This document shows, one piece after another, positions 1 to 54,416 of a stretch of DNA of 54,416 nucleotides. Origin of the DNA: a virus. Numbering within the stretch: the stretch's first letter is position 1; each line of letters opens with the position of its first letter. The DNA lies in IMG/VR virus record IMGVR_UViG_3300025080_000036, positions 1-54,416 of that record; one strand, given 5' to 3'. The translations under genes were made by a program, and so were the position numbers. The notes beneath the pieces are model-generated. The model made no database searches and was not told where the DNA came from. It saw only the letters and a list, made by a program, of their open reading frames with translations.

Positions 1-111
1 CCGCAGTGAGCCACCCTGAAGCCAAGCCTCCCACCGTTCTGGATCAACGGTAGGGGAGTTTTGCATGAAATCACCATGCTGGCCTTTCAGGGCAAAACAA
101 AAACCACCCAC
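1..111 (-). CDS. Possible N-terminal part of a gene cut by the left edge
   Basis: An open minus-strand frame of 37 codons runs from a possible GTG at 111 off the left edge; an internal ATG at 66 is an alternative start. The visible protein looks coding (it includes DPERWEAWLQGG) but I do not recognise the family. It lies beyond the hairpin that follows the GajB gene and so probably belongs to another transcript. No good ribosome binding site is visible, so this is a weak call. Confidence 0.2.
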   Translation of the reverse strand, partial: MGGFCFALKGQHGDFMQNSPTVDPERWEAWLQGGSLR

Positions 112-126
112 CGACAAACTCTCGTT

Positions 127-172
127 TATCAATAGATGGTACTTAATTTGGCACAGTAACTATCTGTTGATA
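127..172. repeat. Imperfect inverted repeat between GajB end and left-edge ORF
   Basis: The arm TATCAATAGATGGTAC (127-142) matches the reverse complement of GTAACTATCTGTTGATA (156-172) with a few mismatches around a 13-base spacer. It lies just outside the hairpin that closes the defence operon. It could be an operator, a recombination site or an RNA hairpin; the sequence does not decide between these. Confidence 0.45.
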
Positions 173-175
173 AAG

Positions 176-210
176 TGCACCGCCACCGATTCAGAGGCGG
201 TGCAAGTTTT
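176..210. terminator. Hairpin after the GajB gene
   Basis: A perfect 9-bp stem (TGCACCGCC at 176-184 with GGCGGTGCA at 196-204) lies about 30 bases past the GajB stop. Plus-strand transcripts would end in AGTTTT. In the minus direction, where the defence operon runs, the stem is followed only by CTTTATC, so termination there may be weak. Confidence 0.5.
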
Positions 211-235
211 AACGATTTCAATTCTTGCACACCCC

Positions 236-2080
236 TTATGAAGTTGCTACTGCATCTGCCTTTACCAGCTCCACACCATTGATAGTAGCCATACAAGAAA
301 AGACACTATCCCTTTCGTTTCCGTTATAATCTAACCTTTTGGCGCTCGCTGAAACAAACACCTGCTTCCGCGCTCGTGTTATTCCAACATAGAATACCGC
401 CAACTCGTCCAAAGCGTTATCTCGAAAACTCGCTGACAGTGGGTTTGGCAAAGAACACCGATCCTTGGTCGAAGAGGCGGATTTATTCGAGCAATCTTTA
501 CAGGTATAGTATCCGGGGAATACCCATCGTTCCACATCCGCGAGTACAACATAATCCCACTCGAGTCCCTTCGCTCCGTGGACAGTGGAGAGGATAACTT
601 GCGAACCCACATACTCCATAGCCTGTTTCAATTGGCGGTTCTCAAAAATATCCAAAATCAGATTGTACTTGTCCTCGGACAAGATGTCTGAGTAGTCGAT
701 TGATACTTTCTCGACAAGGGCATCAAGCAACCGGAGCAGTGAGTCGATTGTTTTGCCTGCCGCTGCTTCATATGCTTTTTTGATGTTATCCGAGAAAGAG
801 ACCAAAGCCTTCTTGTTGATGCTCTTTGACTTCCCGAACCGCTTTATGAACATCTCTTGGCATTTGTTGTGAAATTCTACATACTCGGCATCTTCGTCTG
901 TGAACATACCGTAGAAGTATGCTACTCTTTTATCGGTAAGTTCTGTTTCTACAATTTCGGCGTTCTTGCCTCGACCTCTGAAAAGGATAGCGATTTTGTC
1001 TGTTCCACCACCCATAAGGGTCTGGACTTTTGCCACAACCTGCTGTGCTTCATCTTGCTGGGTTGTTCCCCAAAAGGCAGGTAACATCGCCACGTCATCA
1101 TCTGAGAAGGTTGGAGAAAAACAAGACGCAGCGTTCTTTCTGATGTTTTTATCCAGTTTTAGCATTTCGGGATTATTACGGAATCGGTAGTTCTTTGACA
1201 GGGCAACTTTAGTCATTCCGTATTTGTCAGCGACCGTAGTCATTATATCAGGCAACGCTCCAATGAAGCCGTAAATCCTCTGTAACGGGTCGCCAAGAAA
1301 AACAAGCTGCGTCTGTTCAACGATAATTGCCTCAAGCAAGCTCCACGCAATGCAGTTTGTGTCTTGAAATTCGTCGACCACAATGAGCGGGTAGTAGCTC
1401 TGATAGAATTTCTTTACCTCAGCAAATTGTTCGAAAACCTCCAACACAAGCAAAATCACTGCATTGTGCGTAATGTAATCCAAAGGCATGAGTTTCCTTG
1501 TGATGATGTCATTATAGCCTTTTCTATCCTTTGTCTCAGGTAATATTCCATACCCAATGTCGCTATCTACTTTAACAATATGGTCTTGCTCATCAGTCGT
1601 TAGAGTATTAGCGATTCCTTTCCATTCTGGCGTAATATTCCCTTTGCTATTTTTTAGTGCGCCTATCGCCCGAAAAAGGTTAATGTCCTTCCGTAAAGCA
1701 TCTGCTACCAGATAGCCATACTTTTTAAGGATACCCTTACAAAAGCCGTGGTAATTTGTGACCGTAACTTTTTTACCTATAACCTCAGGACTGTTTTGAG
1801 AACAGAGCAAAGATGGCAGTTTCTCGGCAACTTCTCGCTTTACCTTAAGCGCGGCGTTCACGCTGAAAGTGAGACCAAGGATGCGCTTAGGGTTCGGTAT
1901 GCCTCCCGAAGTAAATAAATAGGCAATTCGACTAATCATCGTCGTGGTTTTGCCATATCCGGCAGGGGCTTCGACAATCAACCGCAGACTATCTGAAAAA
2001 ATAACCTCAAGCTGTTTCCCATCGCCTTCGTGTTGGACAGAGATTCTCTCCTTTATCTCCACAAGATTGGCGTTAGGCAT
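236..2080 (-). CDS. gajB: GajB-like UvrD/Rep-family helicase (Gabija)
   Basis: A 614-residue superfamily 1A helicase. Visible motifs in order are the Walker A loop APAGYGKT (38-46), motif II VVDEFQDTN, motif III FLGDPLQRIYGF, motif IV KNYRFRN, motif V STVHGAKGLEWD and motif VI VGITRARKQ. The start overlaps the end of the upstream OLD-family gene by 8 bases. An OLD/TOPRIM nuclease followed directly by a UvrD-like helicase is the Gabija layout; in that system GajB joins the GajA complex and helps it cut phage DNA. At 614 residues it is longer than the roughly 500 I recall for the best-studied GajB. The tandem supports the call more than the protein does, because UvrD-like helicases are common. 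Confidence 0.8.
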   Translation of the reverse strand: MPNANLVEIKERISVQHEGDGKQLEVIFSDSLRLIVEAPAGYGKTTTMISRIAYLFTSGGIPNPKRILGLTFSVNAALKVKREVAEKLPSLLCSQNSPEVIGKKVTVTNYHGFCKGILKKYGYLVADALRKDINLFRAIGALKNSKGNITPEWKGIANTLTTDEQDHIVKVDSDIGYGILPETKDRKGYNDIITRKLMPLDYITHNAVILLVLEVFEQFAEVKKFYQSYYPLIVVDEFQDTNCIAWSLLEAIIVEQTQLVFLGDPLQRIYGFIGALPDIMTTVADKYGMTKVALSKNYRFRNNPEMLKLDKNIRKNAASCFSPTFSDDDVAMLPAFWGTTQQDEAQQVVAKVQTLMGGGTDKIAILFRGRGKNAEIVETELTDKRVAYFYGMFTDEDAEYVEFHNKCQEMFIKRFGKSKSINKKALVSFSDNIKKAYEAAAGKTIDSLLRLLDALVEKVSIDYSDILSEDKYNLILDIFENRQLKQAMEYVGSQVILSTVHGAKGLEWDYVVLADVERWVFPGYYTCKDCSNKSASSTKDRCSLPNPLSASFRDNALDELAVFYVGITRARKQVFVSASAKRLDYNGNERDSVFSCMATINGVELVKADAVATS

Positions 2081-3824
2081 TGGTCGCCACCTCCTGCGCT
2101 TTCTTTATCGCATCACTATAGCAAGCGGGTATGAGTTCTGCGGAGAGCGATTCGCCGACGATACGTCCAAGGAGGACGCCCTTCTTTGCCATAAACCATG
2201 CTGAATACATCCGACAGAATTCAACTTCGTTGGTGTCGCTTACATCTGACAACTTCTTAGGGGTGTAGCCGTTGATATCTACGCCCATCTTCTTGAAATG
2301 CTTCTGAACGAAATCCACGTCCATTGCTATTGACTCGGCTTTGCGGTCTAAATCCAGTGCAATCGCACGAACAACCGAAGCCTTATCGTTGGCAAATAGA
2401 GTCTTGACGATTTCAATCTCGAAACATAGTTCTTTTGTGAAAAACTCATCCTCCGTAGCAGTATGACCAGTTCTAACATCCCCGTCGTAAATGGCAATGC
2501 TTGGAATGGCAAACAGCTTCAGCAGCTGGCGAAGCGGCTTGATAGAACCCTCGCCCCTTGCATTTATCACGCAAATGCCGTAGTCATCCAAATCAACGCC
2601 TATCTTATCGGAAAAAGCGCGGATACAGCCGTATTCCGTCCCGCCTTCAATCAACATAGCGCATTTGGCATAGAACGCCTCCTTGATTTCAGGGAAGTGC
2701 ATAATGAGATGCTTTTCATCCTCGGTCTTAATACGCCCCTCGTTATTCGTGTGTTCAATCGGACGCAAATCATAGCCACTGATGACCGCAGTCTTATCCC
2801 CGTCCTTATAGAAACGGATAAGGTTGCGGTAATCCCCGACCAATGCATCCGTCGAATGCGTGACTATAATCAACTGCCCGTCGATACCGTCCACACCAAA
2901 GCAAATCTTCAGCAGGTCGACAAACTCGGAATCTTCGTTACGCAAGATTCGCTTGTAGTAGCCGATAAGTGACCTCTGCAAATATGGATGCAGGTGGACT
3001 TCCGGCTCGTCAATCGACAGCACGAGCGGCAATAGTTTTTTACCGTTGTCATCGGTATATAGTTGTTCCTCGAACGGAGCGGACTTGCTTTTGTACAACT
3101 CCATTATCTGGCACAGAATATTTATTGAAGCCATCGCCATATACTGTACTCCGCTCCCTGTGGTTTCAATCTTTCTGTCGCCGTCGGAAAGATAAAAAAG
3201 GCTTGCCAGCATTTCCGTCGGGTTCGGAGCGATAGTCGCCTTTATAGAGTAGTCACGAAAACTACGGATTTTGCCTAGATGACCGTTAATAAACTCCCTT
3301 AAACTATCTACTTGCGTGTCGTTCAAAAACGATGGAACGCCATCGCCAATAAACCTTCCAATGATTCCATTGATGAGGAGGCCCGCTCCTTTTTGGGAAT
3401 CAAGGCGCAACTCCCTGCTCGGCACAGATGTAGTCTCATATTTCAGGAAATTGATTTTCCTGATGAGCCTTGCCTGTATACTCTCGTTTGAGTCCGCACT
3501 GACGATTGTTGGATAGGCTTCCTTAATGGTTTGACGGTAACGAATCTTGAGCAATGAAGCATCATCCGGCGAAAAGTTATCGCCGAAAAAACCCTGCTCA
3601 TTAGGGAGCAGTCTGATATCCAATTCGACCTCGATGGCTTTATCAGGGTCAGAAAAGTCCTTCTCGTCAAACCCCTTGCCGTTACACACGGTGCCAAGGA
3701 GCGACAGGAAGTTGCTCTTTCCCAGATTGTTCTCCCCGATGATGTAATTACAATCCGGATTGAAGCAAATAGTTATACCGTCGATATTTCTATAGTTAGA
3801 GACCTTAATATATGAAATCCTCAT
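2073..3824 (-). CDS. gajA: GajA-like OLD-family ATPase with TOPRIM nuclease domain (Gabija)
   Basis: A 583-residue protein. The start at 3824 is preceded by GGGAGGG at good spacing; the frame stays open a further 31 codons upstream, but that extension has no family-like sequence. The N-terminus MRISYIKVSNYRNIDG is typical of RecF/OLD-type ATPases, followed by Walker A GENNLGKS (30-37) and Walker B LSIDEPEVHLHP. The C-terminal TOPRIM domain shows the conserved glutamate in MLIEGGTEYG and acidic residues in AIYDGD. Its length is close to known GajA. In Gabija this protein is a DNA endonuclease gated by nucleotide depletion, thought to act in the cytoplasm on invading DNA. The helicase gene overlaps its end. 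Confidence 0.85.
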   Translation of the reverse strand: MRISYIKVSNYRNIDGITICFNPDCNYIIGENNLGKSNFLSLLGTVCNGKGFDEKDFSDPDKAIEVELDIRLLPNEQGFFGDNFSPDDASLLKIRYRQTIKEAYPTIVSADSNESIQARLIRKINFLKYETTSVPSRELRLDSQKGAGLLINGIIGRFIGDGVPSFLNDTQVDSLREFINGHLGKIRSFRDYSIKATIAPNPTEMLASLFYLSDGDRKIETTGSGVQYMAMASINILCQIMELYKSKSAPFEEQLYTDDNGKKLLPLVLSIDEPEVHLHPYLQRSLIGYYKRILRNEDSEFVDLLKICFGVDGIDGQLIIVTHSTDALVGDYRNLIRFYKDGDKTAVISGYDLRPIEHTNNEGRIKTEDEKHLIMHFPEIKEAFYAKCAMLIEGGTEYGCIRAFSDKIGVDLDDYGICVINARGEGSIKPLRQLLKLFAIPSIAIYDGDVRTGHTATEDEFFTKELCFEIEIVKTLFANDKASVVRAIALDLDRKAESIAMDVDFVQKHFKKMGVDINGYTPKKLSDVSDTNEVEFCRMYSAWFMAKKGVLLGRIVGESLSAELIPACYSDAIKKAQEVATNA

Positions 3825-4099
3825 AAACCCTCCCGCGAAGTATATTCTCCGCCCTCTTCCTCTAACCCCGAATTCCATGGCCCGTAGCGTCAGAAAGTTC
3901 TCGGAGATTGTCCGCACAGCCTGCTTGGTGAAGCCTTCCGCTAACTCGGCTTTGTTAGATTCGGATATTACACTACAAATACAGCTTGCCGTTGTGCCGC
4001 ATTATCGTGGTTACGTGCTAGTCGGATACCTCGTCAAACTTGTAATCCTCGTAGGCGGCGGGGAACGTCAGGCATCAGTCGATGAGGTCTTGGGGCGGG

Positions 4100-4741
4100 T
4101 CAAAGACCGCACCTCCCGCATGTTTTGCCAAGCGGACAGCCCTTGCAGGACGGCTTTTTCCGGCAATGCTCCTTAGCGTTAATCACGATAAGGGCGTGGA
4201 AGCTGTTGTAAACCCCCGCGCTTTGCGGCAAGTTGCCCTCGAAGTATGCCTTGACCTCAGTGTAGCCTTTGCCCGCTTTTATCGGATACCGGCCGCAAAG
4301 CCGGACAGTGTAATCGTCCACCACGAAGGTCGGGAAGCCGAAAGCATAGAGCAATATCGAATCGGCGGTTTCCTGCCCGACGCCCTGTGTCGAGAGCAGT
4401 TCAGATCGCAGCTTAGTGAGCGACTCCCGTTGTACGGTTGGCACGTCATAATCGTAGTTAGCGTACCAAGCCGTGACTGCTTTCAAGTATCCAGCCTTCT
4501 GGTTGAAGAAACCCGCAGGTCGGATTATCTCCGTCAGTTCAGTAAGATCAGCGTTCGCCACGGTTTCAGGCGAGAGGTTCTCGCCAAAACTGGCGATTGC
4601 CTTCTCAACGTTGCCCCACACCGTGTTCTGGGTCAGCACTGCACCGACGATAACCTCATATGGCGTTTTCGCAGGCCACCAGTGCAAATCCCCGTAACGA
4701 GCGAGGAGCGTTTCGTATATGGATAACAGCTTATCGTCCAT
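4100..4741 (-). CDS. COG2231-type HhH-GPD DNA glycosylase with Fe-S cluster
   Basis: A 213-residue endonuclease III superfamily protein. The N-terminal WWPAKTPYEVIVGAVLTQNT is typical of COG2231, which includes MagIII-like glycosylases. The helix-hairpin-helix is GVGQETA (120-126), followed by the conserved aspartates of VVDDYT (141-145). The lysine that gives endonuclease III its lyase activity (GVGRKTA) is replaced by glutamate, which predicts a glycosylase without lyase activity. Four C-terminal cysteines (193, 199, 202, 208) fit an iron-sulphur cluster. It lies between a broken vsr and gajA, downstream of cytosine methyltransferases, so T:G mismatches from deaminated 5-methylcytosine are a plausible substrate (inference). 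The substrate cannot be read from sequence. Confidence 0.75.
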   Translation of the reverse strand: MDDKLLSIYETLLARYGDLHWWPAKTPYEVIVGAVLTQNTVWGNVEKAIASFGENLSPETVANADLTELTEIIRPAGFFNQKAGYLKAVTAWYANYDYDVPTVQRESLTKLRSELLSTQGVGQETADSILLYAFGFPTFVVDDYTVRLCGRYPIKAGKGYTEVKAYFEGNLPQSAGVYNSFHALIVINAKEHCRKKPSCKGCPLGKTCGRCGL

Positions 4742-4752
4742 TACGACCTCAT

Positions 4753-5189
4753 TTACTTTAGGATTACGCTTCTGTATGTGGTCTCAACCGTGTCTGCGCA
4801 CTTCGACACGTCTGCTTTAATGTCGCTTTCCCAAATCCTTAACACAATCCAACCGTCACGTACCAAACGAGCGGTATGCTCTTTATCACGACTCATGTTG
4901 CCGAGGATTTTGTCGCGCCAGTACTGCGTTTATCGTTTTAACTCATCCTCTAAAGAAGCCTGCCCTCGTATAGCCCAGAGTTGTGCCCGTGCCAGAAGTC
5001 ACCATCACAGAAGACCACTATTTTCGCTCTTGTAAATACGATGTCCGGCTTACCGGGGAGCGATTTCACATTTACCTTGTAGCGCAATCCGCGCGACCAT
5101 AACGCGCGTCGGGGCGCAAGTTCTGGTCTGGTGTTTTTGGACTTCACGGCGGACATTATCTTGTGGGTAATTTCCGGTGTCCGTGCCAT
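4753..5189 (-). pseudogene. vsr: Broken Vsr-type T:G mismatch endonuclease
   Basis: The first half reads as a normal very-short-patch-repair endonuclease: MSAVKSKNT, LPGKPDIVF and FWHGHN. Directly after FWHGHN the frame is lost by a +2/-1 indel. The expected continuation, beginning WAIRGQASLEDELKR, is in another frame, and there a TAA stands where family members usually have tyrosine before QYWRDKILGN. The rest, including WIVLRIWESDI, is intact down to the stop at 4753. There are thus at least two independent lesions. Vsr nicks next to T in T:G mismatches made by deamination of 5-methylcytosine. The start at 5189 is chosen because MARTPEITHKIM matches the family; upstream in-frame methionines overlap the neighbour. 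Confidence 0.85.
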
Positions 5190-5208
5190 AAGCTCACCTC
5201 TAAACCTG

Positions 5209-5790
5209 TCAATCGTTGCAGAATATAGCTTGAACACCAACCGTCGCGAGAGCGGTAGTTATATGTTTCTTATCAGCAATGGTTAGACTGTTGCTTGTGA
5301 CGACAAGGTGCAAACAAATCGCAGGAGTTTGTCCGTTAATCGTGAGACCCGGTTCGCGCGCTATAAGTTGCAACGCTTTTCTCAAAGCGGTTTCCCATTT
5401 TAGAACGGTGCCGCCGCTAACGACGAATATTCTCCCATCGTTAGAACATGACACGGAAACCCTCGCGTCTTTGCCAGTACATTGTTGTATTACAGATGAT
5501 TCAGTGCCGTATATCTGCTGAATGGTATCAGTAGGCGATACGCCTTCAAGTGCGTTCCTCGTGACCCGCTTTGCATAAGCATTAAGTATTGCGTCCTTAA
5601 TATACGTGCGAACATTTTCTTTCGGCATATATTCACGCAGCACACCTCCAATCTCGGACTCTTCGACCAATGAGTCCAAGAACTGGTTGTTTTCCGTACG
5701 GTTGCGCGTACTATAACCAAAATCATCTGCTCTGGAGTATACAAGTGCTTTTACCTGCACCGCTTTTTTGTTTGGAAGTTTTTTCGCCAT
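5209..5790 (-). CDS. Unknown protein of the MORC-type restriction operon
   Basis: A 193-residue protein I cannot assign to a family. It has no signal peptide or membrane segment. The N-terminus is basic (MAKKLPNKKAVQVKALVYSR), the middle is polar, and the C-terminal third looks like alternating strands and helices around ICLHLVVTSNSLTIADKKH. It starts 1 base after the helicase-nuclease stop and ends 19 bases before vsr, so it is almost certainly co-translated with the restriction genes. A role as specificity, regulatory or accessory subunit of that system is inferred from position only. Confidence 0.7.
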   Translation of the reverse strand: MAKKLPNKKAVQVKALVYSRADDFGYSTRNRTENNQFLDSLVEESEIGGVLREYMPKENVRTYIKDAILNAYAKRVTRNALEGVSPTDTIQQIYGTESSVIQQCTGKDARVSVSCSNDGRIFVVSGGTVLKWETALRKALQLIAREPGLTINGQTPAICLHLVVTSNSLTIADKKHITTALATVGVQAIFCND

Positions 5791-5791
5791 A

Positions 5792-7450
5792 TCAAAATCC
5801 CTCCGGAAATTTCAGCTTGGTTTCATCGTCCGAATCGCCCAAGTTCGCAACATCCTCAAGCCATACGTTGACGAAACTCTCCATTCTCGCGTCAGAGAAT
5901 GATACAAAGCCTTCCTGAAGGTAAACGACCTCGTTTTCTACGCCTTTGGCTTTTCCCTCCCTGTTCATTTCAATCATATCCGCCATACGGCGAATGTCCG
6001 AAACGAAGTCCAGTACGATGACCTTCTCCTTACCCTCCGATAGCCGCAACCCGCGTCCAAGTTGCTGAACGAAAATCCGACGCGAGTGAGTTGCCCGCAG
6101 AAACACAAGGATGTTGACGTCAGGTATGTCTATACCTTCGTTCATCACATCGACGGCACTAACCGCTTGGTATGTTCCTGCAGCAAACGCAAGCAACCGC
6201 CTTCGTCGCTCGGCTTTGTCCACCCTTGATAAGGCGGCGCAAGGTATTCCTGACGCCGATAGCATATCTGCGAAGCGATTACTGTGTTCAATAGAGGGCG
6301 AAAATATCGCTATCCTCGGATTTGGAATGTCCTTAACAACCCGACGAATCTCAGAGATTACCGCTTCGTCGCGTTGTGGCAGGAACAACCTCTTATTGAG
6401 GTCTCGAATTGAGAGATTTTGCCTGCTCATCCTCTCCATATTGTTCCAGTCCACGTTGTCGCACAGAATGCGGTAATCTACCTTTGAAAGGTAGCCCATT
6501 GCCATGCCATCAACAAGCGACACCTTTTCCAGAGCCTCTCCGAACACCGTTGTAAGACTTTGCCCGTCACCACGCCAAGGTGTGGCGGTCATTCCGATTA
6601 ATAACTTCGGCTTAAGGTGTTCAAGGCAAGTGCGAAAACCGTGCGCGAGGGCGTGATGCGCTTCATCGACTATCACGACATCGAACTGGTCTGGTTCAAT
6701 CCCCGAAAGATACCCATAAAGGCTTTGGTAAAGCCCAAAGGAGATGCCCTCGGTGTCACGCGGCGGCAAGCCGTCAAAGAACACCGAAGTCGGCACCTCC
6801 TTTTTTATTTGCGGCCAGAACCCTTGCTCTAACTGTAGAGCCAAGTCGGTAGCGTGGCACAAGACAAGTATCCGTCGGCATCCCTTCTCCCAGAGTTCAC
6901 GAGCGATTGTCGCCGCGATTACAGTCTTGCCAAGCCCTGTGGCGACGATATAGAAGGCTCGCTTATCGCCTCGTTCATAAACCGCGAGAACCTTTTGGAC
7001 AATTTTATCTTGATACTGGCGTAAGCCTCGCCGACCGGCATGGTCATCCATCATCTGATTTATGAGGGCTTGAATAAACGCGCCGTTCCATAGTTTCAGG
7101 GTGTACCCGTTTTTCTCAAGCTGCTCCTGTCGCTGACGAGCGGTTTTGGTAAACTCCCCGTTAGTGGCAACAGCGGCAATGTTAGCGTCATAGTATGACA
7201 AAGCGTCAATTGCTTCTTTCAAGGCTTGGGGGCCAATATATCGGTCACCGGAAACAGCCTTTGCCTGAACAACCCAAGACCTCACTTGCTGGGCTTCCGG
7301 GTGAGTGGCGAGAATATCGCACCCTTTGTCTCCGGCACCGCCGATGACAGTAGTGTCGTTCCAACCCAAATGCCCCATCAGTCTGGCGACTGCTCGTTCA
7401 AGCCCCTTCCAGTTATAACCGTTTGATATATCATCGGTATAAAAATTCAT
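5792..7450 (-). CDS. Mrr-type nuclease fused to superfamily 2 helicase
   Basis: A 552-residue fusion. Residues about 1-130 look like a restriction endonuclease of the Mrr class: GLERAVARLM, then GAGDKGCDI (39-46) and QAK (62-64), which together make a PD-(D/E)XK active site with a QxK variant. The rest is a DEAD/DEAH-type helicase: Walker A ATGLGKT (170-176), DEAH (262-265), MTATPWR (about 288-294) and the arginine-finger motif QQLGRGLRL. It overlaps the GHKL ATPase by 4 bases. In MORC/MutL-associated restriction operons such a helicase is a usual partner, so this is probably the translocating and cutting component (family knowledge plus inference). Confidence 0.85.
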   Translation of the reverse strand: MNFYTDDISNGYNWKGLERAVARLMGHLGWNDTTVIGGAGDKGCDILATHPEAQQVRSWVVQAKAVSGDRYIGPQALKEAIDALSYYDANIAAVATNGEFTKTARQRQEQLEKNGYTLKLWNGAFIQALINQMMDDHAGRRGLRQYQDKIVQKVLAVYERGDKRAFYIVATGLGKTVIAATIARELWEKGCRRILVLCHATDLALQLEQGFWPQIKKEVPTSVFFDGLPPRDTEGISFGLYQSLYGYLSGIEPDQFDVVIVDEAHHALAHGFRTCLEHLKPKLLIGMTATPWRGDGQSLTTVFGEALEKVSLVDGMAMGYLSKVDYRILCDNVDWNNMERMSRQNLSIRDLNKRLFLPQRDEAVISEIRRVVKDIPNPRIAIFSPSIEHSNRFADMLSASGIPCAALSRVDKAERRRRLLAFAAGTYQAVSAVDVMNEGIDIPDVNILVFLRATHSRRIFVQQLGRGLRLSEGKEKVIVLDFVSDIRRMADMIEMNREGKAKGVENEVVYLQEGFVSFSDARMESFVNVWLEDVANLGDSDDETKLKFPEGF

Positions 7451-9852
7451 GCGTTCAACTCCTTAAGCAAGAAGTCCACGCTTAACGACGCGCGAGCGAG
7501 CTCGTTTTTCTGAACACGCTGACTATAGCCAGATATAACCCGAAGAGCGTCCTTTATGAAGGAAAGGGTGCGGTCTTTGGACTCATCACGGGCGCGTTGG
7601 GTCGCTTTTTCGTCTTGCAGATTGATAGCCGTATAAGGCGTTTGAAGAACTTTTCCATCAAAAACATCCTCGGGGAATCGTTCAATCAGCCTATACAGCG
7701 CTTTGGGCGGCACAAAATCTATCGCGTCATACCCCGCCGCCATACCCGATTGAAACGCAGTAAGCAAGGCGGTATTTGATTGGATGAGATTTGTTATGGT
7801 TTCCTCGACCTCACCAGCCGACTCATGGATACAGTTAACCGCCTCAGCGGCTCGGTCTTTAAGAGCCACATTCAGTCTCTCACGTAGCAGTTCGAAAGCG
7901 CTACTCGCTCTGTCCTGAAGCGATTGTCTATCGATTTTCGCTTCTTGCATAGTCGTTTCCACAAGTTCTGCGTAAACTGATACCAAGTCGGGAAGGCTGT
8001 CGCGAGCCTTAAGTTTCTCAGACAGATACTGCAACAGCAACATCTTAGCAGTTATCGGGTATTGCGCGAGTACCGGATGAGACGGATCGTAAACAAAGTC
8101 GCAATCGATACCATCAGACTGGAAGAAACACGATCTTTTATTACCACGATAATAAATCGCCCCACGGTTCAACTCGTACACACGGACGTTTAGTGAGCCT
8201 GTATTACCGAACCTATAGTTCCGTCCGCTCAACTGGCTAACAGGTGCAGCCCGTTGGATAAGTTCATCCAATTTCGATGTTTCAGGCGCGGCCGGAGCTG
8301 GGGCTGGTTGCGGTGGCGCAACAGGCGGCGCACTGGGTTGCGAACCGCTTGATGAGGTCTGTGGGTCATTCACGGTTTGCGGCGGCGGCGAAATCGCGCC
8401 GCTAATGTATGCCCCAATATCGTCAGACGGTGTTTCGCCCGTATTTACAGCGGTAGTTGCACTCGCTCCTCCCGTACTTTGCTTCTGGTCTTCTTCTTGC
8501 GCGGCTTTCCACCACAAGATATCATCGAGATAGTCGCGCATTCCTTTTTTGAATTCAGCTGCGTATCTCTTCGCAACATCGTTAGGCGCGAATAGGCACT
8601 TTGTGCCTTTATCAACCCGTCGGTAAGCGTTAGCAAGCACACCAAGCGGGGAGGTGTTCTGCTCCGAGAATCCGAGTGCCTTCCTCGATTTGGGGAGGAA
8701 GGGACCCACACCGCAGATGGCTTCCACGGTCTGCGCCCAAGAATTGTCCGCGCGGTCGAAGTCGCTCTTTTGGTAGGTCGGGAGCAAGTAGTCGACATTT
8801 AACTCACCGATGATACGACCGCCGACCGTAGTGCCAAGTTCAAGTGGGTATTGGAGTTCTTTTTGCCCTGTTATAGGGTTCTCGTATTGGAACAGCGACT
8901 TATCAGAGATAAGAATCTTACGACCATTCCTGATGAAGTCGATGCCGAAATCATTGGGGTCAGCGTACCTTTGGATGCCAAGCCAACCCGTAAGCCTCTT
9001 GCCGCGCTCGACGATGTGCGCCGGCAGCGCGTGCCCCTCTTGCTGACCGACGTAATATTCCTCGGCCTCATCGGCGTTCAGGTAGCAATTGCGGGAAAGG
9101 TCAAAGAGGGCATCTCCGAGGTTTCTGTCTATTGTCACATAGGCGGAGACATTCTGGTCGTTATGGCGCACATAGCGCGACTCAGACCAACGGCAGTGGT
9201 TGCGCGGGCGCAGCGGTCTGCCCTTAACGGTTATAGTAATTTCCTGATTGTTTAAAAGCGGCGCATACACAGCTTCAAGCCGTTGCCGTATATCATTTTC
9301 TTTGTTCGGAAGCTCAGAAAGTATGCCTTGGCGTAGCCGCGAGATAGTTATCCTGGTGCCATGCTCTTGCGGGTCGGCTTTCCGCTTACGGATGACCGGC
9401 GCGTCAAACCGCTTGGTATCAATCAGCTTCTGGAAGTCTATCTTGATACCAACCCAGTCGGCGTCGCCGCTTCGCGTTGACATTATAGTAGTTACCTCAC
9501 CCAGTCGCGCGGTTGAAATGTTAAACCCCATACCGAAAAGCCCCAAGTTACCTATTGGGTCGTTGCTTGAATAGCCCGCCCGCACAGCGTTCTGTAATTG
9601 GTCGATGCCCATACCGCAAGCGTTGTCAGTAACTTCAATGGTGCGGTCGACGGCGGCAACGGAGTCAGAAGCCCAAGTCACAGTGATACGCCGCTCAACT
9701 TCTTCTGGCGTAGCGGTCTTGTCCGAAAGGAATGCGTCAATGGAGTTGTCAATCAATTCAGCGACGCATTGCCATGTTTGAAATGGTATTTCGCCCAGTG
9801 TCCGCAAGATTCGCGGAGTCGGCGTGATGTCCAATGTGTTCATATTACTCAT
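7447..9852 (-). CDS. MORC/MutL-like GHKL ATPase of a restriction operon
   Basis: An 801-residue protein with the Bergerat-fold ATPase signatures: N box ELIDNSIDAF (32-41), DNACGMG (76-82) and the lid GLFGMGFN (104-111). Residues up to about 400 resemble the GHKL plus transducer half of MutL/MORC/Hsp90-like proteins. A Pro/Ala/Ser-rich linker follows near residues 505-535, then a helical C-terminal region of unknown fold. Prokaryotic relatives of MORC ATPases are known in operons with cytosine methyltransferase, SF2 helicase and Vsr (described by Iyer, Abhiman and Aravind), the same set as here. They are thought to dimerise on ATP binding and clamp DNA. The start overlaps the methyltransferase end; an ATG at 9843 is an alternative. 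Confidence 0.85.
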   Translation of the reverse strand: MSNMNTLDITPTPRILRTLGEIPFQTWQCVAELIDNSIDAFLSDKTATPEEVERRITVTWASDSVAAVDRTIEVTDNACGMGIDQLQNAVRAGYSSNDPIGNLGLFGMGFNISTARLGEVTTIMSTRSGDADWVGIKIDFQKLIDTKRFDAPVIRKRKADPQEHGTRITISRLRQGILSELPNKENDIRQRLEAVYAPLLNNQEITITVKGRPLRPRNHCRWSESRYVRHNDQNVSAYVTIDRNLGDALFDLSRNCYLNADEAEEYYVGQQEGHALPAHIVERGKRLTGWLGIQRYADPNDFGIDFIRNGRKILISDKSLFQYENPITGQKELQYPLELGTTVGGRIIGELNVDYLLPTYQKSDFDRADNSWAQTVEAICGVGPFLPKSRKALGFSEQNTSPLGVLANAYRRVDKGTKCLFAPNDVAKRYAAEFKKGMRDYLDDILWWKAAQEEDQKQSTGGASATTAVNTGETPSDDIGAYISGAISPPPQTVNDPQTSSSGSQPSAPPVAPPQPAPAPAAPETSKLDELIQRAAPVSQLSGRNYRFGNTGSLNVRVYELNRGAIYYRGNKRSCFFQSDGIDCDFVYDPSHPVLAQYPITAKMLLLQYLSEKLKARDSLPDLVSVYAELVETTMQEAKIDRQSLQDRASSAFELLRERLNVALKDRAAEAVNCIHESAGEVEETITNLIQSNTALLTAFQSGMAAGYDAIDFVPPKALYRLIERFPEDVFDGKVLQTPYTAINLQDEKATQRARDESKDRTLSFIKDALRVISGYSQRVQKNELARASLSVDFLLKELNA

Positions 9853-10837
9853 CCTTTTGCACCTCTTTCACAGTTTCCAAATAGTCCGCTATGGTTTTTG
9901 CCACTACATATGCGAGCATCGGCGGCACAGCGTTTCCTATTTGGGAGACGCTCGCTGTCTTCGCGTGGGTGAACTTGAAGTCGTCCGGGAATGTCTGTAT
10001 TCTCGCGCACTCACGAACAGTTAGCCGTCGTTCCAAAGAATAATGGAACTGGACACGCGACTTGGGGTTCGCTCGAATCGTGTATGCGGGTAAGTCTTTC
10101 TTGTTGCTCTCGTCACCTTGCCCGTTACCTTTCTTTGCGCGTGAAGCCCCAAAATACTGACTTTGGTTTGGCACACTCTCATCGGTTACATTTATTAAAT
10201 CATCGATTGCCCACTCAATACTTCGGTGCTTTCCAACAAACTGAGGCACGGGCATCACTGGAAAACCGTGGCTTTCATGAATGTCGTTCCTCACGCAGAC
10301 GAAAAACAGCCTTGTGCGTCTCTGCGGAACTCCGTAGTCTGGAGCGAACATTTTCCAGATCTCGACCTTGTAACCAACGTTGGCGAGGTCAGTTTTTATG
10401 GTTTTCAAAACCTCACCGTTCTCCATACGCTCAAGGTTGATGACGTTTTCGCCAATTACGACGGCGGGACGATGCTTGTTCATATATATGATAAGCGTCT
10501 GATACAGACGCCCCCGTTCAGATTCCAGCCCGCCTAATGGTCCGCAAGAGGAAAACTCCTGACAAGGGAACCCACCAATCAGAACCTCCGCTTTCGGTAT
10601 GAAATCCACGTCTACTGTTGAGAGGTCTTTGACAAATGCGTGTCCCTCCCCGAAGTACTCGTTATAAGTTTCGACGCAGCGTGGCTCATAGTCGTAAGCC
10701 GCCGTGATGGAAAATGGCAATCGCTCGTAGTCTTCATCGTGGTATCTAAAGTCACCGCGGAAGCCCAAATCCAGACCGCCACATCCGCAAAAGTACGAAA
10801 CCACGGAATATGACGGTTTCTGTTTGTTCGCAGCCAT
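9845..10837 (-). CDS. DNA cytosine-5 methyltransferase (intact)
   Basis: A 330-residue C5 methyltransferase with a full motif set: motif I YFCGCGGLDLG (15-25), catalytic PCQ (91-93, cysteine 92), ENV (130-132), motif VIII VPQRRTRLFF, motif IX RECARIQTFPDDF and motif X QIGNAVPPM. It transfers methyl groups from S-adenosylmethionine to carbon 5 of cytosine; the target-recognition region is short and the target site cannot be read. Context makes it the protective methylase of the GHKL/helicase restriction system. It lies 15 bases after a broken second methyltransferase and overlaps the GHKL gene, so it may now be the only source of modification. Confidence 0.95.
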   Translation of the reverse strand: MAANKQKPSYSVVSYFCGCGGLDLGFRGDFRYHDEDYERLPFSITAAYDYEPRCVETYNEYFGEGHAFVKDLSTVDVDFIPKAEVLIGGFPCQEFSSCGPLGGLESERGRLYQTLIIYMNKHRPAVVIGENVINLERMENGEVLKTIKTDLANVGYKVEIWKMFAPDYGVPQRRTRLFFVCVRNDIHESHGFPVMPVPQFVGKHRSIEWAIDDLINVTDESVPNQSQYFGASRAKKGNGQGDESNKKDLPAYTIRANPKSRVQFHYSLERRLTVRECARIQTFPDDFKFTHAKTASVSQIGNAVPPMLAYVVAKTIADYLETVKEVQKDE

Positions 10838-10852
10838 ACTGATGCCTCCCTT

Positions 10853-11411
10853 TCATAATTTGATTTGTTTCATTGTTTCACATATCTTTCTTGCGCGTTC
10901 AAGGAAACTCTCTCGGATGTGCTTCCACTTCTCCAGTATGCCGAGTGCCTTGACATTCTCCATAATGAATACTTGCGGTTGTATCCATTCGACTGCATCA
11001 AGATAAATCCAAATCAACTGACTGCGTTCATCGTCTGGGTTCATTTTGCCAGCTACGGAGAAGCCCTGACAGGGCGGCCCCCCGAAAACAATGTCCGGCA
11101 TCGCCAATGGAGAATGTATCCATATATTCGTTGATGTCGCCCCTCAACAGCTTCGTGTTAGGATGGTTTGCGGCATAAGTATCACAAGCATAAGGCATCA
11201 ATTCATTGGACACTACTACCTCAATCCCAGCACGGGCAAAACCAAAATCCATGCCTCCTGCACCCGTAAAAAGCGAAATCCCTCTAAGCTACTTGGATGG
11301 ACTCACAAAAGGCACAACGTGCCCATGAGCCTTGTTGTCAGCCTCATTTTTATCTGTAAAGTCCCACAGCGCCATCTGCTGTGTAACTTGTGCGTTCTTA
11401 GCCAATGCCAT
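10853..11411 (-). pseudogene. Broken and truncated second cytosine-5 methyltransferase
   Basis: Starting at the ATG at 11411 (MALAKNAQ, after a GAGG site), the frame reaches a TAG at 11289-11291 and then continues as a perfect motif I (ISLFTGAGGMDFGF). A one-base frameshift near 11095-11105 separates this from motif IV (GGPPCQGFSVAGK) and motif VI (FIMENVKAL). The reading ends at 10853 after about 85 more codons, without motifs VIII-X or a target-recognition domain. Nonsense codon, frameshift and C-terminal loss together mark it as inactive. It lies between the XRE regulator and the intact methyltransferase, so the operon once had a pair of methylases or an acquired duplicate. Confidence 0.85.
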
Positions 11412-11421
11412 TAGCGTTACC

Positions 11422-11643
11422 TCACTTCTTCTCGTTTTCATCCTCACGCGAGAGTTCCATAATCTCGTGCAACTCGCAGTCAAGGGCTTTGCATATTTTT
11501 ACAAGCACATCAGTCGTGATGTTCTCACCCTTACCCAACTTGGCGATAGAGGCGGTACTGATGCCTGTCGCCCTCTTTAAGTCCTGCTTGTTCATCTTCT
11601 TATCAAGCATTAAATGCCAAAGTCTATTATAGCTGATAATCAC
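11422..11643 (-). CDS. XRE-family regulator, C-protein-like
   Basis: A 73-residue Cro/C1-type helix-turn-helix protein (YNRLWHLMLDKKMNKQDLK, then a recognition region STASIAKLGKG). It starts with GTG after AAGGAGG. It is the first gene of the restriction operon, 10 bases before the methyltransferase remnant, the usual place of restriction-controller (C) proteins that time expression of the nuclease after modification. The likely operator is the palindrome at 11728-11746. Autoregulation is inferred. Confidence 0.8.
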   Translation of the reverse strand: MIISYNRLWHLMLDKKMNKQDLKRATGISTASIAKLGKGENITTDVLVKICKALDCELHEIMELSREDENEKK

Positions 11644-11683
11644 CGTAAAGCCTCCTTACTTCTGTACGCTCACGAACTTGAGT

Positions 11684-11712
11684 AGTATAACAAGGCCAGC
11701 TGCAAGTTTCAA
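11684..11712 (-). promoter_or_regulatory. Sigma-A-type promoter of the restriction operon
   Basis: On the minus strand TTGAAA (11712-11707), a 17-base spacer and TATACT (11689-11684) form a near-consensus promoter about 40 bases upstream of the regulator start. It reads into the XRE gene and probably the whole run down to Gabija, since no terminator is visible before the hairpin at 176-204. Confidence 0.7.
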
Positions 11713-11727
11713 TACAATATTTGCGAT

Positions 11728-11746
11728 TGTAAACGATATGTTTACA
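11728..11746. promoter_or_regulatory. 19-bp palindrome, likely operator
   Basis: TGTAAAC and GTTTACA flank a 5-base GATAT centre, giving perfect 7-bp arms. The site lies 15 bases upstream of the -35 box of the restriction promoter and 11 bases past the end of the DUF3732 gene. That is an activator-type position and suits binding by the adjacent XRE protein (inference). Confidence 0.6.
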
Positions 11747-11757
11747 TTAGCGCTGCA

Positions 11758-13545
11758 TCAATGCACATCGTGCAAGAAGCCATGCCTGCCCACGCTTTTA
11801 CCCTTGGTGAAGTAATGAACGGTCGCCCCTCCTCTTTCGTAGTCCAAACTGGGTATCTCATTTTCGATGATGATGATCTGCCCATCCTTCTGGTTATCAA
11901 GCAGATATTGAAACAGGGCGGTTCTCATGCTTTCGGGCGCTTTATCGTCGACTCCCTGCTTCAAAGGCAGGGTTGGGGAATCCACCAAAAGTAGTCCAGG
12001 CGTGTATGTTCCATTCTCTGCGAGGTATCTCCTTATGACGAGTGCGAGTGCAGTGTTCAAAAATGCCCGATAACCTTTGCCACTGGTGGTCGCTTTCCTT
12101 CTGCCGTTAATGGCTACATCAAATGTCTCCAAAAGGAACTGCGCAGTGAGAAGCCCCTCGTATTTGCAATTCGTCAGGACTTCCATAAGGTATTTATCAA
12201 CTGTTTCCAAGAATTCACCGCCAAAGTAGTTTTTAGGCTTGAATTTCATCTCGGTCTCGTCCTCGGTTTGCATATCACGAAGTTCGGTAGTTCGCTCACT
12301 TGCAAATCGCTCGATAATATCCATTTCGTTCCGAAGTCGTATGACTGCGCGGTAGTCAGTCAGCATCTGCGTGAACTCTTGTGCTTTTGGCTTTAACCGA
12401 TTGTTGATCAATGTTTCCACATCAGACTTCTTAGCGGTCAAAGCCGCTATTTCCACCTCAATCTCCTTGCGCTCGCGGAGTATGTCCTGTTCCGCCTCGC
12501 TCAAGCCATCGAACTGCGACAGTATCCGGGCAAGTTCCGCTTGTGAAGCCTCGATATAGGATGCATGGCCGTGTTCAGGAATTTCCCCGTCGCAGAACGG
12601 GCATATGTCCAAATGCGGAACAGCGTCCAAATTTGACTCGCCATCCACGATGAAGCTAAGGCGCTTGATATCGGCAGTGTATTGACTGCGAAGCGACTGG
12701 TAGCGGTTGTACAGGAGATTACACTCTGCGAGTCGCTCCCTTACAGATAGAATCTCGCTCAAAAGCAGACGGCTCCGCTCGACCTCCGTTGAGATGCGCT
12801 CCTCGGTTTCGGCAAGGGCGTCAACAATGCCTTGAACCGTGACTTCGATGTCTATCGTTTCAATGGTGGCAAGGGTTTCATTTAATTTGTCTCTTTGCTC
12901 GGCTAAGTCCGACAGTTCTTTATTAATGTACTTTTCAACTGCCTTTTTGCGAGCCTCCTTAATTTTCTTTTCTTCCCGCTCATCGAATTCGGAAAAATCC
13001 TTGTCGGTTATAAGGAACAGGAACGACGACATGAATGCTGTGTTTTCCTGCGGCAACTTGGGCAGTAGAATAGAAGCTTCCTGTGACACGTCTTCTTCCT
13101 TGATGAGGAACATATGCACGAAAGTGCGCCACGTCAGCTTCTTGGTTTTGAAATTCTCGTTCTTTATAATCTGATGCTCTTCCTCAACGCCAATCAGCCT
13201 AAGCCATACCGAGCTGATAATAGGGTCGCCATTTTTGGCGTTGTATTTGCCGGACTCAATGTTCTCATCAGAACTTGAGACGGCTATTTTATTTTCTCCG
13301 ATTTTACGTTCAAGGGTAACCTGACCACTGCGAGTAACGACAACTATCTTCACAGTGGTATAGCCGGTGCTTTCGTCAAAAGGCGGGTTCGAACTCCCAA
13401 ACAGAAAATCCACGCACTTCAATATGCAAGTTTTGCCTGTGTCGGACAATCCGTACACAATATTTAACCCTTCGGTGAATTCCACCGTGGCATCCTTTTT
13501 TTCTTTGCCTGAAGCGGTAACCAGCTTTATGTAATAGTTAGCCAT
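11758..13545 (-). CDS. DUF3732 RecN/SMC-like ATPase of an ABC-3C system
   Basis: A 595-residue ABC-type ATPase. Walker A is GLSDTGKT (32-39). The centre is a long coiled coil interrupted by a hook-like CPFC motif (CPFCDGEIPEHGHASY). The C-terminal ATPase half carries KGYRAFLNTALAL and a Walker B-like LLLVDSPTLPL. This is the DUF3732 architecture of ABC-three-component conflict systems. It starts 4 bases after the middle component. The coiled coil and zinc-hook-like cysteines suggest binding or bridging of DNA, as in RecN/Rad50 (inference). Confidence 0.85.
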   Translation of the reverse strand: MANYYIKLVTASGKEKKDATVEFTEGLNIVYGLSDTGKTCILKCVDFLFGSSNPPFDESTGYTTVKIVVVTRSGQVTLERKIGENKIAVSSSDENIESGKYNAKNGDPIISSVWLRLIGVEEEHQIIKNENFKTKKLTWRTFVHMFLIKEEDVSQEASILLPKLPQENTAFMSSFLFLITDKDFSEFDEREEKKIKEARKKAVEKYINKELSDLAEQRDKLNETLATIETIDIEVTVQGIVDALAETEERISTEVERSRLLLSEILSVRERLAECNLLYNRYQSLRSQYTADIKRLSFIVDGESNLDAVPHLDICPFCDGEIPEHGHASYIEASQAELARILSQFDGLSEAEQDILRERKEIEVEIAALTAKKSDVETLINNRLKPKAQEFTQMLTDYRAVIRLRNEMDIIERFASERTTELRDMQTEDETEMKFKPKNYFGGEFLETVDKYLMEVLTNCKYEGLLTAQFLLETFDVAINGRRKATTSGKGYRAFLNTALALVIRRYLAENGTYTPGLLLVDSPTLPLKQGVDDKAPESMRTALFQYLLDNQKDGQIIIIENEIPSLDYERGGATVHYFTKGKSVGRHGFLHDVH

Positions 13546-13549
13546 TCAG

Positions 13550-13999
13550 TCATCCCCTTTGTAAAGACGCAATCGAGAGCCTATTAATCAACGCGAGGAC
13601 GTCACGCTCTGATTTGGAGCCGATGAGTTCTTTTGTCGACCTCGCCGAAGCGCAATACTCGTCGGCGTAATCATTATCAAGCCGTGCACGGTAGGTTTTA
13701 CCGCTTTCACTAATACCATATCGAAATCCGTCACGCCGCTTGGAAACGGTGGTCAATCCGTCCAGTACAAGTAGTTTTATAGCTTTCTGCACCAGTTCGC
13801 GCCGTGCCGCAAACTCGCTGAAATTGAAGAAGTTATCTCCGTTCAGGTTTTCATCGGCGACTCCGAAGGAACGCCCATACACAGCGATGAAGTCGACGGC
13901 GGCAATCATATCGGCGGTCATCGTCCGCTTGTCATCCACCGAAAGCATAAGCAGGATGCGTAGAGATATTTCAAAAGAGGTATTAAACACGTTCTCCAT
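13550..13999 (-). CDS. ABC-3C middle component
   Basis: A 149-residue protein. The start at 13999 makes an ATGA overlap with the upstream stop and gives MENVFNTSFEISLRILLMLS, a typical start for ABC-three-component middle subunits. The body resembles a winged-helix fold (ELVQKAIKLLVLDGLTTV followed by a YGISESGKTYRARL hairpin). It sits between the C-terminal-domain effector and the DUF3732 ATPase and probably links them. Biochemical function is unknown. Confidence 0.75.
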   Translation of the reverse strand: MENVFNTSFEISLRILLMLSVDDKRTMTADMIAAVDFIAVYGRSFGVADENLNGDNFFNFSEFAARRELVQKAIKLLVLDGLTTVSKRRDGFRYGISESGKTYRARLDNDYADEYCASARSTKELIGSKSERDVLALINRLSIASLQRG

Positions 14000-14982
14000 C
14001 ACAGCATCACCCACCTTATCTTCCCGTCGTTTACGAGCATATGGCACACGCCCTTTTTCTCACTGTTACCTATCCAGTTCGGGATATTGCTCAGAAGCGA
14101 TTTGCTGACGGGTACCACAACAGCCTGTTTCAGCACCTCAATCAAGCGGGCGTAGCCGTGGTCAAAGTTTTGGTCACAGGTGGTGGACACGCCGTCGTAC
14201 ATATCCTCTTTCAGAATCCCAAACTGGTCGCCGCCTTCGTCAGCGAACACCTCTCTAACCGAACGTCGTATGCTCTCGGCGTTATAGTAGTTTTTCCGTT
14301 GTTCCTCAAAATTGCGCTGATACCTTGGATAGCTGGACAGCGTATCCCTCGATATGCTCACTTTTTTCTCGGCATCCGTGTAGGCGACGAAAAGTTCGGT
14401 GACATAGCCTTGCTCGTGCGGCTCGATATCAGCAGGCGGTATCAGCTTCGCAGGGAGTTTGATTATGCTGCCGCCGATGTGGATTTTCCCATCTTTTACA
14501 TAGACTGTCGCCAACGGGACTTGCGGCAACCGCACATTATCAAATTGAGGCACAAGTTCCTCGGCTATTTCAATGTTTGTCTTGGCTACGTTTTGCCTTG
14601 TGCCGTTGGCGCACTCAGTCAGCAAATCTGCAAAGATTTTGGCGCACTGGGCGGCGGCTTCATATTTTTTCGATACCTTGTAACCTTTACTTGTGAGAGC
14701 CGTCTGCAACCCACTGGTTGCATCATCCGACAAGTCGGACATATATGCCTCGAACTTAGCTTTATCCATATGGCCAACAACAAAGGCTGCATCTTTGCGT
14801 GGCAGTGGCTTCGAGCCATTATAAATCCTCGTGAGGTAATCGGCCTTCTTGTCCAGAAGGGCACATCGTTCATCAGCATCGTCCTCGATGATGTTGCCAA
14901 TCAACGACACGACAAGGTCGGATTGATATTTACCATCCCCACAAAAGGGATACAGCATCTGTGCGAATTCACTGAATATCAC
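13999..14982 (-). CDS. ABC-3C C-terminal-domain protein
   Basis: A protein of about 328 residues. The conserved ABC-3C C-terminal domain is recognisable in the last third: FEEQRKNYYNAESIRRSVRE, FGILKEDMYDGV, WIGNSEKKGVCHMLVNDGKI. The N-terminal two thirds are the variable part, where effectors of this class usually differ; I see no known catalytic motif there. I place the start at the GTG at 14982, preceded by AGGGGG; a TTG at 15006 extends the frame by 8 codons but lacks a binding site. It is the first gene of the three-gene cassette. Confidence 0.75.
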   Translation of the reverse strand: MIFSEFAQMLYPFCGDGKYQSDLVVSLIGNIIEDDADERCALLDKKADYLTRIYNGSKPLPRKDAAFVVGHMDKAKFEAYMSDLSDDATSGLQTALTSKGYKVSKKYEAAAQCAKIFADLLTECANGTRQNVAKTNIEIAEELVPQFDNVRLPQVPLATVYVKDGKIHIGGSIIKLPAKLIPPADIEPHEQGYVTELFVAYTDAEKKVSISRDTLSSYPRYQRNFEEQRKNYYNAESIRRSVREVFADEGGDQFGILKEDMYDGVSTTCDQNFDHGYARLIEVLKQAVVVPVSKSLLSNIPNWIGNSEKKGVCHMLVNDGKIRWVML

Positions 14983-15205
14983 CTTACACGCCCCCTGTCC
15001 AAGCAAAAGTCCGGCTAAGTCCGTTTCGGTACGGTTTAGTACGGAGTTGAGACAAGCCAGTTTTGTAGAATGAGATTGTAGTCAGGAAGCCACTCTCAAC
15101 TTATTCATTATTCTATCACTAATGTTCGTGATGGTCAATGAAATGTTTGCGAAAGCAATAGCCTCTTTTGGATTACAAATCATCAGCAGGAAGGAGGGAA
15201 TTCCA
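14983..15205. other. Junction between defence island and prophage genes
   Basis: A divergent region of about 220 bases between the ABC-3C operon and the first rightward phage gene. It must hold promoters for at least one side, but I find no convincing -35/-10 pair. A short TACGG repeat occurs around 15030-15043 (GGTACGGTTTAGTACGG). No recognisable attachment site is visible. Confidence 0.4.
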
Positions 15206-15394
15206 ATGGTACAGGCAGTCAAAGCCACGGACAAGTTTGAAAGTCAGTTATTCCAATGGGATATGGAGCGGCAGATTATCTCACTTCCGCACGGTAAGGC
15301 AATCTGGTTTGCAAAACTCTGTGAGAATGGTCAATTCAAGATTATTAAAAGCACACCGAAACCACAGCCGGGTTTAAAAGCAACCCGTAACTAA
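15206..15394 (+). CDS. Small phage protein, unknown function
   Basis: A 62-residue protein. The start at 15206 follows AAGGAGGG at ideal spacing; longer in-frame starts back to 15122 lack a binding site. The sequence is basic at the C-terminus (STPKPQPGLKATRN) with an aromatic centre (FQWDMERQIISLPHGKAIWF). It is the first gene of the rightward phage block, before the structured leader of the sigma-like gene. Confidence 0.6.
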   Translation: MVQAVKATDKFESQLFQWDMERQIISLPHGKAIWFAKLCENGQFKIIKSTPKPQPGLKATRN

Positions 15395-15422
15395 ATTGTT
15401 CACTCCCCACGTGAGCCGCAGG

Positions 15423-15466
15423 ACGGCCGGGAACATCGCTGGAAACAGCGGAGTCCCGGTCGTTTT
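15423..15466 (+). terminator. Long interrupted hairpin in the sigma-like gene leader
   Basis: A 10-bp outer stem (15423-15432 with 15454-15463, one G-T pair) encloses a 5-bp stem CGCTG/CAGCG capped by a GAAA tetraloop (15437-15450). TTTT is at 15463-15466. It can act as an intrinsic terminator or attenuator after the small gene and before the sigma-like gene. Confidence 0.6.
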
Positions 15467-15480
15467 GCGTCCGTTGATGG

Positions 15481-15512
15481 CTCTCCTGTTTCTGGCAATC
15501 AGAAAAGGAGAG
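15481..15512 (+). promoter_or_regulatory. Hairpin that buries the Shine-Dalgarno site of the sigma-like gene
   Basis: CTCTCCT (15481-15487) pairs with AGGAGAG (15506-15512), and TTTCTG (15489-15494) with CAGAAA (15500-15505), leaving one bulged G and a GCAAT loop. The right arm is the ribosome binding site of the gene starting at 15520. Folding would close it, so translation may be regulated. Confidence 0.65.
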
Positions 15513-15519
15513 TAGATCA

Positions 15520-16227
15520 ATGTCAAAAAAGTCTTTCAAACCCACGCCGATTCCTCACCGCACGAAATTCGGCGAGCCGATGATATACTACATCCTCTCA
15601 GAGGATGGCACACAGCAATCTAAAGTAACACGGGCGGAGTGCCTCGCCTGCATCGATAAACCCGGCATTGGATTTCCGCAACGGTGGTATGTCGACGAGG
15701 AATCCGGTCTTGTCGTCCGCTTGCCCCGTAATCAGATGGGCGAAGACCTCGCCCGTGAGAATATGCGGTTTATCTGGCGTGAAGCAAAGTATCAAGAACG
15801 GCGGTTTGCTTGCCTGCTTAGAGGAACAGAAAAATGCAACGGTTGGAAAACCACCGAAGACGGCTCACGGGAATGCGATAGTTGTCAACGGCGGTTCAAG
15901 AGCCGAACCGTAGAGCTGGATGCGCTTTTTCAATGTGAGGACAGTGGTAACGGCGACAACGCGGAGACCCGATACGAACCAGCCGACCCGAATAATCTCG
16001 AATCGGTTATGGAAGAAAAAGCCCTGCTGGACACCCTCTATGCCGCCCTCGCCACACTTGCCCAAGAAGACCTCGACCTTATTAAGGATGTATTCTGGCA
16101 CGGCAAGACCGAGCGGGAACTTGCCCCATTGCTCGGATATAAGCAATCCAAAAGCGTAGACAAGCGTAAACATAAAATCCTCGAAATCCTGCGACGGAAC
16201 GAAACTTTGAAGGGATTTTTCGAATAG
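15520..16227 (+). CDS. Phage sigma-70-like regulator with cysteine motif
   Basis: A 235-residue protein. The C-terminal third looks like a sigma-70 region 4 helix-turn-helix (LAQEDLDLIKDVFWHGKTE, then ELAPLLGYKQSKSVDKRKHK). The middle holds a small cysteine cluster (CNGWKTTEDGSRECDSC) that could bind metal. Similar proteins head the early region of Clostridia prophages and probably control phage transcription. Translation may be controlled by the hairpin over its ribosome binding site. Confidence 0.65.
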   Translation: MSKKSFKPTPIPHRTKFGEPMIYYILSEDGTQQSKVTRAECLACIDKPGIGFPQRWYVDEESGLVVRLPRNQMGEDLARENMRFIWREAKYQERRFACLLRGTEKCNGWKTTEDGSRECDSCQRRFKSRTVELDALFQCEDSGNGDNAETRYEPADPNNLESVMEEKALLDTLYAALATLAQEDLDLIKDVFWHGKTERELAPLLGYKQSKSVDKRKHKILEILRRNETLKGFFE

Positions 16228-16239
16228 CAGAACCCCGTC

Positions 16240-16285
16240 GGTACGCAACCGCCCCTCTCCTGTCTGTAGACGGTAGAGGGGCGGT
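16240..16285 (+). repeat. GTACGCAA hairpin repeat, copy 1
   Basis: GGTACGCAA (16240-16248) leads into a perfect 11-bp stem (16248-16258 with 16275-16285, ACCGCCCCTCT/AGAGGGGCGGT). The loop contains CTGTCTGTAGACGGT, with an inner GTCT/AGAC pairing. No T-run follows, so it is not a simple terminator. It separates the sigma-like gene from the next gene. Confidence 0.7.
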
Positions 16286-16314
16286 AAAGCCTTCTCGGAA
16301 ACGGAGGTAAGACA

Positions 16315-16497
16315 ATGCAAACAAGAGCAAATGACAAGGACACGGATTTGCGCAATGCCGAGCTGGATGAAGAACTCGCAGGCATCCTCACGGCAATCAG
16401 CATCGTGTCCAAACGTCTCGCCAAGAAGCTGCTCGCGCTTCAATGGCAGGATGAATCCGCCGGGAAAGGAGGTACACCACATGGGCAAGATGAGTGA
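16315..16497 (+). CDS. Small phage protein, unknown function
   Basis: A 60-residue charged, helical protein starting 8 bases after AAACGGAGG. The centre (LAGILTAISIVSKRLAKKLL) looks amphipathic. It overlaps the next gene by 17 bases. No family recognised; the strong binding site and tight packing support it. Confidence 0.6.
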   Translation: MQTRANDKDTDLRNAELDEELAGILTAISIVSKRLAKKLLALQWQDESAGKGGTPHGQDE

Positions 16498-16804
16498 ACT
16501 CGACCTCTGTGTCGGCGAACTTCGGAGCGCCGCACAATCCCTGAACTCGGTGGCTGACAATCTGACGGCTCTATTTGGCGGCAAACAGTCCGAAGTATCG
16601 GCACAGCCGGAACCAAAGCCACCCACCCCGAAACCTCTTACGTTGGAAGCGGTCAGAGCGGTGCTTGCGGAAAAATCCCGCAACGGCCACACGGCCAAAG
16701 TTCGGGAACTGCTCGAAAAGCATGGCGCGGCGAAGCTGTCCGAGATTGACCCTAAAAAGTATGCTGCCCTGCTCGCGGAAGCGGAGGTACTGGGCGATGG
16801 GTAA
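16481..16804 (+). CDS. Small phage protein upstream of DUF2800, unknown function
   Basis: A 107-residue protein started by an ATG after AAAGGAGG. The N-terminal half is helical (SELDLCVGELRSAAQSLNSV). A proline-rich hinge (QPEPKPPTPKPL) follows, then a C-terminal segment resembling the small domain of rRNA-type or Lsr2-like phage helpers (TLEAVRAVLAEKSRNGHT, then KVRELLEKHGAAKLSEID). The second half may bind nucleic acid or a partner; this is a guess. It overlaps DUF2800 by 8 bases and is probably part of the same recombination unit. Confidence 0.65.
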   Translation: MGKMSELDLCVGELRSAAQSLNSVADNLTALFGGKQSEVSAQPEPKPPTPKPLTLEAVRAVLAEKSRNGHTAKVRELLEKHGAAKLSEIDPKKYAALLAEAEVLGDG

Positions 16805-17939
16805 ACACGCACTTCTCTCTGCTTCTTCAAGCCACCGATGGCTGAACTGCCCGCCATCGGCGCGGCTCTGCGAGCGATACGAGGACAAAGGCAGCAGCTA
16901 CGCCGCCGAAGGCACGGAAGCCCATACCCTTGGCGAGTACAAGCTGAAAACTGCACTGGGTATCCGCACAAAAGACCCGACAGCCCGCCTCACATATTAC
17001 AGCGAAGAGATGGAGGAATGCGGTATCGGGTACGCCACTTACATCATGGAGCTGGTGGAAACGGCAAAGCAGACCTGCGCCGACCCCGTGGTACTTATCG
17101 AACAGCGGCTAGACTTCTCCAAATACGTTGAGGGTGGCTTTGGCACAGGTGACTGCGTGGTTATTGCCGACGGTACGCTCCACATTTGCGACTATAAGCA
17201 CGGGCAAGGTGTTCTCATAGAAGCAACGGACAATCCGCAGATGAGGTTGTACGCCTTGGGCGCCCTGGAGTTGTTCGACGGCATCTACGACATCGACACG
17301 GTCAGCATGACCGTCTACCAGCCAAGGCGCGGAAACATCAGCACCCACACGGTTTTCAAAGAATCCCTATACCAATGGGCAGAGGAAGTCTTAAAACCCA
17401 TCGCAGAACTCGCCTACGCCGGCGAGGGTGAATTCCGATGCGGTGATTGGTGTCAGTTCTGTAAGGCGAAGCACGACTGCCGCAAACGGGCGGAACGCAA
17501 CCTCGAACTCGCAAAACATGAATTCAAGCTGCCGCCCCTTCTGGAGGACGACGAAATCGAATCCATACTCGGCAGGATAGACGATCTCGTATCGTGGGCT
17601 TCGGACATCAAGGACTATGCCCTGCAAACCGCACTCAGCGGTAAAGATTGGAACGGCTGGAAACTGGTCGAAGGCCGCTCCAACCGCAGGTATACAAACG
17701 AGGAAGCGGTCGCTAATGCCGTCACCGCAGCGGGCTTCGTTCCTTACGAACACAAGGTGCTGGGCATCACCGCAATGGAAAAGACCCTCGGCAAGGCAAG
17801 GTTCTCCGAACTGCTCGGAAGTCTGGTAGAGAAGCCCCAAATCAAACCGACGCTCGTGCCGGAAAGCGACAACCGTCCGGCAATCCATACGGCAAAACAA
17901 GATTTTAATGATTATGAGGAGGAAAATTCCAATGGCTAA
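16797..17939 (+). CDS. DUF2800 Cas4/RecB-like nuclease
   Basis: A 380-residue protein starting MGKHALLSASSSHRWLNCPP. It contains a RecB/Cas4-like PD-(D/E)XK core (ICDYKHGQGVLIEA, then a helix with NPQMRLYALGAL) and a cysteine cluster for an iron-sulphur cluster (CGDWCQFCKAKHDC). Such nucleases prepare DNA ends for recombination. It is followed directly by the DUF2815 protein and the DNA polymerase, which suggests a phage recombination and replication unit. The start overlaps the previous gene by 8 bases. Confidence 0.85.
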   Translation: MGKHALLSASSSHRWLNCPPSARLCERYEDKGSSYAAEGTEAHTLGEYKLKTALGIRTKDPTARLTYYSEEMEECGIGYATYIMELVETAKQTCADPVVLIEQRLDFSKYVEGGFGTGDCVVIADGTLHICDYKHGQGVLIEATDNPQMRLYALGALELFDGIYDIDTVSMTVYQPRRGNISTHTVFKESLYQWAEEVLKPIAELAYAGEGEFRCGDWCQFCKAKHDCRKRAERNLELAKHEFKLPPLLEDDEIESILGRIDDLVSWASDIKDYALQTALSGKDWNGWKLVEGRSNRRYTNEEAVANAVTAAGFVPYEHKVLGITAMEKTLGKARFSELLGSLVEKPQIKPTLVPESDNRPAIHTAKQDFNDYEEENSNG

Positions 17940-18519
17940 CACGACAAACAATGTAAACACACAGGCTCCAAACCCTATGAAGGTCATCACAGGACCCAAT
18001 ACCCGCTGGTCTTACGCCAACGTGTGGGAAGCAAAATCCATCAACGGCGGCACACCGAAATTCTCAGTATCGCTCATCATCCCCAAGTCCGACACCAAGA
18101 CCGTCGTCAGAATCAAAGCGGCGATTGAAGTAGCCTATCGTGACGGCGAAGCGAAGTTGAAAGGCAACGGTAAGACCGTACCGCCCCTCACCGCACTCAA
18201 GACCCCGCTCCGCGACGGCGATACCGAACGTCCTGACGATCCCGCCTACGAAAACGCATACTTTATCAATGCCAACAGCGCGACCGCGCCGGGCGTGGTG
18301 GACGCCGACCGTCAGGAAATCCTGAACCGCTCGGAGATTTACAGCGGCGTATACGGCAGGGCGAGTGTGAATTTCTACGCTTTTAACTCGAACGGCAACA
18401 AAGGCATTGCCTGTGGGCTTAACAACCTTCAGAAAATCCGTGACGGTGAACCTCTCGGCGGCAAATCCCGCGCGGAGGACGACTTCGCCACTTACGATGA
18501 AGAGGACTTCCTGTCGTGA
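17932..18519 (+). CDS. DUF2815 ssDNA-binding-like protein
   Basis: A 195-residue protein of the DUF2815 family, which has a predicted OB-type fold and is thought to bind single-stranded DNA. Family-like blocks are GPNTRWSYANVWEAKSI, PKFSVSLIIPKSD and YSGVYGRASVNFYAFN. The acidic C-terminal tail (DDFATYDEEDFLS) resembles the protein-interaction tail of SSB proteins. It starts after AGGAGGAAAATTCC and overlaps the polymerase by 4 bases. Confidence 0.8.
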   Translation: MANTTNNVNTQAPNPMKVITGPNTRWSYANVWEAKSINGGTPKFSVSLIIPKSDTKTVVRIKAAIEVAYRDGEAKLKGNGKTVPPLTALKTPLRDGDTERPDDPAYENAYFINANSATAPGVVDADRQEILNRSEIYSGVYGRASVNFYAFNSNGNKGIACGLNNLQKIRDGEPLGGKSRAEDDFATYDEEDFLS

Positions 18520-20510
18520 GGGCGGTCGGTATAGACATAGAGACGTACAGCAGTGTAGACCTCGCCAAAAGCGGGGTCTACCGCTATTGCGAATCGCCGG
18601 ACTTTGAGGTACTGCTTTTCGGTTATTCCGTGGACGGCGGCGAGGTTCATGTCATTGACCTTGCAAACGGCGAGACCGTTCCTGCCGAAGTACTCGACGC
18701 ATTAACGGATGATACCGTAGAGAAATGGGCTTTTAACAGCGCCTTTGAACGCATATGCCTGTCACGCTATCTGTCGGACATGGGTATCGACCTTGACCCT
18801 TTCGCTGACAATCACCACTCCGCCGCCGTCCTCGGCAAGGCGAAGTATCTGAACCCCGAATCGTGGCGATGCGTCATGGTCTGTTCGGCATATATGGGAT
18901 TGCCGCTCTCCCTTGAAGGCGCGGGTGCGGTCTTGGGGCTTGGGAAACAGAAGCTGACCGAAGGCAAGGAACTCATTCGATATTTCTGCTCACCCTGTAA
19001 ACCCACCGCCGCAAACGGGCAGCGGACACGAAATCTGCCGGAACACGAACCGGGCAAATGGGAATCGTTCAAGGCGTATAACCGCCGCGACGTGGAAGCG
19101 GAACTCTCTATTCAGGAGCGGCTCGCCAAGTTCCCCGTGCCTGATAAAGTATGGGAGGAATACGCCCACGACCAAGAGATTAATGACCGTGGCGTGGCTT
19201 TAGACATGACACTCGTCCGAAATGCCATCAAAGCGGATACCCGCTCCCGCACCGAGTTGACCCGCCTGATGAAGGAACTGACCGACCTTGACAACCCAAA
19301 CTCTGTACAGCAGATGAAAGGGTGGCTCGCCGATAATGGCATGGAAACCGACACTCTCGGCAAAAAGGCGGTAGCGGAACTGCTCAAGTACGCGCCGGAG
19401 CCGCTTGGCAAAGTGCTGGCTCTCCGTCAGCAGTTGGCAAAATCCTCGGTCAGGAAATATCAGGCTATGGAAAACGCCGTCTGCGCCGATGGTCGCGCAA
19501 GGGGTATGTTCCAATTTTACGGAGCCAACAGAACCGGCAGATGGGCCGGGCGGCTCATACAAATGCAAAACCTCCCGCAGAATCATCTGACCGACCTTGA
19601 ACAGGCGCGGGCTTTAGTGCGAAGCGGAGACTTCGATGCCCTTGAGCTGCTCTATGACAATATTCCCGATGTCCTTTCCCAATTAATCCGCACCGCATTC
19701 GTGCCGAAGGACGGTCACAAGCTAATCGTCACCGACTTTTCGGCGATTGAAGCCCGTGTCATTGCTTGGCTTGCAGGGGAGCGGTGGCGAAACGATGTAT
19801 TTGCTACTCACGGCAAAATTTACGAAGCGTCGGCGAGCCAGATGTTTAATGTACCGATTGACGCTGTCACTAAGGGTAGCCTACTCCGGCAGAAGGGCAA
19901 AATCGCCGAACTCGCGCTTGGCTACGGCGGCTCGCTCGGCGCGCTCAAAGCGATGGGCGCGCTTGAGATGGGCTTGTCGGAGGATGAACTGCAACCCCTC
20001 GTCACGGCTTGGCGGGCATCCAACCCGAACATCGTGCGGTTCTGGTGGGACGTTGACCGCGCCGCCATGACTGCGGTCAGGGACAAGACGGTTACCGAGA
20101 CCCACGGCATCCGCTTCGGTTATCAGAGCGGCATGCTGTTCATCACGCTCCCATCCGGCAGACGGCTCTGCTACGTCAAGCCCCGCATCGGCACAAACCG
20201 GTTCGGCGGCGATTCGGTCACCTACGAGGGTGTGGGTATCAGCAAGAAGTGGGAGCGCATCGAAAGCTACGGCCCCAAGTTTGTGGAGAACATTGTACAG
20301 GCGACTAGCCGTGATATCCTCTCTTATGCCATGCAGACGCTCCGCCATTGCTCCATAGTGATGCACGTCCACGATGAAGTCGTAATCGAAGCCGACCCAA
20401 GGATGTCAACGGAAGTTCTGTGTCAGCAAATGAGCCGGACGCCGCCGTGGGCGGAGGGGCTTTTGCTCCTTGCCGATGGGTTCGATTGCCCGTTTTATAA
20501 AAAAGATTAA
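18516..20510 (+). CDS. Phage family A DNA polymerase
   Basis: A 664-residue DNA polymerase. The N-terminal 3'-5' exonuclease-like domain begins VGIDIETYSSVDL with the metal-binding D and E. The polymerase motifs are motif A VTDFSAIEARVIAWLAG, motif B RQKGKIAELALGYGGS and motif C MHVHDEVVIEAD. It starts with GTG at 18516 in an overlap with DUF2815. With VapE it gives the phage its own replication machinery. Confidence 0.95.
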   Translation: MRAVGIDIETYSSVDLAKSGVYRYCESPDFEVLLFGYSVDGGEVHVIDLANGETVPAEVLDALTDDTVEKWAFNSAFERICLSRYLSDMGIDLDPFADNHHSAAVLGKAKYLNPESWRCVMVCSAYMGLPLSLEGAGAVLGLGKQKLTEGKELIRYFCSPCKPTAANGQRTRNLPEHEPGKWESFKAYNRRDVEAELSIQERLAKFPVPDKVWEEYAHDQEINDRGVALDMTLVRNAIKADTRSRTELTRLMKELTDLDNPNSVQQMKGWLADNGMETDTLGKKAVAELLKYAPEPLGKVLALRQQLAKSSVRKYQAMENAVCADGRARGMFQFYGANRTGRWAGRLIQMQNLPQNHLTDLEQARALVRSGDFDALELLYDNIPDVLSQLIRTAFVPKDGHKLIVTDFSAIEARVIAWLAGERWRNDVFATHGKIYEASASQMFNVPIDAVTKGSLLRQKGKIAELALGYGGSLGALKAMGALEMGLSEDELQPLVTAWRASNPNIVRFWWDVDRAAMTAVRDKTVTETHGIRFGYQSGMLFITLPSGRRLCYVKPRIGTNRFGGDSVTYEGVGISKKWERIESYGPKFVENIVQATSRDILSYAMQTLRHCSIVMHVHDEVVIEADPRMSTEVLCQQMSRTPPWAEGLLLLADGFDCPFYKKD

Positions 20511-20515
20511 GTGCC

Positions 20516-20559
20516 GGTACGCAAAACAACCCCTCCTGTCTGTAGACGATAGAGGGGTT
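20516..20559 (+). repeat. GTACGCAA hairpin repeat, copy 2
   Basis: GGTACGCAA (20516-20524) is followed by the stem AACCCCTC (20528-20535) with GAGGGGTT (20552-20559) and a loop holding CTGTCTGTAGACGAT. Compared with copies 1 and 3, the base of the stem has changed on both sides (GCC/GGC to AAC/GTT), keeping the pairing. It lies just after the polymerase gene; no T-run beyond TTTG. Confidence 0.7.
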
Positions 20560-20596
20560 TGTTGCCTCTCGAAAATAATTTTTCAGGAGGTTCAAT

Positions 20597-21373
20597 ATGA
20601 ACGGATTACAAGTATTCTCCTACGAGGGGAACGAAGTCAGGACTGTCCAACACTGCAGCGAAACATGGTGGGTTTTAAGAGATGTATGTGGCATCCTCGA
20701 CATCAGCAACAATCGAATGGTAGCTGACAGGCTCGATGAAGATGAAAAAGATGAGGTCAGTATTACTGACGCCATCGGCAGGCAGCAAAATACCACGGTT
20801 ATCAGCGAAAGCGGTCTCTACAGCACAATCCTTATGTCCCGCAAACCTGAAGCTAAAAAATTCAAACGCTGGGTTACCCACGAGGTGCTCCCCTCCATCC
20901 GCAGGCACGGAGCATATGTCACACCCGCAAAATTGGAGGAGTTGATGAACGACCCCGACGCTTGGATCAAGGTGCTTACCACCCTAAAGGATGAACGTGC
21001 GGCAAAGGAACGGCTTCAGCTTCAAGCCGCCGAGGATAAGCCAAAGGTGATATTTGCCGACGCCGTTTCTGTATCCGAGGGTACGATCCTCATTGGAGAA
21101 TTGGCAAAAATCCTCAAGGGCAACGGCATCGAAATCGGGCAGAACCGCCTTTTTGAAAGGCTCCGTCAGGACGGCTACCTCATCAAACGCAAAGGTACGG
21201 ATTATAACGCACCAACCCAAAAAGCGATGGAGTTGGGTCTTTTCCGGGTCAAGGAAACGGCCATCACCCACTCGGACGGACACGTCACCATCAGCAAGAC
21301 GACCAAGGTCACGGGCAAAGGGCAGCAATACTTCATCAACCTTTTCCTTGGAGAAAGGGGTTATAAACAATGA
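20597..21373 (+). CDS. BRO-N/KilAC phage antirepressor
   Basis: A 258-residue two-domain antirepressor. The N-terminal BRO-N domain (LQVFSYEGNEVRTVQH, ETWWVLRDVCGILDIS, LPSIRRHGAY) is followed by a KilAC-type ANT domain (LIGELAKILKGNGIEIGQNR, then RLRQDGYLIKRKGTDYN). Such proteins counter a prophage repressor or bind DNA during induction. No matching lysogeny repressor is visible nearby. It starts after CAGGAGG and overlaps the next gene by ATGA. Confidence 0.9.
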   Translation: MNGLQVFSYEGNEVRTVQHCSETWWVLRDVCGILDISNNRMVADRLDEDEKDEVSITDAIGRQQNTTVISESGLYSTILMSRKPEAKKFKRWVTHEVLPSIRRHGAYVTPAKLEELMNDPDAWIKVLTTLKDERAAKERLQLQAAEDKPKVIFADAVSVSEGTILIGELAKILKGNGIEIGQNRLFERLRQDGYLIKRKGTDYNAPTQKAMELGLFRVKETAITHSDGHVTISKTTKVTGKGQQYFINLFLGERGYKQ

Positions 21374-21660
21374 TGACTGAAAGGAAACAAGCCGTTAAAG
21401 CGGCTCTGAAGAAGATCGGCAAGGCGATCTGGTCGGCGTTTCCGTGGGTCTGTTGGGTTATTGCCCTGACCTGTTGGTTCTCGATCCTGTTTATTCATGC
21501 GGACAAATGCGCGGAACGGGCTAAACAGCTTGCTGCACTCGAAGCCGAGAACGCTATGTACGAATCGGAAAATGCCCGCCTTGATGAAGAGATTGACTGG
21601 CTGCGCTCGCTTATCGAGCGTATGGGGAAGGAGGGAGTCGGCGATGGACAGACGCAATAG
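21370..21660 (+). CDS. Small membrane-anchored coiled-coil protein
   Basis: A 96-residue protein with a single membrane segment (about 18-38, FPWVCWVIALTCWFSILFIH), a basic N-terminus and a C-terminal coiled coil with heptad-like Leu/Ala/Glu residues. It looks like a type II single-pass protein with the coil on the outer face, but orientation is inferred. Function unknown. Confidence 0.65.
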   Translation: MMTERKQAVKAALKKIGKAIWSAFPWVCWVIALTCWFSILFIHADKCAERAKQLAALEAENAMYESENARLDEEIDWLRSLIERMGKEGVGDGQTQ

Positions 21661-22060
21661 CGAGGGCTACCCCGACCCAACAGCTTATGAGGCCTTGACG
21701 GCGGTGGCGAAATCTGAAAAGCCGTATCTGCCCCTCGTCTATATCGCATCGCCGTTCGCTGGGGACACCGATACCAATACAGGAAGAGCGCGGGGCTATT
21801 GCCGCTTTGCCGTTTCCAAGGGGTGCATCCCGATTGCGCCCCACCTGCACTATCCGCAATTCATGGACGATGGCGACAGAGAGCAGCGAGAACTGGGGCT
21901 GTTCTTTGCCCTTGTCCTGCTCGGCAAATGCGACGAACTCTGGGTTTTTGGGGAGAAAATCAGCAAAGGCATGGCCGCCGAAATCACCAAGGCGAAGAAG
22001 CGCGGTATGCCCATAAAATACTACAACCACAAATGCGAGGTATTGGAATATGGAACTTAA
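21644..22060 (+). CDS. DUF4406-like nucleoside deoxyribosyltransferase-fold protein
   Basis: A 138-residue protein. The core starts PLVYIASPFAGD, continues with IPIAPHLHYPQFMDD and GKCDELWVFG, and ends EITKAKKRGMPIKYY. This is the pattern of DUF4406 and related proteins with the nucleoside 2-deoxyribosyltransferase fold. A role in nucleotide metabolism during infection is a family inference. The ATG at 21644 follows GGAGGGAGTCGGCG; the gene overlaps both neighbours. Confidence 0.75.
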   Translation: MDRRNSEGYPDPTAYEALTAVAKSEKPYLPLVYIASPFAGDTDTNTGRARGYCRFAVSKGCIPIAPHLHYPQFMDDGDREQRELGLFFALVLLGKCDELWVFGEKISKGMAAEITKAKKRGMPIKYYNHKCEVLEYGT

Positions 22061-24437
22061 AATCGCATACGGCGACAGCCGTCTTTCAAAACGGTGGGTC
22101 AACAAGAAAACCACCTTCGAAGATTTGTGCGAGCGTTTCAAGGTTACCCGCCGCACAACCGAGACGGTCGCCGAATACAAGAAATTCACCAAAGACAAGC
22201 GCGACGCCGCCAAGGACGTGGGCGGCTATGTCCTCGGACACCTCAAGGGCGGCAGGCGCAAGAAAGACACGGTCGAGAGCCGTTCGGGGATCACCCTCGA
22301 CGCAGACCACGCCGATGGTAGTTTCATCGACACTGTGGAGATGCTGTTCCCGCACAAGTGTGTAGTCTACTCCACCCACAGTCATATACCGGAAGAACCC
22401 CGGCTTCGTGTGGTTATCCCTCTTGCCCGTGAGGTTTCTCCCGATGAATACGCCGCTCTCTCCCGTCTGGTAGCAGAGGTCATCGGCATGGACTTCTTCG
22501 ACGACAGCACCTACGAGCCGGAACGCCTGATGTACTGGCCGTCCACACCTTCTGACGGTGAATATATTTTCAAGGAAATCGACGGCGATATCCTTAATCC
22601 TGATGCATACCTTGCCAAACTGTCCGACTGGCGGGACTGCTCGCTCTGGCCTACATCAAGCCGCCAGTCCGAGGTGATACAGCGAAGTATAAGGCAGCAG
22701 CAAGACCCGCTCGCCAAGGACGGCGTGGTCGGGGCTTTCTGCCGCACCTATCCGATCGAGGCTGTAATCTCGGCATTCCTCCCAAATATATACGAACCGT
22801 CGGCAATGGGCGGCCGCTACGATTATATCCCCGCCGTTAGTTCAGCTGGCGTTGTGTTGTACGAGGGGAAGTGGGCTTATTCCCACCACGCCACCGACCC
22901 CGCCTGCGGCAGACTGCTAAACGCCTTTGACCTCGTTCGAGTTCACAAGTTCACCGACCTTGACGAGAAAGCGGCGTTTAAGGCGATGAGCGAATTTGCA
23001 GTGCAGGATGAAAACGTGAAGCTGCTGCTCGCCGAGGAGCGCATTGCCAAAGCTGAAAGTGACTTCGATGATGATACCGATTGGAAATCTCAGCTTCAAC
23101 GCGAGAAAAGCGGTATCCTATCCAACACCCTCGGCAATCTGCTCCTTATCCTCAACAACGACAACACCCTCGCGGGCATCCGTCACAACCGGCTCGCCAA
23201 CCAGATATACGGTGAAGAACTCCCGTGGGAACGCCCGCATAAACCTTGGCGGGATGTCGATACCGCCCAGCTTGTGGCTTTCATCGATAAACGCTACGGC
23301 ACGTTCTCGGCTCGGAACTACGAACTCGCCCTGACCAAAATCGCAGACGACCGCGCTTACCATCCGATACGGGAATACCTTGACAACTTACCCGAATGGG
23401 ACAGGGTTTCCCGAATCGATACGCTGCTCATCGACTACCTCGGTGCGGAGGATTCGCCCTACACCAGAGCCGTTACCCGAAAGACGCTTGTGGCGGCAGT
23501 TGCGAGAATCTTGAATCCGGGCACGAAACTCGATTCCATCCTTGTGCTGAACGGCAAGCAGGGCATCGGGAAATCCACGCTCTTTTCCAAACTGGGGCAG
23601 CAATGGTACTCTGACAGCCTTTCTATATCGGATATGAAGGACAAGACCGCGCCGGAGAAGCTGCAGGGCAACTGGATACTTGAACTCGGCGAGTTGGCAG
23701 GCATCAAGAAAATGGACGTGGAAACGGTGAAGTCCTTCATTACCCGCGTGGACGATAAGTACCGCCCCTCATACGGCCGCACGGTAGAAAGCCATCCGCG
23801 CCAGTGCATCGTCGTCGGCACGACCAACTCTGACGGCGGCTTCCTGCGGGACATCACCGGCAACCGCCGTTTCTGGCCTGTTTGGGTATCTGGTGCAGGA
23901 AAATACCACGCTTGGGAACTCGCGGACATAGACCAGATTTGGGCGGAGACTCTGGTTAAATACCAAGGCGGCGAGGAACTGTTCCTTAAAGGCGATATCG
24001 CTCTGGCGGCTTACGCCGAACAGCGGGAAGCGATGGAGAGCGACGACCGCGAGGGTCTTGTCGCCGAATACCTCGACGCCTTGCTCCCCGCAAACTGGGA
24101 CGCTATGGATATCTATCGTCGCCTCGAATACATCCGCTTTCCCGACGATCCCACGGGGGTGAAGGGCAGCATCCGCAGGAGCCAAGTTTGCGTCATGGAA
24201 ATCTGGTGCGAGTGTTTCGGGAAGTCCCGCGAGTCCATCAAGAAGGCTGACTCATATGAAATCCAAGGTATCCTGAACAGGTTCGGAGGTTGGGTTAAGT
24301 TCAGTGGCGGCAAAACGGGCAAACGATATGTGCCGATGTATGGACCCCAACAAGTCTTTATCAGGACAGATTGCTTGCCCAGCATTGACGATTGGGGCTT
24401 CGGCAACGAGATCGGCAAAGTCGCAAGACCCTCATGA
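22050..24437 (+). CDS. VapE-type primase-helicase
   Basis: A 795-residue protein. The N-terminal part is a primase-like domain (GITLDADHADGSF, then YSTHSHIPEEPRLRVVIPLA). The C-terminal half is a virulence-associated E superfamily 3-like helicase with Walker A LNGKQGIGKST, Walker B WILELGELAG, a sensor region (VVGTTNSDGGFLRD) and arginine-finger-like NRRFWPV. With the family A polymerase it probably starts and drives phage replication. Confidence 0.9.
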   Translation: MELKIAYGDSRLSKRWVNKKTTFEDLCERFKVTRRTTETVAEYKKFTKDKRDAAKDVGGYVLGHLKGGRRKKDTVESRSGITLDADHADGSFIDTVEMLFPHKCVVYSTHSHIPEEPRLRVVIPLAREVSPDEYAALSRLVAEVIGMDFFDDSTYEPERLMYWPSTPSDGEYIFKEIDGDILNPDAYLAKLSDWRDCSLWPTSSRQSEVIQRSIRQQQDPLAKDGVVGAFCRTYPIEAVISAFLPNIYEPSAMGGRYDYIPAVSSAGVVLYEGKWAYSHHATDPACGRLLNAFDLVRVHKFTDLDEKAAFKAMSEFAVQDENVKLLLAEERIAKAESDFDDDTDWKSQLQREKSGILSNTLGNLLLILNNDNTLAGIRHNRLANQIYGEELPWERPHKPWRDVDTAQLVAFIDKRYGTFSARNYELALTKIADDRAYHPIREYLDNLPEWDRVSRIDTLLIDYLGAEDSPYTRAVTRKTLVAAVARILNPGTKLDSILVLNGKQGIGKSTLFSKLGQQWYSDSLSISDMKDKTAPEKLQGNWILELGELAGIKKMDVETVKSFITRVDDKYRPSYGRTVESHPRQCIVVGTTNSDGGFLRDITGNRRFWPVWVSGAGKYHAWELADIDQIWAETLVKYQGGEELFLKGDIALAAYAEQREAMESDDREGLVAEYLDALLPANWDAMDIYRRLEYIRFPDDPTGVKGSIRRSQVCVMEIWCECFGKSRESIKKADSYEIQGILNRFGGWVKFSGGKTGKRYVPMYGPQQVFIRTDCLPSIDDWGFGNEIGKVARPS

Positions 24438-24602
24438 AGCGGCGTTATGCGATTGCAAATTGCCCATATGCCTATAAATCCCCTATTAAATTTTATTTTA
24501 TATAGTAGAAAGAGAAACAGGCATGCGTAACACGCGCGCGTAAGCTCTATAGGAAAAAACGGCAAGTTGGGCAAGTTGGGCAAGCCAAAAACGGAGGTCA
24601 AC
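24438..24602 (+). other. AT-rich intergenic stretch with tandem GCAAGTTGG units
   Basis: This gap between VapE and the VRR-NUC gene holds an AT-rich run (about 24480-24512), a short alternating CGCGCG stretch, and a GGCAAGTTG unit repeated directly at 24561-24585. It is unlike the GC-richer coding DNA around it. It could be a promoter region or part of a replication origin next to the initiator gene; neither is proven. Confidence 0.35.
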
Positions 24603-24884
24603 ATGAGAGAGAAAACCATAGAGCGGAAACTCGTCCAAGCGGTCAAAGTTATGGGAGGAATCGCGCCCAAGTTTACAAGCCCCGGTTTTGATGGGATGCC
24701 CGACCGTCTTATCCTACTGCCACGGGGCAAAATCGCCTTTGTTGAAGTCAAACGGCATGGGGAGAAACCTCGCCCTTTGCAGGAAGCGCGGCATGGGTTG
24801 CTTCGCCGGCTGGGCTTTAAGGTCTACGTCTTGGACGATGGGGAGCAAATCGGAGGAATCCTGAATGAAATACAATCCACATAG
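24603..24884 (+). CDS. VRR-NUC domain nuclease
   Basis: A 93-residue protein matching a stand-alone VRR-NUC domain. Catalytic-type residues are in PGFDGMPDRLILLPRGKIAF, followed by VEVKRHGEKPRPLQ, the D...ExK pattern of PD-(D/E)XK nucleases. Phage versions are Holliday-junction or flap-type nucleases working with a SNF2 helicase. It starts after AAACGGAGG and overlaps the helicase by 20 bases. Confidence 0.9.
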   Translation: MREKTIERKLVQAVKVMGGIAPKFTSPGFDGMPDRLILLPRGKIAFVEVKRHGEKPRPLQEARHGLLRRLGFKVYVLDDGEQIGGILNEIQST

Positions 24885-26223
24885 CTATCAAGATTATGCC
24901 AAGGGCTTTATAGACGAAAACCACGTGTCCTGCTTACTGCTCGACATGGGTCTTGGCAAAACGGCGATAACGCTTACCGCCATCAACGACCTCCTGTTCG
25001 ACAGTTTTGAAGCCCGCCGCATTCTGGTCATCGCACCTCTCCGTGTCGCCCGTGATATATGGCCGGACGAACTCAGTAAATGGGAGCATCTCAGAGAATT
25101 GCGGTTCTCTGTGGCAATCGGCACGGAAGTGGAACGGAAAGCAGCGCTTCGGGCGAAAGCCGACATCTACATCATAAACCGCGAGAATGTCCAGTGGCTC
25201 ATCGAGAACAGCGGCATCCCCTTCGACTTTGATACCTTGGTGGTAGATGAGCTTTCCAGTTTCAAAAACCACCGGACAAAGCGGTTCAGGTCGCTGATGA
25301 AGGTTCGCCCAAAAGTCAGGCGCATCATCGGGCTGACTGGAACGCCGAGCAGCAACGGGCTGATGGATTTATGGGCTGAATATCGGCTTCTCGACATGGG
25401 CCAGCGGCTCGGACGGTTCATCGGGCAATACCGAACGGCATACTTCACGCCCGATAAGCGGAACGGGCAGGTCATCTTCAGCTACAAGCCCCTGCCGTTT
25501 GCCGAAAAAGAAATCTACCATAAAATCGCCGATATCACCATTTCCATGAAATCTACCGACCACTTGACCATGCCGGAATTGGTGACCGCCGAATATCCCG
25601 TGAGATTATCGGACAAGGAGCGCGAGCGGTACGATGAACTTCGGCAAGACTTGGTACTTCAACTTGCGGGCGGCGATGTAACAGCCGCCAGCGCCGCCGC
25701 CCTGTCTGGGAAGCTGTGCCAAATGGCGAACGGTGCGGTCTATGGCGATGACGGAGCAATCCTCCACATCCATGACCGCAAGCTGGACGCCCTTGAGGAT
25801 TTAATCGAAGCCGCCAACGGCAAACCCGTCCTTGTTTCGTATTGGTTTAAACACGACTTGGAACGGATAAAAGAGCGGTTGCGAAAACTGCATATTCCGT
25901 TTTCACAGCTTGAGTCGTCTGAGAGCATCGCCCGATGGAATACCGGCGAACTGCCCGTGGCTCTTATCCATCCCGCTTCGGCGGGTCATGGGCTGAATCT
26001 TCAAACGGGCGGCAGCACGATTATATGGTTCGGACTGACGTGGAGCCTTGAACTTTACCAACAAACGAACGCCCGCCTGTGGCGTCAAGGTCAAACCGCC
26101 GAAACGGTCGTCCTCCATCACATCATCGCCAAAGGCACGATTGACGAGCGGGTGATGAAAGCCCTGTCCGAGAAAGACAGGACGCAAACCGCCCTTATCG
26201 AAGCGGTCAAAGCCAATCTATGA
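24865..26223 (+). CDS. SNF2-family DNA helicase/translocase
   Basis: A 452-residue SF2 helicase of SNF2 type. Visible motifs are Walker A LDMGLGKTAIT, the DEAH-box variant VVDELSSFKNH, motif III LTGTPSSNGLMDLW, motif V HPASAGHGLNLQTG and motif VI NARLWRQGQ. It follows VRR-NUC directly, a pairing common in Firmicutes phages and thought to process recombination intermediates. Confidence 0.92.
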   Translation: MKYNPHSYQDYAKGFIDENHVSCLLLDMGLGKTAITLTAINDLLFDSFEARRILVIAPLRVARDIWPDELSKWEHLRELRFSVAIGTEVERKAALRAKADIYIINRENVQWLIENSGIPFDFDTLVVDELSSFKNHRTKRFRSLMKVRPKVRRIIGLTGTPSSNGLMDLWAEYRLLDMGQRLGRFIGQYRTAYFTPDKRNGQVIFSYKPLPFAEKEIYHKIADITISMKSTDHLTMPELVTAEYPVRLSDKERERYDELRQDLVLQLAGGDVTAASAAALSGKLCQMANGAVYGDDGAILHIHDRKLDALEDLIEAANGKPVLVSYWFKHDLERIKERLRKLHIPFSQLESSESIARWNTGELPVALIHPASAGHGLNLQTGGSTIIWFGLTWSLELYQQTNARLWRQGQTAETVVLHHIIAKGTIDERVMKALSEKDRTQTALIEAVKANL

Positions 26224-26280
26224 AAATCTACGGAGTCAAAAGCTGCCAATCCGAGTGGACTAAATTATCGGAGGTAGCCT

Positions 26281-26712
26281 ATGAGCAAACCAAAACTGTC
26301 TGCAAAGGACTATCTGTCCCAAGCCTATCGAATCGACCAACGCATCAATAGCAAGATTGAGCAGGTGCAGTCACTGCGAACGCTCGCCGAAAAGGCGAGC
26401 GCCACCTTGTCGGACATACCGCCAAGCAAGGGAACGCGCAACGTCCACCGCCTGGAGGATGTCATCGCTAAGATGGTGGACTTGGAGTCGGAAATCAACG
26501 CCGACCTGACCCGGCTGATTAACCTGAAGCATGAAATAGTCACGGTTATTAAGTGCGTGGAAAGCCCTGAACTCCAGACGCTTCTGGAACTGCGGTATCT
26601 GTGTTTCAAGACGTGGGAGGAAATCTCGGTCGCACTGCACCTCGACATCAGATGGATTCACCGTCTGCACAACAAGGCTTTAAATGAGGTCTATATGATT
26701 CGCCACTGTTGA
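26281..26712 (+). CDS. DUF1492-like late transcription regulator
   Basis: A 143-residue helical protein: KDYLSQAYRIDQRINSKIEQ at the start, then a C-terminal sigma region 4-like helix-turn-helix (LLELRYLCFKTWEEISVALH, then WIHRLHNKALNEV). DUF1492/ArpU-type proteins stand at the end of early operons and are thought to switch on late genes. It starts after CGGAGG and is followed by a terminator and then the packaging genes, which fits. Confidence 0.8.
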   Translation: MSKPKLSAKDYLSQAYRIDQRINSKIEQVQSLRTLAEKASATLSDIPPSKGTRNVHRLEDVIAKMVDLESEINADLTRLINLKHEIVTVIKCVESPELQTLLELRYLCFKTWEEISVALHLDIRWIHRLHNKALNEVYMIRHC

Positions 26713-26767
26713 CCATAGAAAGCCATGCGGAAAATTTGATATAGTTATAATGGCGAAAAAATCAGAG

Positions 26768-26796
26768 GGACGTACCCACACGGGCGCGTCCTTTTT
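26768..26796 (+). terminator. Terminator between early and packaging genes
   Basis: GGACG (26768-26772) pairs with CGTCC (26787-26791) and an inner CCC pairs with GGG around ACAC; TTTTT follows directly. It closes the DUF1492 transcript 28 bases before the HNH gene. A possible -10-like TATAAT (26745-26750) lies before it. Confidence 0.7.
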
Positions 26797-26823
26797 CTAT
26801 GCCCCGAAACGGAGGAAAAGGCA

Positions 26824-27174
26824 ATGCCATATAAAGCGAAGAAGCCGTGCGCCTATCGTGGGTGCCGTGAATTGACTTCAAGCCGCTACTGCGAAGCCCA
26901 TACAAAGCAAGAAGCCAAACGATACAACCGGAGCGACCGCGACCCCGGCAGCAACAAACGCTACGGCAGGACGTGGAAACAAATCCGTGCGGCGTTCTTG
27001 TCTGCGAACCCGCTGTGCGTGATGTGCAACCGTGACGGAAGACTCGCACCCGCAGTGCTTGCCCACCACAAGGTCAAGCTGACCGACGGCGGTACAAATG
27101 ACTGGGAGAACATGATGTCGCTTTGTCAGGAATGCCACAGCAGGCTTCACGTTGGGCAGGGCGATTACTTTTAA
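26824..27174 (+). CDS. HNH endonuclease (packaging-associated)
   Basis: A 116-residue HNH nuclease: CYC-type start (CAYRGCRELTSSRYCEAH), then AHHKVKLTDGGTNDWENMMS and LCQECHSRLH with the His/Asn/His and paired cysteines of the family. HNH proteins next to terminase genes help large terminase cut at cos or pac sites in HK97-type phages. It starts after AAACGGAGG. Confidence 0.9.
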   Translation: MPYKAKKPCAYRGCRELTSSRYCEAHTKQEAKRYNRSDRDPGSNKRYGRTWKQIRAAFLSANPLCVMCNRDGRLAPAVLAHHKVKLTDGGTNDWENMMSLCQECHSRLHVGQGDYF

Positions 27175-27300
27175 GTTCAGACGGTGGGGCGGCTCGCACC
27201 TCTGCGGCTTCCATGCAGGACAGCGCGCTCGGCCTGCCGTATGAATTTTTCAAAAATCAAAAATCAAAACGGAAATCAAAATCAAGGCGAGGTGACGCCC

Positions 27301-27801
27301 ATGCCCAGCGGAGGGTATCGTCCGGGGGCAGGCCGCCCTCGGAAAAATATAGGAGACAAGAAACTCGAAGGTAAACCCGTAAACACGAACGGCGCAAGTC
27401 AGCCTAAGCCCAAAAAGGTCAATTCCAAAAACGTGATGGCGGGCTATTTTTCGATGGCGATGAAGGAATGTGAAAAGGAAGTGCCGTCGGCGGACGTGCT
27501 GCGAAATGAAATCGAGGAGTACATTGCAGCTCGCGGCTGTGATGGTTATGTCGCGCCGCAGACGATTACGGACTATGTGCTAAACAGGCAGGGTTTTCTC
27601 GCCTGTGAAGCCATGAACCGTAAAATCGGACGTATGACCAAGGAACTGAAGCTGTCTCCCTACGTCACGGCGGGTTCAACTTACTACAAGGCGATGCAAG
27701 GCGACTTCAACCTGATTATGCAAATTGTCAACCGGCACAGCGGCACTCAATGCGAAGAAAAGAACGTCTTTTTGGAATTACTCACAAACAGGGGGTTCTG
27801 A
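27301..27801 (+). CDS. P27-family small terminase subunit
   Basis: A 166-residue protein. The N-terminus GGYRPGAGRPRK is typical of P27 small terminases. A basic low-complexity linker (KPVNTNGASQPKPKKVNSKN) follows, then a helical DNA-binding region. It recognises the packaging site and recruits the large terminase. The ATG at 27301 is preceded by GAGGTG. The large terminase lies 5.8 kb downstream, separated by modification genes. Confidence 0.8.
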   Translation: MPSGGYRPGAGRPRKNIGDKKLEGKPVNTNGASQPKPKKVNSKNVMAGYFSMAMKECEKEVPSADVLRNEIEEYIAARGCDGYVAPQTITDYVLNRQGFLACEAMNRKIGRMTKELKLSPYVTAGSTYYKAMQGDFNLIMQIVNRHSGTQCEEKNVFLELLTNRGF

Positions 27802-27803
27802 TT

Positions 27804-28502
27804 ATGCCAACAAAGAAACTAATAGGACAGGCATTCGGTCAATGGACGGTAATCGGCGATTCCAGTACCCGTAGTATTGACCGTAGGGTTAAGTGGATAT
27901 GCAAATGCCTCTGCGGCGAAACACAAACGATAACAACAAGAGGGCTGACAAGCGGTCGTTCTGTGTGCTGTCGGCGATGCGCCCAACGTGAATATAATCC
28001 TACAAGGACTCTGAAAGATGGGACTTTAGCGGTAATCTGTCCGGATAGCAGAGAGTTCATTATTGACCGCGATGCGTTACGATTCGTTAAACCATATCGC
28101 TGGCATATTGATTCGAGCAACCATATTACCAGTAACACCTGCGGAAAACGGGTGATGCTTTCTCGGCTCATTATGGGCTTGAATGAAGCAGACCCCATCC
28201 AAGTCGACCATATTTCCGGCAACCCTTTGGACAATCGCAGAGAAAATCTTCGATTGTGTACTCCGCTTGGGAATTCGAGAAACCGCCCAATACGGAGCGA
28301 CAATCTCACCGGCTACAAAGGCGTGACCTTCCGGGTAAGTGAAAACAAATATGTCGCTCGGATATCGCCACATCCGGGGGAACGAATACTCATCGGACGA
28401 TTTAATACACCGCAAGAAGCCGCAGCCGCCTATGACTGGGCGGCTGTTTTATATCACGACGAATTTGCCAGAACAAACGAGATGCTGGGGGTGATGGGGT
28501 GA
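27804..28502 (+). CDS. HNH homing endonuclease with AP2 DNA-binding domain
   Basis: A 232-residue protein. The N-terminus has paired cysteines (CKCLCGETQ, SVCCRRCAQ). The HNH core is IQVDHISGNPLDNRRENLRL. An AP2 domain follows (TGYKGVTFRVSENKYVARIS, then RFNTPQEAAAAYDWAAVLYH). This is a free-standing homing endonuclease layout. It starts 2 bases after the small terminase stop and its codons look more AT-rich than the neighbours, so it is probably a mobile intruder in the packaging operon. The site it would cut cannot be read. Confidence 0.88.
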   Translation: MPTKKLIGQAFGQWTVIGDSSTRSIDRRVKWICKCLCGETQTITTRGLTSGRSVCCRRCAQREYNPTRTLKDGTLAVICPDSREFIIDRDALRFVKPYRWHIDSSNHITSNTCGKRVMLSRLIMGLNEADPIQVDHISGNPLDNRRENLRLCTPLGNSRNRPIRSDNLTGYKGVTFRVSENKYVARISPHPGERILIGRFNTPQEAAAAYDWAAVLYHDEFARTNEMLGVMG

Positions 28503-28504
28503 AA

Positions 28505-29755
28505 ATGACTGAAAGAATGGAATCGGTCGATATTGATAAACTTGTTGGCTACGCTCGTAATGCCCGGACTCACTCCAAAGAGCAAATACTACAGCTTCGC
28601 TCAAGTCTACGGGAGTTCGGTTTCGTTACCCCTTGCCTGATTGACAGCGATTACAACATCATCGCGGGTCACGGGCGGGTCTTGGCGGCGAAAGCCGAGG
28701 GCTTGACGGAAATCCCCTGTGTGTTCGTGGAACATTTGACCGAAGCCCAAAAACGGGCATATATCCTCGCCGACAACCGGCTCGCTCTTAGTGCGGGCTG
28801 GGACGAGGAACTACTCGCCTTGGAATTCGCCGACTTGAAAAACCTCGGCTTCGACCTCGAACTGACGGGCTTCGACGCTAAGGAAATAGAGAAGCTGTTT
28901 GCCGCTGACGGCAATGACGTGGAGGACGATGGGTTTGATCTCACAGCCGCCCTTGAACAGGCGGCTTTTGTTTTGCCCGGCGATTTGTGGACGCTCGGTC
29001 GGCACCGGCTTATCTGCGGCGACGCCACCGATGCCGATACGGTGAAGAGGCTGATGGATGGACGCAAGGCAAATCTCGTCCTCACCGACCCGCCGTACAA
29101 CGTCGGATTCGAGTCGGCAAGCGGGCTTAAAATCAAGAACGACAGCATGAAAGCCGAGCAGTTCTATAACTTCCTGCTCTCGTCTTTCCGCAACCTTGCC
29201 GAAAATCTCGTAGGCGGCGGCTCGGCGTATATCTTCCACGCCGACACCGAGGGCGAGAACTTCCGCAGGGCTTTCCGCAAAGCGGGATTCCACCTTTCGG
29301 GAACGTGTATCTGGGTCAAGGACAGTTTTGTCATGGGACGCTCACCATACCAGTGGCAGCACGAGCCTATCCTCTACGGCTGGCTGAAAACGGGGTCACA
29401 TAAATGGTATGCGGGGCGAGCCGAAGCCACTATATGGAACTTCGCCAAACCCAAGCGTAACGGTGACCACCCTACCAGTAAGCCCCTTGACCTGCTCGCT
29501 TACCCTATAAGGAACAGCAGTCAGGCGAACGGCATCGTACTGGACACCTTCGGCGGCAGCGGCTCGACGCTCATCGCCTGTGAGCAAGCCGACCGAATCT
29601 GTAATATGCTCGAACTGGACGTGAAATACGCATCGGTCATCCTGCGCCGCTATGCCGAATTCAAAGGCAACGGCGGCGAGGACATCACCTGCGAACGTGA
29701 CGGCAAGACCATCGCCTACGCCGACTTGGTGAAGGAGGTGGCTGACCGTGGATAG
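28505..29755 (+). CDS. ParB-domain/DNA methyltransferase fusion
   Basis: A 416-residue fusion. The N-terminal ParB/Srx-like domain (NARTHSKEQILQLRSSL, IIAGHGRVLAAKAEG, RAYILADNRLAL) is followed by a DNA N6-adenine or N4-cytosine methyltransferase with the catalytic DPPY (VLTDPPYNVGF) and the AdoMet-binding FGGSGST. It probably methylates phage DNA against host restriction. The ATG at 28505 is preferred to the GTG at 28499 on spacing to GGGG. It overlaps the next methyltransferase by 8 bases. Confidence 0.92.
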   Translation: MTERMESVDIDKLVGYARNARTHSKEQILQLRSSLREFGFVTPCLIDSDYNIIAGHGRVLAAKAEGLTEIPCVFVEHLTEAQKRAYILADNRLALSAGWDEELLALEFADLKNLGFDLELTGFDAKEIEKLFAADGNDVEDDGFDLTAALEQAAFVLPGDLWTLGRHRLICGDATDADTVKRLMDGRKANLVLTDPPYNVGFESASGLKIKNDSMKAEQFYNFLLSSFRNLAENLVGGGSAYIFHADTEGENFRRAFRKAGFHLSGTCIWVKDSFVMGRSPYQWQHEPILYGWLKTGSHKWYAGRAEATIWNFAKPKRNGDHPTSKPLDLLAYPIRNSSQANGIVLDTFGGSGSTLIACEQADRICNMLELDVKYASVILRRYAEFKGNGGEDITCERDGKTIAYADLVKEVADRG

Positions 29756-31718
29756 GAAAATGACGCTCGGCTCGCTCTTCGACGGCTCCGGCGGCTTTCC
29801 GCTCGGAGCTATTTTAACAGGCATCGAACCGCTCTGGGCTTCGGAAGTGGAGCCGTTTCCTATCAGGGTGACCACGAAGCGAATACCTGAAATGCGGCAT
29901 CTCGGCGACATCAACAAAATAGACGGCTCCCTCATCCCGCCTGTGGACATCATCACGGCGGGATTTTGCTGTCAGGATTTGTCCGTGGCGGGCAAACGCG
30001 CCGGGCTTCAAGGTGAGAGGTCGGGTTTGTTTTATCAGATACCGCGAATTATTAAAGAAATGCTCGCCGCTACCAGTAACGAATACCCGAAGTTCGCAGT
30101 TTTAGAGAACGTGCCGGGTATGTACAGTTCGGCCGGCGGTGTCGATTTTCAGGAGGTACTCAATGAACTCATCCAAATCAAAGATAAAGCCCTGTCTGTA
30201 CCTTTGCCTGAAAATGGCAAATGGTCAACATCGGGCGAGATTGTGGGAGACGGTTTCTCAGTCGGCTGGCGAACGCTTGACGCTCAATTTTGGGGAGTCG
30301 CCCAGAGACGCCGCCGTTGTTACATTGTCGTCGATTTTACAGGTGAACGTGCCGGGAAAATACTATTTGACGAATCGCGCCTGTCAGGGAATCCTCCGCA
30401 GAGCGGCTTCCCGTGGCAAACAACTGCCGAGGGTCTTGCGGCTGGCTCTGGAAGCCCAGTCAGTGTCCTGAACGACCAAGGCGGTAGCTTTATGGACGTT
30501 ACCGAAAATATAACGGGTACGCTTCGCTCACAGGAACACGGGCATCAACCCATCGTGTTCGAGCCGGGCGCGGCGTCGAGGGTCGGCGGTCATTGCTGGC
30601 AAGGCGAACCCACCGGCGCACTCCGTGCCGACATGGGCGACAATCAACTGGCGGTAGCGATAGAAAACCATCCCACCGATTCAAGAATAAAAATCGACGA
30701 AAGCGGAACGGTGCAAACCCTCACGGAACGCATGGGAACCGGCGGCGGCAATGTCCCGCTTGTGATGAACGAAAGGCAGTATGCCTTGACGGTTGGCGAG
30801 GATGTGGCAAACACCCTCACCAGTACGGATTATAAAGGAACACAGTGCGTCTTTGAACCCGCCGCTTTTATGGGTGGTCAAGGCTCGAAGGCTCGGAGCA
30901 TCGCCTATTCCGAGGAAACATCTCCGACGCTCCGCAGCGAAGCAGGCGGCAACTCCGTACCGATGACTGTATACGGCATCTGCTCACAGTCGTCTAACAG
31001 CATGAAATCGGCAAACCCAAACAGCGGGATATATGAAGCCGAAACCGCAAGAACGCTTGATACCTCCATCCCCGACCCAAACAAGAACGCCGGCGGCATG
31101 GCGATTGTAGCCGTTGAAGGCAACGGCTTGCGCCCCTCCCATCGCGGAGACGGCTACGGTGGTGAGGTCTCCTTCACGCTCAATTCCGTGGAGCGGCACT
31201 CAGTCTGCTACCAAGACAAGGTCGGCGCGCTCTGCGCTTCGGATTATAAGTTCCCCCAGCAACAACAGATTGAGGAAGGCAAAGCGGTCGTGGAGCGAGT
31301 TGCAGTCGAGAATTATCAGCACAGCGGCTACCGTGAAAGCGATACGGCGGGAACGCTCAAGCAGAGCGGCGGCACAAACGGTGGCGGCTCGGAAAGTGTA
31401 ATCATCGAAAACCGATATGTCGTCCGCAGGCTCACCCCGACCGAGTGCGCCTTGCTTCAAGGCTTCCCGCCCGATTGGTGTGCGGGGCTTGGAACAACCG
31501 AGCCAACCGATGAGGATATCGCTTTTTGGTCGGAGGTCTGGGAAGCCCACCGTCATATTATGGGTACATCTACGAAACCAAAGAGCCGTAACCAGATTTT
31601 GAAGTGGCTCAAGGATCCGCACTCTGATGCCGCCGAATACAAGATGTGGGGCAACGGTGTGGCTTTACCGTGCGTGGTATTCGTCCTCGGCGGGATTGTG
31701 TCATACACACAAGGGTAA
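29748..31718 (+). CDS. Phage cytosine-5 methyltransferase with repeated TL segments
   Basis: A 656-residue C5 methyltransferase, about twice the minimal size. Motif I is SLFDGSGGFPLG, the catalytic loop AGFCCQDLSVAGKR, motif VI VLENVPG, motif VIII GVAQRRRRCYIV, motif IX TPTECALLQGFPPDW and motif X WGNGVALP. The usual proline before the catalytic cysteine is cysteine here (FCCQ). Between motifs VIII and IX (about 245-560) the protein repeats a short unit around GTLRS, GALRA, QTLTE, NTLTS, PTLRS, RTLDT, FTLNS, GALCA and GTLKQ. It starts with GTG after GGAGGTG and overlaps the ParB fusion. It probably protects phage DNA. Confidence 0.9.
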   Translation: MDRKMTLGSLFDGSGGFPLGAILTGIEPLWASEVEPFPIRVTTKRIPEMRHLGDINKIDGSLIPPVDIITAGFCCQDLSVAGKRAGLQGERSGLFYQIPRIIKEMLAATSNEYPKFAVLENVPGMYSSAGGVDFQEVLNELIQIKDKALSVPLPENGKWSTSGEIVGDGFSVGWRTLDAQFWGVAQRRRRCYIVVDFTGERAGKILFDESRLSGNPPQSGFPWQTTAEGLAAGSGSPVSVLNDQGGSFMDVTENITGTLRSQEHGHQPIVFEPGAASRVGGHCWQGEPTGALRADMGDNQLAVAIENHPTDSRIKIDESGTVQTLTERMGTGGGNVPLVMNERQYALTVGEDVANTLTSTDYKGTQCVFEPAAFMGGQGSKARSIAYSEETSPTLRSEAGGNSVPMTVYGICSQSSNSMKSANPNSGIYEAETARTLDTSIPDPNKNAGGMAIVAVEGNGLRPSHRGDGYGGEVSFTLNSVERHSVCYQDKVGALCASDYKFPQQQQIEEGKAVVERVAVENYQHSGYRESDTAGTLKQSGGTNGGGSESVIIENRYVVRRLTPTECALLQGFPPDWCAGLGTTEPTDEDIAFWSEVWEAHRHIMGTSTKPKSRNQILKWLKDPHSDAAEYKMWGNGVALPCVVFVLGGIVSYTQG

Positions 31719-31752
31719 AGGGCTGTTTTTCCTTGATATTCGGTACATTTAT

Positions 31753-31823
31753 TATCACATAGGCGCTTGCTGTTTAGGGCGTTTAGAGTGATATATGTAA
31801 TGCGCGGGGGACAACAAAGCCCG
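31753..31823 (+). other. Structured leader before the 326-residue phage protein
   Basis: TATCAC (31753-31758) can pair with GTGATA (31788-31793), and GCGGG (31804-31808) with CCCGC (31820-31824). Neither hairpin has a following T-run. The gap of 134 bases is long for this compact region, so it may hold a promoter or RNA control element. Confidence 0.35.
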
Positions 31824-31852
31824 CAAAATCAAGGAAAACGGAGGAAACGAAC

Positions 31853-32833
31853 ATGAAACTTTCTTACAACGTAACAGGCCCGGAGCGCAAATCACTGGTG
31901 GCGGCAATCAGCCAAGAACTGAATTCCCCGACTAAGTACCTCGGAGCCCCGACATTCGCCTACGAGGTCGGCAGCTGCCACATCGACAAGAACGGGACGG
32001 TCACGGGCGAGGACAACCGCGAGCTGGTTGCAGACCTTTGCGGATTGCACAGTTTCAAGGCAGTCAGTGAGGAGTACGACACGCCGACCGCCGCAACCAA
32101 CGAAGCCCCGACAGTCGGCGACTTGAACCTCACCGAACGCGAGGAACTGGGGCTTGGACAGGAACACCGCGACCGCGTCGGCGAAAACGGAATGCAAGCA
32201 AGCGAAGTTTTCGAAAGCTACACCTACCAAGCGGAACTCAGCGACCCCGACTGTCCCGACCGCATGGAGGTCTTCGGCGCGGAGAATGACGAGGATGCCC
32301 TTCGGCAGGCTTACGAGTTTTGCGAGGGCGAAGTGGTCTTGCTTGAACTCTTCGAACTGGACGAGGATTACAACACAATTCGCTCGGTGGAGATTACGCC
32401 TCGAACCGACCGCCTGACCATCGAAATTCCCCTTGACGGCTTCACGCCTGAGAAACTTGACAACCTCGCCAAACTGGTAAACGCCAAAGCCCCGCTTCTC
32501 AAGGCGGCACTCGGCACGGACGACCTTCCGATTAAGCAGACCGCAGATACGCTCCGGTTCCCTTGGTTTAGAGGAACGATTGACGCGGAACACACGGAAG
32601 CCTACGCCACGCTGATCAGCCTGCTCTGCAAGACAGCGATTGAAAAGAAGCGTGTCACGGCGAAGGGAAATAATGGCATTGACAATCCCAAATACGCCCT
32701 GCGGTGCTTCCTACTCTCCCTCGGCTTCATCGGAGACGAGTACAAAGCGTCTCGGAAGATACTGCTTTCAAGGCTTGAGGGCAACTCAAGCTGGAAAAAC
32801 GGCAAGAAAACGGAGGTGACGGACAGTGAGTAA
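31853..32833 (+). CDS. Phage 'virulence-related' protein, function unknown
   Basis: A 326-residue acidic protein of a kind often labelled virulence-related in Firmicutes prophages; no enzyme motif is visible. The C-terminal third is the most family-like part (FPWFRGTIDAEHTEAYATLI, RCFLLSLGFIGDEYK). It starts after AAACGGAGG and overlaps the next gene by 8 bases. Its fixed place before the large terminase in related phages suggests a DNA-linked or packaging-linked role, which is inference. Confidence 0.6.
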   Translation: MKLSYNVTGPERKSLVAAISQELNSPTKYLGAPTFAYEVGSCHIDKNGTVTGEDNRELVADLCGLHSFKAVSEEYDTPTAATNEAPTVGDLNLTEREELGLGQEHRDRVGENGMQASEVFESYTYQAELSDPDCPDRMEVFGAENDEDALRQAYEFCEGEVVLLELFELDEDYNTIRSVEITPRTDRLTIEIPLDGFTPEKLDNLAKLVNAKAPLLKAALGTDDLPIKQTADTLRFPWFRGTIDAEHTEAYATLISLLCKTAIEKKRVTAKGNNGIDNPKYALRCFLLSLGFIGDEYKASRKILLSRLEGNSSWKNGKKTEVTDSE

Positions 32834-33239
32834 CTTCATTTCAAAGGTAGCTCTTGAAGCGCGGAGGGCAAGGTACAACAAAGGTACTCGGGTGGAACTG
32901 GTGGCGATGACCGACCCATACACCAATCTGAAGCCCGGTGATCTCGGCACGGTAGACTTCGTGGACGATACAGGCACGGTTTTCATTATCTGGGACAGCG
33001 GTTCGCACCTTGGCGTAGTTTTTGGTGAGGATGAAATCAGGTTGCTGTCCAAAGCAGAGGTCATAAAAGAGCAATGCCAAAAAGTGGCGGCAACAGGACG
33101 CACGAATATGTTCGACACGAAGATGGCATTCGATATTGCGATTAAACTGGGCTTCACCGAATTGGCGGATCTCATTTTCATGGATACCAAGCGGTATTCA
33201 ACTCTAATTTTGACGGGGGAACTGGACAATGTGGAGTGA
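32826..33239 (+). CDS. DUF4314-DUF5049 protein
   Basis: A 137-residue protein joining two small domains. Residues about 15-75 resemble DUF4314, an SH3-like fold (GTRVELVAMTDPYTNLKPGD, IWDSGSHLGVVFGED). Residues about 95-130 resemble DUF5049 (NMFDTKMAFDIAIKLGF). It starts with GTG after AAACGGAGGTGAC. Function unknown. Confidence 0.75.
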   Translation: MSNFISKVALEARRARYNKGTRVELVAMTDPYTNLKPGDLGTVDFVDDTGTVFIIWDSGSHLGVVFGEDEIRLLSKAEVIKEQCQKVAATGRTNMFDTKMAFDIAIKLGFTELADLIFMDTKRYSTLILTGELDNVE

Positions 33240-33463
33240 AGGCATTATCGCCTGCCCGACGACGGGCGGCAAATACAAGTACTGGGTCAAACATTTTGAA
33301 GAAGGCTCCCAGTTCGGTATAGACGGCGGTAAGGTCAGCAAACTGACCTTACCGCAAGGTCGGAGAAACCCGTGACCTCTGCACCTACGACAGGGGTTGG
33401 GATGTTGAACCCATTGACGAGGCAAAGGCGGTCTACGCTATTATCATGCAGAAGTACAACTAA
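33229..33463 (+). pseudogene. Frameshifted DUF7678-like small protein
   Basis: From the ATG at 33229 the frame reads MWSEGIIACPTTGG and FEEGSQFGIDGGKVSKLTL, then hits TGA at 33373. The expected continuation CTYDRGWDVEPIDEAKAVYA, down to a TAA at 33461, is in the next frame; a one-base insertion near 33357-33359 explains it. The family assignment is from memory. Either the gene is recently broken or the base is a sequencing error. Confidence 0.65.
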
Positions 33464-33480
33464 CCACGGAAACAACCGAG

Positions 33481-33505
33481 GACAGCTACCCCATAAGGGG
33501 CTGTC
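33481..33505 (+). other. RNA hairpin upstream of large terminase
   Basis: GACAG (33481-33485) pairs with CTGTC (33501-33505), and CCCC with GGGG around ATAA, with a CTA bulge. No T-run follows; it is the first of two hairpins between the frameshifted gene and the terminase. Confidence 0.5.
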
Positions 33506-33526
33506 TCTCGTACAGATAGATTTTGA

Positions 33527-33550
33527 GGACTTCTTCGGAGGTCTTTTATT
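33527..33550 (+). terminator. Terminator-like UUCG hairpin upstream of large terminase
   Basis: GACTTC (33528-33533) pairs with GAGGTC (33538-33543) around a TTCG tetraloop and is followed by TTTTATTTT. The terminase binding site GGAAGGAGG begins a few bases later, so transcription must read through or start within this gap. Confidence 0.65.
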
Positions 33551-33571
33551 TTGTGCGGAAGGAGGATGGCG

Positions 33572-35179
33572 ATGCCCGAATTCAAATACAAACCCACGCC
33601 GCTGATGCTCGCGAGCAGCCGATACGACGAGCGGCGAGCGGACTACGCGGTGGGCTTTATATCCATGCTCAAGCACACCACAGGCGAGTGGTACGGAAAG
33701 CCGTTCCGGCTGATACCGTGGCAGGAGCAGATTATCAGGGATATTTTCGGCATCGTCGGAGAGGACGGTTATAGGCAGTTCCGCACGGCGTATGTCGAGG
33801 TCGGCAAGAAAAACGGCAAGTCCGAACTGGCTGCGGCAATCGCCCTCTACCTCCTGTTCGCCGACGGCGAAGCGGGCGCGGAGGTCTACTCCTGTGCTGC
33901 TGACATCAATCAAGCGAGCATCGTTTTCAATACCGCCAAGGCGATGGTCGAGCAATGCGGCGATTTAGCAAAGCTGTCAAAACTCGTGCCGTCCACCAAG
34001 CGGATTATTTTCCCGCACACCAACAGCTTCTACAGGGTATTGTCCTCGGAAACCAAATCCAAACAGGGCTTCAATGTGTCAGGACTTATATTCGATGAAC
34101 TCTTCGCCCAGCAGACCCGCGAGTTATTCGATACCATGACTAAGTACACTGGTGATGCCAGACGGCAGCCCCTCTACTTCCTCATCACCACGGCGGGCAG
34201 GGACAAAACGAGCATCTGCTATGAAATCCACCAAAAAGCAAAAGCGGTTCTGGCCGGCTCAAAAACAGACCCCAGTTTCTATCCCGCCGTATTCGGCATT
34301 GATGAGGACGACGATTGGAACGACGAATCCGTCTGGCGGCGGGTCAACCCCTCCATCGGCGTGACGATTCCATTTGAAACGGTGCAAGCCTCCTACGAAC
34401 AGGCGAAGCAGAATCCCGCCGAGGAGATGCACTTCCGACAATTTCGTCTCAACGAGTGGTGCAACGCCGATATCCGCTGGATGCCTATGGATAAATGGGA
34501 TGCCTGCGGCGAGGAAATTTACTTTGACGAATACGAGGGTCGGGATTGCTGTTGCGGTCTCGACCTTTCCAGTACGGGCGACCTTACGGCTCTGGTGCTG
34601 GTGTTCCCGCCGGTCGACGGCGATACCAAGTACACGGTGATGCCGTTCTACTGGCTGCCGGAGGATGTTATCGACTTACGGACGCGGCGCGACCACGTCC
34701 CTTACGCCGTATGGAAAAAGGCGGGCGTGTTCAACACCACCGAGGGCAATGTGGTGGACTACGACTACATCGTATCGTTCATCGCCAAGCTGTCCAAGCG
34801 TTTCAGGATTCGGGAAATTGCCTACGACCGCTATGGCGCAGAGAAGATACGCCGCGACCTTGAAGAACTGGGCGCGGAGCATGGATTCACGGTGTTCCCT
34901 TTTGGTCAGGGCTTCATTTCCATGTCCCCGACCTCAAAAGACTTTTACCAGTTCGTGATGGAAGGCAAAATCCGGCATGGCAAGCACCCCGTCCTTGACT
35001 GGAATATGGGTAATGTCATCGTCGACCAAGATGCGGCGGGCAACATCAAGCCCAATAAGAAGAAATCCACGGAGAAAATAGACGGTGCGGTTGCCCTGAT
35101 TATGGGGCTTGCGAGAGCGACTCTCGGTGGCGGTATCGACGGCAGCGTCTATGACGAAAGGGGGTTGTTGTTTATATGA
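33572..35179 (+). CDS. terL: Phage terminase large subunit
   Basis: A 535-residue HK97-type large terminase. The ATPase has an adenine-binding IPWQEQIIRDIFG, a Walker A-type VGKKNGKSE and Walker B LIFDELFAQ. The nuclease domain starts at CGLDLSSTGDLTALVLVF, with the catalytic aspartates, and ends in a GKIRHGKHPVLDW region. It pumps DNA into the prohead and cuts it. The ATG at 33572 is chosen for spacing to GGAGG; earlier ATGs are too close. Confidence 0.95.
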   Translation: MPEFKYKPTPLMLASSRYDERRADYAVGFISMLKHTTGEWYGKPFRLIPWQEQIIRDIFGIVGEDGYRQFRTAYVEVGKKNGKSELAAAIALYLLFADGEAGAEVYSCAADINQASIVFNTAKAMVEQCGDLAKLSKLVPSTKRIIFPHTNSFYRVLSSETKSKQGFNVSGLIFDELFAQQTRELFDTMTKYTGDARRQPLYFLITTAGRDKTSICYEIHQKAKAVLAGSKTDPSFYPAVFGIDEDDDWNDESVWRRVNPSIGVTIPFETVQASYEQAKQNPAEEMHFRQFRLNEWCNADIRWMPMDKWDACGEEIYFDEYEGRDCCCGLDLSSTGDLTALVLVFPPVDGDTKYTVMPFYWLPEDVIDLRTRRDHVPYAVWKKAGVFNTTEGNVVDYDYIVSFIAKLSKRFRIREIAYDRYGAEKIRRDLEELGAEHGFTVFPFGQGFISMSPTSKDFYQFVMEGKIRHGKHPVLDWNMGNVIVDQDAAGNIKPNKKKSTEKIDGAVALIMGLARATLGGGIDGSVYDERGLLFI

Positions 35180-36399
35180 GCATATTTACAGGGCTTTTCC
35201 GCTCGCGAGATAAGCCCGCAAATAGGATTGGCGGCGGTTGGAGTTTCCTGTTCGGCGGTACGACCAGCGGCAAGGCGGTCAATGAGCGGACGGCGATGCA
35301 GACCTCGGCGGTCTACGCCTGCGTCCGCATCCTTGCCGAATCGGTGGCGGGGCTTCCTCTCCACGTTTACGAGCGTACAACTAACGGAAGTAAGTCCACA
35401 AAGCCGCGGCATCCCCTCTACCGACTGCTCCATGATGAGCCTAACCGGGAGATGACTTCGTTCGTGTTTCGAGAAACGCTTATGAGCCACCTACTCCTGT
35501 GGGGCAACGCCTATGCGCAGATTATCAGAGACGGCAGGGGTTTCCCCATCGCACTCTACCCACTACTGCCGGACAGGATGTCGGTCGACCGCAATAACAG
35601 CGGCGAACTGACTTACATCTACCAAAGCGACAAAGGTCAGGTCAAGCTGCAGCGTGAGAATCTCCTGCACATCCCCGGTTTAGGCTTCGACGGCTTAATC
35701 GGCTACTCACCGATAGCGATGGCCAAGAACTCCATCGGCATGGCGCTCGCCACCGAGGAATACGGCGCGGCCTTCTTCGCCAACGGAGCAAACCCCGGTG
35801 GCGTATTGGAACATCCCGGCGTGGTGAAAGACCGCGACAGGCTTCGTGAATCTTGGCAGTCGCAGTTTTCGGGAGCGAACGCCCACAAGATAGCTGTGCT
35901 GGAGGAAGGTCTCAAATTCCACCAGATGTCCATACCGCCCGAACAGGCGCAGTTCCTCGAAACACGGAAGTTCCAGATCAACGAAATAGCGAGGATATTC
36001 CGCGTGCCGCCACACATGGTCGGCGACCTCGAAAAGAGCAGCTTCTCCAACATCGAGCAGCAGTCCTTGGAGTTCGTCAAATACACCCTCGACCCGTGGG
36101 TGGTCAGATGGGAGCAGTCTTTACAGCAGGCTCTCATCTTGCCATCGGAAAAGGCGACGATCTTTATCAAGTTTAACCTCGACGGGCTGCTTCGCGGTGA
36201 CTACCAAAGCCGTATGCAAGGCTATTCGACAGGCATTCAAAACGGCTTTATGTCGGTAAACGACGTACGCGGCTTGGAGGACATGAACCTGCTGACCGCC
36301 GAGGAAGGCGGAGAACTACACTTTGTCAACGGCAACATGGTAAAGCTGGCCGACATCGGCGCGGCATACAAATCGAAAGAAACGGAGGACACAAGCTAA
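35176..36399 (+). CDS. HK97-family portal protein
   Basis: A 407-residue portal of the HK97 family: TSAVYACVRILAESVAGLPL, DRMSVDRNNSGELTYIY, ATEEYGAAFFANGANPGGVL, RIFRVPPHMVGDLEKSSFSN. It forms the ring at the head vertex through which DNA passes. It overlaps the terminase and abuts the protease, the standard head gene order. Confidence 0.95.
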   Translation: MSIFTGLFRSRDKPANRIGGGWSFLFGGTTSGKAVNERTAMQTSAVYACVRILAESVAGLPLHVYERTTNGSKSTKPRHPLYRLLHDEPNREMTSFVFRETLMSHLLLWGNAYAQIIRDGRGFPIALYPLLPDRMSVDRNNSGELTYIYQSDKGQVKLQRENLLHIPGLGFDGLIGYSPIAMAKNSIGMALATEEYGAAFFANGANPGGVLEHPGVVKDRDRLRESWQSQFSGANAHKIAVLEEGLKFHQMSIPPEQAQFLETRKFQINEIARIFRVPPHMVGDLEKSSFSNIEQQSLEFVKYTLDPWVVRWEQSLQQALILPSEKATIFIKFNLDGLLRGDYQSRMQGYSTGIQNGFMSVNDVRGLEDMNLLTAEEGGELHFVNGNMVKLADIGAAYKSKETEDTS

Positions 36400-37169
36400 T
36401 GAACAATCAGACGCGGGCGCAAAACCCGAAAAAAGCAGAACAATCAGAGCGCAAATCGCCCCCGGCGGCTCGCCGGTTCTGGAGCTGGGTGCGAGACGAA
36501 CCCACAGGCGAACGCACCCTCTACCTCGACGGGGTCATTTCCGAGGACACTTGGTGGGGCGACGAAATCACTCCGGCAATGTTCAAGTCGGAACTGTTCT
36601 CAGACAAGGGTGACATCACCATCTGGCTCAACTCACCCGGCGGCGACTGCATAGCGGCAAGCCAAATCTACTCCATGCTGATGGACTATCCGCACAACGT
36701 CACGGTCAAGATTGACGGCATCGCGGCTTCGGCGGCAAGTGTCGTGGCGATGGCGGGGACGAAAGTTCTCATGGCTCCCACCGCCCTGATGATGGTGCAT
36801 AACCCGCTGACAATCGCCATCGGCGACAGCGTGGAAATGCAGAAAACGATAGATATGCTCGCCGAAGTCAAGGAGAGCATCATCAACGCCTATCAAATCA
36901 AGACGAACCAGAGCCGCGTGAAAATCTCCCACTGGATGGACGCTGAAACGTGGATGAATGCGAACAAGGCAATGGAACTTGGCTTCGCAGACGGCGTACT
37001 GGAAGATGGCAAGCGCACAAAGCCTAGCGAAACCTATGCCTTTTCAAGGCGAGCGGTCACCAACTCCCTGCTTGACAAGGTCAAGCCCAAAGAACAACCG
37101 AAACCCGAACAGCCACAAGGCGTACCCGCCCAGTCACTCGAAAAGCGGCTCAATCTCATTCTACATTAA
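36399..37169 (+). CDS. ClpP-like head maturation protease
   Basis: A 256-residue S14-type phage prohead protease. The catalytic serine is in GIAASAASVVAMAG and the histidine in LMMVHNPLT; ITIWLNSPGGDCIAAS forms the oxyanion strand. It cleaves the capsid precursor or scaffold during maturation. The ATG at 36399 follows AAACGGAGG; the 30-residue basic N-terminal tail is poorly conserved. Confidence 0.93.
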   Translation: MNNQTRAQNPKKAEQSERKSPPAARRFWSWVRDEPTGERTLYLDGVISEDTWWGDEITPAMFKSELFSDKGDITIWLNSPGGDCIAASQIYSMLMDYPHNVTVKIDGIAASAASVVAMAGTKVLMAPTALMMVHNPLTIAIGDSVEMQKTIDMLAEVKESIINAYQIKTNQSRVKISHWMDAETWMNANKAMELGFADGVLEDGKRTKPSETYAFSRRAVTNSLLDKVKPKEQPKPEQPQGVPAQSLEKRLNLILH

Positions 37170-37189
37170 AAAAACGGAGGTATCTGACA

Positions 37190-38371
37190 ATGAGTAAAAT
37201 CCTTGAACTACGCGAAAAACGCAACAAAATCTGGAACACCGCCAAGGAGTTCCTCAACCAGAAGCGCGGCGCGGACGGGCTTGTCCCCGCTGAAGCCGCA
37301 GCAGAATACGACAAAATGGAAGCCGACATGGTCGCCCTCGGCAAGGAAATCGAGCGTCTGGAACGCCAGTCGGCCTATGACCTTGAGATGGGCAAGCCGA
37401 CATCCGCTCCCATTTTGGGTGCGCCGACCAAGTCCACCGAAGCCAAGACAGGCAGGGCTACCAATGAGTACAAGGCGGACTTCGGCAATATCCTGCGTGG
37501 GAAACTACCCGTTAACAACGTTTTGAGCACGTCCCCCGACACCGACGGCGGCTATCTCGTGCCGATGGAATTCGAGCGGCAGATTATCATGGGGCTTCGG
37601 GAAGCCAACGTCATCCGCTCCATAGCCAAGACCATCACGACCTCGGCGGAGCGTAAAATCCCCATTGCCACAACACACTCCACCGCACAGTGGACTGCCG
37701 AGAACGCCGCTTACACTGAAAGCAACCCAACCTTCGCACAGAAGACGATCGATGCTTTCAAGCTGACCGATCTTGTGAAAGTCAGCACCGAGTTGTTGCA
37801 GGATTCCATGTTCGACCTCGAAAGCTACATCGCGGCTGAGTTCGCCAGAGCGTTCGGCGTCGCCGAGGAAGAAGCATTCTGTGTCGGCACCGGCACGGGT
37901 CAGCCTACAGGGATTTTTACCGCAAGCGGCGGCACGGTCGGTGTGACGGCGGGTTCTGCTACGGCAATCACCGTCGACAACATCATCGACCTCATTTACG
38001 CTCTGAAAAGCCCGTACCGCAGAAATGCCGTATTCCTCATGAAAGACGTGACAGTGTCCACGCTCAGGAAACTGAAGGATAGCAACGGCGCTTATCTCTG
38101 GCAGCCCTCCGTACAGGCGGGTCAGCCCGACAGGCTTCTTGGCTATCCCATTTACACTTCCCCTTACGCGCCTGCTGCGGCGGCTTCGGCTCTGCCTATA
38201 GCTTTCGGCGACTTCTCCAACTACTGGATTGCCGACCGCTTGGGAAGAACGGTGCAAAGGCTCAATGAACTTTACGCCGGAAACGGTCAGGTAGGCTTCA
38301 TCGCCACCGAGCGCGTGGATGGGAAAGTCATCCTATCTGAGGGCATACAGCTTCTTCAGATGGGTTCGTAG
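37190..38371 (+). CDS. HK97-fold major capsid protein
   Basis: A 393-residue major capsid protein. Residues 1-65 are a coiled-coil delta-like region (ELREKRNKIWNTAKEFLNQ), likely removed by the protease next door. The mature part has the HK97 hallmarks: DGGYLVPMEFERQIIMGL, TVSTLRKLKDSNGAYLWQP, LLGYPIYTSPYAPA, AFGDFSNYWIADRLG. It starts after AAACGGAGG. Confidence 0.96.
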   Translation: MSKILELREKRNKIWNTAKEFLNQKRGADGLVPAEAAAEYDKMEADMVALGKEIERLERQSAYDLEMGKPTSAPILGAPTKSTEAKTGRATNEYKADFGNILRGKLPVNNVLSTSPDTDGGYLVPMEFERQIIMGLREANVIRSIAKTITTSAERKIPIATTHSTAQWTAENAAYTESNPTFAQKTIDAFKLTDLVKVSTELLQDSMFDLESYIAAEFARAFGVAEEEAFCVGTGTGQPTGIFTASGGTVGVTAGSATAITVDNIIDLIYALKSPYRRNAVFLMKDVTVSTLRKLKDSNGAYLWQPSVQAGQPDRLLGYPIYTSPYAPAAAASALPIAFGDFSNYWIADRLGRTVQRLNELYAGNGQVGFIATERVDGKVILSEGIQLLQMGS

Positions 38372-38387
38372 TGGGAGGTGGGCGGCG

Positions 38388-38705
38388 ATGACGCCAATGG
38401 AATTATTGCCAAAAGTCAAAGAAAACCTGATACTTGCACACGGCGAGGATGACGGTCTGCTCCTGCGGCTCATCACCGCCGCCGTGAGCTATGCCGAAAG
38501 CTATCAGCATATCTCGGAGGGTTTTTATACAGAGAACCCTATGCCTCCAACCACCGAGCAGGCGATCATCATGCTGTCGAGCCATTTCTACGAAAGCAGG
38601 GATGGCTCGACGGCTGGCTTTTTCGCCGACAGCGTTCAGGCGGGTCAGCAGGTTTGGAACACGGTCAACACCCTATTGCGCCTTGACAGATTGTGGGGGG
38701 TTTGA
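38388..38705 (+). CDS. Head-tail connector (gp6-like)
   Basis: A 105-residue helical protein (LPKVKENLILAHGEDDGLLL, then TEQAIIMLSSHFYESRDGST) with the size and place of HK97 gp6-like DNA-packaging/connector proteins directly after the capsid gene. It extends the portal ring. The ATG at 38388 follows GGGAGGTGGGCGGCG. The next genes are inserted in the opposite direction. Confidence 0.85.
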   Translation: MTPMELLPKVKENLILAHGEDDGLLLRLITAAVSYAESYQHISEGFYTENPMPPTTEQAIIMLSSHFYESRDGSTAGFFADSVQAGQQVWNTVNTLLRLDRLWGV

Positions 38706-38708
38706 CCG

Positions 38709-38996
38709 TCACGAACGAAGCCAAGCATCGTTAAAGCGTATACGAAACTCTTCAAGGACTTCCTCAAATCGTGCAAATCCTTCTTCACGCATACGGTGTG
38801 CAAAACCGATACTACGCTCCGTGCCAATGACCGCCGACCAAAAATACTGTACCATCCCGGCGGCATCACGTTGGCTCATTCGGGTAATCGTAAGATTCAC
38901 ACCGCTTTTGAGTTCTTTGGAAGCAGTAGGAGAATTCAGGACAGGGTCAAAAACGTGTTGATGGAGAAACGCCAGCAATTCTTGTTCTTTAGTCAT
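38709..38996 (-). CDS. Moron gene 2, unknown function
   Basis: A 95-residue cytoplasmic-looking protein: LLAFLHQHVFDPVLNS, SGVNLTITRMSQRDAAGMVQ, FEEVLEEFRIRFNDAWLRS. No family with known function is recognised; helices seem to dominate. It starts one base after the stop of moron gene 1, with GAGGGG in place, so the two are translationally coupled. It is on the strand opposite to all phage genes and ends convergently 3 bases from the connector stop. Lysogenic expression and a role in superinfection exclusion, defence or host benefit are inferred from context only. Confidence 0.7.
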   Translation of the reverse strand: MTKEQELLAFLHQHVFDPVLNSPTASKELKSGVNLTITRMSQRDAAGMVQYFWSAVIGTERSIGFAHRMREEGFARFEEVLEEFRIRFNDAWLRS

Positions 38997-38997
38997 A

Positions 38998-39435
38998 TTA
39001 CCCCTCGCTTTCAGAGGATGGAATTATTTCCTCAACTCGCTTGACGATTTTCATGCTCCTTGGAGCAAGCACGTCAAAGCGGTACGTTGAGGCAGACTGA
39101 AACTTAGTTGCGTTGATGCTTTTAGGTAAGTCTTTCTGTTTCCACACTGTGTACCCGAAAGGCTCAAGTATGGTCTTAATCATCAGCCCTACTGCTTGCT
39201 TGGTAAAGTTGTCGTCCAGAGAATTATCATGCGACTTGTTTGGGTCGGCGAAAAAATGCTCGACATTGACGGCAACAGGTGCAAGAGCAGGTTTACCTGC
39301 TTCGCTCGCGTCTATCATCTGAACGATGATGAAGTCCTGCGAGAGGAAACCAAAAATATTCTGCATATCGTCGTCGTTTTCGAACTTGCGGCAGTTTGGG
39401 TTTTGAGTGATGAAATCGTTATAGGTAGCTAACAT
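38998..39435 (-). CDS. Moron gene 1, unknown function
   Basis: A 145-residue protein starting at an ATG 39435 (AAAGGAG upstream; a GTG at 39444 is possible). Recognisable blocks are QNIFGFLSQDFIIVQMID, SLDDNFTKQAVGLMIKTILE and FGYTVWKQKDLPKS, followed by a strand-rich tail. I do not know a function. It is the first gene of the two-gene minus-strand cassette, reads from its own promoter at 39475-39503 and is visibly more AT-rich than the head genes around it, a sign of separate origin. Confidence 0.75.
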   Translation of the reverse strand: MLATYNDFITQNPNCRKFENDDDMQNIFGFLSQDFIIVQMIDASEAGKPALAPVAVNVEHFFADPNKSHDNSLDDNFTKQAVGLMIKTILEPFGYTVWKQKDLPKSINATKFQSASTYRFDVLAPRSMKIVKRVEEIIPSSESEG

Positions 39436-39474
39436 AATGGACACTCCTTTTGTGTTAAGTTGTTTTACTTATGT

Positions 39475-39503
39475 ATAATAACATATCTGAAATCAGTTGT
39501 CTA
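39475..39503 (-). promoter_or_regulatory. Promoter of the moron cassette
   Basis: On the minus strand TAGACA (39503-39498), a 17-base spacer and TATTAT (39480-39475) form a good sigma-A-type promoter, about 40 bases before the moron 1 start. It is independent of phage late transcription, as expected for a gene expressed in the lysogen. Confidence 0.65.
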
Positions 39504-39537
39504 TATGTTTAGGAAAAAATTCGGAGGTGTCCGCCTT

Positions 39538-39873
39538 ATGGCATTCGGGAAAATGAACACGTTTGTAAACATCGTCACCACTTCCCCGACCAAGGATGTC
39601 GAGGGTTTTGTCAAAAAGGGCGACACCGTACTTGCTTCCGTCCGTGCATATAAAGAGGAAAAACACGGTACGGAGCGTTGGGCAAACATGGCGGCGTTTT
39701 CCGAAGCAACCGCCCTGTTCCGCTTCCGCAAATTGCCGGGGCTTGCCGTTGACACGACACTTATCATCACCTGCGACACAGGCAGATACCGCATTATTTC
39801 TGCGGAGGATGTCAAAGGTCGCGGAATGTATATCGAGTGCCTTTGCGAGAAACTCAAAAGGAGCGTGAAGTGA
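39538..39873 (+). CDS. Phage head-tail adaptor
   Basis: A 111-residue protein starting at the ATG after TCGGAGGTGTCCGCCTT. It has the beta-rich profile of head-closure/adaptor proteins (KMNTFVNIVTTSPTKDVEGF, ATALFRFRKLPGLAVDTTLI, GRYRIISAEDVKGRGMYI). It resumes the head operon after the inserted moron. Confidence 0.85.
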   Translation: MAFGKMNTFVNIVTTSPTKDVEGFVKKGDTVLASVRAYKEEKHGTERWANMAAFSEATALFRFRKLPGLAVDTTLIITCDTGRYRIISAEDVKGRGMYIECLCEKLKRSVK

Positions 39874-40310
39874 TGGCAAAAGTTGAATTAACACTCCCCA
39901 CCGACTTTGAAGAACGGCTCTCCCGCCTTGGCGACAAGACGGATGAAATCATCCCCAAGGTGCTGGAAGCGGGCGGCGAAGTCGTGCTTGCCAAGGCGAA
40001 AAGCAACCTCTCCTCCGTGGTCGGGCGGGGCACGAAAGTAAAGAGCCGCTCCACAGGCGAGTTGGAAAACTCCCTCGGCCTGTCGAAAGCACGGCAAAAG
40101 CGGGACGGCTCCGGCTGGGACGTTAAGGTCGGTTTCGCCGAACCCCGGCGCGGTAAAGGCGACTCTAATGCCAAAATCGCAAACATCATCGAATACGGGC
40201 GACATGGGCGACCGGCGAAGCCTTTTATGAAGCCCGCCCGAACCCAGTCGAAAAACGCCGCTGTTGAAGCGATGAAAGAGAAATTCGAGCAGGAGGTTGA
40301 GCACATATGA
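39873..40310 (+). CDS. HK97 gp10-like tail-head joining protein
   Basis: A 145-residue protein of the HK97 gp10 family: EVVLAKAKSNLSSVV, GELENSLGLSKAR, ANIIEYGRHGRPAKPFMKPA. Placed between adaptor and tail terminator as usual. It overlaps both neighbours by a few bases. Confidence 0.88.
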   Translation: MAKVELTLPTDFEERLSRLGDKTDEIIPKVLEAGGEVVLAKAKSNLSSVVGRGTKVKSRSTGELENSLGLSKARQKRDGSGWDVKVGFAEPRRGKGDSNAKIANIIEYGRHGRPAKPFMKPARTQSKNAAVEAMKEKFEQEVEHI

Positions 40311-40648
40311 GCATTTTACAAGAACTGAACACGCTGCTCTCTTCCATTCTGCCTGTGGAAACGGGCATATTCAGCAGCGTTGCGCCCGACGAGTATCTTG
40401 TCCTCACGCCGATGACGGACACCTTCGCCTTGTTCGGCGACAACACGCCGCTCATCGATGTGTCCGAGGTGCGCATATCCCTGTTTTCAAAGGGCAATTA
40501 CATCAAACGGAAGTATCAGATTACCGCCGCCCTGCTTGGGGCGGCGTTCACCATAACAGACCGCCGGTATATTGGTCACGAGGACGATACCGGCTACCAC
40601 CACTTCGCTTTAGATGCGGCAAAAGAATATGAAACGGAGGAAAATTAA
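40307..40648 (+). CDS. Probable tail terminator/completion protein
   Basis: A 113-residue protein with a mixed fold (LNTLLSSILPVETGIFSSVA, VRISLFSKGNYIKRKYQI, YIGHEDDTGYHHFALD). The position between gp10 and the major tail protein is that of tail terminator proteins, which cap the tail tube. Assignment is mostly from gene order. Confidence 0.65.
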   Translation: MSILQELNTLLSSILPVETGIFSSVAPDEYLVLTPMTDTFALFGDNTPLIDVSEVRISLFSKGNYIKRKYQITAALLGAAFTITDRRYIGHEDDTGYHHFALDAAKEYETEEN

Positions 40649-40649
40649 T

Positions 40650-41240
40650 ATGGCTACTATCGGACTTGATAAACTCTACTACGCACCAATCACCGAAGCG
40701 CCGACCACGGGTCACGAAACCTACGGCTCGCCGGTCATGCTGGCGAAGGCTATCTCGGCTGAACTTTCCATTGAACTCGCTGAAGCGACGCTCTGGGCGG
40801 ATGACGGCGCCGCCGAAATCATCAAGGAATTCAAAAACGGTAAACTGACCCTTGGCGTGGACGACATCGGGAAAACCGTCGCCGCCAAACTGACGGGAGC
40901 GATCACGGACGAAAACGGCGTCCTTATCTCGGCTTCGGAGGATGGCGGCGACCCTGTGGCTATCGGATTTCGGGCGAAGAAGGCAAACGGCAAGTACCGC
41001 TATTTCTGGTTGTACCGCGTGAAGTTTGGCGTACCGTCCACTAACCTCGCCACCAAAGGCGACAGCATCACCTTTTCCACGCCGAGCATTGAAGGCACGG
41101 TCTCCCGCCGCAATAAACCGGACGGCAACGACCGCCATCCGTGGAAAGCAGAAGTCAACGAAGACGATACGGATGTGGTGTCCGGTGTAATCAGCGGATG
41201 GTATACGCAGGTGTATGAACCTGAGTTTGGTATCGTTTAG
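40650..41240 (+). CDS. Major tail (tube) protein
   Basis: A 196-residue protein of the phi13-type major tail family: ATIGLDKLYYAPITEAPTTG, AISAELSIELAEATLWADDG, YFWLYRVKFGVPSTNLATKG, TFSTPSIEGTVSRR. It polymerises into the tail tube. It starts after AAACGGAGG. Confidence 0.92.
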   Translation: MATIGLDKLYYAPITEAPTTGHETYGSPVMLAKAISAELSIELAEATLWADDGAAEIIKEFKNGKLTLGVDDIGKTVAAKLTGAITDENGVLISASEDGGDPVAIGFRAKKANGKYRYFWLYRVKFGVPSTNLATKGDSITFSTPSIEGTVSRRNKPDGNDRHPWKAEVNEDDTDVVSGVISGWYTQVYEPEFGIV

Positions 41241-41252
41241 GAGGGCTGACAT

Positions 41253-41639
41253 ATGGATAACGAAAGAAGCGCGGTAATCCGCATCGGCGACGGGGATTTC
41301 GAGTTGCAGCTTACCACCCGTGCCACCAAGGAAATCGCCAAACGCTACGGCGGGCTTGAAAATTTGGGTGAGAAGCTGATGAAATCGGAGAACTTCGAGA
41401 TGGCTCTGGACGAGATTATTTGGTTAATTACCCTCCTTGCTAATCAGCCCATCCTCATCCACAACCTTCGGAACAAGGAAAAACCGAAAGAACTGCTAAC
41501 CGCGGAAGAGGTGGAACTGCTCACTTCGCCCCTTGAACTGGCGGCATATAAGACGGCAATCACCGAGGCGATGTTCAAGGGTACGAACCGCAATATTGAA
41601 AGCGAGGGCGGCGTGTCAAAAAACGCCGAGGTCGGGTAA
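41253..41639 (+). CDS. Tail assembly chaperone, short form (gpG-like)
   Basis: A 128-residue helical protein (DFELQLTTRATKEIAKRYGG, FEMALDEIIWLITLLANQP) in the place of the tape-measure chaperone, just before the tape-measure gene. It ends GGVSKNAEVG. A slippery heptamer near its end allows a -1 shift into a second frame, giving a gpG-T-like longer form. Both forms are needed for tail assembly in lambda-like phages. Confidence 0.88.
   Translation: MDNERSAVIRIGDGDFELQLTTRATKEIAKRYGGLENLGEKLMKSENFEMALDEIIWLITLLANQPILIHNLRNKEKPKELLTAEEVELLTSPLELAAYKTAITEAMFKGTNRNIESEGGVSKNAEVG
41618..41624 (+). promoter_or_regulatory. Programmed -1 ribosomal frameshift site
   Basis: The zero-frame codons TCA AAA AAC contain A AAA AAC, a canonical -1 slippery heptamer, five codons before the TAA of the chaperone. 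Slippage moves ribosomes into a frame open to 41827. Confidence 0.8.
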
Positions 41640-41827
41640 GCGACGATGAGTTGTTTACCCGACTTTTGTATTACGGTATGGTTCATCTGAACCGCTCCGA
41701 GGAGGAAACGTGGCTCACACCTATTGGTCAATTATTGGATTTGTGGGAATGTCACCGTCAGTTCCTTGGGATGACAAAGCCGAAGCGTGAACTGTTTATT
41801 GAGGATGTCATCCCCGATGGCATCTGA
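41624..41827 (+). CDS. -1 frame extension of the tail chaperone (gpT-like)
   Basis: The -1 frame after the slippery site reads RRGRVSDDELFTRLLYYGMV, then NRSEEETWLTPIGQLLDL and ends KRELFIEDVIPDGI at a TGA at 41825. It has no start of its own with a binding site, so it is made as a fusion to the short chaperone (41253-41827, about 191 residues). Lambda-like phages use this long form to coat the tape-measure protein. Confidence 0.8.
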   Translation, partial: RRGRVSDDELFTRLLYYGMVHLNRSEEETWLTPIGQLLDLWECHRQFLGMTKPKRELFIEDVIPDGI

Positions 41828-41854
41828 TTTTTTTTGCGGAAGGAGGTGTTTTAG

Positions 41855-44314
41855 GTGGCTGACAATTTTGGACTGAAAATAGGTATCGAGGGCGAGAAGG
41901 AATTTAAGAACGCCCTGCGTGATATAAACCAGTCGTTTAAAGTCCTTGGCTCGGAAATGAAGCTGGTGTCGAGTGAATTCGATAAGCAGGATAAATCCAT
42001 AGCGGCCACAGCCGCCCGTAACGAAGTCCTCAACAAGGCAATCGACGCCCAGAAGGACAAAATCTCTACACTCGAAGCAGCACTAAAAAACGCCTCCGAC
42101 AGCTTTGGCGAAAACGACAGCCGCACCCAAAACTGGCAGATTGCCCTGAACAACGCCAACGCGGAACTCAACAACATGGAGCGCGAACTGGAGGAATCAG
42201 CGGAGGAAGCCGACGACCTCGGCGAAGAGCTGGAGGATGCGGGTGACAGCGCGGAAAAAAGCGGCGACAAATTCGATAAACTGGGCGGCATCCTCAAGGG
42301 CATCGGTATGGCAATGGGTGCGGTGGCTGTCGCCGCCGGAGCTGCCGCCATTAAACTCGGCAAAGAAGTCGTGCAGCAGTTCGGCGAACTGGAGCAGAAC
42401 CTTGGCGGCTCCGAGGCCGTCTTTCAAAAATACGCCGGCAATATGCAAAAAATCGGCGAAGAAGCCTACAAAAATATGGGTGTGTCGCAAAGTCAATATC
42501 TTGCCACCGCCAACAAAATGGGCGCTTTGTTTCAAGGTTCAGGCTTGGATGTGCAAAAATCGGCTGAACTAACCGAAAAGGCGATGCAACGTGCGGCTGA
42601 CATGGCTTCGGTCATGGGAATTGATATGCAGCAAGCGCTCGACTCCGTAGCTGGCGCGGCAAAAAGCAACTTTACCATGATGGATAACCTCGGTGTCGCC
42701 ATGAACGCCACCAACATCGAAGCCTATGCCCTCTCAAAAGGTCTTGATTTTGTTTGGAGTTCTGCCACCCAAGCGGAAAAAGCCGAAGTCGCCATGCAGA
42801 TGTTTTTTGAGAACACCGAGCAGTACGCGGGCAACTTCGCAAAGGAATCCACCGAAACCGTCACCGGTGCGCTCGGTCTGCTCACAGCCGCCACTGATTC
42901 GTTTGTGGCAGGTCTTGGCAACGCCAACGCCGATATGACGAACCTCACCGAGAACCTCGTTGACGCTTTTCAAGCGGTAGTGCAGAACATCGTGCCTGTC
43001 TTGGAAAACATCGTGAAAGCTCTGCCGCAGGCGACCGACGCTATACTGTCGGCAGTCGGTGATTTGCTTCCGATGTTATTGGACGTGGTCGTGAATATCT
43101 TTACGCAGGTGCTGAACACAATCCTCTCGCTTTTGCCGGAGTTGATTCCTGCAGCAGTGGATGCCGTCATGACGATAGTCGGTGCTTTGATAGATAACCT
43201 TCCTCTGCTCATTGATGCGGCGGTGCAATTGGTAACCGCCCTCGTGACAGGCATAGCCGACGCACTCCCTCAACTGATACCAGCGGCGGTCAACGCCGTC
43301 ACCACCATAGTTCAAGGCTTGGTAAACAGTCTGCCTATGATATTGAACGCCGCCTTGCAACTGGTTCTCGGACTGACAGAGGGCATCTTGGACGCGCTGC
43401 CCCGGTTGATAGTGGCTCTGCCCGCCATCATCCTCGGCATCGTGGATTTCATCATTGGGGCGATTCCGCAAATCATCGACGCAGGGATTCAGCTTCTGGT
43501 TTCGCTTGTTGAAGCGCTGCCCGAAATCATCACGGCGATTGTGGCAGCGATTCCACAGATTATTGAAGGACTGATTACAGCGATACTCGGCTCTATACCA
43601 CAGCTGATTGATGCGGGAATCAAGTTGTTGGTGTCGCTGATTCAAAATCTGCCGCAAATCATCACCACGGTCGTAGTGGCGATACCACAGATTATCACAT
43701 CGCTCATAACAGCGATTGTCGGGAGTATTCCACAAATCATCCAAGCGGGCATACAGCTATTTGTATCCCTGATTAAGAACCTCCCAACCATTATCGTGGA
43801 AATCGTGAAAGCGATCCCCCAGATTATTACCGCCATCGTAAAGGCCTTCACGGGTAACATTGGGAAAATGATACAGGTCGGCAGCGATCTCATCAAGGGG
43901 CTGTGGCAGGGCATTTCCAATGTCTCAGACTGGATTCGGGGTAAAATATCCGGCTTTTTCGGCGGCATAGTTGACGGCATCAAGAACTTTTTTGGCATCA
44001 AGTCCCCGTCCACCTTATTCGCCGGACTTGGCGAGAACATGGGTCAGGGCATCGGCGTGGGCTTCGAGCGGGCGATGGATGAAGTCGCCAAAGATATGCA
44101 AAACGCTATCCCCACCGCTTTCGATACGCCCGGCGTGAACGCGGGTGATGTAACTGGCGGTCATGGCGGCTTGGCGGTGTCAGGCGTGCCTGCGCTTATC
44201 ACCATACAACAGATGATTGTCCGCAGCGAGGACGACATCCGCAGGATTTCACAGGAACTGTATAACTTGATGCAGACCGGCTCGCGGGCGCGGGGACGGT
44301 TCAACCCGGCATAA
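41855..44314 (+). CDS. Tape-measure protein
   Basis: An 819-residue tail tape-measure protein starting with GTG after GGAGGTG. The N-terminal 160 residues are coiled coil. A TP901-type minor-tail core follows (ATANKMGALFQGSGLDVQKS, ADMASVMGIDMQQALDSVAG). Residues about 370-670 are a run of near-repeats rich in Ile/Leu/Val (IPQIIDAGIQLLVSLVEALP and relatives), probably membrane-active helices. The C-terminus has the usual FFGIKSPSTLFAGLGENMGQ motif. It sets tail length and may help DNA entry. Confidence 0.95.
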   Translation: MADNFGLKIGIEGEKEFKNALRDINQSFKVLGSEMKLVSSEFDKQDKSIAATAARNEVLNKAIDAQKDKISTLEAALKNASDSFGENDSRTQNWQIALNNANAELNNMERELEESAEEADDLGEELEDAGDSAEKSGDKFDKLGGILKGIGMAMGAVAVAAGAAAIKLGKEVVQQFGELEQNLGGSEAVFQKYAGNMQKIGEEAYKNMGVSQSQYLATANKMGALFQGSGLDVQKSAELTEKAMQRAADMASVMGIDMQQALDSVAGAAKSNFTMMDNLGVAMNATNIEAYALSKGLDFVWSSATQAEKAEVAMQMFFENTEQYAGNFAKESTETVTGALGLLTAATDSFVAGLGNANADMTNLTENLVDAFQAVVQNIVPVLENIVKALPQATDAILSAVGDLLPMLLDVVVNIFTQVLNTILSLLPELIPAAVDAVMTIVGALIDNLPLLIDAAVQLVTALVTGIADALPQLIPAAVNAVTTIVQGLVNSLPMILNAALQLVLGLTEGILDALPRLIVALPAIILGIVDFIIGAIPQIIDAGIQLLVSLVEALPEIITAIVAAIPQIIEGLITAILGSIPQLIDAGIKLLVSLIQNLPQIITTVVVAIPQIITSLITAIVGSIPQIIQAGIQLFVSLIKNLPTIIVEIVKAIPQIITAIVKAFTGNIGKMIQVGSDLIKGLWQGISNVSDWIRGKISGFFGGIVDGIKNFFGIKSPSTLFAGLGENMGQGIGVGFERAMDEVAKDMQNAIPTAFDTPGVNAGDVTGGHGGLAVSGVPALITIQQMIVRSEDDIRRISQELYNLMQTGSRARGRFNPA

Positions 44315-44329
44315 GGAGGAGGTGTTGGC

Positions 44330-45103
44330 GTGGGCTTTATTTTCAACGGAATATCATCACAAGGCATGAACGTCAAGGCTCGGCTGACCTCTTGGCAGGC
44401 TTCGCCGCCCTTGCGGAACTCCTTTGTGCAAATACCCGGCAAGCCCGGCGTGGCGGACTTTGGGAGCGACAGCGCGGAGCGGGTCATTACCGTGCGGTGC
44501 AATATCGCACCGAGGCACAGCCTCGCTTCTCTGGTTGATGTTTTGGATGGACTTGCCGAGTGGCTCGACCCCGACAAGGGGCTGAAACAACTTGTGCTTG
44601 ACGATGTGCCGGACAGATACTTCACGGCGCGGTTGCAGGACGCCGTAAACTGCGAGCGGCTTATTCGGTCAGCAGGCGCATTTGACCTGAACTTCGTCTG
44701 CCCTGACCCACACGCATATGCTTTGACGGACGAGGGTTTTACGCTGACCCAAACCGGCGCGAATACGGTCACGAGGGTCAAGGGCAACACGAATTCACTC
44801 CCTGTCTGTCTTTTGAAAGGCATAATTCCGTCAGGTTCTGCGACCTATGTGTCATTGAAAACAAACGATGAGGATCTCCGCGTGGTCGGCGCGCTGGCTT
44901 CCGGCGAAACCCTCGTCATCGACAGCGGTTTGGTGACCGCCAAGGTGGTAGACAGCACGGGCGAAACGCTCCGAAACGGGCTGCCATTATTACAGGAGTT
45001 GAATTTTCCCATACTCCGCAAAGGAGCGAACACCGTAACCATCACGGCGGTCGGTGCAACTTTTACGGAACTGCAAATACAGGCTAAGAGCCGATGGAGG
45101 TGA
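44330..45103 (+). CDS. Distal tail protein (Dit-like)
   Basis: A 257-residue siphovirus distal tail/phage tail family protein (FIFNGISSQGMNVKARLTSW, VQIPGKPGVADFGSDSAERV, FTARLQDAVNCERLIRSAGA, NFVCPDPHAYALTDEGFTL). It makes the hub at the tail tip. It begins with GTG after GGAGGAGGTG and is followed by the tail-endopeptidase gene. Confidence 0.88.
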   Translation: MGFIFNGISSQGMNVKARLTSWQASPPLRNSFVQIPGKPGVADFGSDSAERVITVRCNIAPRHSLASLVDVLDGLAEWLDPDKGLKQLVLDDVPDRYFTARLQDAVNCERLIRSAGAFDLNFVCPDPHAYALTDEGFTLTQTGANTVTRVKGNTNSLPVCLLKGIIPSGSATYVSLKTNDEDLRVVGALASGETLVIDSGLVTAKVVDSTGETLRNGLPLLQELNFPILRKGANTVTITAVGATFTELQIQAKSRWR

Positions 45104-45107
45104 GGAC

Positions 45108-47627
45108 GTGGCGGTAAAATCCATTTTAACTTCTCAAACAGACTTTACGGGCGAAATCCCCGCGACCGAAAAAACATCCGCACTCTGGCGGTTCAACGAA
45201 TCTACGCCGGACAGCGATACTCGCCTCGCGGATTCCTCCGGCAAAGGTCGGCATCTCACCATCTCCGGCTGGAGCGGCACGACCGCATCTCTTCCGAATG
45301 GCAGGTTCGGACGATATTTCCGTATGAACATCAATAACCCGACCACCGAAAAGACGCACCTTGTTGCTACAAACGGTGGCACATTCTTCTCGAACATTGG
45401 GAACAGGATCGCCGTGGGCGGCTGGATTAACCCCACGACACATTCGATTGGACAAAACTTTATCCCTCTTTTCAATACAAGACAAGGTCCCGGCCAGCCG
45501 ATTCTTTATATCTCCCTCTTCCAAGGGCGGCCGCGTATGATGCTCTACAACTCGGCGGGGACGCTTATCCTCGACCAGACAGAAACGCCCGGCTTCAACA
45601 TGGTCAACAACGGTTGGTACTTCCTCGCCGCCATTATAAATGTGACTGGCAAGAATTCGCAGTTAACCCTTTGCAACCGTGGCGACGGCGTGGTGTGGAC
45701 GGCTCCCTTGCGGACATTCACAGGCATACTGAACCCATCATGTACGGCAAATATCGTCATGGGGATGCACGCAAACCAGTATTACTATGCGGGTGGCCTG
45801 GATGAGTGGTTCTTTGAAACGGACACCGACCTGACCATCGACGACCTGATACGGCATTTTCGTCAAGCGATGCTTGGGGGCGGCGGCGACACTTCGGGAA
45901 ACGTGGATGCACTGACCGAGCCGGGAGCTGTCACCCTGCGGAAGGGTACCAATAACCTCTATCCTGAAAGCGGTCAACTTACCACGATTGCCGCCGAATG
46001 CAACCTTGCGGGGAGTGGTCGGGTATCGGTAACAAGCGAGTACACGGCGGGCGTGACTTCGATATCGCTCATTGAAACCTCAACATCCGACGACCTCATC
46101 GACTGGTCGGCTTGGCAGGCGGTCGGCTCGAACGGCGAACTTGCGTCCCCGAACCGTTCATATATCAAATATAGGGTAACGCTCTCCACTAACAACATAG
46201 CGGTCACGCCGAAGCTGCTCGATATCACCCTCCACGACATACCGAAAGCCCCGTATGAGAAACTGGGGTTTTCTCGTCCCGTGGTCTTGAACGGCAACGG
46301 TGCGTGGGAAGCGGTACTTGAAAACGCCTACGACATTATCGTCACGGGCGAGGTCAACGGAGCGGATACTTTGGAATTCAAGCTGCCGTTCAGTGACCCG
46401 AAGCGGGCGACGCTCGACAACGAAAAACAAGTGCAGATTGCCGAGGACATTTACCGCATACGGACGATGACGGATGAAAAAGGCTCGGACGGCAACAGCA
46501 TCCTGACCACGGTTTATGCGGAAGCGGCGTTCTACGACCTAACCTTCAGCGCTGAGAAACAGCCGAGAGAGTTCAACGCCGACCTGCCCGCCGTCCCGAT
46601 GGTGTTTGCCCTTGCGGGGACGGGTTGGGATGTCGGCACGATCAATGTAACCACGCTTCGGACATGGGACTGTCAAGAAAAGAACGCGCTCTCAATCCTA
46701 CGGATGGTGCAAAACATCCACGGCGGCGATTTGGTGTTCCACAGCCGTGACCGCCGCGTAGACTTGCTGACGTTCAACGGAACAGACAGCGGCGCACTCT
46801 TTGCCTACCGAAAGAACCTAACTGGAATTAAGCGTGTAGTGGATACACGAACCCTTGTCACGCGGCTCTACGCTATCGGCAAGGACGGCATGTCCTTCGC
46901 CACTATCAACGGCGGCAAGGAATATATTGAGGACTTCACCTATTCAAACGAGGTTCGGGTGGCGACACTCGACTGTTCCAATTTCACGAACCCTTATCAG
47001 ATGCTTGAATTTACAAATATGCGGCTTGCGGAGTATTCAAAACCCCGCGTGTCCTACGTCCTTTCGGCGATGGACTTGTCCGTGCTGACAGGTTATGAGC
47101 ATGAACGGTGGGATTTAGGCGATATCGTGACCGTGGACGACAGGGATTTGAACTTGACCATCAAGACCCGGATTATTCGCCGCCAGTATAACCTCCAAGA
47201 GCCGTGGAAAACAGTGCTGGAACTCTCCACGAAACTTAGGGAACTGGGCGATTCGTCCTCATCGGCGATTGCAGACCAGTTCGACCAGTCAAACCTTATA
47301 GGACAGGAAATCAAGGACATGGTGCCGTTCAACCATCTGCGCAACTCCCGTGCCGACGACGGCTTCGCCTACTGGCAGAATAGTGGCTTCTCGGTGGACA
47401 CCGAAAACGGCGTGTCCGGCACGGCTTCCTTCAAAGCGGTTGGTGTGGCGAATATGACAAAGAGCATGGCGCAGACGGTTTATCCGGCTTCAAGACGCAA
47501 CTACACCATATCGGCGCAAATCGGCTCGGATAATTTGAGCAAAGGCACGAACGGGCAGGTTGGCATTGAGGTGGTGTTCGAGTACGAGGACGGAACAACC
47601 GAAACACGATTTATTGATTTGTATTGA
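45108..47627 (+). CDS. Tail-associated endopeptidase/hub with LamG-like domain
   Basis: An 839-residue protein. Residues about 20-240 look like a concanavalin/LamG-type sugar-binding domain (WRFNESTPDSDTRLADSSGK, GGWINPTTHSIGQNFIPLFN, LDEWFFETDTDLTIDDLI). From about 400 the sequence matches the prophage tail endopeptidase/hub family (YDIIVTGEVNGADTLEFKLP, VTRLYAIGKDGMSFATINGG, RWDLGDIVTVDDRDLNL). It probably forms the tail hub and binds the cell wall. The GTG at 45108 after GGAGGTGAGGAC is the likely start. Confidence 0.85.
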   Translation: MAVKSILTSQTDFTGEIPATEKTSALWRFNESTPDSDTRLADSSGKGRHLTISGWSGTTASLPNGRFGRYFRMNINNPTTEKTHLVATNGGTFFSNIGNRIAVGGWINPTTHSIGQNFIPLFNTRQGPGQPILYISLFQGRPRMMLYNSAGTLILDQTETPGFNMVNNGWYFLAAIINVTGKNSQLTLCNRGDGVVWTAPLRTFTGILNPSCTANIVMGMHANQYYYAGGLDEWFFETDTDLTIDDLIRHFRQAMLGGGGDTSGNVDALTEPGAVTLRKGTNNLYPESGQLTTIAAECNLAGSGRVSVTSEYTAGVTSISLIETSTSDDLIDWSAWQAVGSNGELASPNRSYIKYRVTLSTNNIAVTPKLLDITLHDIPKAPYEKLGFSRPVVLNGNGAWEAVLENAYDIIVTGEVNGADTLEFKLPFSDPKRATLDNEKQVQIAEDIYRIRTMTDEKGSDGNSILTTVYAEAAFYDLTFSAEKQPREFNADLPAVPMVFALAGTGWDVGTINVTTLRTWDCQEKNALSILRMVQNIHGGDLVFHSRDRRVDLLTFNGTDSGALFAYRKNLTGIKRVVDTRTLVTRLYAIGKDGMSFATINGGKEYIEDFTYSNEVRVATLDCSNFTNPYQMLEFTNMRLAEYSKPRVSYVLSAMDLSVLTGYEHERWDLGDIVTVDDRDLNLTIKTRIIRRQYNLQEPWKTVLELSTKLRELGDSSSSAIADQFDQSNLIGQEIKDMVPFNHLRNSRADDGFAYWQNSGFSVDTENGVSGTASFKAVGVANMTKSMAQTVYPASRRNYTISAQIGSDNLSKGTNGQVGIEVVFEYEDGTTETRFIDLY

Positions 47628-47644
47628 GAGGTCGGTGATTTTAT

Positions 47645-47839
47645 ATGGCATATTTTCAACAAGTGGCGCGGGACGCTTCGCCCAAAGGCTACGGTAAACT
47701 CCGTTCAATCACTATCCGTCTCGTTATACAGAACTGCACGGGCGAGGTGTTCTTCACCGACCTTATGTTACAGGCGGGCGCCGTTGCAACGGGCTGGGTC
47801 GGTCACGTCTGCGAGATTAAGTGGACGCTGGACGGATAA
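47645..47839 (+). CDS. Small tail protein, paralogue of the 48637 gene
   Basis: A 64-residue protein (ITIRLVIQNCTGEVFFTDLM, LQAGAVATGW) clearly similar to the N-terminus of the protein at 48637. Function unknown; it lies in the tail-tip operon. Confidence 0.65.
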   Translation: MAYFQQVARDASPKGYGKLRSITIRLVIQNCTGEVFFTDLMLQAGAVATGWVGHVCEIKWTLDG

Positions 47840-47868
47840 TCTCACAAAAGTATATTTGTCTTATATAC

Positions 47869-47897
47869 ATGACATTTAGACTTAAATATGATACAAT
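47869..47897 (+). promoter_or_regulatory. Promoter of the XRE/membrane cassette
   Basis: ATGACA (47869-47874), a 17-base spacer and TACAAT (47892-47897) lie 19 bases before the XRE start, a good sigma-A-type match inside the tail operon. Confidence 0.65.
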
Positions 47898-47916
47898 ACT
47901 CTCGGGAGGTGGTTCG

Positions 47917-48129
47917 ATGGGTAAAAATCTACGGATAAAATCAGCACGGGCGGCAAAAGACATGACGCAAAAGGATCTTGCAGATGCTGTCGGAGTCGCT
48001 CGGCAAACAATGAACGCAATCGAAAAAGGCGATTATAACCCTTCGATAAACCTATGCATCGCAATATGCAAGGTTCTGGGAAAAACACTAGACCAACTTT
48101 TCTGGGAGGATGATGGTAATGATGAATAA
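47917..48129 (+). CDS. XRE-family regulator of a membrane-protein cassette
   Basis: A 70-residue Cro/C1-type helix-turn-helix protein (SARAAKDMTQKDLADAVGVA, then RQTMNAIEKGDYNPSINLC). It starts after GGGAGG. The type is usually paired with a small membrane protein, as here. It probably represses its own promoter at 47869. It is not the phage immunity repressor type by context. Confidence 0.85.
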   Translation: MGKNLRIKSARAAKDMTQKDLADAVGVARQTMNAIEKGDYNPSINLCIAICKVLGKTLDQLFWEDDGNDE

Positions 48130-48565
48130 TAAAAATGGGTTAGACGAAATGCAAAGACAACGGCGAAACAGCATAGGCAATCAGATGTTTATGATTATGT
48201 TTTGGGCACTTTTTCTCAATATTGGGCTTTACGGAGCAGGTATAACATGGCTGAAATATCCCACTGATGTAATCATCATCGTGTCAGCGTGTATGTTTGT
48301 TTATCTTGTCAGACTGATTGTTTCAGGTTCCTATTTAGCCGAAAAAGAACAAAAGGGTATAAGCTGGGTAAATCGCCTTACTATGATAATCATGTCGACT
48401 GTTGCAGTTGTAGTGATATCTTTATCTCGTATCTCCGGTACGAATGAACCATGGAGCAATGCTGTTACTATATTTGTGACAGCAGTGGCGGTAGGTTCGA
48501 TAATAGCACTGGTTACGCTTATCGTAAAGAGAGTGCGTAACAAAGACAATGATGATGAACAATAA
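48119..48565 (+). CDS. Four-helix membrane protein (DUF6773-like)
   Basis: A 148-residue protein with four predicted membrane segments (about 20-42, 48-68, 85-103, 113-136) and charged ends (start NNKNGLDEMQRQRRN, end KRVRNKDNDDEQ). It resembles small membrane proteins found next to XRE regulators in Firmicutes; DUF6773 is my best guess. The start (48119 or 48122) overlaps the regulator end. The gene is AT-rich compared with its phage neighbours. Role unknown. Confidence 0.75.
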   Translation: MMNNKNGLDEMQRQRRNSIGNQMFMIMFWALFLNIGLYGAGITWLKYPTDVIIIVSACMFVYLVRLIVSGSYLAEKEQKGISWVNRLTMIIMSTVAVVVISLSRISGTNEPWSNAVTIFVTAVAVGSIIALVTLIVKRVRNKDNDDEQ

Positions 48566-48585
48566 TTTCTGTCACACTCATTGGA

Positions 48586-48610
48586 AAGACCGCCACGGTG
48601 GTCTTTTTTC
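48586..48610 (+). terminator. Terminator after the membrane-protein cassette
   Basis: AAGACCGC (48586-48593) pairs with GTGGTCTT (with one G-T pair; 48598-48605), followed by TTTT. It ends the cassette and lies 13 bases before the GGAGG of the next tail gene. Confidence 0.75.
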
Positions 48611-48636
48611 TTGCCCGAAAGGAGGTGCAAACGGCA

Positions 48637-49206
48637 ATGATAATCAACAACTTCATCCGCTTTGCAGAGGTAATAAAACTTAAAGAGGAAAAACGAATCG
48701 TGAGCGTAACCCTCCGTACTCTCATCGCCGACTGTACGGGCGAGATTTACTTTACCGACATTCAGCTTCAGGAGGGCGACAAACTGACAGGCTACACACC
48801 GCATACCACTACCATGCTCCGTAATAGCGGTAATGCCCCTCGTTACCAAAACGCCGTGGTACGTGGTGGTGCGACCCTCGTCCTGTTCAATACAGGGGAA
48901 ACCTCGGCGGGGCTCGATTGCTATATCTACCCGAAACAGCCGATGGCGGCGGAAAGTATTGAAGTCTCGCAGGGTATGGGCTCGCATAGGTGCAGATTCA
49001 TTTCGGCGGTGAACTCAGGCGACACGTTGGCGCTCAGGGCTTCCAGCCGTGAGTGCCAACGGAACGGCAGTCCTACGCCCAAAGACGGTTTTTACCAATA
49101 TACCTCCGCTCACGACAGCAAGCATCTTGTTAAATTGGAAGGTGGCAAATCTGCAAGGGTTTACCTCGAATACACAGAAATGATGGAAGGAGAACCACTC
49201 CAATGA
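48637..49206 (+). CDS. Tail-tip protein, unknown function
   Basis: A 189-residue protein. Residues 15-55 match the small protein at 47645 (IVSVTLRTLIADCTGEIYFT). The rest is beta-rich and looks like a carbohydrate-binding or baseplate accessory fold (AVVRGGATLVLFNTGETSAG, LVKLEGGKSARVYLEYTEM). It starts after AAAGGAGGTGC and overlaps the GH18-like gene by ATGA. Confidence 0.7.
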   Translation: MIINNFIRFAEVIKLKEEKRIVSVTLRTLIADCTGEIYFTDIQLQEGDKLTGYTPHTTTMLRNSGNAPRYQNAVVRGGATLVLFNTGETSAGLDCYIYPKQPMAAESIEVSQGMGSHRCRFISAVNSGDTLALRASSRECQRNGSPTPKDGFYQYTSAHDSKHLVKLEGGKSARVYLEYTEMMEGEPLQ

Positions 49207-51674
49207 GCAGGGATTATCTTAAAGGCAAAAAATGCATGATATGGTCGTTCATGGGCAACACACGTATGCATCAAGCCTTGAACAACTACGGCGACCGCTT
49301 TGAAACTGTCGGCATCTTCACCTTCGAAGTGGACATCAGCGGTACAATCTCTGAAACAGGAACGCCTATATCAGGCATGATGCCGTATATCAACAAATGG
49401 CCGAAGGTGCGGTGGTTTCTTACTGTGATGAACCACGGCACGGCTTCCATTTTTACCGCTCTGCGGAATAACACGAACGGGGCAAAGGCGAAGTTTCTCG
49501 CTGAATTGGTGCGTATTATGCAGAAGTACCCGTGGTGCGCTGGCGTGGACATCGACTTAGAACGTGGCGGCGATTACGATAACAAGGACGCAGCGAACGC
49601 TCTCTTCCGCGATATTTACCAGACTGTCAAGGCGTACAATTCCACCAAACTGGTTAATATCTGTTTGCCTGGGATGACGAGCATCCAAGGCTCGGTGGGC
49701 GGCGAAAACTGGTGCGTATATGCCGACCTCGACGCTTACTGCGACACGGCGGCGATTATGTCCTACGGTATGGCATGGGCAGGCAGCGCGCCGGGACCTG
49801 TTTCGCCGCGCGACTGGCTTGTCGGCGTTTACGACTATGCCGCTAGGGTGATGAATCCGCAAAAAGTCTATATGGGTTTGCCGGGCTACGGTTGGGAGTG
49901 GCAAATTTATGCCAATGCATCCGACCTCGGTAAAACCTATCGCGGCGTATCGCTTACTTACTACGCCGCTAAGATATGGGCGGAGGGTGGCTACAACTTC
50001 ACAGGAAACGCTCCTCCACAGCCGATGATACCGTGGCTTGCCTACTGGGACGATTACGACCAAGTGCCATATATGTTTCCGCAAGTGTACGACTACGCGG
50101 AGGGCAGCGACGCTTCGAGCCGTGAAGCCCCGATAGTCGGAGACAGCTACAACCGCCGCCGATACCTGACCTGCTACGGCAAAACGCAAAAAACGGAGTT
50201 CGGCACAATCTATGTTGACCGAAACGGTGAGCCGGACAGCTATACGGATGGTGTGGTGGTCGGCAACGGCACGATTACGCTCTCATCCGACACGGGGACG
50301 GCTACCTACAATTTCACCGTACCACAGTCAGGTGTTTATGATGTTGCCGTCCGTATCTGCTTTCCGTTCTGGGATAAGAACGGCATCAACATTTCCCTTG
50401 ATGGCTCATCTGCCAGCTTTTCCGAAAGCCGCCTGTGGTGGCCATACTGGAAAAGCACCTTTTGGGCGGTTCTTGCCAAAGAACGCGGCCTGTCGGCGGG
50501 AAGCCACACCATTACCATTGACGGCGGAGTGGCGGGAGCGCAATTCTACGGTTTGCGTATATGCTTATCTTTTTCAGAGCAACCTTCGGCGGGTTCGGCG
50601 ACATTTGCCCTATCGCCACGCAGTTTCAAGGATGTGAACGGCAATATGGCTATTCCCGATAAAGGCTTCAAGCTGACCACCGAAGTTCTGCGGCGAAAGC
50701 CTGACTCAGCTCTGGCATGGTACGAGGACTTCCGCGACCCCATAACACTGCAAAGCACTAATTGGACTACGCTTTCAGGCAATTGGGCTGTCTGGCGCAG
50801 CGACCAGTACGCCACCGGCAGGGTCTATTCACAGCTTGAGGGCAGCGGCCAGCTTGCGTGGAAGTACGACGGCTTCACTGATGTCCACCTTCGGGCGCGG
50901 ATTGCTTTCCCCCACAACGGGAGTGGACGCGCCGGGGTGTTTATCGGCGACATATTCTGCTGTATCAACATCGACTCACAGCGGGTCGAACTCTACCAAG
51001 GCTCGACTTTGCTCGGCAGCTATAGCGCATCCTATTCCAAAACACCCGCCGCCGACATTCGGACGAATCCGAATATGTACCTCATCGAAATGAGGAAGCG
51101 AGGCAATCGCGTCAGGGTCTATTCAGGCAGCAGCAATGTCCTCCGCTTTACGGCGACGATATCAACGGCAAGCGGTTACTGCGGTATCCAGTCGGATGGC
51201 GAAATCAAATGCGAACTGCTACGTTTGGGCGATGCTTGGACGTATGAGCCTTATGAATCTTTTTACGTAACCATGCCTAACGGCACGACTGAAAGCTACG
51301 GTAGGATTGCCCGAAGCAGCGTGACGTGGGACAACGAATTCGAGGTATTCACGCTTACCTCGGATGTGGAGGAAGCCTCTACCCGAAGCGAGGACATCTC
51401 AATGGACTACGACTTTGTGCACTCGGCGATGCTGTACATTCCATGCAACGCCGACTACACGGCAAAATTCACGCCATGCGATATCAACGTCTGGTGTTCG
51501 CGGCTATTCCTCGGCGATGGGGATGGGTTCGGCATTGTCTACTACCAAGACGTGGACAGCATTGTCTACTGGGCAAATGAAGCGGCATACCGATGGGGAC
51601 TCAGGGGTTTTGCCATGTGGTCACTCGGCCAGGAAGACTTGCGGCTTTGGGACGCTCTCCCGAAACAAATTTGA
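49203..51674 (+). CDS. GH18-like tail glycoside hydrolase with inserted binding domains
   Basis: An 823-residue protein. Residues 1-290 resemble a GH18 barrel: VRWFLTVMNHG, the catalytic motif GVDIDLERG (DxDxE), IMSYGMAW and YMGLPGYGWEW. Residues about 345-460 look like a carbohydrate-binding jelly roll and about 500-660 like a LamG/concanavalin fold (WKYDGFTDVHLRARIAF). The last 60 residues (SIVYWANEAAYRWGLRGFAM, WSLGQEDLRLW) resemble the final strand and helix of GH18, so binding domains may be inserted within the barrel. It probably degrades cell-wall or surface glycan at infection. Confidence 0.8.
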   Translation: MSRDYLKGKKCMIWSFMGNTRMHQALNNYGDRFETVGIFTFEVDISGTISETGTPISGMMPYINKWPKVRWFLTVMNHGTASIFTALRNNTNGAKAKFLAELVRIMQKYPWCAGVDIDLERGGDYDNKDAANALFRDIYQTVKAYNSTKLVNICLPGMTSIQGSVGGENWCVYADLDAYCDTAAIMSYGMAWAGSAPGPVSPRDWLVGVYDYAARVMNPQKVYMGLPGYGWEWQIYANASDLGKTYRGVSLTYYAAKIWAEGGYNFTGNAPPQPMIPWLAYWDDYDQVPYMFPQVYDYAEGSDASSREAPIVGDSYNRRRYLTCYGKTQKTEFGTIYVDRNGEPDSYTDGVVVGNGTITLSSDTGTATYNFTVPQSGVYDVAVRICFPFWDKNGINISLDGSSASFSESRLWWPYWKSTFWAVLAKERGLSAGSHTITIDGGVAGAQFYGLRICLSFSEQPSAGSATFALSPRSFKDVNGNMAIPDKGFKLTTEVLRRKPDSALAWYEDFRDPITLQSTNWTTLSGNWAVWRSDQYATGRVYSQLEGSGQLAWKYDGFTDVHLRARIAFPHNGSGRAGVFIGDIFCCINIDSQRVELYQGSTLLGSYSASYSKTPAADIRTNPNMYLIEMRKRGNRVRVYSGSSNVLRFTATISTASGYCGIQSDGEIKCELLRLGDAWTYEPYESFYVTMPNGTTESYGRIARSSVTWDNEFEVFTLTSDVEEASTRSEDISMDYDFVHSAMLYIPCNADYTAKFTPCDINVWCSRLFLGDGDGFGIVYYQDVDSIVYWANEAAYRWGLRGFAMWSLGQEDLRLWDALPKQI

Positions 51675-51691
51675 AGTGTAATCGACATTCG

Positions 51692-51717
51692 CGCCTGCCT
51701 ATCTTGGCAGGCGTTTT
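51692..51717 (+). terminator. Terminator between tail and lysis genes
   Basis: A perfect 8-bp stem CGCCTGCC (51692-51699)/GGCAGGCG (51706-51713) with a TATCTT loop and a TTTT tail, before the holin binding site AGGAGG. Confidence 0.8.

Positions 51718-54416: not shown

What the first reader, a model, noticed from the sequence alone, without database searches (positions are those of the whole stretch)
38706..39537. Two-gene moron with its own promoter inserted in the head operon
Between the head-tail connector and the adaptor, two coupled genes run against all phage genes. They have a good promoter (TAGACA-N17-TATTAT), one base between them, and more AT-rich DNA than their neighbours. Neither protein has a function I can recognise. 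A lysogen-expressed cassette in a fixed structural gene gap is the classic setting of superinfection exclusion, anti-phage or host-fitness genes. The sequence shows the layout; the role is inference.
Basis: partly seen in the sequence, partly recalled or inferred. Interest (0 to 1): 0.72.

Follow-up and report, generated by a model that had tools for sequence, protein, structure and literature searches.

The report
Mobile antisense cassette in phage operon
Two small genes of unknown function sit backwards, behind their own promoter, between two head genes of a temperate clostridial phage; about nine in ten sampled relatives lack them, and the leading gene recurs in other phage gene gaps and beside anti-phage genes, so it is probably an optional weapon or shield that still needs testing.

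Summary
Two genes, A (145 aa, 39435-38998) and B (95 aa, 38996-38709), fill an 832-bp gap between connector Ad1 and head-closure Hc1, on the opposite strand, one base apart, behind an extended -10 promoter. Both are AT-richer than their neighbours. The insertion is accessory: in 72 of 80 sampled relatives Ad1 and Hc1 lie at most 21 bp apart (mostly 1-4). A is the core gene. It occurs alone in the same gap and, also antisense, in the TerL|portal gap of about 15 other phages or prophages; other copies lie beside Fic, a PIN toxin or a type I RM operon. The A+B pair recurs once in a TerL|portal gap. A has dN/dS 0.05-0.11 and dS far below most neighbouring genes, so it is a selected gene that moved recently. 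Neither protein matches Pfam, PHROGs, NCBIfam, PADLOC or PDB sequences; confident AlphaFold models match no solved fold. I call it a moron-like accessory cassette with new protein families, most likely acting in conflict between mobile elements. Function and lysogenic expression are inferred. No terminator follows B, so one strict moron feature is missing.

The parts
38706..39537 (.). whole insertion between Ad1 stop and Hc1 start (832 bp)
   Evidence: 72 of 80 relatives have 21 bp or less here; PV036457.1 has a 4-bp overlap of the two genes
38998..39435 (-). gene A, 145 aa, core gene of the cassette
   Evidence: AlphaFold2 pLDDT 91.6
38709..38996 (-). gene B, 95 aa, optional partner, all-helical model
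   Evidence: AlphaFold2 pLDDT 88.3
39475..39503 (-). promoter TAGACA-N17-TATTAT with TG before the -10
   Evidence: similar boxes upstream of A in unrelated loci
39444..39450 (-). ribosome-binding site AAAGGAG of gene A
   Evidence: read from sequence
39001..39006 (-). GAGGGG inside the last codons of A, likely ribosome-binding site of B (coupled translation inferred)
   Evidence: read from sequence
39523..39529 (+). GGAGGTG, ribosome-binding site of Hc1, supplied inside the inserted stretch
   Evidence: read from sequence
38391..38705 (+). Ad1 head-tail connector, upstream flank (likely start by comparison with relatives)
39538..39873 (+). Hc1 head closure/completion protein, downstream flank

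Best explanation
The insertion is a moron-like accessory cassette of a temperate clostridial phage. SHOWN from sequence: it sits in a site that is empty in most relatives, carries its own sigma-A-type promoter facing against the head operon, its lead gene is under purifying selection, and it has recently moved between phages and between gaps. INFERRED: the promoter is read in the uninduced lysogen while the head operon is silent, making protein A and, here, also B through coupled translation. A then acts in conflict between mobile elements, most likely by blocking a competing phage at a step after entry, in the way the prophage protein Tab does; B is an exchangeable helper. A's molecular target is unknown. 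Because no antidote gene lies on the head-gene strand of the gap, I expect a target that this phage lacks or carries in an insensitive form.
For: Empty site in 72 of 80 relatives and in PV036457.1. Own promoter and distinct composition, with similar promoters upstream of A elsewhere. Same family, antisense, in the TerL|portal gap of about 15 distinct phages or prophages, with A+B together in L059/L151. dS of A 0.14-0.21 against 1.2-1.7 for portal, capsid and gp10 in the same phages. Conflict-gene neighbours: Fic matching PDC-S04/SoFic, PIN toxin, ParE/Phd, Panacea/MqsA-like, type I RM operon, and for B a PDC-S02-like gene and GIY-YIG. The phage is temperate by its serine-recombinase-like gene at 53570-54415 (read by eye). 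Precedent: Tab, antisense with its own promoter in a late operon (PMC10884400); antisense accessory loci read in lysogens (PMC7067206).
Against: No transcript data. No family or fold match gives a function. No terminator. No Tab-like antidote gene on the late strand. Neighbour association is indirect, since such gaps collect many kinds of cargo.
Confidence: 0.5

Rival explanations
1. Counter-defence cassette: A (and B) are anti-restriction or anti-CRISPR-type proteins that switch off a host or competitor defence system, made on entry or during lysogeny.
For: Small proteins without known relatives, own promoter, exchangeable partners, and palindromes across the -10 in six other loci resemble the layout of anti-CRISPR loci (general knowledge). 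One chromosomal copy adjoins a type I RM operon. B keeps company with restriction-like genes.
Against: No helix-turn-helix partner of the Aca kind is in the window cassette. Several solitary copies lie outside phages. The palindrome is not significant in the window (p=0.415).
Confidence: 0.25
2. Addiction or toxin-antitoxin module that stabilises the prophage.
For: Two tightly coupled small genes; the same gaps hold ParE/Phd and other toxin-antitoxin genes; A adjoins PIN and Fic genes.
Against: A and B each occur without the other, which a strict pair would not allow; neither matches a toxin or antitoxin family.
Confidence: 0.1
3. Host-fitness or regulatory gene unrelated to phage conflict.
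For: Distant solitary relatives lie in clostridial chromosomes next to GTPase, transporter or permease-like genes (neighbours named by reading). Morons can change host traits (PMC7067206).
Against: Close relatives lie in phages or beside conflict genes; presence is sporadic (6 of 391, 4 of 67 and 1 of 248 genomes).
Confidence: 0.1
4. The useful product is the antisense transcript: the strong promoter, with no terminator behind B, runs antisense RNA through head genes and keeps them silent in the lysogen.
For: A is antisense in all 15 distinct TerL|portal copies and in all Ad1|Hc1 copies, while other cargo is mostly sense (28 of 33). No terminator.
Against: Protein-level purifying selection and the presence of A outside operons show that the protein matters; this can at most be an added effect. 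Copies share descent, so the orientation bias is not many independent events.
Confidence: 0.05

Closest known systems
Tab / anti-Tab moron of Pseudomonas phage JBD26 (PMC10884400)
   Same: Small protein of no known family, on the minus strand with its own promoter, inserted between two genes of the late operon and absent from close relatives
   Different: No sequence relation looked for or found; different host group and gap; no antidote gene on the late strand here; function of A untested
Antisense prophage accessory loci of Salmonella such as STMMW_20121 of ST64B (PMC7067206)
   Same: Own promoter, antisense to lytic genes, single small gene
   Different: There lysogenic transcription was measured; here it is inferred
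Antiviral hotspots of P2-like phages and P4-like satellites (PMC9122126, abstract only)
   Same: One position in otherwise matching phages that is filled by varied cargo
   Different: Here the gaps lie inside the head operon and most cargo is untested
Anti-CRISPR loci (general knowledge)
   Same: Small orphan proteins in phage structural-gene gaps behind a strong promoter
   Different: No Aca-type regulator in the window; no similarity to a listed family in the searched libraries

Membership tests
Phage moron (accessory insertion) | Extra DNA between two genes that are adjacent in related phages | tested here: met
   72 of 80 relatives have 21 bp or less; PV036457.1 overlaps by 4 bp
Phage moron (accessory insertion) | Own promoter | tested here: met
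   TAGACA-N17-TATTAT with TG, one of four such sites in the window; by sequence only
Phage moron (accessory insertion) | Base composition unlike the flanks | tested here: met
   GC 0.45-0.47 against 0.515-0.571
Phage moron (accessory insertion) | Own intrinsic terminator (strict original sense, from general knowledge) | tested here: not met
   No convincing minus-strand terminator after B; two weak chance-level sites about 1 kb on. Filed as moron-like in the broad sense only
Phage moron (accessory insertion) | Expressed from the uninduced prophage | not testable with these tools
   No RNA data
Tab/anti-Tab | Antidote gene on the late strand beside the effector | tested here: not met
   No plus-strand gene with support lies in 38706-39537
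Tab/anti-Tab | Blocks virion assembly of a competitor | not testable with these tools
   Needs plating and microscopy
Known defence system | Match to a described defence protein family | tested here: not met
   No PADLOC hit for A or B
Type II toxin-antitoxin pair | Fixed co-occurrence of the two genes | tested here: not met
   A without B and B without A
Anti-CRISPR locus | Partner Aca helix-turn-helix gene in the operon | tested here: not met
   B matches no HTH family; its model is all helix with no PDB match
Anti-CRISPR locus | Inhibits a CRISPR-Cas system | not testable with these tools
   Needs an assay

The most novel reading that the evidence does not exclude
A is the effector of an undescribed family of prophage-carried anti-phage (or anti-defence) proteins with a new fold, carried as a one-gene or A+B cassette that moves between several gaps of the structural operon, nearly always against late transcription and, in part of the family, behind a palindrome-regulated promoter.
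Probability: 0.35. Interest if true: 0.7.

Novelty: new member of a known kind. Interest (0 to 1): 0.5.

Why it matters
It defines two protein families absent from the searched libraries and shows the lead one being traded among clostridial prophages in positions where resident phages keep exclusion or defence genes. It also maps two cargo gaps (TerL|portal, about half filled in the sample; Ad1|Hc1, about one in ten filled) that can be mined for new anti-phage and counter-defence genes, and offers a small, directly testable effector.

Tried and rejected
Known-family search of A and B: nothing in Pfam, PHROGs, NCBIfam or PADLOC, nor for the 24-member A family (best hits E 0.005-0.4, each in only one or two members). 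Solved structures by sequence: best E 0.5-2. Foldseek with confident models: nothing below E 0.3. Annotated phage records by tblastn: none for A or B; plasmids: none for A. A as a head component: rejected, since about 90% of relatives lack it. A and B as a fixed pair: rejected. Operator in the window: palindrome not significant (p=0.415), so claimed only for six other loci. Rfam: no RNA element at 38000-40500. A prediction of the A-B complex could not be run with the tool as offered. Literature searches for a described TerL|portal cargo gap in clostridial phages gave no direct match among the titles and abstracts listed.

Full report
WHAT IS THERE. The gap 38706-39537 separates the head-tail connector (Phage_connect_1, phrog_40 Ad1) from the head-completion protein (Phage_HCP, phrog_25 Hc1). 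It holds two minus-strand genes. A is 145 aa, 39435-38998, with ATG and AAAGGAG. B is 95 aa, 38996-38709, one base after A, with GAGGGG in A's last codons. TAGACA-N17-TATTAT with TG before the -10 lies 40 bases upstream of A; only four sites of this strength exist in the window. GC and GC3 are lower than in the neighbours. No convincing terminator follows B on its strand.

IT IS ACCESSORY. I fetched 80 viral contigs with a related Hc1 and measured the distance to Ad1. In 72 it is -4 to +21 bp, mostly 1-4. Eight are larger: L063-L065 hold A alone (the contigs of L005-L007), L128 (contig of L010) holds A plus an unrelated 132-aa gene, L086 an antisense DUF1413 gene, L070 a PAPS-reductase-domain gene, and L091 and L130 hold 107 bases without a gene of note. 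The sample is the best-matching 80, so the fraction is for close relatives only. The named phage PV036457.1 (Ca. Heliusvirales) has Ad1 and Hc1 overlapping by 4 bp.

IT MOVES. A was found in further viral and bacterial contigs. In L025-L027, L038, L043, L044 and L144-L156 it sits antisense in the TerL|portal gap, convergent with TerL. In L039 a distant relative sits in the sense direction between the g15-like gene and the tape-measure gene. Phages with A at TerL|portal have a closed Ad1|Hc1 gap where measured (L026, L050, L145-L148), and phages with A at Ad1|Hc1 have TerL and portal overlapping by 4 bp where measured (L005-L007; window). L059/L151 carries A and B together in the same order in the TerL|portal gap, so the pair can travel as a unit, although A is usually without B. 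On a tree of 36 A proteins the Ad1|Hc1 label needs at least three changes and is mixed with Fic- and PIN-linked copies. Against L005-L007, A differs at dS 0.14-0.21 while portal, capsid and gp10 differ at dS 1.2-1.7. The adjacent Hc1 has dS 0.23-0.46, so the exchanged tract runs from near A's 3' end through Hc1 to about 39940, at the start of gp10. L003 shows a second tract that covers A and B. dN/dS of A is 0.05-0.11, so the protein is selected.

PARTNERS AND GAP CARGO. A precedes a Fic protein in three MAG contigs, with overlapping frames in L022; the Fic of L023 matches PADLOC PDC-S04 and SoFic. It precedes a small gene and a PIN-domain gene in L021. It lies beside a type I RM operon in Acetobacterium wieringae. 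The TerL|portal gap with A also holds ParE/Phd (L038) or a Panacea/MqsA-like gene (L153). B lies next to a gene matching PDC-S02 candidate defence proteins, in some loci with a GIY-YIG nuclease. Of 75 TerL|portal gaps measured among 80 contigs chosen by portal similarity, 36 exceed 150 bp and hold diverse cargo. Non-A cargo there is mostly sense (28 of 33), whereas A is antisense in all 15 distinct copies (p=1.4e-8). Copies share descent, so this p value overstates independence.

PROTEINS. A: AlphaFold2 on 24 family members gives pLDDT 91.6 and pTM 0.85, six helices followed by two strands. B: pLDDT 88.3, all helix. Foldseek found no match below E 0.3 for A (PDB and viral models) or below E 1 for B (PDB only). 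Searches of Pfam, PHROGs, NCBIfam, PADLOC and PDB sequences gave nothing significant.

PROMOTER. Upstream regions of A share TTGACA-like and TGTTATAAT-like boxes in widely different loci. Six loci have long inverted repeats near the -10 (for example TTTTACATATGT-TATATT-ACATATGTAAAA; none of 200 shuffles as good), but the window does not (p=0.415). Regulation by a repressor is therefore a lead only.

MECHANISM. Shown: optional insertion, own promoter sequence, selection, mobility, conflict-gene neighbours. Inferred: the promoter is active in the lysogen, A is the effector, it interferes with a competing phage, and B assists. Precedents are Tab, which is antisense with its own promoter in a late operon and blocks virion assembly (PMC10884400), and an antisense accessory locus read from its own promoter in a Salmonella prophage (PMC7067206). 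Unlike Tab, no antidote gene sits on the late strand. Counter-defence is the main rival.

VERDICT. A real, optional, mobile cassette with new protein families; a moron in the broad sense, lacking the terminator of the strict sense; function unproven.

Noticed in passing
window 236-15006: A 14.8-kb run of minus-strand defence genes beside the phage genes: Gabija GajA/GajB (E 1e-211 and 1e-214), HhH-GPD and Vsr, an Mrr_cat-ResIII helicase, a HATPase (MORC-like) gene, a C5 methyltransferase, and an ABC-3C set (AAA_23, MC2, CTD6). Whether it is phage cargo or flanking host DNA was not settled.
   Followed up: partly
window 47821-48565: A possible second accessory cassette: an HTH_3 gene and a DUF6773-like membrane protein between tail genes, sense, with one of the four best promoters of the window at 47869.
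   Followed up: partly
window 53570-54415: A serine-recombinase-like gene cut by the contig end, which supports a temperate phage (read by eye).
   Followed up: no
L162-L241, TerL-portal gap: About half of the measured gaps carry diverse cargo (DUF1413, PAPS-reductase-like, toxin-antitoxin-like, GIY-YIG-like, HNH-like and unknown genes): a cargo gap worth mining.
   Followed up: partly
L025, L026, L038, L059, L028, L043, upstream of A: Long inverted repeats near the -10 of A's promoter, not matched in 200 shuffles each; a candidate operator for an unknown repressor.
   Followed up: partly
L046, L047, L057, L060, L062: A gene matching PADLOC PDC-S02 followed by B and, in most, a GIY-YIG gene in the TerL|portal gap: a possible undescribed restriction-like module in which B is a constant part.
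   Followed up: partly
window 38573-38614: A 17-pair stem followed by TTTTT on the plus strand inside the coding part of Ad1; chance or a late-operon attenuator.
   Followed up: no
L003 and L004: Head genes in these contigs appear only in pieces (portal and capsid) while A and B are intact: a decaying prophage that kept the cassette, or an assembly artefact.
   Followed up: no
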